Assembly: GCA_005191425.1 (NCBI GenBank) | Contig: SUPR01000029.1 | Location: forward strand, 1 to 36,736 | Length of the DNA: 36,736 nucleotides | Origin: Candidatus Helarchaeota ASGARD archaeon Hel_GB_B | Lineage (GTDB): Archaea > Asgardarchaeota > Lokiarchaeia > Helarchaeales > HEL-GB-B | Direction: 5' to 3' | Shown: piece by piece, positions 1-36,736 of the stretch | How positions within the stretch are numbered: the first letter of the stretch is position 1 | Layout: each line of letters begins with the position of its first letter | Notes under the pieces: generated by a model | What the model was told of the DNA's origin: nothing | Seen by the model: the letters and a program-made list of their open reading frames with translations, nothing else | Databases searched by the model: none | Translations under genes and position numbers: made by a program

Positions 1-237
1 AAATCTTTTGTCCACTTGTTCAAATCTTTTGTCCACTTGTTCAAATCTTTTGTCCACTTGTTCAAATCTTTTGTCCACTTGTTCAAATCTTTTGTCCATC
101 TGTGCTTGCATCTGTTCAAATCTTTTGTCCATCTGTGCTTGCATCTGTTCAAATCTTTTGTCCATCTGTTCAAATCTTTTGTCCATCTGTGCTTGCATCT
201 GTTCAAATCTTTTGTCCATCTGTTCAAATCTTTTAGT
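1..237 (-). repeat. Tandem 21-bp and 33-bp repeats encoding 7-aa (Q[MV]DKRFE) and 11-aa (QMQAQMDKRFE) coiled-coil units
   Basis: aaatcttttgtccacttgttc x4 (1-84), then 33-bp units (85-117, 118-150, 172-204) interleaved with 21-bp units (151-171, 205-225). Confidence 0.95.
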
Positions 238-381
238 ATTAAATTCTATTAGATTTTTTATGTCCTCTTTTGTCGCTACAACCCCTGATAAAATGCGTAT
301 TAATACTCCTTTTATCTCATCATTCTCATTTATTAATTTTGGTAATACTTTTTTTAATTCTTCAATATCTATTGGAGTCAT
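1..381 (-). CDS. Partial CDS (3' end beyond window edge): N-terminal leader followed by coiled-coil repeats; resembles archaeal/cyanobacterial DUF3782-type proteins, which often carry a C-terminal PD-(D/E)XK nuclease domain
   Basis: Reverse-strand translation from ATG at 381 is open to base 1: MTPIDIEELKKVLPKLINENDEIKGVLIRILSGVVATKEDIKNLIEFNTKRFEQMDKRFEQMQAQMDKRFEQ...QVDKRFEQVDKRF. No stop in frame. Absent from the ORF track, presumably because it is edge-truncated. The family name is inferred from the leader plus RFEQMDKRFE repeat style. Confidence 0.85.
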   Translation of the reverse strand, partial: MTPIDIEELKKVLPKLINENDEIKGVLIRILSGVVATKEDIKNLIEFNTKRFEQMDKRFEQMQAQMDKRFEQMDKRFEQMQAQMDKRFEQMQAQMDKRFEQVDKRFEQVDKRFEQVDKRFEQVDKRF

Positions 382-940
382 TAATTTCACTGTTTATAGT
401 ATCTTTATTTTTTTCTTATTTATTTTATTGGAATCGTAATTTTTAAAGATTATTTTCTTTCATTTCTTTATTTTCAAAATAGACACAGAAATTTATTAAA
501 AAAGCCTTATGGATAATTAAAATACAATTATTCATTTTTTTAAAAAACAGAATACAAGGAATATTTTATTAAATTAATAATATTATTTCTATTTTTATGA
601 AAATATAAAAATATTAAAATATAATGAAATTATTCAAAATAAATTTCAGATAAAAATTTTTTATTTCTTAAAAGGATAGATATAAATAATATTTCTACAT
701 ATTAATTTAAGAAATAAAATTAACTAAATCAATTTTAAAATTCTATTTACTGAAGTAAAATTACTCTATTTTGATAAGATTATTATAATTTTTATTTTAA
801 AAATGTTAATAAAATAATAAATTGTTTATGAACCAACTTTCTTTTAATTAGAAAATAAGAATATTTGGTATTATCAAATTAAATAGTTTATTATTTATGA
901 CCAATTTCTTATTAAGCATTCTAATTTTTATGATGAAATT

Positions 941-954
941 TTTTGCAATGAGTG
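941..954 (-). repeat. Dispersed 14-bp motif CACTCATTGCAAAA, copy 1
   Basis: ttttgcaatgagtg on + strand, intergenic. Confidence 0.7.
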
Positions 955-1153
955 AACAAAATTTTGTTAAAAAAGTTTAATTTAAATGGCAAAATGATTG
1001 ATTTTTAGAAGGTTTTGATTCCTTTATAAAGTAGTCTTATCATTATACTAATTTTGAATATAAATAATTTCTTTATAGAAAATTTAATTTTTAAAGCGAT
1101 GAAACTATTTGATTCAAATTTATAAAAGAAAATAATTTATAGAATGATTTAAT

Positions 1154-2410
1154 ATGTGTTTGATAGAGAAAAGCAATAAAAAAGCAGGTAAAAAGAGTAA
1201 ATTTAATAAAAATATTATAAAAAAGTATTTATTGTTAATTATAATATTTTATATACTTAACGGGTATATTTACTTAATTAATAATGTGAATGCATTTGAT
1301 AAATTTAGCTATGAACTTGAAAATAATTATACGGAATTAGACAAACCTGATTTTGCTATAACAAATGATTACATAGTTGCTTTAAACAGTTATATTTATC
1401 AAAACTATTCCTTTTATGTTATTAACAAAATTACAAGGAAATTAGAGAGGGTTGACACTTTAGAAGTTTTTGGGGAGCAATTTCAACCTTTGTTAGTAGC
1501 AGGTAATAATGATTTAAATTATACACAAAATTTAGTTGTAATGGTAAATGAGTGGGGTGATTTACTATTAGTTGATTTGAATCTTAATAAGATAATTAAA
1601 TCAACAAATTCGATATATTCAAATATTGATTATGAAATTAAGGGTTTAAAATATTACAAGCAATATATCATTTTAATCGCAAAAATTCCGAGTTCTAGCA
1701 GTTATTTTCTTGCAATTCTTAATGATGATTTGAGTTTGATTTATAATTTCTATTTAGAGGATAGTAGTAAGTATTTATTACAAAATTTGAAAATTTGTGA
1801 AAATTTTTTATTGACGATTTTTACACCAAAAGGTAATGAAAATATAGAGGATGAATTGTTCATATATAATCTGACGCAATTAGATGTACCACCCACAAAA
1901 ATAGTATTGGGAATAAATATATATGATTCTGCCATTTCAAAATATTATAATTTAATTTATATTGGAACTAAGGGTTCAATTATTTTTTTAGATTTAAAGG
2001 CATATTCAGTGGTAGATAGTTATAACCTCTCAATTATTCAATCATTGACTAATATTGGAAATTTAAAAGTTTATAACAATCAAATTGTTCTTTCATTTGT
2101 ATTTGATTCAAAAATTTACTTTTTCAACATTATTAATAGGACGAGTATTAATTATAAAGGATATATTTCAGGCCTAGAATTAGCAAATCAATTAGAGTTC
2201 GAATTTTTAGAACAATTAAGCAATAAATCTACTAGAATGGTAATAAATACATATACAAGTCTTCTTATAATCAAATTTAACCAAGATATTATGGATCCAT
2301 CCGTCTATGAAAAATATGGTATTAATATTCAAGAGTCTATGCCTATTATTTTACTTATTTTAGGCATTTCAGTAGTAGTACTATTTGTTCAACATAAAAA
2401 ACAAAAGTGA
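1154..2410 (+). CDS. Membrane-anchored extracytoplasmic protein (N-terminal TM, C-terminal TM and basic tail; possibly a beta-propeller-like ectodomain)
   Basis: 418-aa ORF; N-terminal KKYLLLIIIFYILNGYIYLI, C-terminal MPIILLILGISVVVLFVQHKKQK; repeated beta-strand-rich segments between. Confidence 0.85.
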   Translation: MCLIEKSNKKAGKKSKFNKNIIKKYLLLIIIFYILNGYIYLINNVNAFDKFSYELENNYTELDKPDFAITNDYIVALNSYIYQNYSFYVINKITRKLERVDTLEVFGEQFQPLLVAGNNDLNYTQNLVVMVNEWGDLLLVDLNLNKIIKSTNSIYSNIDYEIKGLKYYKQYIILIAKIPSSSSYFLAILNDDLSLIYNFYLEDSSKYLLQNLKICENFLLTIFTPKGNENIEDELFIYNLTQLDVPPTKIVLGINIYDSAISKYYNLIYIGTKGSIIFLDLKAYSVVDSYNLSIIQSLTNIGNLKVYNNQIVLSFVFDSKIYFFNIINRTSINYKGYISGLELANQLEFEFLEQLSNKSTRMVINTYTSLLIIKFNQDIMDPSVYEKYGINIQESMPIILLILGISVVVLFVQHKKQK

Positions 2411-2416
2411 ATTACC

Positions 2417-4894
2417 GTGAAATATAAATTAGATAAATATAATGATTATGAATACGAAAAAAGGATAGCAAACTTTCTATGGAAGAGTAGAGAAAATAAA
2501 ACACAATATTATAATTTAAAAGACATTATTATGACTATCTTACTAATAACTATTAGTATTTTTATAGCAGAAGCTATGACCTTATGGGTTAATATGTTTT
2601 GGACTTTAGCATTTTTAACAATAATGATGTTTTTCTCGGCATTTTTAATAAAATATTCTAGATTTTATAGATTACTACCGCTTCATTCTTCAATAATAGA
2701 AGAAATACAGCTACCAAATTCTATTAAATATTTCTTTTTGTTAGATAAAAATAATAGACCTAATTATGATGTTTTGTTTATTGATAATGGTGATAAAACA
2801 ACAGGATTAACATTATTTAAAATTAAAGCTCCCTCAAAGAAATTGTTTTATAGTTTTAATGAGTTTGTTAGAGGATTATATGAGAAAAAGGATGTCCCAC
2901 TTTTTTGGTATCAAGTCCAAGAACCTGTTGAATATAAAGATTTTATTGAACTAGATTGCATAACAGAAAAAGCAAAAAATAAACTTCTAATGTATCCAAG
3001 AGATTCTCGTGAATCATTACTTGTAGTTCCAGGTGGAATCTGGCGGACCACTATAATTTTTGGTACAAAAGGATTTACCGTACCAAATGCTCCATTGAAC
3101 GAATTAAAATTATTGTTAAAAAAGCTTGAAGTCTTGCGAATTAAGTTATTGACTAATTTTAAAGGGGTATCTTCTGGAATACCGATTAGTCCATTGACTA
3201 AAAAAGAATTATTTTCACTGGTCAATTCATTAATGATTAACCAAGATTGTGAGCAGTCAGTTTTTTACCAAACAGGTATTGAAAATGTGAATCATTTTCT
3301 AAATTTTCCAAAAATGGCAATTAAAAGTTTGAAATCAAAATATCCAGCGGAATTTACAGTACCTACCGATCTACCATATGATATTGGCCCACTTGGATAT
3401 TCTATAGAACCAGAATTTCAATCTACAGAACGGAGCATTGGATTATATTCTAAAGAATTAGGGCATGGATTATTAAGTGTAGGGGCTATCCAAGATGAAT
3501 TATTTAAAATTAATACCTTAGTTTTATACGAAGCTGTCATTCAGGAATATTCGTTTATAATTATTACCAGTAATAAAAAATATAGAAAAATGCTACAATA
3601 TATAGATAACCTGACTATTTTTCCATATAAAAAATATGGTATAGATATTTTTAATGATGAAGGATTTGAGCGTGAAAAATATATCTCAGAATTAGAGAAA
3701 ATCTTCAAAATATCATTATCATTAGACCAAGATGCTCCGCTTTATTCGATTTTAATTGAAATATATAATGAAGGAAATAGAAGTATCGATGGCTTAATTA
3801 GGCTTATTGAAGACAAAATAAAAAATGAAGGAACTGATATGAATTATAGAGATAGACAGGCCATTAATACTCTTAAAGAAACTCTCGAATTACTATTAAA
3901 AAGTGAAACTGCTAAATTTTTTGAGCTAAAGAATTTACCAATAGATAATAGATTACATAATTCAATTTTTGAAATAGATATTAGACAAAGAAAAGTAAAA
4001 AAGATTGTAATTTTTCTATTACTTTTAAAATTCGCTATAAAATCAATAGTTGATCAAAATTTCGGAAAAAATTTAATAATATTAATTGATGATGCAGATT
4101 TTATTTTTCATGACGAACGGCCCTACTCGCATGGAAATTTAACAGAACGGGAATTAACGACAATTGAATTCCTTAAATTCTTAAAGAGGTCTGGTGTTAT
4201 TCCATTTTTATCAATTTCAAATCCTAAAGATATAATCCCAGATATTATTAATGAATTAGGGAATGCTTTTGTTTCAAATATGAAAATTTTCGATAATATT
4301 ATGGCTATAAGGCAAGTATTAAATTTAAATTTAAACCGTGGCCAAAAAACAGAGGAACATAAACCTACTTTTTATTCAGAATTACGTAAATATGGATATC
4401 AATTTGAATATTTAAGTGATATGGCACCTAATGAATTCTTATTGAAAAGACCTGGTGTTAGGACATGTTTTCCGATATCTATTAGGCCATTAGAATTTAA
4501 TAACATAAATTATTCTGATGACCAAATTTTAAACCGAACTTATACTCAGATCCCTGAACTTAGAAAAACATTCTCAATTCCTGATTATGAAACAGTCCTT
4601 GAAAAAGACTTTAAGGGCGATCAAGATGATATCAATTCAGTTTTAGAAATTCTAGAAATTTTAATGGAATATCCAAGGATCTCTTTAAGCGCAATCATTT
4701 CTGCAACTTCATTAAATCAGAAAGAAGTTGATTATTTTATTAAATCACTTAAAAAATGCAAGTATATTAGGGCAGAGCAAGTGAGAAGTGGAGCATTTAA
4801 CAGATATGAAATCATAATAACAGATAAGGGTAGGTCTGTATATAGAGAATATATTCATTTAAAAAAAAGATTGACAGATGATGAAAATGAATAA
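2417..4894 (+). CDS. Membrane-bound HerA/VirB4-like ATPase homologue with degenerate P-loop and C-terminal winged helix
   Basis: 825 aa, GTG start; two N-terminal TM helices; GLYSKELGHGLLSVGAIQDELFKI at the HerA P-loop position; Walker B-like NLIILIDDADFIF; HerA-like tail APNEFLLKRPGVRTCFPISIRPLEF; C-terminal wHTH (YPRISLSAIISATSLNQKEVDYFIKSLKKCKYIRAEQ). Confidence 0.8.
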   Translation: MKYKLDKYNDYEYEKRIANFLWKSRENKTQYYNLKDIIMTILLITISIFIAEAMTLWVNMFWTLAFLTIMMFFSAFLIKYSRFYRLLPLHSSIIEEIQLPNSIKYFFLLDKNNRPNYDVLFIDNGDKTTGLTLFKIKAPSKKLFYSFNEFVRGLYEKKDVPLFWYQVQEPVEYKDFIELDCITEKAKNKLLMYPRDSRESLLVVPGGIWRTTIIFGTKGFTVPNAPLNELKLLLKKLEVLRIKLLTNFKGVSSGIPISPLTKKELFSLVNSLMINQDCEQSVFYQTGIENVNHFLNFPKMAIKSLKSKYPAEFTVPTDLPYDIGPLGYSIEPEFQSTERSIGLYSKELGHGLLSVGAIQDELFKINTLVLYEAVIQEYSFIIITSNKKYRKMLQYIDNLTIFPYKKYGIDIFNDEGFEREKYISELEKIFKISLSLDQDAPLYSILIEIYNEGNRSIDGLIRLIEDKIKNEGTDMNYRDRQAINTLKETLELLLKSETAKFFELKNLPIDNRLHNSIFEIDIRQRKVKKIVIFLLLLKFAIKSIVDQNFGKNLIILIDDADFIFHDERPYSHGNLTERELTTIEFLKFLKRSGVIPFLSISNPKDIIPDIINELGNAFVSNMKIFDNIMAIRQVLNLNLNRGQKTEEHKPTFYSELRKYGYQFEYLSDMAPNEFLLKRPGVRTCFPISIRPLEFNNINYSDDQILNRTYTQIPELRKTFSIPDYETVLEKDFKGDQDDINSVLEILEILMEYPRISLSAIISATSLNQKEVDYFIKSLKKCKYIRAEQVRSGAFNRYEIIITDKGRSVYREYIHLKKRLTDDENE

Positions 4895-5795
4895 ACTAAA
4901 GTTCATTTCTAATTTCATTATTATATTTTTTATGATTAATTTTATAATAGTAGGTTTAATCCCAAATATTTTTGGTATTTCTAATGCTACTCAGACATCA
5001 AATAATTTATATTTTTTATCGGTCGGAGAAGCGTATTATGAGTCAAAATCTAATGAACTTATACCAAATGAAGGACCAGCAATTTGGCATATTAAAACAA
5101 ATTTTGATAATGAATGCATATATATCTTATTTGATATTATGGACACAACAAATCCTGATAACAAAAATTTAGATCATTTGACATTTTATATTGATTTCAG
5201 CAATAATAATTATTTATCTGATAAATCGTCTTTTGGATTCTATATACAACGCAATTTATTAATTAAATATTACAGATACAATACAAATCAAGGAAATTTC
5301 GTTGAGGTATGTCCTCCCGATGACGGATCTATGGGTACTATACATATTTTACCTTCCTGGAAAGTTTATTATGTTTTTAATTATTCTCAATTTGGATATC
5401 CGAAATATCCCGAAAATCAGACGATAAAATTAATGGCAATTTATACAGACCATATTATTGGGTCTATTATATTAGATTATAAATATCCCAGTCTATGTAA
5501 CAGCTTATTAAAGAGTTCTTGGGCTACAGGGTATTTTATTGAAGGGTATTCAAATAATGATGCTTTTGTTATTACAATTTGGATATTAATTTTTATTATA
5601 ATTGCTGGATTTGCACTTATTTCATATAAACAATATAAAAGTTCATCAGAATTTCAAAAATTCAATAATAATAGACCTAAAAACAAAACAAATAGTTTAT
5701 TGAATTTTTCTATTCCAAGATTAAATGAAGAAGATTCTGGTGATGATGATATAAATTATGAAATTGATTCATTTGAAGGTTATGAACCATGGTAA
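4878..5795 (+). CDS. Type I membrane surface protein with beta-sandwich (DOMON/CBM9-like) ectodomain
   Basis: 305 aa; N-terminal hydrophobic signal/TM; ectodomain AIWHIKTNFDNECIYILFDIMDTTNPDNKNLDHLTFYIDFSNN; C-terminal TM VITIWILIFIIIAGFALISY; overlaps upstream CDS by 17 bp. Confidence 0.8.
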   Translation: MMKMNKLKFISNFIIIFFMINFIIVGLIPNIFGISNATQTSNNLYFLSVGEAYYESKSNELIPNEGPAIWHIKTNFDNECIYILFDIMDTTNPDNKNLDHLTFYIDFSNNNYLSDKSSFGFYIQRNLLIKYYRYNTNQGNFVEVCPPDDGSMGTIHILPSWKVYYVFNYSQFGYPKYPENQTIKLMAIYTDHIIGSIILDYKYPSLCNSLLKSSWATGYFIEGYSNNDAFVITIWILIFIIIAGFALISYKQYKSSSEFQKFNNNRPKNKTNSLLNFSIPRLNEEDSGDDDINYEIDSFEGYEPW

Positions 5796-6031
5796 ATTCT
5801 GAAATATTATTTGAGAAATCTCTTGTGTTAAAATTTTTAGAAATTTTTAAAATGAAAAAAATCAAATTGCTAAAAAAATGGGTTGATTATACAGCCCGAA
5901 TCATCTTTACCTTAAAAAATAACTGTAAAATACATTTGATATTATCAAAACTTAAAAAGAATTACATGTTTTATCATATAAAAACTTATATTCCAAATAT
6001 TAAATCTATATTAAGGATGTGTGCAAAATGA
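5789..6031 (+). CDS. Small basic protein of unknown function (coupled in gene string)
   Basis: 80-aa ORF overlapping both neighbours (7 bp and 13 bp); coding status uncertain. Confidence 0.45.
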   Translation: MVNSEILFEKSLVLKFLEIFKMKKIKLLKKWVDYTARIIFTLKNNCKIHLILSKLKKNYMFYHIKTYIPNIKSILRMCAK

Positions 6032-8496
6032 AAAAGAAGTCAACATTAATTATTGTTATTTTCATAATAACTGCACTGGTACTCATAATTAATTTAAAAT
6101 ATATGAACCAAAATAATATTTTGACTAAAAAAGACCTAAAAACTAATATACAACATTCTCAAGCCGAACCTTACTTCTATACTGTATATTCATCAAACTA
6201 TTATACAAGCTCAAATTACTCTATATTTGGCGGTCTTGCTGATTTAAAAACAGAAGTTCCAGGATTCATGAGTATTTCAAAATCATTTCATGGAATAGAG
6301 GGCTTAATATATATTGAATATGAATTTGATATGAGAAATATATATACAGATATAATGGACACTTTCATAATAGATTTACTTGCAAACGGAGGAATGAACT
6401 TAACTGGAACGACTAATCTAACCTTATACGTCTATAATTATACTACAGACAATTATATATCGATCTATAAAATAAATGGAGACACTGAAAATATTTTTAG
6501 AAAAAATGGATACATTGAAGTAGAACTTTCAAAAATATTTGGTATTAATAATATAAAATATAATTTAATCTCGCAATATAAAATGAAATTCAAAATTGTA
6601 TTACATAATAAATTGGTTAATACAATACCTCAAGATTTTGAGCAGAAATTATACATTTATTATATCCAATTATTAATTGGAAAAGATATTGAAATTAGAA
6701 ATTTAGAAGCTTCAAGGTTGGTCGACCTCACAAATGGATATTTTCATGTAATAGGAAATTTGACTAATATGTTTGAATTAGATAATAAAACAATTCAGTT
6801 TGGAATTTCTAATGTATTTCAATATCAAACGGTAATAGCGAATTTTTATATTGAATATGACCTTGGGTATTTCGTAAAAGAGGAAATCCTAGGCATTTTG
6901 TTCCATCATTTAGACTGGATATATAGTTCTGGCGCTAGCTTTTATTGCGAAGATCCGTATATTTCAATTTTTAATTTCAATACCAATTCTACTATATCCA
7001 TTCAGTCAATTAAAGAAGATCCACAAAGCTCACTAGAGAATGTTGATCCAATAAGGTGGGATAGTCGAATCAGTGTGAATAAAACCGGCGTTATTAATGG
7101 TTCGGTTATTAGGGTCTATTATCATGCAAAAATTACAAATTTAGATCCAGCGCCTGCTTATTTTAGTATTACTATAGACCTGGGTACAATACAATTTGTA
7201 AGATCGCTAAGTCCTTTTGTAGCTAATGTAAATGTAATTGACAATTATGAATATTGGGGAAATAATGCTTGGATAAATGGGACTGTCTACAAGGGAAAAT
7301 ATGATTTGGCTAACATTACTATTGAATCCTCAGGTGATGTTATTTCTACTGTTCCAGGTTATTTTGAATACCCAATAGTTATAAATTCTGAGGGACAATA
7401 TGAATTTTATGTAAAAGCAACAGACATATATGGCTATTCTAGTATTTCCGGCCCTTATTATATACAATTCAATAGCCACCCAGTCCAAATTAACTTATTA
7501 CTCGAAGAATTCCCATATCCAACCCCTCCAGATTTACCTAAAATAGATGTAAATATCTTAATTAAAGATGCTATTTTTAATATACCTTTGTCCAATACTT
7601 TTTTTGATCTATTTGTCGAACGAAATAATACCATAATAACAACTTATCGTAATTTATTAACAGGAGAAGATGGGACTTATCAACTTTATTACGATGTAGA
7701 ACGCGATAAATATCTTGATATAGAATATAAATTTACAGTTGAAGTCCATCAAATGATGAATTATCAATATGCTTCAGCATCATCATATATAATGCCTACA
7801 CTTGCACCTTGTTATATCACAATAATTAATTATACAATATCTAACAATGCTTTTGCAGGGGATCATTTTAGTTTACAAATTGAATATTATTCTCTTGCCA
7901 ATTTTACAAATGCTTGGTTATTATTAAATAATTCAATAATTAGTGATTTAAATCTCCATGAAGGAAATAATACAATAAATATTATTAATGATAGAGCTGG
8001 GTTATGCAATTATCAAATTCGAGTTATTAATGACCACGGCTATTCTAATATTTCAAAACCATTATACCTATATTTTAAACCCAATCCTATTATTTGTGAA
8101 GTTAAACATGTAATTAATTATTTAAATAAATACTTATTCATTAACATTTCAATTTTGGATAAAAGGACTAATCAGACACTACCTAATATCCCTATTGATA
8201 TCACTATTTATGATAATAATTTAATATTCTGGAAAACAACACTTCCTTCTACTTTACCATACACTCCAATATATATTCAATTCGATTTATCTTCTCATAA
8301 TTTCTCAATATTTGTAAATATCAATAATACTTCGTTATATAAGGGCCAAAGTATTAAAATTTTAAACATAGCCTTTAAATATAAACCATATCCATATTCT
8401 GAAACAATTCTTATGGTCGTATTATCTGGTGTGGGCATATCTGTCTTTTTTATTCAAAATAAGAAAAACAATATACACATAAAAAAGGAGGATTAA
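6019..8496 (+). CDS. Large surface protein with Ig-like/beta-sandwich domains and C-terminal TM anchor
   Basis: 825 aa; N-terminal TM (STLIIVIFIITALVLIINL), beta-rich ectodomain, C-terminal ETILMVVLSGVGISVFFIQNKKNN. Confidence 0.85.
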   Translation: MCKMKKKSTLIIVIFIITALVLIINLKYMNQNNILTKKDLKTNIQHSQAEPYFYTVYSSNYYTSSNYSIFGGLADLKTEVPGFMSISKSFHGIEGLIYIEYEFDMRNIYTDIMDTFIIDLLANGGMNLTGTTNLTLYVYNYTTDNYISIYKINGDTENIFRKNGYIEVELSKIFGINNIKYNLISQYKMKFKIVLHNKLVNTIPQDFEQKLYIYYIQLLIGKDIEIRNLEASRLVDLTNGYFHVIGNLTNMFELDNKTIQFGISNVFQYQTVIANFYIEYDLGYFVKEEILGILFHHLDWIYSSGASFYCEDPYISIFNFNTNSTISIQSIKEDPQSSLENVDPIRWDSRISVNKTGVINGSVIRVYYHAKITNLDPAPAYFSITIDLGTIQFVRSLSPFVANVNVIDNYEYWGNNAWINGTVYKGKYDLANITIESSGDVISTVPGYFEYPIVINSEGQYEFYVKATDIYGYSSISGPYYIQFNSHPVQINLLLEEFPYPTPPDLPKIDVNILIKDAIFNIPLSNTFFDLFVERNNTIITTYRNLLTGEDGTYQLYYDVERDKYLDIEYKFTVEVHQMMNYQYASASSYIMPTLAPCYITIINYTISNNAFAGDHFSLQIEYYSLANFTNAWLLLNNSIISDLNLHEGNNTINIINDRAGLCNYQIRVINDHGYSNISKPLYLYFKPNPIICEVKHVINYLNKYLFINISILDKRTNQTLPNIPIDITIYDNNLIFWKTTLPSTLPYTPIYIQFDLSSHNFSIFVNINNTSLYKGQSIKILNIAFKYKPYPYSETILMVVLSGVGISVFFIQNKKNNIHIKKED
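8485..8492 (+). promoter_or_regulatory. Shine-Dalgarno-like sequence (aaggagga) for the 8501 TTG-start gene
   Basis: AAAAAAGGAGGATTAATATT followed by TTG CAC TAT. Confidence 0.6.
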
Positions 8497-8500
8497 TATT

Positions 8501-8779
8501 TTGCACTATCTATTTAATTTTAATGATTTTGTAATTATTGTTAATGATCTTTTTGGCAATATTTTTCAATTTTTAATAATATGTGCTACATTATTATTAA
8601 TTGTAAACCTTCTTCTTTACTTTTTCACAAATCAGAAAGATTTAAAACCTATATTAACCTGCATAGCTACAGTAGGAATTTGTACTCTTCTAAATTATTT
8701 GATTTTTGGCCGATTCCCTTCCTTACCTCCATTTTTACAATTTATTGAGGTATGGATCAAACAACTATTGGGACTATAA
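8501..8779 (+). CDS. Small protein with two TM helices
   Basis: 92 aa: FQFLIICATLLLIVNLLLYFFTN ... PILTCIATVGICTLLNYLIFG; TTG start with strong SD. Confidence 0.7.
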   Translation: MHYLFNFNDFVIIVNDLFGNIFQFLIICATLLLIVNLLLYFFTNQKDLKPILTCIATVGICTLLNYLIFGRFPSLPPFLQFIEVWIKQLLGL

Positions 8780-8902
8780 TTTAAAACAATACTAAAAATG
8801 AAAGAAATAAAAATATTGATCCATATATAAAAAATAGTTGCTAAAATTAGTGCCCAATAAATAAAATATTTATCAATAAGTTTCAAATTTATTGATTTAA
8901 AT

Positions 8903-9283
8903 TTATATATTCCAAAAATCATAATAAAGTGATCCAGGGTCTATATTATCAGTATCTACATATATAGTCTCTAATTTTTCAATTAAACTTTTGGTTTCAT
9001 TATAGAATTCGATGGCGTCTTCCTTTTTTCCAAAATTTTTAATGAATTGAATTTCATTATTATCATAATTAAAAAAAATGTGGTCAAAATTAAGCCTAAA
9101 GTTGATCAATTTTAACATTTCTAAAAAGGTTTCAAATTGGGATAATTTAATCGTGCTAAAGAAATTATTAGAGAATAACTTTTTGAACCCTGATGAAATT
9201 AATAAAAGTACTTCATACTTATCTGATTTTTGTAAAATTTCGAGAAACCCGATTCTATTGTCATAATTTTTAAATTCGTTCAC
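8903..9283 (-). CDS. Small cytoplasmic protein of unknown function (126 aa)
   Basis: Intact ORF, ATG start, coding-like composition, similar in size to the adjacent 9302-9694 gene. Confidence 0.7.
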   Translation of the reverse strand: MNEFKNYDNRIGFLEILQKSDKYEVLLLISSGFKKLFSNNFFSTIKLSQFETFLEMLKLINFRLNFDHIFFNYDNNEIQFIKNFGKKEDAIEFYNETKSLIEKLETIYVDTDNIDPGSLYYDFWNI

Positions 9284-9301
9284 TTTAATTCCTCTAATTT
9301 C

Positions 9302-9694
9302 TTAAAGTTCTGGGCCGAGTTTTTCAAATATGATTACAATTAAATAAAACAATTTTAACACAATTTTTTGGGTATTCATAGAATATTCTAGATTTTTGCT
9401 ATAGAACGAGAATTCATTATGGTCAATTAGAATGGAATCAATATTATATTTGGAAAGACATCTTGAAAAAATAATACATAATTCAATATATTTTCCAAAT
9501 TCTTCTTTATTTAAGCTTATTCTTTTAAAATTTATAGTTATAAAAAATTTGATGCCTTTTAATTCATTTGATAAAATTACATATTTAATTATCCCTTTAT
9601 CATATAAAATACACTCTTTATTTTTTTCAAAGATTTTTTCCCAATTGATATTATTTTCATTCATTAAAAAATCAATATTTAGCATTTTGTGCAC
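9302..9694 (-). CDS. Small protein of unknown function (130 aa)
   Basis: Intact ORF abutting the 9695-11023 gene on the same strand. Confidence 0.7.
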   Translation of the reverse strand: MHKMLNIDFLMNENNINWEKIFEKNKECILYDKGIIKYVILSNELKGIKFFITINFKRISLNKEEFGKYIELCIIFSRCLSKYNIDSILIDHNEFSFYSKNLEYSMNTQKIVLKLFYLIVIIFEKLGPEL

Positions 9695-11023
9695 CTAATA
9701 AGCTATTTTTATTGTATTAAAATTTTCATAACCAATCAATTTAGCATTAGATTTTAGTACAGAATTAATAAATTTAGTTAAAATCCGTAATTCTTGAGAT
9801 GGACGGGTCTCAGGGATTATTGTCATATTCATCAGGGTATTACATTCAGGACATTTGAAATCATCATTTTCAAAATATAATAAATAATTGAATGTTTTTA
9901 GGCAATTTGGACATTCCAAAATAATTGAATCGCCATTATTTTTTAGTTTATTATATTTGGATTCGAGCGATTTTTTAGTTAAATTAATAACTCGCATTGA
10001 ATTACTTATGAATTCTTTTCTCCCTCTTGCAAAATATTCGAGTATCCCCAATTCACTTAATTTGTATAGTGTGCGCCGAATTTCATTACTACCTACTTTA
10101 AATACTTGTTCTAATAAGGTATATGGAATTTTATCGTTATTATTATGATAAATACAATGCAATGAATACCCCCAAATTGTCAAATCAAATTCTTCAAGAG
10201 GATATAGGTTAATAATAGTCGTATAATATTTTTCTATCGAGCGTAATTCAAGTATTGTAGCCATGGCTAATGACTTGACTTTATCTGGCTTAAAATGCTT
10301 AAATAATAGCGTCAAATTACTTTTACCGCAGATTAAAAGTCCTTCATGATGGTCTGAGGATTTTATTCCAAGTTGAAATAAAATATCCTTGATTTGGTTT
10401 AGAAATGATTTTAAAAATTTTTTTTTGATATTAGAATGGATTTTTGAATTTAATAATCTTAAAATTAGAAATTCTCGAATTCCCCCCTGTCTGTTATTAA
10501 AAACATAATGAGCTTTTTTCGAACTAAAAAGTCCAGAAAGTATTCCCATTTTCACTTCATTAGAGAGTCCTTGAAGGATTTGTGGGCTCTGGATATTAAG
10601 TCCGATACATTTTAAATATTTTTTAAAAGAATTTGGAAACTTAACAATGAATTTTTGATAATATTTGTAAAATTTTTTTCTGTAGGTCTTACGTTTCTTT
10701 TCTTGCTTTTTGAGTTCTATTTTTACTCCAATTTTTTCACTAAATTTTTTAATAAAAGGAATTTGAGTGGGTTCTATGACCAAAATAAATTGTTTATTAG
10801 AAGAATAACTTGAACCAACGGCAATACCATAGAAATATCCATAATCATAATCTGGATTTTGTAATTTAAATTTTTGATTATTTATTAAAATATCGCAATT
10901 ATCAGTTAAATTCTTTAAAAATGGTGTTATTCGTACCCATTTATCATTATTAATATCATAATATTTAGCTTTTTCTTTACTTAGTCTATTAATTAGTAGT
11001 CTGTTGTTCAATATTCTAACCAC
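9695..11023 (-). CDS. LAGLIDADG-derived domain protein with wHTH and C-terminal zinc ribbon; putative regulator
   Basis: 442 aa; LAGLIDADG-like helices YGYFYGIAVGSSYS and VKMGILSGLFSSKKA without the catalytic D/E; wHTH around IPYTLLEQVFKVGSNEIRRTLYKLSELGILEYFARG; CPNC...CPEC zinc ribbon. Confidence 0.7.
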   Translation of the reverse strand: MVRILNNRLLINRLSKEKAKYYDINNDKWVRITPFLKNLTDNCDILINNQKFKLQNPDYDYGYFYGIAVGSSYSSNKQFILVIEPTQIPFIKKFSEKIGVKIELKKQEKKRKTYRKKFYKYYQKFIVKFPNSFKKYLKCIGLNIQSPQILQGLSNEVKMGILSGLFSSKKAHYVFNNRQGGIREFLILRLLNSKIHSNIKKKFLKSFLNQIKDILFQLGIKSSDHHEGLLICGKSNLTLLFKHFKPDKVKSLAMATILELRSIEKYYTTIINLYPLEEFDLTIWGYSLHCIYHNNNDKIPYTLLEQVFKVGSNEIRRTLYKLSELGILEYFARGRKEFISNSMRVINLTKKSLESKYNKLKNNGDSIILECPNCLKTFNYLLYFENDDFKCPECNTLMNMTIIPETRPSQELRILTKFINSVLKSNAKLIGYENFNTIKIAY

Positions 11024-11149
11024 CGAATTTTTATCAAATTATAAATCTTTGTCTTATAGTTACTGACAAAAACTATATATTAGTAAAAAAAATGGGGTTT
11101 TGAAGATAGTTTTGCCGTTTTTTTTGAGTTATAATTTGTTCATTTTATG

Positions 11150-11163
11150 CACTCATTGCAAAA
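11150..11163 (+). repeat. Dispersed 14-bp motif CACTCATTGCAAAA, copy 2
   Basis: Exact match, between the FEN1 3' end and the LAGLIDADG-like gene start. Confidence 0.7.
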
Positions 11164-11263
11164 AATACAGTTATATACTAAAAAACAAAAAATTAAAAAA
11201 CGAAAAGAAAATTAAAAATTGGATAAAATTAATGGAGTTTAATATGGAACAAACCAATTCTTT

Positions 11264-12244
11264 TTATGAATTAAAAATGTAATGATCAATCCGCTTTTGC
11301 TTTATTTTTAAATCTTTGAATCCTTTATTTAACCTGGCTAAACCTCTTCGCACTCTATTTATAGAAAAATTCTTCTCTAATAAATATTCCTTAATAGCCA
11401 AAATATTTGGATATTGAAAATAAACATCAAATTTTGAGGTTATTGGTTTCAAGAATAGGTTTCTAATTTTATTAGCATCAAATTCGTTAAATTCGTAGTC
11501 CTTTCTCATGGTCTCAATATTACCATATTTCTTTATCATTTTTAATGATGTTTTAGGGCCAAATCCTTCGAATCCTGGATGATAATCATTTCCCATTAAG
11601 ATAATGATATCAATCAATTGGTTAAAAGAAATATCTAATTTTGTAAGTACTTTATTCAAAGAGATTTGCTGTAAAGTATTAGTCTTAAAGTTCAATTTTC
11701 TATAAATCTTTGGACATCCAAATATTAAGCAATCATAATCTTCAGAAATAACTCCATATGCCTGTTGCTCTTTAACAAGGCGCACCGCTTGAGCTTCTCC
11801 CTCACTTGGTGCTCTAAATACCGGAACTCCGAACATTCGTATAAATTTAATTAAATCTTCAATTATATATTTATATAGGAAGAATGAATCTTTAAAAACC
11901 TTTAACTTACTTCCATTTCCACCTAAACTATTATATTTTTTCCATGCATTTGACAACCTCTTAATTTTATAGTAATTATATGGTCTTTTTTCTCTTGGTG
12001 GAATTCCATCAAAGATAAAAATTGGTTTAATTTTTCGTTCGATTAAATTTATAATAAAATAAAAGAAACCATAGATATGAGAGACTGGATTTCCATGATA
12101 ATCATAAAAAATATCTTGAGAATTTTTTATTTTTGTTATATATTTAAATAATAAGTTAGTTGCGTCAATAACAATCGTCTTATGTGAAATATCACTAAAA
12201 TTTATTGTTTCTGAAATTACAAGTTCTTTTAATTTAAGACCCAA
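11264..12244 (-). CDS. fen: Flap endonuclease 1 (FEN1/XPG family)
   Basis: 326 aa; TIVIDATNLLFKY, PIFIFDGIPP, APSEGEAQAVRLV, VISEDYDCLIFG, MGNDYHPGFEGFGPKTSLKMIKKYG; C-terminal QKRIDHYIF resembles a PIP box. Confidence 0.95.
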   Translation of the reverse strand: MGLKLKELVISETINFSDISHKTIVIDATNLLFKYITKIKNSQDIFYDYHGNPVSHIYGFFYFIINLIERKIKPIFIFDGIPPREKRPYNYYKIKRLSNAWKKYNSLGGNGSKLKVFKDSFFLYKYIIEDLIKFIRMFGVPVFRAPSEGEAQAVRLVKEQQAYGVISEDYDCLIFGCPKIYRKLNFKTNTLQQISLNKVLTKLDISFNQLIDIIILMGNDYHPGFEGFGPKTSLKMIKKYGNIETMRKDYEFNEFDANKIRNLFLKPITSKFDVYFQYPNILAIKEYLLEKNFSINRVRRGLARLNKGFKDLKIKQKRIDHYIFNS

Positions 12245-12394
12245 ATTTTTTCCACCTTAAAGTATAAAATTCATTCCTATTTTTTAATTATTAATTTATT
12301 ATTTAGGTATATTATATACATATATTTTAGAATCTGGTTAATAATTAAGCATTTTATAAATACTATAATTCTAATATCTGAAAATTCAATTTCT

Positions 12395-13168
12395 TTAAAC
12401 ATGATATAATTCACTACATGCGGATATATTTCTTATAATTTTATATAAAACAAATGACGGTAATATTTCAAATTCAACATGGGCAAATGCATTGCTAAAT
12501 ATCGACTTCATTATTAAAAGGTTAGTATCAATAATATTGTAAACTTTTTGTATATTTTTTTCATTTAGATTACCTTTTAATTTATAAAAACACCCGTATA
12601 AAATTTCAGTTTTCCATTTTTCCATTCTCGAAGGGATATTATCATGAAAATTTAAGAATAATTCAGGAAAATCATCAGCCCATTGTAAATATCTGTCATT
12701 ATTATTGTTAATTTCATTAACTGAAACAAAAGAATAATCATAAATTCTAAAAAAACAGAGATTATTATCGGCCATAGACCGAATAAATTTTTTAAGATTA
12801 CTCTGTATACCTAATGGAATTGATGCAATCCTGAAAATAGCTAAAGCAGATAAAGTTTTCCCATTATCTAATAATATAATGTGGTCATTTTCAATATTAT
12901 TTTTTAGGCGATAGAGTTTAGGTAATCTTGTAGGATTAATTAGCAAAACCCTTTTGTTTTTAATGAATTTTTTATCAATCTTGAAAAAATAAATTAATAG
13001 AATTATCATTGCTATTGAGAAGCCAAAAATAACATATATTATTGCTAATATTGGTAAATTAATAGATGAGATAAATAAAAAATAAAATATTATAGATAAA
13101 TACATAATACCAGTAATTAAAAATTTATTTTTAAAAACAAATCCAGCTATTTTTTCGAGAAATTTCAA
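12395..13168 (-). CDS. Two-TM protein homologous to the N-terminal module of the 2417-4894 HerA-like protein
   Basis: 257 aa; shared pattern: [IL]DNG.....L.[LI]F[KR]I...F[VI]R and W[KR]T.I[IL][FY]G........LNE; same TM-then-soluble topology. Confidence 0.75.
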   Translation of the reverse strand: MKFLEKIAGFVFKNKFLITGIMYLSIIFYFLFISSINLPILAIIYVIFGFSIAMIILLIYFFKIDKKFIKNKRVLLINPTRLPKLYRLKNNIENDHIILLDNGKTLSALAIFRIASIPLGIQSNLKKFIRSMADNNLCFFRIYDYSFVSVNEINNNNDRYLQWADDFPELFLNFHDNIPSRMEKWKTEILYGCFYKLKGNLNEKNIQKVYNIIDTNLLIMKSIFSNAFAHVEFEILPSFVLYKIIRNISACSELYHV

Positions 13169-13186
13169 TCTTATTCACTCCTTTCT

Positions 13187-13699
13187 TTATTTGATTAAAA
13201 ATTCAATTAGCCCAATAATGATATAAAAAATATTCCAAGCGATAATTATACCGTCATTTTGAAAAACCATCGGGTAGAAGCACATTCTCACAATTAAAAA
13301 TGTCATAAATCCCACCCAAAAAATTATCCAGGCAAGAAATATCACTTGCTTTTTTGTTAAAGAAAATTTATCTGAAACAAATAAATTGTATTGAAAAGAA
13401 TTGACATTTTTTTTACTACCATCAATAGAAATTATATCCGGAAGTTCTTTTGAAAGTTCCAACAAGATATTAACATTATCTTCTAGTTCTTTTATTTCAT
13501 CTGAAGATAAATTATTGTTAAAAATTGTGTCAAAATTAAAATCAATTTCATTCATTATGGTCTTAAAAGATAAAGCATTTGAAATTATTTCATTTGTATT
13601 ATTTTTTCTTATCAATAAATCCCAAATCACTACAATTGAAATTATTACTCCAATAATAACCGGCCAAAACGAAATAAAAAAATTGATAATTAAATCCAT
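13187..13699 (-). CDS. Membrane protein (N-terminal TM, helical middle, C-terminal TM helices)
   Basis: 170-aa intact ORF; FWPVIIGVIISIVVIWDLLI, VIFLAWIIFWVGFMTFLIV, AWNIFYIIIGLIEFLI. Confidence 0.75.
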   Translation of the reverse strand: MDLIINFFISFWPVIIGVIISIVVIWDLLIRKNNTNEIISNALSFKTIMNEIDFNFDTIFNNNLSSDEIKELEDNVNILLELSKELPDIISIDGSKKNVNSFQYNLFVSDKFSLTKKQVIFLAWIIFWVGFMTFLIVRMCFYPMVFQNDGIIIAWNIFYIIIGLIEFLIK

Positions 13700-13708
13700 A
13701 ATAACACC

Positions 13709-14134
13709 CTAATTTTCAAAATCAAATAATTCAGATGAAAAGAAATCTTCTAAATCACAATTCACCAATTCAGATTCAATTTTTCTTCTAATAATTTTGG
13801 TAATTTCGGGATTTGGCCCAATAATATAAACACAAACAAGGTCATTATTTAAAATAACATTTTTCGAGTTAGAATCATTGACCGAAATTATAGCATTTTT
13901 GAAGTAGAAAGTATCATAAATTCTTTTTGCACCGATAAATTTACTTGGAATTATGTTATTTATTAATAATATTTTCTGATTTTTAGTTATATATAATAAT
14001 TCAGATTCTTTTCTTCTTGAATAATATTTAGATCTGGCTAATCTAACATCTTTAGGAAGAAAATTTATGAGTCTAAAGTATAAATAGAAAATTATTCCGA
14101 CAATTATAACTCCAATCAGTAAAATCTCAATCAT
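13709..14134 (-). CDS. Single-TM protein with soluble C-terminal domain
   Basis: 141-aa intact ORF; N-terminal IEILLIGVIIVGIIFYLYF. Confidence 0.75.
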   Translation of the reverse strand: MIEILLIGVIIVGIIFYLYFRLINFLPKDVRLARSKYYSRRKESELLYITKNQKILLINNIIPSKFIGAKRIYDTFYFKNAIISVNDSNSKNVILNNDLVCVYIIGPNPEITKIIRRKIESELVNCDLEDFFSSELFDFEN

Positions 14135-14233
14135 AATTGACTACCAACAAATTTATAAATGAAATTTTTGACCTTTGCATTTTTGGTTTAAAATCTCCAG
14201 GTAAATTGAACTATTTAAAAATCTTTTGAATGA

Positions 14234-16897
14234 GTGAATAAATTGATCAAGTACGATAAGATCATTAAAGATATGTTAGAAAAAGTTGGTATCGAAAATT
14301 TACGGCCAATTCAGAAGCAGTCGGTGCCATTTATATTTGGGAAAAAGCCAAGAAACTTATTAATAGTGGCACCCAGTGCCAGTGGAAAAACTTTAATTGG
14401 GGAGCTTGCGTTAATGAATGCTGCATTAAACGGAATGAAAGGTTTTTATTTAGTCCCATTAAAATCTATAGCAAATGAAAAATTTATAGATTTCTTCAAA
14501 AAATATAGTGCTAATATTTCGATTGCAATCACTACGGGGGATTTTGATATCTCTATGGAAGAATTGGAAAAAAAACAAATAATAATAACAACATATGAGC
14601 GATTTGATTCAATTATTAGAAAAAAACCTTCTTGGTTTAAAAGGATTTTTGTAGTAGTTATTGATGAAATCCATAATATTGGCGATAGAACTCGTGGTAT
14701 AAAACTTGAGAGCCTTTTAACCCGACTTATGACTTATAATCAAATTCAAATTATTGGACTATCGGCTACAATTAAAAATCCAGAGGACTTAGCAAGCTGG
14801 TTAAATGCGGAATTAATAATAAACAAAGAAAGACCCGCAGAATTGCGATATAAAATTCTTATCTCAGAAAATAAATATGAAACCTTAAAAAATTTAATAC
14901 CAAAATTGGTCGAAAAAAAAGCACAAATACTAATTTTTACTAGAACTCGAAAAGAGTCAGAAAAATTAGCAAAAAATCTATCAAAAGTTGTCAAAAAATA
15001 CCTCACTTTTGATGAATTTCAGGAATTGGATTCATTTTCTAAAAATATTATGGAGTCATCACTTGATTTTCAGACAATTACTGGCGGTGTTGGCTATCAC
15101 CATGCCGGCTTAGATCATAATTCAAGAATTTTAGTTGAAAAATTGTTTAATAATTCATTAATTAAAGTCATTTGTTGTACTACTACATTGTCTTCCGGGA
15201 TAAATACGCCTGCAAATATTGTAATAATAAAGGATTTTAAAATGTACAATAATATTTCAAACAGACCAGAACTTTTGGATAAAAATAAATTCCATCAAAT
15301 TTCTGGAAGAGCTGGAAGATTTGAAAAAAATATTGGTTTTGCAATTATTATGGTATCAAATGAAGAGGAAGCAAATAAAGTAAAGGAATATTATTTTAAA
15401 GAAATTAATTTAAATAATGATAAATATCATAAAAAAAGCGTTTTAAAAGCTAAATATGAAAATATTTTTAGTTCATTACCTGAAAATAGATATGCTTTAA
15501 TCGATCAAACATTGGTTTTTATTCATCACCATGCTGAAGGAATAACTAGAAATGATTTAATTAGATTTTTTAAAAAGACATTCTTTTATTTTCAATTAAA
15601 AAGCCATGGAAATGAAGATTATTTAATAGAACGACTTGCGTTTGATAAAAAGAATATAGAAGCTGTCTTAAGAGCTCATTTAGTTAACCCCAATAACATT
15701 ATACCTGCGGAAGTAAAGGCTATACATATATTAGAAGATAGATTTGAAGGTATTGTTATTACTAATCATGAAAAAATTGATAGAATTTGTAGTTTTTCTA
15801 ATAATTCCCGATACTGCACTTGCTCCACTTTTAAAAATACAGGTTTTTGTATTCATTTATATCATTTAGCTATTGCAGCATTGAAAAAATATCGGATTTC
15901 ATCGGAAGATATCATTTTAAGTTCATTTAATGAAAATTTTATTTTAGATTATCTTCTTAATAACAATCTAATTTATATCGAAAATGAGCGGTTTAAGTGT
16001 ACAGAATATGGAAATTTAATTGTGAATCTATTTATAGACTCGCGTATGTTTCTATTTATTAGAAATAGATTGAAATTTACTACTTGTACTTATGATTTTT
16101 TAGATTTGATTAAAAAATTAACGGAATTAAAGTTTGAAAAATCTCTGAGTTATCATTATCTTTCAGTATTAAATGAAATAATAAATACTGACGAAAATAT
16201 CGATATTAATAAATTTTTAAAAAAGATGAGTACATCTGAAATTGGAATTGGTGACCTTGAGAGTTTTATAGAGGCATGTAGATGGGTAACTAATGTGATA
16301 ATAAAAGTTGCAGAAAATACAATTGAAGGAAACGAAAAAATCATTAATATTGGAAAAATGGTCTTGGATAAAATAAATAGACCATTACCAGATGAAGAAA
16401 TGATGTATAAAATAGTCCAAAGCTCAATGGGTTCGAATATTGGCATTATAAAAAGTAACGATGAAGATATGAAACGAATATTCTGTAAAAAAGTCAAATA
16501 TTTTTTAGTATTACATAAAATAAGCGGAGTCCCAATTTATTCATATAATTTCTCTCTTAATGACCTTGACTCGTCATTAATATCTGGTTATTTGACAGCA
16601 ATTAGTAGTTTCGGGCTAGAAATATCTGGAGGAATTCAAACAAACGTGAAAAAAATGGAATATGATAAAATGAAAATTTTGATACAAGAAGGAGAAAACA
16701 TTCGAGCTACTATTATCTTGGAAGAAGGATATGATGAATGGGTTTTAGAGCGACTTAAAATTTTTATTGAAAATGTTGAGAATAAATTTACAAATTTACA
16801 GAACTGGAATGGAGATTTAAACATGTTTCGGAATATCGGAAAAATGTTTAATGAAGTATTTGGTTATAATCTAATTGAAGACCCGCCAAATATTTAA
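14234..16897 (+). CDS. Ski2/Hel308-like superfamily 2 helicase with SWIM zinc finger and C-terminal longin/roadblock-like domain
   Basis: 887 aa, GTG start; LLIVAPSASGKTLIGE (Walker A), VVVIDEIHNI (DEIH), GLSATI, VGYHHAGL, HQISGRAGRF; SWIM CxCx(n)CxH = YCTCSTFKNTGFCIHLYHL; C-terminal YFLVLHKISGVPIYSYNF...SSLISGYLTAISSFG. Confidence 0.92.
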   Translation: MNKLIKYDKIIKDMLEKVGIENLRPIQKQSVPFIFGKKPRNLLIVAPSASGKTLIGELALMNAALNGMKGFYLVPLKSIANEKFIDFFKKYSANISIAITTGDFDISMEELEKKQIIITTYERFDSIIRKKPSWFKRIFVVVIDEIHNIGDRTRGIKLESLLTRLMTYNQIQIIGLSATIKNPEDLASWLNAELIINKERPAELRYKILISENKYETLKNLIPKLVEKKAQILIFTRTRKESEKLAKNLSKVVKKYLTFDEFQELDSFSKNIMESSLDFQTITGGVGYHHAGLDHNSRILVEKLFNNSLIKVICCTTTLSSGINTPANIVIIKDFKMYNNISNRPELLDKNKFHQISGRAGRFEKNIGFAIIMVSNEEEANKVKEYYFKEINLNNDKYHKKSVLKAKYENIFSSLPENRYALIDQTLVFIHHHAEGITRNDLIRFFKKTFFYFQLKSHGNEDYLIERLAFDKKNIEAVLRAHLVNPNNIIPAEVKAIHILEDRFEGIVITNHEKIDRICSFSNNSRYCTCSTFKNTGFCIHLYHLAIAALKKYRISSEDIILSSFNENFILDYLLNNNLIYIENERFKCTEYGNLIVNLFIDSRMFLFIRNRLKFTTCTYDFLDLIKKLTELKFEKSLSYHYLSVLNEIINTDENIDINKFLKKMSTSEIGIGDLESFIEACRWVTNVIIKVAENTIEGNEKIINIGKMVLDKINRPLPDEEMMYKIVQSSMGSNIGIIKSNDEDMKRIFCKKVKYFLVLHKISGVPIYSYNFSLNDLDSSLISGYLTAISSFGLEISGGIQTNVKKMEYDKMKILIQEGENIRATIILEEGYDEWVLERLKIFIENVENKFTNLQNWNGDLNMFRNIGKMFNEVFGYNLIEDPPNI

Positions 16898-16900
16898 TAT

Positions 16901-18859
16901 TTACAAATTAATTTTGTTATAAAACATTTTTACAATTCTTCCAACAAGTCCCTCATATTTTTCGATTTTTATAATCCTGTCTTGTATCCAATTACTTAAT
17001 AATTTAAAATATTTTTTATAAAAAAATCTTTCATCTAAAAATATTATTATTCCTTTATCATCAAGTTTTCTGATAGGTCTTCCTGCTGATTGATTTGCTT
17101 TTCTTAAAGCAGGGATATAATACGCATATTCCAGTCCTCGTTCTTCACCAAATAAGTTTTGATAATATTTAATCAATTTTTTTATTGAATACGAAATTTT
17201 TGCAAAAGGTATGCCAACTATGACTACAGTACTCATTTCCTTACCTGGAAAATCTACACCCTCAGAGTTTCTACCACCAGATGCACCAATTAAAAACCCT
17301 CTCATACCCTTGTAAGGTAATTTCTTATATTCAGTGATCATAGCTTCGTTCTCTTTACTATTCATACTTTTAGATTCCATGAAAAATTTGATCCCCAATT
17401 CCTCTATTTTTTCTTTTAGCCCTTGTTCTAAAAGTCCATTAATTACTGAATAAGATGCACAGAAAACCCCTGTATTATATTTTGTGTTTTTAGCTGCTTC
17501 AACACAACAATTCATGATAAACCTATAATTCTCTTCAGTTCGGTCTTCAAATTTTAGAGTGATATCTTGTACTCCTATTATTGAAACATTTTCAAATGGG
17601 AATGGCGATGGTAGTATTCGTTCTTTAGTATTATCAAGGGTCATCCCGCAAATTTCTCGGAATGCTCGTATCGGCGCTAAAGTACCAGAAATTATCACCA
17701 AATTTCTTGCATTAAATAAATCATTTAAAATGGGTCTAACATCAAGTGTTTTAATCACAAACTCAACATTTATTTTATTTTTAACTTTAGATACTCTTAA
17801 AATATGAATATAGTCTGGTCTTAAATAATTTTGATAGATAAATTGTAAAAAATGTGCTGTTTTATATAGGCTAGACCTAGGAAGTTTATTATTTTTAAGC
17901 ATTAATTCTCGAACTTGTACCCCTTTTTCTATTAAATTATTGAAAAAATTCTCAATATTGTCTGTTTTTATTTGAGAGAAAATATTTTTTAATGTACTTT
18001 TTCTAACAGCTATTTCGATAGTTTCACCCTCTTTTGGGTCGTATGCCATCCCAGTAGTTTCAATAAATGATTTAATGTCCTTAAGAAATTGTATTGATGG
18101 GACATCATCGTCTAATAGTAATCCAATTAATTCATCTAAAGCTCTTTTAACTGATCTGGGTGTGATTTGTTGAGTCCCTGCTTCTAATGCCACATCAATT
18201 ATATTATGCCCTTCATCAAATACAATTATGCAATCAGAAATTAATTTATCGATATCTTTGAAAAAAATTTGCCTGATAAATGGGTGAATTAGATAATTGA
18301 ATGTCGTAATAATTACATCAGTCTCTTTCAATAGTCTTTTTGCCAGATAATAAGGACATATATTATATCTTACGCCAATAGCAATTAATTCTTCACTTTT
18401 ACCTGTTTTTAAATTATATTCAAAATTTTGTAAATTGGTGAAATATTTACAACTTCCATTTTTTCGCAATTGGCTACAAAGATCTGTAATCTCCATTATT
18501 GTCCCTCTCCTGACTTCTTCATTAAGACACATCTCGGTTTTCCCTTTTAATGTTAAACCTCTAACCACATAACCTTGATCACTACCTTTTTTGTTTATTT
18601 CCTCTAATTCAGCAATAACCCTATCCATTTGGGTATGCGTCCGAGTAGCATATATCATAGTTAAATTGTTTTGCTTGATAATTGGTATAATAGCAGATAA
18701 AGTTGTTATTGTTTTACCAGAACCATTTGCAGCTTCTATGAGAATGAATTTATGTGGTAATTTTAAATGGTCATATATTTCATTCATTAATAGACCTTGT
18801 CCAGGCCTAAGTGAATTATAGGGAAAAAACTTTCTAATTGAAGAAGGAATTGATATCAT
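16901..18859 (-). CDS. XPD/Rad3-family Fe-S DNA helicase
   Basis: 652 aa; EAANGSGKTITTLSA; four Fe-S-type cysteines (MCLNEE, LCSQL, SCKYF, ICPYYLA); IIVFDEGHNIID; QSAGRPIRKLDDKG. Confidence 0.95.
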   Translation of the reverse strand: MISIPSSIRKFFPYNSLRPGQGLLMNEIYDHLKLPHKFILIEAANGSGKTITTLSAIIPIIKQNNLTMIYATRTHTQMDRVIAELEEINKKGSDQGYVVRGLTLKGKTEMCLNEEVRRGTIMEITDLCSQLRKNGSCKYFTNLQNFEYNLKTGKSEELIAIGVRYNICPYYLAKRLLKETDVIITTFNYLIHPFIRQIFFKDIDKLISDCIIVFDEGHNIIDVALEAGTQQITPRSVKRALDELIGLLLDDDVPSIQFLKDIKSFIETTGMAYDPKEGETIEIAVRKSTLKNIFSQIKTDNIENFFNNLIEKGVQVRELMLKNNKLPRSSLYKTAHFLQFIYQNYLRPDYIHILRVSKVKNKINVEFVIKTLDVRPILNDLFNARNLVIISGTLAPIRAFREICGMTLDNTKERILPSPFPFENVSIIGVQDITLKFEDRTEENYRFIMNCCVEAAKNTKYNTGVFCASYSVINGLLEQGLKEKIEELGIKFFMESKSMNSKENEAMITEYKKLPYKGMRGFLIGASGGRNSEGVDFPGKEMSTVVIVGIPFAKISYSIKKLIKYYQNLFGEERGLEYAYYIPALRKANQSAGRPIRKLDDKGIIIFLDERFFYKKYFKLLSNWIQDRIIKIEKYEGLVGRIVKMFYNKINL

Positions 18860-19629
18860 TTATTATAAACCCCTTTTTTATAGTTATATAGAAGTTTTCC
18901 AGTTAATAGACTAACAAGTATACCAATTACAATTGAAATTATCATATAATTATAATTTATAAAAAATAAATTTATAAGATTAGAACGAGCAAATCCTGAA
19001 TAATTAGAATTGATTATTGTACAAGTTAATATCGGCTCAGATACTAGATTTTCTCTTATTGAAACTTCATATTTCAACAATATTTTAGAATTTATATCAT
19101 AATAATAGGAAATAATCAGTGCTTGAGTAAAAACTGTTATAATATGTGTATAGACTTGACATAAAATCAACCCGATTTTATTTCCGAAATCAATCACTTC
19201 TAACTGGGATTTCTGAAATAAAACTTCTGATGGGGAAAGATTTGTAGCCAATATTATTTGTGGTTGAAAATCCATTAATATCCACTGCTGATGGTCATTA
19301 TCTTGGTCTTTACCAGTTTCTGGATCTATATAATATGTGCTACTTTTTATATATTCGAAAAAATTTAATCTATAGTTTTCAGTATATGTGACAATTATAA
19401 CCTGACTAGAAATATTAAATTGAACTTCGATATTCGATTGATATTGACCTTTTAAATAGAAGGAATCAGGACTAATCTCTATCAAATTTCCATTAACTAT
19501 ATATGATACATTAAAATTGCCTAAAGTTGCTGAATAAGTTATTTTTGAATAGAAAATTAACATATTAAATAAACCAAAAATAGATAAAAGAATAATAAAA
19601 AAAATACTAGCCCTATTTTTAAAATTCAT
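18856..19629 (-). CDS. Membrane-anchored extracytoplasmic protein of unknown function
   Basis: 257 aa; N-terminal SIFFIILLSIFGLFNMLIFY and C-terminal YMIISIVIGILVSLLTGKLLYNY; 4-bp overlap with xpd-like gene. Confidence 0.8.
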   Translation of the reverse strand: MNFKNRASIFFIILLSIFGLFNMLIFYSKITYSATLGNFNVSYIVNGNLIEISPDSFYLKGQYQSNIEVQFNISSQVIIVTYTENYRLNFFEYIKSSTYYIDPETGKDQDNDHQQWILMDFQPQIILATNLSPSEVLFQKSQLEVIDFGNKIGLILCQVYTHIITVFTQALIISYYYDINSKILLKYEVSIRENLVSEPILTCTIINSNYSGFARSNLINLFFINYNYMIISIVIGILVSLLTGKLLYNYKKGVYNK

Positions 19630-19653
19630 CTGCTCTCACAATAATGAAATTTT

Positions 19654-20751
19654 TTACGAGCGTTTTCTTCGTACTATCTTTTTAGTTTGTGGGACTTCTT
19701 TTTCAACTGTATTAATTTGCCTTTCTGTTGATGGATTTTTATTCATTTTGGTATCGGATTGTTTTATTGTATTTATTTTAACAGGTTTTACACCTAAATC
19801 ATAATATCCAGTATCTCGTAATACAAGTACAACTTCACTTTTTGGTAAATCTACGGCTTTTTCAACTTTAAATTTACGTTCTCCTTTTGCTGAACTTTTG
19901 ATTGTAACTTGGATTCTGATTTCCGATTCATGTCCAATTACATTTCCCATTGAATGTTTAATTCCAGCGCCATAGCCCGAAGGGTCGCCTGTTGCTTGAT
20001 TTGTAATTACAGCAACAATGTTATATAATTTAGCAAATTTTTTAATTTCATGAAGTATTTGATTGGCTTTTTGTTGTCGCTCGGGTATTAATTGCCTTTG
20101 TGCACCATATTCTGACCTAAAATGCGTAGCAATTGAGTCAAGTACTACTAATTTAGCACCCGTTAATTCTATTTGCGTTCCTAATTGTTGAGAACACATA
20201 TATCGTAATGCATCAGAATTAGCTGGAACTGCCCGAGAAATTCCTTTAATAACTGCATTACCATCTAGACCAAACCTGGGCGCTATCTCTCTAATTCTTT
20301 TTAATGATAAAGAATTTTCTGCATCAATAAATACAGTACCCCCACCAAGTCCTCCTTTTGATTTTGGCAAAGCAGCAGTACATATCAATTGATGTAGCAT
20401 ATTTGATTTTCCGGTACCCTCAGGACCCCAAAATTCATACAATCTTTGAGTAGACAAACCCCCACCTAATATTTCATCAAAAGTTTTACAGCCGGTCGTT
20501 AATATTTCTCTTTTATTATATTCTTCTAATAATTCGTCTCCTGTCTTAAATTTAAGACCAAGTACCCCATCTGACTGTTCAGCCGCAGATCTAATAATTT
20601 TTTTTGCAACAGCTTCTGTAATTCCATCAATTGCAGCTAATTCACTAGGCCTCGCAGTTGCTATTGATTCTATAGTTCTAAAACCATTATCAATTAGTTT
20701 CTGGGCAGTAGTAGCTCCAATTCCATCCAATCTTTCTAAATCTGAACTCAA
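19654..20751 (-). CDS. radA: DNA repair and recombination protein RadA
   Basis: 365 aa; N-terminal HhH LDGIGATTAQKLIDNGF; Walker A GPEGTGKS; LVVLDSIATHFRSEYGAQRQLIPERQQKANQ; ITNQATGDPS. Confidence 0.96.
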   Translation of the reverse strand: MSSDLERLDGIGATTAQKLIDNGFRTIESIATARPSELAAIDGITEAVAKKIIRSAAEQSDGVLGLKFKTGDELLEEYNKREILTTGCKTFDEILGGGLSTQRLYEFWGPEGTGKSNMLHQLICTAALPKSKGGLGGGTVFIDAENSLSLKRIREIAPRFGLDGNAVIKGISRAVPANSDALRYMCSQQLGTQIELTGAKLVVLDSIATHFRSEYGAQRQLIPERQQKANQILHEIKKFAKLYNIVAVITNQATGDPSGYGAGIKHSMGNVIGHESEIRIQVTIKSSAKGERKFKVEKAVDLPKSEVVLVLRDTGYYDLGVKPVKINTIKQSDTKMNKNPSTERQINTVEKEVPQTKKIVRRKRS

Positions 20752-21279
20752 TTATAAAATCACCTATTTCCTTTGATTAATTTTAAGCGGGTAAAAAAAT
20801 TTGTTTTTAAATGTTTCGATTAAGTGTTAAACTATATTTACAGACTTGGATAATATTTTCTAATTGAAAAAAGCGAAAAATAAAACTATTTTAAATAGAA
20901 ATCTTCTAAAATTTAATTATAAATTTATATTGCTTTTTTTATATATATTATTCAATAAAATTCTTAAAAAATTCTGAAATCTAAGATACATTAGATCTAT
21001 TTTTTTAAAAAAGTTATAGATTAATTATAAAACTAATTATTTTCTACAAATCTAAAAATTTTTTACAATTAGCCCAAATCTTCTTATCTTATATCCTCTC
21101 ATAATTGATTTTTTTATAAAAGTAAGGTGTGCCTATAAATTTATAACCAAAATTTAATCGGAATTAAATAATCTTTTTAATATTTTATTTGTAGATCAAA
21201 ACTTTTTTCTCAAATTAAATTTTTTATTTCAGAGGTTTTTGGCAAAACTTTATAATATTTCAAATTTAATTTTCAAAAA

Positions 21280-22704
21280 ATGACCTCAAAAACACATGTT
21301 TGTCTAATTCAATGCGATTATCCTAAAGACCATAGTTTTATTATTAAAGATATTATTTTTCCACCATTAGGATTAGAGTATTTAGCTGCAAATATTGGGG
21401 ATTTAGCTGAAATTAAGATTTTTGATAATAGATTTCCCGAATATAACTTAAAAAATCTTAAAAAAGAATTTGAAAATTTTCACCCAGATATTGTAGGGAT
21501 AAGTGTAAATTTCTCCAATCAAATTTATCATGCAAATGCTATAGCTAAAATTGCAAAAGATTTTGGAGCTAAAGTATTAATGGGTGGTTGGCATGCCACT
21601 GCAGTACCTGAGGACACGTTATCATTTCCATGGACTGACCTTGTTATTCGTGGTGAAGGAGAATCTGCTCTGAGAAACCTGATTATAAAAGGTAGTCCTT
21701 CTGACATAAAAGGGATTTCTTATAAAAAAAATGGAAAAATAATTCACAATCCTGACCAAGAATTGTTAGATTTAAATTCATCTAATCCTCCTGCCCGAAA
21801 TTATAGGCCTAAATTCGCTAAAAAATATTATAACTTTTTTGGTGTTCCGGTTGATTCGATGGAAACGAGCAGAGGATGTCCATATAGATGTAAATTTTGT
21901 AATATACATAATTTTTATCACCATAAATATAGAACACGCTCAATTCGTCAAATCATCCAGGATTTAAATCAAATTAATGAATCAGTTAAATTAGTATATA
22001 TTATTGATGACAATTTTACTGCATATAGAAGTCATGTAATCGAAGTATGTAATGCAATAATTAAAAGAAATATAAAAAAAGCATTTATGAGTACTTCACG
22101 CCTAGATCAAGTTGTAAAATACCCGGAAATTTACGAATTAATGGCAAAAGCTGGGTTTATTTTTACTTTTGTAGGAATTGAAAGCTTTTCCAATAAAACC
22201 TTAAAAAGTTTAAACAAACAGCTTGAATTGAAACAAATTAGAAAAGGTATAAAAATTCTGCATGATTTAGGGTTTATTATTGAAGGAAATATTATATTGG
22301 GAGCAAATTATAACGATACAAAAAAGGATTTAGAATCAACATTGGAAATAGCTAAAAGTCTAGACATCGATATACCGACCTTCTCTTTACTTACACCTTA
22401 TCCTATGACAGACCTCTGGGATGAAGTCAATGAAAAAGGGCTTCTTTTATCGGGGATTGACTGGCACAAATTCAACTGGAATAACCCAATTATAAAATAT
22501 CCTCATTTGTCTCCTGAAGATTTGAAATATTATCTAAATAAAGCATATTTCGAGGTCAGACGATTTAAAAATCCATTAAATAAATTTGTTAATATTCTCA
22601 GAGCTAGAGGGCTGTCTTTCTTTATTTCTACTTTTCTAACTCAAGGTGGAATCAAATCTCTAATACATTTTATTAAAAGAATATATCCTGACTTTTTGAA
22701 ATGA
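21280..22704 (+). CDS. B12-binding-domain radical SAM protein
   Basis: 474 aa; N-terminal Rossmann-like B12-binding fold (VGISVNFSNQ...VLMGGWHATAVPEDTL...IRGEGE); CxxxCxxC in SRGCPYRCKFCNIH. Confidence 0.93.
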   Translation: MTSKTHVCLIQCDYPKDHSFIIKDIIFPPLGLEYLAANIGDLAEIKIFDNRFPEYNLKNLKKEFENFHPDIVGISVNFSNQIYHANAIAKIAKDFGAKVLMGGWHATAVPEDTLSFPWTDLVIRGEGESALRNLIIKGSPSDIKGISYKKNGKIIHNPDQELLDLNSSNPPARNYRPKFAKKYYNFFGVPVDSMETSRGCPYRCKFCNIHNFYHHKYRTRSIRQIIQDLNQINESVKLVYIIDDNFTAYRSHVIEVCNAIIKRNIKKAFMSTSRLDQVVKYPEIYELMAKAGFIFTFVGIESFSNKTLKSLNKQLELKQIRKGIKILHDLGFIIEGNIILGANYNDTKKDLESTLEIAKSLDIDIPTFSLLTPYPMTDLWDEVNEKGLLLSGIDWHKFNWNNPIIKYPHLSPEDLKYYLNKAYFEVRRFKNPLNKFVNILRARGLSFFISTFLTQGGIKSLIHFIKRIYPDFLK

Positions 22705-22948
22705 AATTTTATTGTTGTCGAGATTATTTTCTTTTTTCTAAATTATTTTTATGAGCGTATCCGCATAGTAATTAATAAAATTTCTTCTAAATCTTACTAA
22801 TTATTCCATTTTAATTATAATTAAAATTTCTGATCTTCTACTCATGATTTTTTTACATTCCATTATATTTTTAAATGGAATTTTTCACCTTTTAAAATTA
22901 TTATTTAATCATAAATGAAAATATTATCCAAGAAGGACTTGTAAAAAT

Positions 22949-23659
22949 ATGAATGATAATAAAAGAAGGGCATCTTTAAATTTCTTGACACTAAAAAGCG
23001 GACTGGATGGATTGGATAGGCAACTAAGAAATGGTTTTAGCCCAGGAATAATTCACATTTATGGCCCCCCTAATACTGGCAAATCTAATTTTGCAATGCA
23101 ACTTGTATTAAATGCGATTACTACTTATGATTCTGAACCAATTTGGATTGATACAAATAATAATTTTGAATTTAGAAGACTTATCCAAATGACTGGAAAT
23201 AATATAAGAATATTGAGAAATTTCAAATATTTAAATCCTATAAATTACGATGAATTTAAAATTTTGATCGAAAATATCCCAAAAATTATAGATAATAAAA
23301 CAATGGTGCTTGTAATTGATCCCATTACTTATTTCTATAGATTAAATGTGAATTTAAATAATTGGTTCGGCTTAAAACGAGATTTAATTAAAATTCTTGG
23401 AAAATTTATTGGTATCTCTGTTAAAAATCATTTAATAATTATATTAGTCAATCAAATAAAAGGTCATGAAATGAAATTAGAAGCAGTGTGTCAGGATATT
23501 CTAGAATTATATTCAAAATATTCATTACTTTTTGAGAATAAAAATGGCTTAACTATTACTCTTCGTAAATTACGTAATATAAAACTCAATAAGAAATTTA
23601 AGTTTAAAATATCAAACAATGGACTTTCGGATTTTAGCACAAAAATAGGAATTGATTAA
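22949..23659 (+). CDS. RadB-like RecA-superfamily ATPase
   Basis: 236 aa; SPGIIHIYGPPNTGKSNFAMQL; MVLVIDPITYFYR; IILVNQIKG; no HhH domain. Confidence 0.8.
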   Translation: MNDNKRRASLNFLTLKSGLDGLDRQLRNGFSPGIIHIYGPPNTGKSNFAMQLVLNAITTYDSEPIWIDTNNNFEFRRLIQMTGNNIRILRNFKYLNPINYDEFKILIENIPKIIDNKTMVLVIDPITYFYRLNVNLNNWFGLKRDLIKILGKFIGISVKNHLIIILVNQIKGHEMKLEAVCQDILELYSKYSLLFENKNGLTITLRKLRNIKLNKKFKFKISNNGLSDFSTKIGID

Positions 23660-23897
23660 TTTTAGAAAAATAACTATAAAAAACTATAGAATTCTTATTC
23701 TTATTATTAATTTTACATCACTTATTAAGTCAAAAAAGGAAAGTGATTTTTCAATTTTAGATATACAATTAACCATCAAAAAACGAAAATTTTTATTTAG
23801 AAAAATTGAAGCATTATTCCATTATTTAATAGGCTTATTACAATATATGCATTTAAAAGCAATATCATATTCTAATAAAAAGTTCTTTATAACTTAG
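23652..23897 (+). CDS. Possible small protein (81 aa), unknown
   Basis: ORF overlapping the RadB-like 3' end by 8 bp; no recognisable motif. Confidence 0.3.
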   Translation: MINFRKITIKNYRILILIINFTSLIKSKKESDFSILDIQLTIKKRKFLFRKIEALFHYLIGLLQYMHLKAISYSNKKFFIT

Positions 23898-24000
23898 TTC
23901 CAAATGATTTTATATAAAATTCCTTAATTTCAATCCCCTATCTTAAAAATTAAATAATATTTTTATGATAAAATAGAAAATTCAAATTTTATTATCAATT

Positions 24001-24480
24001 TTAGTAAATATATGGACCTAGATTTACAAAAAGCATTAATCCGGTGTTAATATACAGCCAAAATACAATAACAATAATACCAATCAGATTACTAACTACA
24101 AATATTAGGCGCGGTTTTATATTTTTTCTATTAATATTAAATGCGTATAATGTTATAATTAAAATTAAATAAACGAAAAGCAAAACCGTAATAAAAGAAA
24201 TCAGTACTTGGAGTGTTTGTATTATTATATTATTATATATCGCAATATTTACTATTAAATAAATTCCAAAAGTAGTTTTAATAAAATATACTCCTAATAA
24301 ACTGAGAACTATAAAAACTATAGTAATTAAAAGCCCTTTTTTATTCGAATTTATTTTCGTAGTATACAAGGACAGTTGAATTATCAGTAAAACAATTAAT
24401 CCTACAAAAAAATATGTCGTAAATATATAAATCCACTGAAAAATAATTTCACTAAACCACAATCTATTCACTTTTTTCAA
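24001..24480 (-). CDS. Polytopic membrane protein (about 4 TM)
   Basis: 159 aa with several hydrophobic segments (FFVGLIVLLIIQLSLY, GLLITIVFIVLSLLGVYFI, TLQVLISFITVLLFVYLILIITLYAF, RLIFVVSNLIGIIVIVFWLYI). Confidence 0.75.
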   Translation of the reverse strand: MKKVNRLWFSEIIFQWIYIFTTYFFVGLIVLLIIQLSLYTTKINSNKKGLLITIVFIVLSLLGVYFIKTTFGIYLIVNIAIYNNIIIQTLQVLISFITVLLFVYLILIITLYAFNINRKNIKPRLIFVVSNLIGIIVIVFWLYINTGLMLFVNLGPYIY

Positions 24481-24598
24481 ATTTTATTATTTATTATCAA
24501 ATTCATTATTCAGTAAGAATTTCTTTATAAATGTTAAAAAACCCATATTTAAGGTCAAAACTTTCAATTAAATGGACTTTTATATCACCCATTTGAAT

Positions 24599-24612
24599 CA
24601 CTCATTGCAAAA
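24599..24612 (+). repeat. Dispersed 14-bp motif CACTCATTGCAAAA, copy 3
   Basis: Exact match in the 24481-25255 intergenic region. Confidence 0.7.
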
Positions 24613-24739
24613 TTTTTATATGTGACTTTAATTGATTAATTACTATGATTAGATTAAATTGGGTTAATTCTGAGAAAATAAGTTAAATAGACTATGAATA
24701 AAAGGTAAATTTCTCAGTTTGGAGATTTTAGACGGATGA

Positions 24740-25034
24740 TATGAAATAATTTATGCATATCTTCAAAACATTGATGAAATACTGGCTGAATTTTACACGA
24801 ATACACGATATAAAATACTTTTAAATCCATTATCTGGAAATTTATTAATTTAGGTCATGATTAACCCAACTTAAATAAAAAATGAACTTAAATTATGAAG
24901 AATTAAGCATAGAAATTGATTAAATTTATATCTGTAAAAGAAATTTTAATGAAATCCAAATAAAAGGGACTGATACTAACCAAAAATAACTATTAGTTAA
25001 TATAATAGAACAAATCGGTTATAAAATACATTAA
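24740..25034 (+). pseudogene. Possible decayed protein-coding remnant
   Basis: Coding-like peptides interrupted by stops: YEIIYAYLQNIDEILAEFYTNTRYKILLNPLSGNLLI* (24740-24853) and MNLNYEELSIEID*IYICKRNFNEIQIKGTDTNQK*LLVNIIEQIGYKIH* (24882-25034). Confidence 0.35.
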
Positions 25035-25255
25035 TTTATTTTTTAATATAAAACATCATACATTATTTGGTTTTTAAGTGTTTATAGCCAATTTATTATT
25101 TCTTATTGGTGTTTAGTTCTAAATTATTAATTAAATAAAGTAATTATAAACAAAATTATCTGGGATAGTTTTTTAACCATTAATTATTTATTGTTTCTAA
25201 AAATTTATGACCATATAAACAAATTTAAATAAAAAATAACAATTTCTAAAATTTA

Positions 25256-26044
25256 ATGATAACTATTGGAATAGATGTTGGTTCATTAACTACTAAAGCA
25301 GTAGTATATGATGGTAAAATATTAGGAACATTTATCTCAAGATCGGGTCATCAATTTGAACGAGCTGGGATAGATGTTTTTAATAAGGTTTTGAATATTG
25401 CTGGAGTAAAAAAAGAAGATATTGACTATATATTAAGCACAGGATATGGAAGATATTCATTGCCCTTTACAAATGATAAAGTTACGGAGATTACGGCTCA
25501 TGCTAGGGGTGTTAACTTTTTTTATCCAAATGTACGGACAATAATTGATATTGGTGGGCAGGATAGTAAAGCAATGAGAGTACAAAATGGTCAAGTTAAA
25601 GACTTTATGATGAATGATAAATGTGCTGCTGGAACAGGACGTTTTATTGAAGTTATGGCTAAAGCACTTTCGGTAAACTCTCTAGATGAGATGGGAAAAC
25701 TATCATTACAATCAAAAAATCCGGCTCAAATCTCTTCTATGTGCACGGTTTTTGCCGAATCAGAAGTTATTTCATTATTTGCAGAAAAAAAATATTCTAA
25801 AGTCGATATAATTGCTGGTATTCACAACTCAATTGCTAAAAGAATAGGTGGATTAGTGCGAAGGCTGGGAAAAATTGAAGAAGATGTTGCATTTGTTGGT
25901 GGAGTTGCAAAAAATATTGGCGTTAAAAAAGCATTAGAAAATGAATTAAAAGTAAAAATAGTCTCTCCGGAAGGAGATTACCCCCAATTAACTGGTGCAT
26001 TAGGGGCAGCAATTATTGCTTACGAACGAGCTAACAAAAAATAA
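25256..26044 (+). CDS. BadF/BadG/BcrA/BcrD-family ATPase (2-hydroxyacyl-CoA dehydratase activator, HgdC type)
   Basis: 262 aa; MITIGIDVGSLTTKAVVYD, IIDIGGQDSKAM, NDKCAAGTGRFIEVMA, SSMCTVFAESEVISL, VAFVGGVAKN, LTGALGAAI. Confidence 0.95.
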   Translation: MITIGIDVGSLTTKAVVYDGKILGTFISRSGHQFERAGIDVFNKVLNIAGVKKEDIDYILSTGYGRYSLPFTNDKVTEITAHARGVNFFYPNVRTIIDIGGQDSKAMRVQNGQVKDFMMNDKCAAGTGRFIEVMAKALSVNSLDEMGKLSLQSKNPAQISSMCTVFAESEVISLFAEKKYSKVDIIAGIHNSIAKRIGGLVRRLGKIEEDVAFVGGVAKNIGVKKALENELKVKIVSPEGDYPQLTGALGAAIIAYERANKK

Positions 26045-26096
26045 AAACTGTCAGCAAAAAATTATAATTTATTAGATCAATTCAAGAAGACGTATT

Positions 26097-26471
26097 ATGA
26101 GTTATGATAATTCTAAAAAGGAATTGTTAAAGCTAATCTTAAAATTACAAGATAACTTTATAATTCATAAGAATACAGCAATTGAATTTTTAAAACGGAA
26201 TGGTTTCACTGATATTGATATTATATCCGAAAATTTATTGGGCTTAATTAAATATGATAATAAAATATATTATATCAGTAAGAATTTTGGCTTATTAAAC
26301 CATGACCTAATTAAACTCTGTAAAAAAATCTTAAAAACAAATAGAGACCTTGTTTTTCTATGGCCTAAAACAGAATTAGAATATCCTGAAAAGATCCCAA
26401 TTTTTGTAATGGCACAAAGAGACCTTGGCATATTAGTTTATTCAGAAAACAAGGCCCTAATAGAAAAATAG
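26097..26471 (+). CDS. Hypothetical small cytoplasmic protein (124 aa)
   Basis: Intact ORF downstream of the BadF-type gene, same strand, coding-like composition. Confidence 0.65.
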   Translation: MSYDNSKKELLKLILKLQDNFIIHKNTAIEFLKRNGFTDIDIISENLLGLIKYDNKIYYISKNFGLLNHDLIKLCKKILKTNRDLVFLWPKTELEYPEKIPIFVMAQRDLGILVYSENKALIEK

Positions 26472-26848
26472 TTGATATTCATTTTAATATTAATTTTTTT
26501 CTTTTCTACTTTTTAATTTTAGAATTAATATATTTGTAGTCATAGAATTTTAAGATCTAATCAAACCACAAATAAATGCTATTAATTTAATCTAATAGAA
26601 TATTATTAATTTTTAGTCTGAATTGTATATTATTTTCTTCTTGAAAACGAAAATGAATATAATTTCAATTATAAATCCGTTTCTTTAAATTAATTTTATC
26701 CTCAATATATGTTTTCTCTTCATTTATTAAGTATTTTTTAATTATTTGAAAATAAATTTACTAAATTATAAGACATTTATAGTAAAAATTCATTTATAAT
26801 ATTTAATGTAATAAATATTTTCAATTTTTTAATAGGTGTATTATTAAG

Positions 26849-29800
26849 ATGAGAATTTCAGTTAATAATCACAAGGTAAAATCTACGTTTTTAATATTAA
26901 TTTTGGCTTTTATGATATTTGTTAATTTGTTTGCTTTAAATTATATTATCCCATATTCTCGATATTCAAATAATAAATTAAACAGCAAAAAAAGCAATAA
27001 TTTCATTCAAAATAGTAATTCAGGATTTGTTGAAAGCCCAATTACTAATCCTAATTCATTATACGCTGAAAATAATACTAATGCTGTCTTAACCTGTAAT
27101 AAAACTCAAAGTTTTTTAGGTAGGACGCCGCACTTAATTAAAATAAATACTTATAACTGGAATTTTACGGCAACTAAATTAGGTTTTTTCGGTATCTCTC
27201 AAAATTATACATTAATAGTAGAAGATATTGCAGAAGACCATAATAACATTTTTCAGGAGGATGTTTATGATGAATGGGCACAAGGTTTCAGCTTAAATGC
27301 ACAATTCAGTAGGATAAATAAAATTGGACTTTATCTACAATATAGAGGAAAATATGATTTATGGGTAGAGGTGTATAATGCGACCGATACCGGAGATTTA
27401 TCTTTAGAACCGGATAAATTACTAATGAAATCTGAAACAGTTACTATTGAAAATCTATTCAATGCTAAAAGCGAGTTTATAATTTTTAATTTTCAAAGCA
27501 ATAAAATAATTAACAATTCAGAAACATGTGATAATACCTTTTTTATAATTCTAAATGGGACGAAAACCGGTGGTATATATGCATTTGTTGAATGGTGGTA
27601 TGCAGACGATGAAAAGGGAATAGACAACGGTGATGCATTGGAATATAAAAATAATAGATGGGAACTTAATTCGATTGATTATTATTCTATAATAAATTTA
27701 ACTCAACTGTTTTTCCCTGAAGATATTAATATGAAAATAAATGATTCAGCAACAACAACAATTGATGTATTAAATGGGGCTTCTCCTGGTCGGGGGCATG
27801 TTTCATTTTCTAAATTTATTCCAAACTCAAATGTTTCAATCTTAGTGACTTCGACTACTTTTGTTAATTTCATGGCAATTTCAAATACAAGATTGAGTAA
27901 TTCTTCACATGCATTAACTCAGTTTTATGCAGGTTCACAATTACCGACCGTAAATATAAACATAAGTCTTTATGCTCACTTTATCATTGATTCATTTGCA
28001 AAAAAATTGAATATAACATTACAAAAAAGCTGGAATGTTTCATTAATTAGTGCTAGCCAATTAATTCTTAGTAGTTCTGATTGGAAGCGTTCAGGGAATT
28101 ATTTATTAATAAATGCAAGCGATAATTTTTACGCAATAAAATGTATAGATCACAATTATATTGGTAATATTATACTAAATACCTATAAGGATTCTCTTTT
28201 TATAAATCATAATTTAACTGTTAATAATACATTTAGGATATATAATTCAATAACTCCCATTAATTTAACAATTTATAATTCGTCAGATAGACTAATCCAC
28301 ACTCAAAAGAAATTACCCAGTAATTATTACTGTTCATTTGACCCCTATAATATGACTTCAAATGGGATGTTTAAAATAATTTTAAAGTGGTTCAATGGCA
28401 CTTCAATAGGTTATAACTTTTCAAATATAGAGGTACAATACCACGCGGACTTTTATGAAATATCTGACAATATTAATCAATCAAAACCGTTTCAAGCTGG
28501 AGAATTGGTATTAGTAGACGCATTTTATAATAATACTGAATTAAACTGTGGTATATTAAATGCGTCCAGCGACATTTCTATTAATATGACAAGCAGAACT
28601 CAATACAATGTATCAGAATTTGGTGGTGGGTATTATAATATTACCATATATACAAACCAACTTACTTCAAAAAATTATACTTTAGTAATTTCTGCTCATA
28701 AAGTTGGATACGAGGAGTCAAATTTTTCGATAAGATTTCAGATCATTACTCATTTTAATGCTACAATGAATATCACAGGATATTATGGAAATGTATTTAG
28801 AAATGGGTCATGGTGGGTGCACCCAAATCCTTATTTTAGTGACAATACGCATAAAATTCAGATTATTTATAAGAACGGTACTGCGCCCTATGATGGAATT
28901 TATCCTGCAGCAATATATGCATATCCAAATTGGTCTTCAGATGTCTGGTATGGGAACCCTTTTGATACTTTTGGTCGATATGATATAACATTAGATACAA
29001 CAGGGCTCCACGAAGGCGATAAAGGTGAAATAACCATTATTGCAACATCAAATATGTTTGAAACAAAAGAGATAAGAATATTTTTCAAGATAGATGAAAT
29101 ACCCGAGAATTTATTATCATTTGATATAAATGGATTTGAGGAAATTACAGCTTATGAAGGTGAAACAATCCAAATTGCAGCAAGTTTTATTGACGATTTT
29201 CATGGGAAAGACATTGTGTTTGAAAATGATACAGAAGGTAATTTGACTTGGTACATACCCGGTACAACTGCAACGGGTCTAATGAGTAAAATAATCCACA
29301 CTTATATGGATTCAATTGAACTTCCTTCCTATAATATTACCGGAGGAGATTATAACATTACAATAAAAGCCCAAGCATTGCGAGATTATGCAACTAAGGA
29401 AGTTAATATATCACTTCATGTCTTGAATAAAGAGCCCACTAATATAAATATAACATATTATACTGAATCAGATGTCCGAATTGGGAAGCCATTATACATA
29501 TATTCTACTTTATCTTTTAGTAATGGGACCAGATTAAATTATAAAATGCTTGAATTTAACCTTACATATTTAAATAATACAATTATCATAGATTCAGTTA
29601 ACACAACGATATTAACAGATAGTAATGGTGTTGCTACTTATTTTATTTCTGAATTGCCTGACAATATAAATAAAATTCGGGTGAATTGCAGCTATTCAGG
29701 AACAGAAAAAATTGCAGAAACTAAAGGGTCTAGAATTATTAATGTACTGGACAAATATGTGACTTTTATTAATATTACTGCAGAATATTACAATGATATT

Positions 29801-31849
29801 AGAGTTGGAAGAAATATATCATTTCACGCTAACCTTACAAGCCTAGATTTCGGGCCTATGATAGGTACAAGCGTTATATTTAACATAACATATCTATTTT
29901 ATACAGGAAATAGCAGTTTACTTGTTTATAAATCATTTGGGACCAATGAAAATGGTACTGCCAGTTATAGCATTGAACATATTCCTGATGGTGTTAAGAA
30001 AATCTATATTTCAGTAAAATATTTAGGAACAAATACATATCATTCTTGCTCTGACTTTAAAAATTATTCCGTAAATAAGAAATTTAATACCTCTCTTGAA
30101 TTAATATCTGCACTCCCCCAAGAAGTTATGGTAGGTAATTATATCTTTTTAGAAGTTAAGTTGACTAACACTGAAAATGGCGTTCCAATCTCAAAAGCTA
30201 CCATTAATTTCAAAATTTTATTCGATAATGGCTATTCATTGACCCAAAAGTCCACCACATTAACTACGGGGATAGCAATATCAAACATTAAAATACCCAA
30301 TGAAGCGTCAAATGCACAATATTTTACTGTGTCTATTGATTATGAAGGTGATTATTCAATAGTAAATGCATCGTTTATTTCACATGCCCGGATAAATGTT
30401 TTAACACCAGTTCGATTATTTGTCCGTAATCTTCCATTTATTCTTACTGTAGTGGCAATTGGGGTAGCCTCAGTTCTTACTTATCAATTTACAATTAGAG
30501 CTCCTAGAATTAGACGAAAAATCCGTAGAATGAGAGAAGTTAATCAGAAATTTTCTGATATTTTGAATGTCCAACACCTGATGATTTTATATAAAGAAAC
30601 TGGAATAACAATCTATAACCATTCATTTCAAGAAAGAACTTTTGATCCCGACTTAATTTCTGGCTTTCTAACGGCTATTGCTTCATTTCAAACTGGCTCT
30701 CATATTAAAACAGGAAAAGATGCAATTACAAGCGGTTTTGAACTAACATATGCTAATTTTATTATTTTAGTTGAAGAAGGAAATTATACCAGAGTTGGAC
30801 TCATATTAGACCAAAAACCATCAAGTGAACTAAGACAGTCTTTAAGAAAATTTCTGAATTTATTTGAGAATAAATATGAAAAAGAATTAAAGCAGTTTTC
30901 TGGTTATATAAAGCCTTTTAAAAATTCTGGTAAACTAGTAGAACAAGTATTTGAAGCATCCTTGATTTGGCCACATAGAGTAAACCCAAATATTACAAGT
31001 GAAATGGAGAAAAATCTAACAAATTTCGAGAGCATGATTTTAACCTTAGCATTGACAATTCAAAAAGAAAAAAGCTTTTTTATGACCCCAGCATTGATTG
31101 AAGCAGTACTGGAAGTTAAAAAAACAAAAACTGAAGAAATTCTGGCAGCCTTCGATGACTTAAGAAAAAAGAATATCTTTATACCCTTTCCATTAGAGGA
31201 ATTGGCAAAAATTATTGAAGAAGATAAAGAAAAAAGTCAAATAGTTGATATTACAACAAAATTAGAGGATGATGAAGAAATAGTCCCCCCAATAAAAGGT
31301 GTCCCCAAAAAAGATATGGTATATTTAAATAAACATCTAAAATTAACGAATTATGTCTTCCAAAAATGGTTTTTAAATGAACTCTCAAAAACACCATTAC
31401 CTGAAATAACTAATTACATAAAGAAAATAATTAATAATTGGAAAAAGAATAAAGATGAAATTACATCATTAATGAATAAAGCAAAAAATTCCAAAGAAAA
31501 AGGCGACCTCGTTAGTGCAGTAGAAATATTCGACGAAGCTAAAAAATATGCCGAAGAAATTGGTCTTGAAGATAAAGCAACTGAAATTTCCAATAAAATC
31601 CATGAAACTCTTGAAATTATGAAAAATAATGTTCCATTAAAATATGAAAAATTAATTAATAAATTCCTAAACGAAATAAATGAAATTAATAAAAAAGCAG
31701 AAATTGAAGTCAATAATAAAAACTTCATCAATGTCTGTATTTTATATATCAAAGCAGCCCATTTATCGCTCCAAATTGGTGATAGCAAAACAGCCCAATT
31801 ATATCTTGATGAAATTGTAAAATATGAAAAAAATCTTGAAGACCTTTAA
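26849..31849 (+). CDS. Giant single-pass surface/receptor-like protein: Ig-like repeats, TM, cytoplasmic longin/roadblock-like domain, wHTH-like segment and C-terminal helical (TPR-like) repeats
   Basis: 1666 aa; signal/TM STFLILILAFMIFVNLFALNYI; Ig-like repeats NITYYTESDVRIGKPLYIYSTL..., NITAEYYNDIRVGRNISFHANL..., SALPQEVMVGNYIFLEVKL...; TM LPFILTVVAIGVASVLTYQF; HLMILYKETGITIYNHSF...DPDLISGFLTAIASF; C-terminal alpha-helical repeats. Confidence 0.92.
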   Translation: MRISVNNHKVKSTFLILILAFMIFVNLFALNYIIPYSRYSNNKLNSKKSNNFIQNSNSGFVESPITNPNSLYAENNTNAVLTCNKTQSFLGRTPHLIKINTYNWNFTATKLGFFGISQNYTLIVEDIAEDHNNIFQEDVYDEWAQGFSLNAQFSRINKIGLYLQYRGKYDLWVEVYNATDTGDLSLEPDKLLMKSETVTIENLFNAKSEFIIFNFQSNKIINNSETCDNTFFIILNGTKTGGIYAFVEWWYADDEKGIDNGDALEYKNNRWELNSIDYYSIINLTQLFFPEDINMKINDSATTTIDVLNGASPGRGHVSFSKFIPNSNVSILVTSTTFVNFMAISNTRLSNSSHALTQFYAGSQLPTVNINISLYAHFIIDSFAKKLNITLQKSWNVSLISASQLILSSSDWKRSGNYLLINASDNFYAIKCIDHNYIGNIILNTYKDSLFINHNLTVNNTFRIYNSITPINLTIYNSSDRLIHTQKKLPSNYYCSFDPYNMTSNGMFKIILKWFNGTSIGYNFSNIEVQYHADFYEISDNINQSKPFQAGELVLVDAFYNNTELNCGILNASSDISINMTSRTQYNVSEFGGGYYNITIYTNQLTSKNYTLVISAHKVGYEESNFSIRFQIITHFNATMNITGYYGNVFRNGSWWVHPNPYFSDNTHKIQIIYKNGTAPYDGIYPAAIYAYPNWSSDVWYGNPFDTFGRYDITLDTTGLHEGDKGEITIIATSNMFETKEIRIFFKIDEIPENLLSFDINGFEEITAYEGETIQIAASFIDDFHGKDIVFENDTEGNLTWYIPGTTATGLMSKIIHTYMDSIELPSYNITGGDYNITIKAQALRDYATKEVNISLHVLNKEPTNINITYYTESDVRIGKPLYIYSTLSFSNGTRLNYKMLEFNLTYLNNTIIIDSVNTTILTDSNGVATYFISELPDNINKIRVNCSYSGTEKIAETKGSRIINVLDKYVTFINITAEYYNDIRVGRNISFHANLTSLDFGPMIGTSVIFNITYLFYTGNSSLLVYKSFGTNENGTASYSIEHIPDGVKKIYISVKYLGTNTYHSCSDFKNYSVNKKFNTSLELISALPQEVMVGNYIFLEVKLTNTENGVPISKATINFKILFDNGYSLTQKSTTLTTGIAISNIKIPNEASNAQYFTVSIDYEGDYSIVNASFISHARINVLTPVRLFVRNLPFILTVVAIGVASVLTYQFTIRAPRIRRKIRRMREVNQKFSDILNVQHLMILYKETGITIYNHSFQERTFDPDLISGFLTAIASFQTGSHIKTGKDAITSGFELTYANFIILVEEGNYTRVGLILDQKPSSELRQSLRKFLNLFENKYEKELKQFSGYIKPFKNSGKLVEQVFEASLIWPHRVNPNITSEMEKNLTNFESMILTLALTIQKEKSFFMTPALIEAVLEVKKTKTEEILAAFDDLRKKNIFIPFPLEELAKIIEEDKEKSQIVDITTKLEDDEEIVPPIKGVPKKDMVYLNKHLKLTNYVFQKWFLNELSKTPLPEITNYIKKIINNWKKNKDEITSLMNKAKNSKEKGDLVSAVEIFDEAKKYAEEIGLEDKATEISNKIHETLEIMKNNVPLKYEKLINKFLNEINEINKKAEIEVNNKNFINVCILYIKAAHLSLQIGDSKTAQLYLDEIVKYEKNLEDL

Positions 31850-31870
31850 TTTTTTTTATTCTTTTTTTTG
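31847..31870 (+). terminator. Poly-T archaeal-type transcription terminator
   Basis: TAATTTTTTTTATTCTTTTTTTTG directly at the stop codon of the giant surface-protein gene. Confidence 0.5.
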
Positions 31871-32232
31871 ATTCAATTTTCTAATGAAAATAACGATAAA
31901 TTTTCACATAAAAAATCATTATAAAATCTCAATAGTTTCTAATCATTTGAATAATTTAATTTATGTTTAAATTAAAATACTAACTTGTTTTGTTTAATTT
32001 TAATAAAATAATTTCTACCTTAAACATATACTTTTTATTTGAATTAAATTTGAATTTGGTTTTTGGTTAATCTAAAAAATTTAATTCCAAAATTAATAAT
32101 ACTCGCAATTATCATAAAATCTAAAAGAATTGAAAAACGATAATATTATAATAAACTAAATGTCACGTTAAGGACTAAAAATTATACGAAAATTTTCTTT
32201 TTAAATTTCTAATTATAAATGGAGAAAACGAA

Positions 32233-33051
32233 ATGGCAAATATTAAATTGTTTTATGAGGGTTTCAAAAAAAGTAATAAAATAATGAGAGTAGCAGGATT
32301 TATGTCTGGCTCCGGGACTAATATTCAGAAAATATTAGAGTACCAACAAAAATTAGGGCATAATTCACCTTTTGAACTAGTCTTTTTGTTTAGTAATAAT
32401 CCAGATCCTGAGAAATGTAAAATTCGGGAAATTGCAAATAGATATAATCTTGAATATAAAATTAATGATCTAAAAAAATTTTACAGAGAAAAAGGACTTG
32501 ATGATATAAGCGATTTAGAGGTACGAAAAGATTATGATTTAATCACTTTAAATTTTTTAAAAGAACGGGACATTGATGCAGTTGTTTTAGGTGGATATAT
32601 GGCTATTGTGACTGAAGTAATCTTCAAGAATTTTACAACAATTAATGTTCATCCTGCAGATTTATCAATTATAGACCCTCAAACACATAGACGGAAATAT
32701 ACTGGCGACCACGCCGTTATGGACGCAATATTAGCAGGAGAAAAAGAATTAAGGTCAAGCGTACATATTGTAACCGAAAAAATAGACGGTGGACCAATTA
32801 TTCTAATTTCTAAACCCCTTAAAGTAGAATTACCTCCTAACATTTTATTGGAGGACCTTAAACAACCAAATAACAAGGACATGCTTAAAAAAATTTCAGA
32901 TGAACACCAAAATAAATTAAAACAAATTGGTGATTGGAAAATTTTCCCTCTAGCTCTTGAATATATTGCAAGAGGTTTTATTGGATTTGATGAAAATTTT
33001 CAATTATACTACAAAAACAAACCAATTCCAAATGGTATAAAATTGACATAA
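32233..33051 (+). CDS. Formyltransferase-family protein (phosphoribosylglycinamide formyltransferase, PurN-like)
   Basis: 272 aa; MSGSGTNIQKIL, INVHPADLS (N-x-H), AGEKELRSSVHIVTEKIDGGPIILI (catalytic D). Confidence 0.85.
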   Translation: MANIKLFYEGFKKSNKIMRVAGFMSGSGTNIQKILEYQQKLGHNSPFELVFLFSNNPDPEKCKIREIANRYNLEYKINDLKKFYREKGLDDISDLEVRKDYDLITLNFLKERDIDAVVLGGYMAIVTEVIFKNFTTINVHPADLSIIDPQTHRRKYTGDHAVMDAILAGEKELRSSVHIVTEKIDGGPIILISKPLKVELPPNILLEDLKQPNNKDMLKKISDEHQNKLKQIGDWKIFPLALEYIARGFIGFDENFQLYYKNKPIPNGIKLT

Positions 33052-33117
33052 TTAAAAGAATATATTTTGCTATAAATTTAATTTCTTTATGAAAATAAGT
33101 AAAACTTTTATTTGATT

Positions 33118-33381
33118 TTAAATATTTTCTTGTAATTTCTTTAATAAATTCTGATTCTTTTTATTTAAAATTAAAAAAATATAGTCCATTTTCTCCAAAA
33201 GTTTCTTAAATAATTCGTCATTATTTATTTTTATTGCAGATTTCAGTCCTGATTTAAAAAGTAAAATTAATGCCTGATAACATTTATTGTCATTGCATAA
33301 ATTGTCAATGATTTTTAAATTATTGTTAAATAAATGTTTCCACGCTTGTTCTAATTCATAGTACGTATTTTGTTGTGTCAT
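33118..33381 (-). CDS. Small helical protein of unknown function (87 aa)
   Basis: Intact ORF with coding-like composition (YYELEQAWKHLFNNNLKIIDNL...). Confidence 0.55.
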   Translation of the reverse strand: MTQQNTYYELEQAWKHLFNNNLKIIDNLCNDNKCYQALILLFKSGLKSAIKINNDELFKKLLEKMDYIFLILNKKNQNLLKKLQENI

Positions 33382-33500
33382 TTTTAATCATGATTAGTTT
33401 AATTCTTAAATTCATAATTTTTTATGAAATTAGATTAATAGAATTAAATAAATATATTAAAATTCTTTTATAACAATATATAGAATTCATGTTGGATTCA

Positions 33501-34127
33501 TTAACTCAAATTTATGATTGTAAATTCGGCGTTATCATATTGAAAATACACTCCTTTAGGACCAACATTTTGAAAAATTATGTTTTTTAATTTTGCAGTT
33601 TTATACCAATTTTCATGAATATGACCAAATAAAACAAGTTTAGGTCTAAATTCAAGAATCAGATCTAAATATTCCTTAACTCCAGCATGTTTTCCATCAA
33701 CCGTTTTATCACAAATTGAATAAGGGGGGACATGAGAAATTAATATGAAATTTTTCAATGAGCTTATATTTTTTTGCAAAATCTTTTTGAATTTACTGAT
33801 ATTCCAGACCATGTCATATTCATCACCCCCTATCCCTGTAATCCAAAAATTTTCATCGTTTAAATTAAAAATTTCTAAATGGCAATTTTTTCCAAACTGC
33901 ATCTTAAAATCGATATTAAATTCATCATCATTTCCCCAGACGTAATAAACAGGTAATTCTAAATGTTTGACCCGCATTTCTAATCTATTTATTGATATTT
34001 TATTTCTAAAATCACCGCATAAAATCACAAAATCTGGCGAATATTTTTTTATTTTTTGTTTTACATCTACAAAATAATTTTTATAACCAAAAAGTCCGTG
34101 AAAATCAGAAAAAGCCAGAAATTTCAT
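33501..34127 (-). CDS. Calcineurin-like metallophosphoesterase
   Basis: 208 aa; FSDFHG, LCGDFRN, WGNDDE, ISHVPP, FGHIHEN. Confidence 0.93.
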   Translation of the reverse strand: MKFLAFSDFHGLFGYKNYFVDVKQKIKKYSPDFVILCGDFRNKISINRLEMRVKHLELPVYYVWGNDDEFNIDFKMQFGKNCHLEIFNLNDENFWITGIGGDEYDMVWNISKFKKILQKNISSLKNFILISHVPPYSICDKTVDGKHAGVKEYLDLILEFRPKLVLFGHIHENWYKTAKLKNIIFQNVGPKGVYFQYDNAEFTIINLS

Positions 34128-34265
34128 TAAATATCTCTCTTAACTAACATCAATTTAGAAATAAATTTAATTCATTAATTTATAAAATATTTCAATACAC
34201 TTATAATTTTTATTTAATTAAAATTTTAAAATTAGGTTATTCTTAAATAAAGGAAATGATTATTT

Positions 34266-35885
34266 ATGAAGTCTGTTTGTATAAGGAATGGAAAAATTAT
34301 TGATGGAACGGGAAATCCTTGGTATAAAGCAGAAATTGCTGTAATAAATGGAAAAATTAATGAGATATCTCGTAAAATAGATAGTAAGAATTTTGATGAA
34401 GAAATAGATGCTACTGGGCTAATAGTATCACCAGGATTTATTGATATTCATACGCATTCGGATCTTACGATTACAGCTCCAGCTAAAAATGTTATTACTC
34501 AAGGTGTAACAACTCATGTTATTGGTAATTGCGGTTTTTCTTTAACGCCAATGGACCCGGAAAATTCTCAATCAACTGTTCTTGCTAATATGTTAGCATC
34601 AATTACAGGAGTAAGGTCGTATACACTTAAATTTCGCAATTTAACGGAATTTTTCGAAAGTTTAAGAAAAGAAGGTATAGTAATTAATACAATACCACTC
34701 ATTGGGCATTCAATGTTGAGAATACAGGTAATGGGATTAAAAAAGCGAGCGCCTAATACAGATGAACTCCAGAAAATGAAAGACCTATTAGAAGAAGAGT
34801 TAAAACGCGGGGCATTTGGAATGTCAACTGGATTAGACTATCCACCAGGTTCATTTTCAAAAACTGAAGAAATTATAGAACTCTGTAAAGTTGTTAAAAA
34901 ATATAATGGTATTTATACAACTCATTTCAGAGGATTTGCAAGTGGACTTGTCCGTGCTACTAAGGAAGTTATAAAAATTGTCGAAGGATCTGGCGTTTCA
35001 GCTGAAATTTCCCATTTTAAACCATTTGGATTTTGGATTGGTGATATCAAACGCGCATATCTATTAGTTGAAAAAGCCCGAGATAAAGGACTTGAAATTA
35101 CTTTTGATGTATTTCCACATGCATCTAATTATACATTTCTCTTTGCTCTAATTCCTCCATGGGTATATCAATCTAAAGATAAATTAGATATTAATAAAGG
35201 CATTGATATTTTAAAAAAGATGCGTTCAGATATTGAATTAAAAAATAGAATCTATATGGAAATGGATCAAATTGTAAGTAGCTTTTTAAAAATTAAAGAA
35301 TTTGAAGACTGGAAAAAAGTATATGTAAGTGCACCGGATAATGAAGAATTTAATGGAAAAACAATTTATAAAATAGCTAAGGATAAAAATCTAGATCCTC
35401 GTGAAGCTGTAATTAAAGTATTAATCGAATTAAATGGTAACGCAAGCGGTACTTATCTTTCAATGAGTGAAGAAGATAACCTAATTACAATAACCCATCC
35501 ATTATCCATGTTTGCTTCAGATGGTAAGGTAATTCCTGAAAATAGTAATGTATTTCCAAATCCATATTGTAATGGCACTTTTACACAAGTCCTTGGAAAA
35601 TATGTCCGGGAATTAAAAGCACTTACAATACAAGATGCAATAAGAAAAATGACCTCATTTCCAGCTCAAAAATTAGGCCTTAAAGATAGAGGGTTAATAA
35701 AAGAAGGTAATTGGGCAGATATCACTATCTTTGACGCTGATAAAATAATCGATAAAGCTACTTATGAAAATCCTCGTCTCTATTCAGAAGGTATTGAGTA
35801 TGTAATTATAAATGGCGAAATTGTCTATAAAAAAGGCGAATTTATGGATGTTAAGCCCGGTCATCCAATTCTAAGAACAACTTAA
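34266..35885 (+). CDS. N-acyl-D-amino-acid deacylase/D-aminoacylase-like amidohydrolase
   Basis: 539 aa; SPGFIDIHTHSDLTI, GVTTHVIGNCGFSLTP, GMSTGLDYPPGSF, YTTHFRG, AEISHFKPFG, MFASDGKV, NWADITIFD. Confidence 0.93.
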   Translation: MKSVCIRNGKIIDGTGNPWYKAEIAVINGKINEISRKIDSKNFDEEIDATGLIVSPGFIDIHTHSDLTITAPAKNVITQGVTTHVIGNCGFSLTPMDPENSQSTVLANMLASITGVRSYTLKFRNLTEFFESLRKEGIVINTIPLIGHSMLRIQVMGLKKRAPNTDELQKMKDLLEEELKRGAFGMSTGLDYPPGSFSKTEEIIELCKVVKKYNGIYTTHFRGFASGLVRATKEVIKIVEGSGVSAEISHFKPFGFWIGDIKRAYLLVEKARDKGLEITFDVFPHASNYTFLFALIPPWVYQSKDKLDINKGIDILKKMRSDIELKNRIYMEMDQIVSSFLKIKEFEDWKKVYVSAPDNEEFNGKTIYKIAKDKNLDPREAVIKVLIELNGNASGTYLSMSEEDNLITITHPLSMFASDGKVIPENSNVFPNPYCNGTFTQVLGKYVRELKALTIQDAIRKMTSFPAQKLGLKDRGLIKEGNWADITIFDADKIIDKATYENPRLYSEGIEYVIINGEIVYKKGEFMDVKPGHPILRTT

Positions 35886-35928
35886 AGATTTTAAAAAATC
35901 TTTTAAACTAAAATTTGGTACTAATATT

Positions 35929-36567
35929 ATGGTTACTCCTGAATCAGCTGCAGCTTTAACAAATTTAAGAAATTTTAGTAATTTTAACTGGATATTCATA
36001 ATACTATTGATAATCGTTTTATACATCTATGCCAATGAATATCAAAAAAAGAACTATGAAATTATCATGGGAGCTCTTGGATTTTATGGTATGGACATAT
36101 TTAACGAAATTTGGAATAGTTTGGTACTTCATATTACTGGTGTCAGTGCATTATGGACCAGCTCGGTCGGAAATACTATGCTTATCATTTTCGTGGGTTT
36201 AAATTTAGAGATAACTTTAATGTTCGCAATTTTGGGAATTGTATTTTTAAAAATGATACCTGAAGACAAAACTAAAAAAATTTTTAAAATGATCCCTAAT
36301 CGCTGGTTTTATGCAATATTATTTTCAGTACTTGCAATGCTTATTGAAATGTTTCTTAATTATGCTGGATTACTTATTTGGTATTATCCCTTCTGGAATT
36401 TCTCGTTTCCATGGCTAATTATCCCTATTGGATATTTACACTTTTTTGTAATTGCATTTTGGATTCATGATATGAAAAAAAGGAAAAATCAAATTGCCAC
36501 TTTAAGTATTATTTATATTATTGATATTGCATTAATGCTGATTTTTATTCCAATTGGTTGGCTTTGA
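35929..36567 (+). CDS. Polytopic membrane protein (about 6 TM), unknown
   Basis: 212 aa, several hydrophobic helices ending HFFVIAFWIHDMKKRKNQIATLSIIYIIDIALMLIFIPIGWL. Confidence 0.8.
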   Translation: MVTPESAAALTNLRNFSNFNWIFIILLIIVLYIYANEYQKKNYEIIMGALGFYGMDIFNEIWNSLVLHITGVSALWTSSVGNTMLIIFVGLNLEITLMFAILGIVFLKMIPEDKTKKIFKMIPNRWFYAILFSVLAMLIEMFLNYAGLLIWYYPFWNFSFPWLIIPIGYLHFFVIAFWIHDMKKRKNQIATLSIIYIIDIALMLIFIPIGWL

Positions 36568-36736
36568 TCTAAAATGTTTTCAATTATTTGATCGATATTA
36601 ATTAGATTCATTGATTTAATAGTATAGAAAATGTCTAAAAATCCATCTGCGTATTTAATTTCATTAAATTTTTTTACTTTATCTAATCCCAATAAAAGGA
36701 CTTTTGATTTAATATTATAGAACTCTGTGAAATGCT
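36513..36736 (-). CDS. Possible partial CDS (5' end beyond right window edge), convergent and overlapping with 35929-36567
   Basis: Reverse-strand frame open from 36734 to stop at 36515-36513: HFTEFYNIKSKVLLLGLDKVKKFNEIKYADGFLDIFYTIKSMNLINIDQIIENILDQSQPIGIKISINAISII*. Confidence 0.5.
   Translation of the reverse strand, partial: HFTEFYNIKSKVLLLGLDKVKKFNEIKYADGFLDIFYTIKSMNLINIDQIIENILDQSQPIGIKISINAISII

Follow-up and report, generated by a model that had tools for sequence, protein, structure and literature searches.

The window analyzed is the whole stretch of 36,736 nucleotides of Helarchaeal DNA. It carries a string of membrane and surface protein genes (1154-8779) followed by a set of recombination-related genes; the features discussed below are listed by position. 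TM stands for transmembrane.

1154..2410, + strand: P1, 418 aa, TM at both ends
2417..4894, + strand: HerANC, 2-TM hairpin, VirB4-NTD-like N domain, HerA/VirB4-fold pseudo-ATPase C domain and PadR-like winged helix; no P-loop
4878..5795, + strand: P3, 305-aa ectodomain protein, TM-anchored
5789..6031, + strand: 80-aa ORF, no coding signature
6019..8496, + strand: P5, 825 aa, TM-anchored, ectodomain predicted mostly beta; start possibly ATG 6028
8501..8779, + strand: P6, 92 aa, 2-TM, after P5, GGAGG upstream
9695..11023, - strand: R442, Zn-ribbon/wHTH-like; also near island genes in two genomes of the same order (G083 and G084)
11264..12244, - strand: FEN1-like nuclease, active-site motifs intact; under the FEN1 equivalog cut-off
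12395..13168, - strand: N2, second TM hairpin and N domain, without C domain
13187..13699, - strand: B, small membrane protein (TM + 2-TM), adjoining N2
13709..14134, - strand: A, small 1-TM protein with cytoplasmic domain
14234..16897, + strand: Hel308-like helicase, motifs intact; C-terminal extension shared with the protein at 26849
16901..18859, - strand: XPD/Rad3-like helicase, motifs intact
18856..19629, - strand: E257, TM-anchored ectodomain protein adjoining the RadA paralogue
19654..20751, - strand: divergent RadA paralogue
22949..23659, + strand: RadB-like P-loop protein

A preliminary description had presented the first six ORFs as one overlapping gene string. The coordinates, strand and lengths it gave are exact, as are its gaps of 6 and 4 bp and its overlaps of 17, 7 and 13 bp, and the TM segments of the ectodomain proteins P1, P3 and P5, the HerA-like protein and the 92-aa protein are as it claimed. 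Five of the six ORFs are credible genes; the 80-aa ORF, with a GC content at codon positions 1-3 of 0.20/0.19/0.23 vs about 0.3/0.25/0.18 in its neighbors, is probably not a gene, which puts P3 and P5 about 230 bp apart. One terminator-like stem lies in this gap at 5879, the number of stems found being no greater than expected by chance. Because of the gap and its stem a single transcript for the whole string is unsupported, and the string is probably composed of two units. The preliminary description was largely right, yet the string is one edge of a larger recombination island, most parts of which sit downstream, at window positions 8903-24480.

The window encodes all five of the RadA-, RadB-, Hel308-, XPD- and FEN1-like proteins, four of them divergent. 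The island RadA scores 240 bits vs 395-442 for the three other RadA proteins encoded elsewhere in the same genome, and a similar split was found in the other genomes checked. In a RadA tree the island copies fall outside the canonical group, are not joined in one clade and sit on long branches, and one common origin for all island RadA genes is not supported by it. Several of the island recombination genes have diverged from housekeeping families.

HerANC and its membrane companions

The assignment of the protein at 2417..4894 to HerA/VirB4 was borne out by profile matches to HerA and structural matches to TrwK/VirB4. The AF2 model of HerANC (pLDDT 84.9) has as its top Foldseek matches R388 TrwK/VirB4 (E 1e-11, 743 columns) and HerA 4d2i; the TrwK/VirB4 match covers the full length of HerANC, N-terminal domain included, and the comparison with the VirB4 C-domain 4ag5 gives a TM-score of 0.71 (by target). 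The HerANC-family profile reaches 6e-9 against HerA chains and 3.4e-5 against the HerA of the same genome. By fold and profile similarity, HerANC belongs by descent to the HerA/VirB4 (FtsK-HerA) superfamily. The TM hairpin lies at aa 37-78, and the proposed C-terminal wHTH was found (HTH_34/PadR-like); this weak winged helix was the only informative result of Pfam, PDB sequence and PADLOC searches with the single proteins of the string. The suggestion that the ATPase is inactive holds for the whole family, not for the window protein alone: a Walker A P-loop occurs neither in the window HerANC nor in any aligned island-type relative, and HerANC is predicted to lack the ATPase function expected of the superfamily.

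N2 matches the N profile with an E value of 2.5e-60, N2 itself being one row of that profile. In members of the same class N2, N and C form a single chain of 1.3 kaa with two N domains, whereas here N2 is a separate gene; N2 and HerANC are therefore predicted to act together. Orthologues of B adjoin HerAN at L031:11690-12169 and L140:480-968 (phmmer 5e-6 and 0.004). Protein A is the positional counterpart of the A proteins in L031, L038 and L040 (match 0.007) and likewise of the C-terminus of F21 proteins (A of L040 vs F21: probability 94.6).

Linkage across Asgard archaea and conservation of the surface proteins

HerANC is linked phylum-wide to recombination genes. In 10 of 16 Asgard families Hel308 is found no more than 10 kb from it (binomial P ~1e-13, assuming 3 Hel308 genes per genome), and in 14 of the 16 at least one of the five recombination genes falls within that distance. 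HerANC and Hel308 overlap by 4 bp in most Thorarchaea, where both belong to a run of same-strand genes that also includes RadA, XPD, RadB and FEN1. A contig scan queried with the window HerANC alone found no relative; the Thorarchaeal family was recovered with a Thorarchaeal alignment as query. Several island proteins have 3-5 TM segments, and those scanned gave no informative Pfam match. The larger membrane proteins encoded near Hel308 (F11, F17 and F23) showed no detectable relationship in a sensitive comparison between families.

The co-conservation check proposed in the preliminary description had a mixed outcome: the exact six-gene order is not kept, the HerA-like protein is conserved, and P5 with a small 2-TM protein is conserved separately, in an island shared with the HerA-like protein. 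P1, P3 and P5 each have a hydrophobic helix at both the N-terminal and the C-terminal end. No convincing orthologue of P1 or P3 was found in 231 other genomes, and the islands of G083 and G084 carry orthologues of P5; there P5 precedes the small 2-TM protein(s) (two in G083; one in G084, after a 5-TM gene), a large protein, a Gtr1/RagA-like GTPase and XPD. Among the surface proteins of the string, only P5 and the 2-TM protein that follows it are conserved, within the order. The position of E257 beside the RadA paralogue is repeated in the same two genomes (weak matches: 0.005 and 0.04). In the f20 island an M28-peptidase-like ectodomain fused to an A domain adjoins the RadA paralogue, and the f6 island encodes proteins of 782/988 aa with TM at both ends.

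The claim of beta-sandwich surface proteins stands in part, the low-confidence P5 model (pLDDT 51.7 overall, about 80 for aa 510-760) being all-beta. Its fold matches are generic macroglobulin/Ig-like chains with a TM-score of about 0.1 on this low-confidence model, and no identity was drawn from them. P6 and five similar proteins share two TMs with a basic loop; homology of these P6-like proteins to VirB2, CedA1 or TedC is undetectable by profile, and they match neither solved pilins nor a pilin family in Pfam. Equating P6 with a 116-aa 2-TM protein of L031 was rejected (27% over 49 columns, E 0.61 only).

A proposed membrane platform for DNA and its alternatives

A DNA exchange or import-and-recombine system, akin in its working to Ced/Ted joined to recombination, is the most likely reading of the island. 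The model, tentative and falling just short of probable, is that of a membrane platform built on a pseudo-VirB4 core from which DNA, probably exchanged or imported, would be passed to a dedicated recombination pathway. At the centre of this Asgard membrane complex would stand HerANC, a VirB4/HerA-type protein that has lost its ATPase and is anchored by TM hairpins; the complex would comprise two N modules (N2 and N) and one C module, joined by the small membrane proteins A and B. The dead protein, probably a ring, may serve as a membrane-bound, DNA-binding portal or scaffold, its cytoplasmic face cooperating with the adjacent RadA- and RadB-like recombinases, Hel308- and XPD-like helicases and FEN1-like nuclease. 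The strand would be processed by the partner helicases, with their retained ATPase motifs, and the RadA paralogue would pair it with the chromosome. The outward part would consist of P5, E257 and P6, plus P1 and P3 in this lineage, and would probably act in cell contact or DNA capture. The platform model has against it that the core is without its own motor and that P1 and P3 are unconserved; no VirB6/CedA-like channel protein was identified, and the P6-like proteins lack detectable VirB2/CedA1/TedC homology. The fuller version, an undescribed phylum-wide Asgard DNA-exchange-and-recombination apparatus resembling sexual exchange, with a dead VirB4-like core standing in for the transport ATPase, lineage-specific surface receptors, and DNA processing left to dedicated RadA, RadB, Hel308, XPD and FEN1 relatives, is possible but doubtful.

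Linkage alone also fits a membrane-tethered repair centre without DNA transport, in which the pseudo-VirB4 would anchor recombination forks or the chromosome and the ectodomain proteins would be unrelated neighbors. The constant neighbors are indeed cytoplasmic recombination enzymes, neither channel nor pilin was recognised, and the missing P-loop and the C-terminal winged helix also speak for it; ectodomain proteins nevertheless recur in the islands (P5 and E257 in the two genomes of the same order; f20; f6), and this reading is judged somewhat unlikely.

A surface sensor or adhesion complex, as the preliminary description had suggested, would use the ectodomains to detect a ligand, the signal being passed on to DNA by the pseudo-ATPase and winged helix. 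The inactive ATPase, the winged helix, the TM-anchored ectodomains and the Gtr1/RagA-like GTPase near the P5 and 2-TM genes in two genomes of the order are all consistent with it. It is not the preferred reading, since the genes found most regularly nearby are those for Hel308, RadA, RadB, XPD and FEN1 rather than for adhesins, a linkage that it leaves unexplained; moreover, two of the ectodomain proteins, P1 and P3, are private to the source genome, and the proposal is improbable. That the genes of 1154-8779 stand side by side by chance in an AT-rich genome would agree with their unconserved order, the orphans P1 and P3 and the probable non-gene, but is very improbable given that HerANC and P5 with its 2-TM protein share one island in genomes of the same order. 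HerA-type anti-mobile-element defence (SIR2-HerA, DUF4297-HerA), to which the HerA fold and the solved HerA defence complexes among the Foldseek matches might point, is hardly credible, since such systems pair a HerA ATPase with a SIR2/DUF4297-type effector whereas here the P-loop is absent, PADLOC was negative for every string protein, no effector domain was recognised and the linkage to recombination genes is conserved in many families.

Asgard archaea are the prokaryotes closest to eukaryotes, and the lineages concerned are relevant to how eukaryotic recombination and cell contact arose. A membrane protein built on the plan of a DNA-transfer engine, but dead, beside private recombination enzymes in much of the phylum suggests that a membrane-bound system for DNA handling or exchange has gone undescribed; in the literature library searched, no paper associated a VirB4-type membrane system and recombination genes with Asgard archaea. 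The conserved membrane complex and its private recombinase set provide a concrete gene list for testing Asgard DNA exchange, and the family is a clear case of VirB4/HerA proteins retained phylum-wide after motor loss, which can be compared with active paralogues that the genome also encodes.

Comparison with known systems

The analogy with Ced and type IV secretion systems (T4SS) drawn in the preliminary description was a good lead, TrwK/VirB4 and HerA being the best structural matches, but it missed the link to the phylum-wide recombination island. HerANC resembles VirB4 (TrwK of R388) in its full-length fold, including the N-terminal domain, and in its membrane association. Unlike VirB4, the HerANC family is without a P-loop, has built-in TM hairpins and carries one or two N modules; unlike VirB4 of T4SS, HerANC lies beside recombination enzymes, with no other T4SS gene recognised.

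Ced DNA import is tied to recombination repair. CedB and CedD of the Sulfolobales Ced system are VirB4/HerA relatives, many with TM helices, in which two NTDs jointly correspond to the VirB4-like NTD, a layout comparable to the TM hairpin, VirB4-NTD and ATPase fold of HerANC (PMC11868833). In Ted of the Thermoproteales a VirB4-like protein is genomically associated with the recombination genes HerA-like and Rad50 (PMC9905601); here too a VirB4-like protein lies near recombination genes with small TM proteins close by. HerANC shares with these systems a TM-bearing VirB4-like protein with an NTD. CedB/CedD and TedB are described as ATPases, whereas HerANC has lost the P-loop of an active VirB4-type ATPase; its two N modules are either fused in a single chain or split between two genes, a CedA-like channel was not recognised and P6 is without detectable TedC homology. 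The HerANC system is thus likened to Ced and Ted but is not a member, because there is no active VirB4 and neither a channel nor a pilin was recognised.

The HerA-NurA-Mre11-Rad50 operon has in common with the island a HerA fold and DNA-end processing, but HerANC has TMs and no P-loop, and the HerA ATPase with its NurA partner, as needed for end resection, is encoded elsewhere, in a separate NurA-HerA-Mre11-Rad50-like string of the same genome on C98. A further comparison lies within the genome itself, which encodes two TM-bearing VirB4-like paralogues on G000:C135 (1375 aa) and C140 (1440 aa). These combine TM helices with a HerA/VirB4 fold and align to the HerANC profile at 2e-16 and 2e-11, respectively, but differ from HerANC in their intact GLIGMGKT P-loop; no recombination genes lie beside them in the stretches read. 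The two paralogues are better candidates than HerANC for a true transport motor, which counts against the platform model.

HerANC and its relatives

What is new in this contig is a conserved island of recombination genes with a dead VirB4-type core, rather than the string of six genes at 1154-8779 that the preliminary description had proposed as a surface apparatus; the system is real and its key protein was rightly named, but the string is only one edge of it. The features considered are the following.

1154-2410 (+), P1, TM-anchored ectodomain protein
2417-4894 (+), HerANC, HerA/VirB4-like protein with TM hairpin, N domain, C domain and winged helix
4878-5795 (+), P3, TM-anchored ectodomain protein
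6019-8496 (+), P5, TM-anchored ectodomain protein
8501-8779 (+), P6, 92-aa 2-TM protein
12395-13168 (-), N2, lone second N domain

The AlphaFold model of HerANC, built on a 51-sequence alignment (mean pLDDT 84.9), matches R388 TrwK/VirB4 first among PDB structures (Foldseek, E 1e-11), in an alignment of 743 columns that covers the N-terminal domain, and HerA next; locally it fits best to 4ag5, the C-domain of VirB4 (rmsd 4.3, TM-score by target 0.71). The family profile matches HerA chains at 6e-9 at the sequence level, PadR-type winged helices at the C-terminus and the canonical HerA of the same genome. The protein had been read as an inactive ATPase and, in agreement, no P-loop occurs in any island-type HerANC member aligned: the whole family consists of pseudo-ATPases, and the loss is not that of one decayed gene. 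The genome's HerA keeps the motif as AQTGAGKS, and two paralogues with TMs keep it as GLIGMGKT. A 48% identical HerANC is encoded on a contig labelled Desulfuromonadales bacterium (L196, MAXT01000013.1), possibly a mis-binned Thorarchaeal contig.

Among 232 genomes of the Asgard archaea phylum, the C domain was detected by profile in 218, including several dozen strong matches and many weak ones that are probably other HerA-type proteins. The phylum follows from a large family, f28, whose contigs are identical to those of Thorarchaeota. N and C are encoded by adjacent but distinct genes in families f3 (L031), f9, f10, f18 and f20, are fused in Thorarchaea, with a ~198-aa 2-TM gene upstream, and form a single ~1.3 kaa protein with consecutive domains N, N and C in class-mates (f6). 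The latter arrangement provides good evidence that N2 and HerANC belong together, the two being separated by 7.5 kb on opposite strands in the window.

Linkage to recombination genes

In 38 of the 54 loci examined Hel308 lies nearby, and 45 have one or more of Hel308, XPD, FEN1, RadA and RadB; this count includes a few RadA labels below 45 bits, later dropped from the family count, and L146, which is a flanking piece with no scored HerANC. Counted by GTDB family, with the closest locus taken for each and thus somewhat generously, Hel308 lies within 10 kb in 10 of 16 families (chance probability ~1e-13, assuming three Hel308 genes per genome) and any of the five genes in 14 of 16. All five are at most ~18 kb from HerANC in the window. 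The Thorarchaeal genes form a co-directional string (RadA, XPD, 2-TM, HerANC, Hel308, 2-TM, P-loop protein, 3-TM, RadB-like, FEN1) in which the HerANC stop and the Hel308 start overlap by 4 bp in most genomes, and in f9 and f10 Hel308, the small membrane proteins A and B, and N and C are consecutive, with short overlaps.

The island has a private RadA paralogue. Its score against the RadA model is 240 bits, compared with 395-442 for the three other RadA of the genome, and a comparable split was seen in the other genomes checked; in the tree the island copies fall outside the canonical group, on long branches that do not recover a single island clade. Window Hel308, FEN1, RadA and RadB are each under the NCBIfam equivalog cut-off, XPD passes the subfamily cut-off, and the catalytic motifs of these genes are intact. 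Private status is only suggested for Hel308, XPD, FEN1 and RadB, because the island FEN1 is the top XPG_I match in a genome that is incomplete. A separate, ordinary NurA-HerA-Mre11-Rad50-like string is present on another contig.

Other genes accompany the island. M50-like membrane protease genes, below Pfam cut-offs, occur within or beside it in several families (L146:1963-2730, L147:2415-3161, L139:5531-6202), and in L147 a weak TFIIB-type zinc-ribbon protein is encoded close by; Ced genes in Sulfolobales are under the control of a TFB paralogue. NifH-like genes immediately after HerA-C, with a few-base overlap, in L038 and L040 (f9, f10), and a nitrogenase-component-like gene in L038, are probably unrelated to the island.

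Surface proteins and small 2-TM proteins

The ORFs, gaps and overlaps reported for the string were exact on recheck and its hydrophobic segments agreed, and five of the six members are kept; the 80-aa ORF 5789-6031 was dropped, since its GC1-3 values (0.20/0.19/0.23) lack the codon-position signature of its neighbours. The remaining order is P1, HerANC, P3, a gap of ~230 bp, P5 and P6, whose start is preceded by a good GGAGG site. As the gap holds a terminator-like stem (5879), and such stems are not more numerous in the scan than in shuffled sequence, a split into two transcription units is as probable as a single one. The contig end (1-234) is a tandem array of 21/33-bp units (TGTTCAAATCTTTTGTCCA..., scores up to 316).

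Full-length P5 orthologues occur only in the order-mates G083 and G084, near the RadA paralogue and an E257-like protein (E257 is the TM-anchored ectodomain protein next to the RadA paralogue in the window). Downstream of P5 there are first small 2-TM proteins, one or two of them (behind a 5-TM gene in G084), and then a large protein, a Gtr1/RagA-like GTPase, tested against Pfam in G084, and XPD; P5 and P6 are therefore island members within this order. The large proteins there have 1334 and 1354 aa. A 1666-aa protein of the window (26849-31849) has TMs near residues 12 and 1192, a large N-terminal region and, at the C-terminus, a cytoplasmic part; residues 1241-1373 of the protein match the C-terminal extension of window Hel308 (33.8%, E about 1e-13). 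No orthologues of P1 and P3 were found among 231 other genomes; the same place is occupied in f20 by an M28-peptidase-like ectodomain protein with an A domain at its C-terminus, and in f6 by 782/988-aa proteins with a TM at both ends. The small 2-TM proteins share a topology and a basic loop, which by the positive-inside rule would give them the VirB2 orientation; homology to pilins was below detection.

Possible roles of the island

Most likely, the dead VirB4-type core would arrange DNA at the membrane for the dedicated recombination pathway, and helicases would take over the work that it has lost. The main rival to DNA exchange as the purpose of the island is a membrane-tethered repair centre that transports nothing, and the data tell the two apart poorly; a pure adhesion or sensor complex, and chance, are set apart from both more clearly. 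Two 1.4-kaa VirB4/HerA-like proteins with 4-5 TM and an intact P-loop are encoded elsewhere in the genome (C135, L174:5477-9604; C140, L175:3766-8088), so a genuine transport motor could be supplied in trans or, alternatively, DNA transport could be the job of those loci and not of the island. Each adjoins a ~515-aa gene, that of L174 encoding a B12-binding radical SAM protein; this gene type is common to the flank on C135 and the window island, where it lies between the RadA and RadB genes (21280-22704).

DNA exchange is the favoured purpose, because of the surface proteins and the likeness to Ced/Ted. In those systems imported DNA feeds recombination repair (PMC9905601, PMC11868833).

Follow-up and report, generated by a model that had tools for sequence, protein, structure and literature searches.

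A giant single-pass membrane protein

The window, by which we mean the whole analysed stretch of 36,736 nucleotides, is contig 106 of a draft Helarchaeota genome of 3.54 Mb in 182 contigs. An open reading frame at 26849-31849 of its forward strand, on which all receptor and helicase features below lie, encodes a giant single-pass membrane protein of 1,666 amino acids whose layout recurs in its homologues. Hydropathy places a hydrophobic segment, a signal peptide or anchor, at residues 12-30 (26882-26938); full-length homologues have one at residues 1-19. It is followed by an ectodomain (26939-30421) rich in N-glycosylation sequons, 55 of which lie N-terminal of the transmembrane helix and 4 C-terminal of it. 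This ectodomain is 45% identical over 1,129 aa to that of a paralogue on contig C134 and 32% identical over 1,097 aa to that of Hel_GB_A. Its membrane-adjoining part is predicted to form three Ig-like beta-sandwich domains (29426-30415; AlphaFold pLDDT mostly 80-94), for which Foldseek matched complement/A2M proteins and a bacterial adhesin repeat (prob 1.00). The transmembrane helix, also from hydropathy (residues 1192-1210, 30422-30478), leads into a basic, positive-inside juxtamembrane stretch, RAPRIRRKIRRM (30479-30532), helical in the models, and then into the longin domain (residues 1229-1378, 30533-30982), supported by alignment, profile, model and Foldseek. In the predicted topology the longin sits about 40 aa below the membrane.

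The AlphaFold model of the C-terminal part (807 aa, residues 860-1666) comprises the three Ig-like sandwiches, a long transmembrane/juxtamembrane helix, the longin and a helical tail whose residues 1371-1525 have a pLDDT below 50. A TPR-like helix array (residues ~1488-1658, 31307-31819) is modelled with moderate confidence (pLDDT about 70-80 in parts), and the tails of the C134 paralogue (29% identity over 280 aa) and of the cytosolic protein L189 (25% over 289 aa) resemble it. Directly behind the longin lies a possible winged-helix region (30983-31186), 39% identical over 71 aa to the Hel_GB_A orthologue; for residues ~1380-1445 Pfam gave no match and the model pLDDT is below 50.

An earlier note on this DNA had described a giant Ig-like single-pass surface protein, and on this hydropathy, sequon distribution, the AlphaFold model and Foldseek agree. 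It had also seen wHTH-like and TPR-like helices in the tail: the TPR-like helices hold at the model's moderate confidence, and the winged helix is unproven. Pfam and NCBIfam gave no significant match for the receptor, and the Pfam search, the only one made for a SNARE coiled coil, returned no SNARE match.

A longin domain shared with a helicase

A second gene, at 14234-16897, encodes an 887-aa Hel308-like helicase of the Ski2 type with a SWIM-like CxC..CxH motif, assigned by Pfam, PDB and NCBIfam searches, and alignment and profile locate a further longin fused to its C-terminus (residues 742-886, 16457-16891). The cytoplasmic domain of the receptor aligns with helicase residues 752-881 at 45/133 identical (34%) and 78/133 similar positions (BLASTP E 2e-21; phmmer 62 bits). 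The Smith-Waterman score of 184 stands 29 SD above that of shuffled sequences (31 +/- 5.3, n=2,000, maximum 59), and a seven-sequence profile spans the whole domain in both proteins. The homology proposed in the earlier note is thus confirmed at the sequence level, and the domain does lie after the single transmembrane helix of the receptor; the segment quoted there, beginning HLMILYK, starts at nucleotide 30575 (residue 1243), within the full domain.

The helicase has the DEAD/Helicase_C core common to Hel308/Ski2-type helicases (best PDB match 2zj2, E 7e-77). It scores 250 against the 1,200-bit cut-off of the NCBIfam Hel308 equivalog and is therefore called Hel308-like here and not Hel308. 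It differs from Hel308 in that the longin replaces the C-terminal helix-hairpin-helix region; most class homologues show this region at their C-terminus, and the window helicase lacks it. A longin was found in 0/30 other helicase homologues (31 examined including the window's; one truncated at the 3' end). The homologues of G002 and G003, which are of the same taxonomic order, have 742-744 aa, belong to the same FEN1/RadB/RadA island and stop shortly before the position of the longin. The idea that the extra 140 aa of the homologues are a divergent longin was discarded: they end instead in a helix-hairpin-helix, or stop earlier.

Because none of these homologues carries a longin, those of the same island included, the fusion is either lineage-restricted or an artefact, and the sequences indicate that it is probably the former. 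An error of assembly or binning would fit with its being seen in one genome only, a draft of many contigs. We consider such an error very unlikely: the reading frame is continuous from helicase to longin across a short linker, the conserved longin residues are retained, and the islands of G002 and G003 have matching FEN1, RadB and RadA genes around the helicase.

Predicted fold of the domain

Asgard archaea are the group closest to eukaryotes, and the longin fold is used by eukaryotic trafficking proteins that handle small GTPase switches. An AlphaFold model was built from a four-row alignment of the two window domains, receptor and helicase, and two Hel_GB_A domains; its quality is limited by this number of sequences (pLDDT 72, pTM 0.68). 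The modelled topology is b1b2a1b3b4b5a2a3 (strand-strand-helix-strand-strand-strand-helix-helix). Its best PDB matches in Foldseek include AP-2 sigma (E 4e-5), SRX (9.5e-5) and Sec22b (1.5e-4), as well as zeta-COP and TRAPP, all at prob 1.00. Roadblock structures rank below these longins. A Roadblock/LC7 fold begins with a helix, followed by b-b-a-b-b-b-a, and has no third helix at the C-terminus; this identity was rejected, since two C-terminal helices are modelled, several paralogues begin at strand 1 and roadblocks rank lower.

In sequence searches the window domain itself matched no Pfam family, and a PDB sequence-profile search gave chance matches only. The paralogue C144 matched Sybindin (1.9e-4), Longin (8e-4) and Fuz_longin_1 (2.5e-3), all below the curated cut-offs. 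The lack of a match above cut-off lowers the claim to a sequence family, not the claim to the fold. The longin-like character given to the domain in the earlier note is thereby upheld: the predicted fold makes the cytosolic domain of the receptor a longin, and its paralogues add support from sequence. Fold and topology are common to the longins of TRAPP (Sybindin), Sec22b, SRX and the AP/COPI small subunits; unlike these, the receptor longin sits below the transmembrane helix of a giant Ig-like protein, and neither the SNARE motif nor the adaptor large subunit of the SNARE and adaptor longin proteins is seen.

Longins and small GTPases in the genome

The genome-wide census of the domain for which the earlier note had called yielded 41 copies in a profile search of the window's own genome (E <= 0.01), which also encodes about 42 Ras-type GTPases. 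The copies occur in three further giant membrane proteins, in a cytosolic relative whose tail is like that of the receptor, and in wHTH-longin, UFL1-like plus longin, multi-TM plus longin and longin-GTPase arrangements; in the last of these, the C131 paralogue, the longin is joined to an Arf/Ras GTPase. Two genes downstream of the closest cytosolic paralogue, C102_33157, there is a small GTPase gene in the same orientation. Longin and GTPase genes do not cluster above chance in this genome at 4 kb (6 observed, 4.3 expected), and MK-D1 is likewise reported to lack such clustering (PMC10933270). Excerpts of PMC4917890 and PMC10933270 report about 41 longin proteins in Lokiarchaeum, some of them fused to Arf-like GTPases, so that copy number, phylum and GTPase fusions are alike in the two genomes; neither giant receptors nor helicases that carry longins appear in these excerpts.

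Several loci are of separate interest. At G000:C56:45909-46858 a gap of 72 nt separates a Ras-type GTPase match from a longin match, both on one strand. Longin matches at G000:C102:20019-20342 and C107:32616-32927 have in-frame stops and are possibly decayed copies or split ORFs. The UFL1-like protein C160_19628 (L032, G000:C160:12500-27000) matches PF09743 (1.1e-10), PCI and DDRGK and carries a longin of the window subfamily; a similar wHTH-longin protein is found in Hel_GB_A (L094).

Distribution and gene neighbourhood of the receptor

A profile scan identified Ca. Helarchaeota Hel_GB_A as the nearest named relative genome. A query of transmembrane helix plus longin matched 52/61 genomes of the class at 1e-20, including 18/18 good ones, and 115/149 genomes of the phylum at 1e-10, including 42/46 good ones, part of these matches being without the transmembrane helix. 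Full-length homologues measure 1,337-3,031 aa and have an N-terminal hydrophobic segment and a giant ectodomain; most have one transmembrane helix shortly before the longin, which typically starts 32-47 aa behind it. Genomes outside the class contributed three further long proteins of this type. Judged by sequence, the architecture of hydrophobic N-terminus, Ig-like ectodomain, one transmembrane helix and longin is Asgard-wide.

The gene neighbourhood was sampled at 38 receptor loci from other genomes. An ATP-grasp gene lies upstream in 17/38, which are Lokiarchaea-like, with a P-type ATPase in 16 of those. At 10 of these 17 loci a roadblock-Ras GTPase gene (PF00071) stands beside the receptor orthologue; these loci span two families, between which the GTPases are about 40% identical, and Robl_LC7 matched one of the four tested. 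A RadA recombinase gene adjoins the receptor in 17/38 loci. The loci with this neighbourhood all fall within one orthologous receptor clade and do not count as independent cases. The block of P-type ATPase, roadblock-Ras GTPase, ATP-grasp, giant longin receptor and RadA is kept in Lokiarchaea-like genomes (L195, L196, L199, L201, L202, L208 and others). At the window receptor the P-type ATPase/ATP-grasp/GTPase block is absent and no GTPase gene is nearby; RadA is 6 kb away, which is proximity only.

By eye, proteins of Hel_GB_A, G002 and G003 (L092, L103, L105, L108, L113, L114) combine an appendage (ear)-like domain, a helical region and a C-terminal longin. Their Pfam appendage-like matches are weak, and they resemble ESCRT-related proteins (PMC10936438). 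The window receptor shares its domain repertoire with Asgard ESCRT-related proteins that contain longin, TPR, Ig-like and HTH/PCI domains (PMC10936438), and unlike them it crosses the membrane once and has its Ig-like part outside the cell; Pfam found no Vps28-C in it.

Discussion

We lean, by a little, towards reading the longin as the membrane-anchored module on the cytosolic side of giant Ig-like surface proteins, a family that is Asgard-wide, and as a putative docking platform for GTPases or other longins. The ectodomain would bind something outside the cell, in adhesion or sensing; the longin would dock or regulate a small GTPase at the membrane, either by itself or in a pair with a second longin or a roadblock subunit; and the helical tail may recruit further partners. 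GTPase docking or regulation, possibly through longin-longin or longin-roadblock pairing, is suggested because roadblock/longin platforms bind small GTPases (PMC10933270). The C131 fusion, the roughly 42 GTPases, the roadblock-Ras neighbours and the position of C102_33157 would favour it, and Asgard longin-GTPase fusions are known (PMC10933270, PMC4917890). Against it, there is no GTPase gene near the window receptor and no clustering beyond chance in its genome, the roadblock-GTPase neighbourhood is limited to one clade of non-independent orthologous loci, and the longin structure comes from a four-sequence prediction. Some longins act without GTPases, which also counts against docking. Dey et al. 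caution that longins by themselves are no proof of trafficking (PMC4917890).

A rather unlikely alternative has the receptor longin mainly dimerise with other longins, such as those on adaptor-like proteins in the cytosol that belong to its subfamily, in cargo-sorting complexes without direct GTPase control. Longins and roadblocks do form dimers (PMC10933270), and in Hel_GB_A and G002 closely related cytosolic proteins bear Ig-like/ear-like and helical domains, resembling adaptin-appendage/Vps28-C/longin proteins (PMC10936438); however, the ear and Vps28-C identities were assigned by eye, appendage-like Pfam matches are weak, and the GTPase fusion and neighbourhoods point to GTPases. The very long, sequon-rich Ig-like ectodomain and its match to a bacterial adhesin repeat could also suit a structural surface or S-layer-like adhesin whose longin merely anchors it to the cortex. 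That is less probable again, as the conserved longin and tail, the several paralogues per genome and the GTPase neighbours suggest more than anchoring.

The earlier note had further supposed a single signalling partner, common to receptor and helicase, that couples the envelope to DNA metabolism. The homology is real, both genes are on one contig and RadA lies beside one receptor clade; we nonetheless find this scarcely credible. In the longin tree the receptor copy groups with other receptors (97/93) and the helicase copy, weakly, with cytosolic proteins (84/72). Sister status of the two is rejected (AU p 0.0009), and a place for the helicase copy inside a wider receptor plus helicase clade is not (p 0.15). 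Since this helicase alone among the homologues examined has the fusion and the window domains are not sisters, the link is unsupported; with 41 copies in the genome and an Asgard-wide receptor, the longin is common in this lineage, so that sharing one is to be expected and implies no shared partner. A weaker association of the receptor with DNA survives in the RadA gene next to one receptor clade (17 loci), as proximity only. The helicase longin would then be a separate gain, restricted to its lineage, of this widely used module, and would probably provide the helicase with a longin or GTPase partner of its own.

Returning to the docking platform, it is conceivable, and we suggest it tentatively, that these proteins are an Asgard-own class of transmembrane receptors, Ig-like outside and longin inside, that signal via small GTPases, with a dedicated roadblock-Ras GTPase in Lokiarchaea, and possibly a precursor of eukaryotic surface-to-GTPase signalling. 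In one open-access full-text library we found no paper joining longin, Asgard and helicase, and, in its main texts, no description of the receptor under combinations of transmembrane and Ig-like. Asgard genomes encode dozens of longins and small GTPases. A conserved surface protein with a longin directly under the membrane, and in some lineages a roadblock-GTPase gene next door, offers a testable route from the cell exterior to the GTPase network, also in cultured Lokiarchaea.

Other features of the window

The helicase belongs to a DNA-repair island at 11264-23659, with FEN1-like, Hel308-like, XPD-like, RadA and RadB-like genes, parts of which are conserved in G002 and G003 (L190, L191). Its SWIM-like motif lies at 15785-15880 (residues ~518-548), and a class homologue (L124) has a similar one. 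At the contig end, positions 1-390 hold a repetitive coiled-coil ORF (MDKRFEQMQAQ repeats), with a similar repeat in L051.
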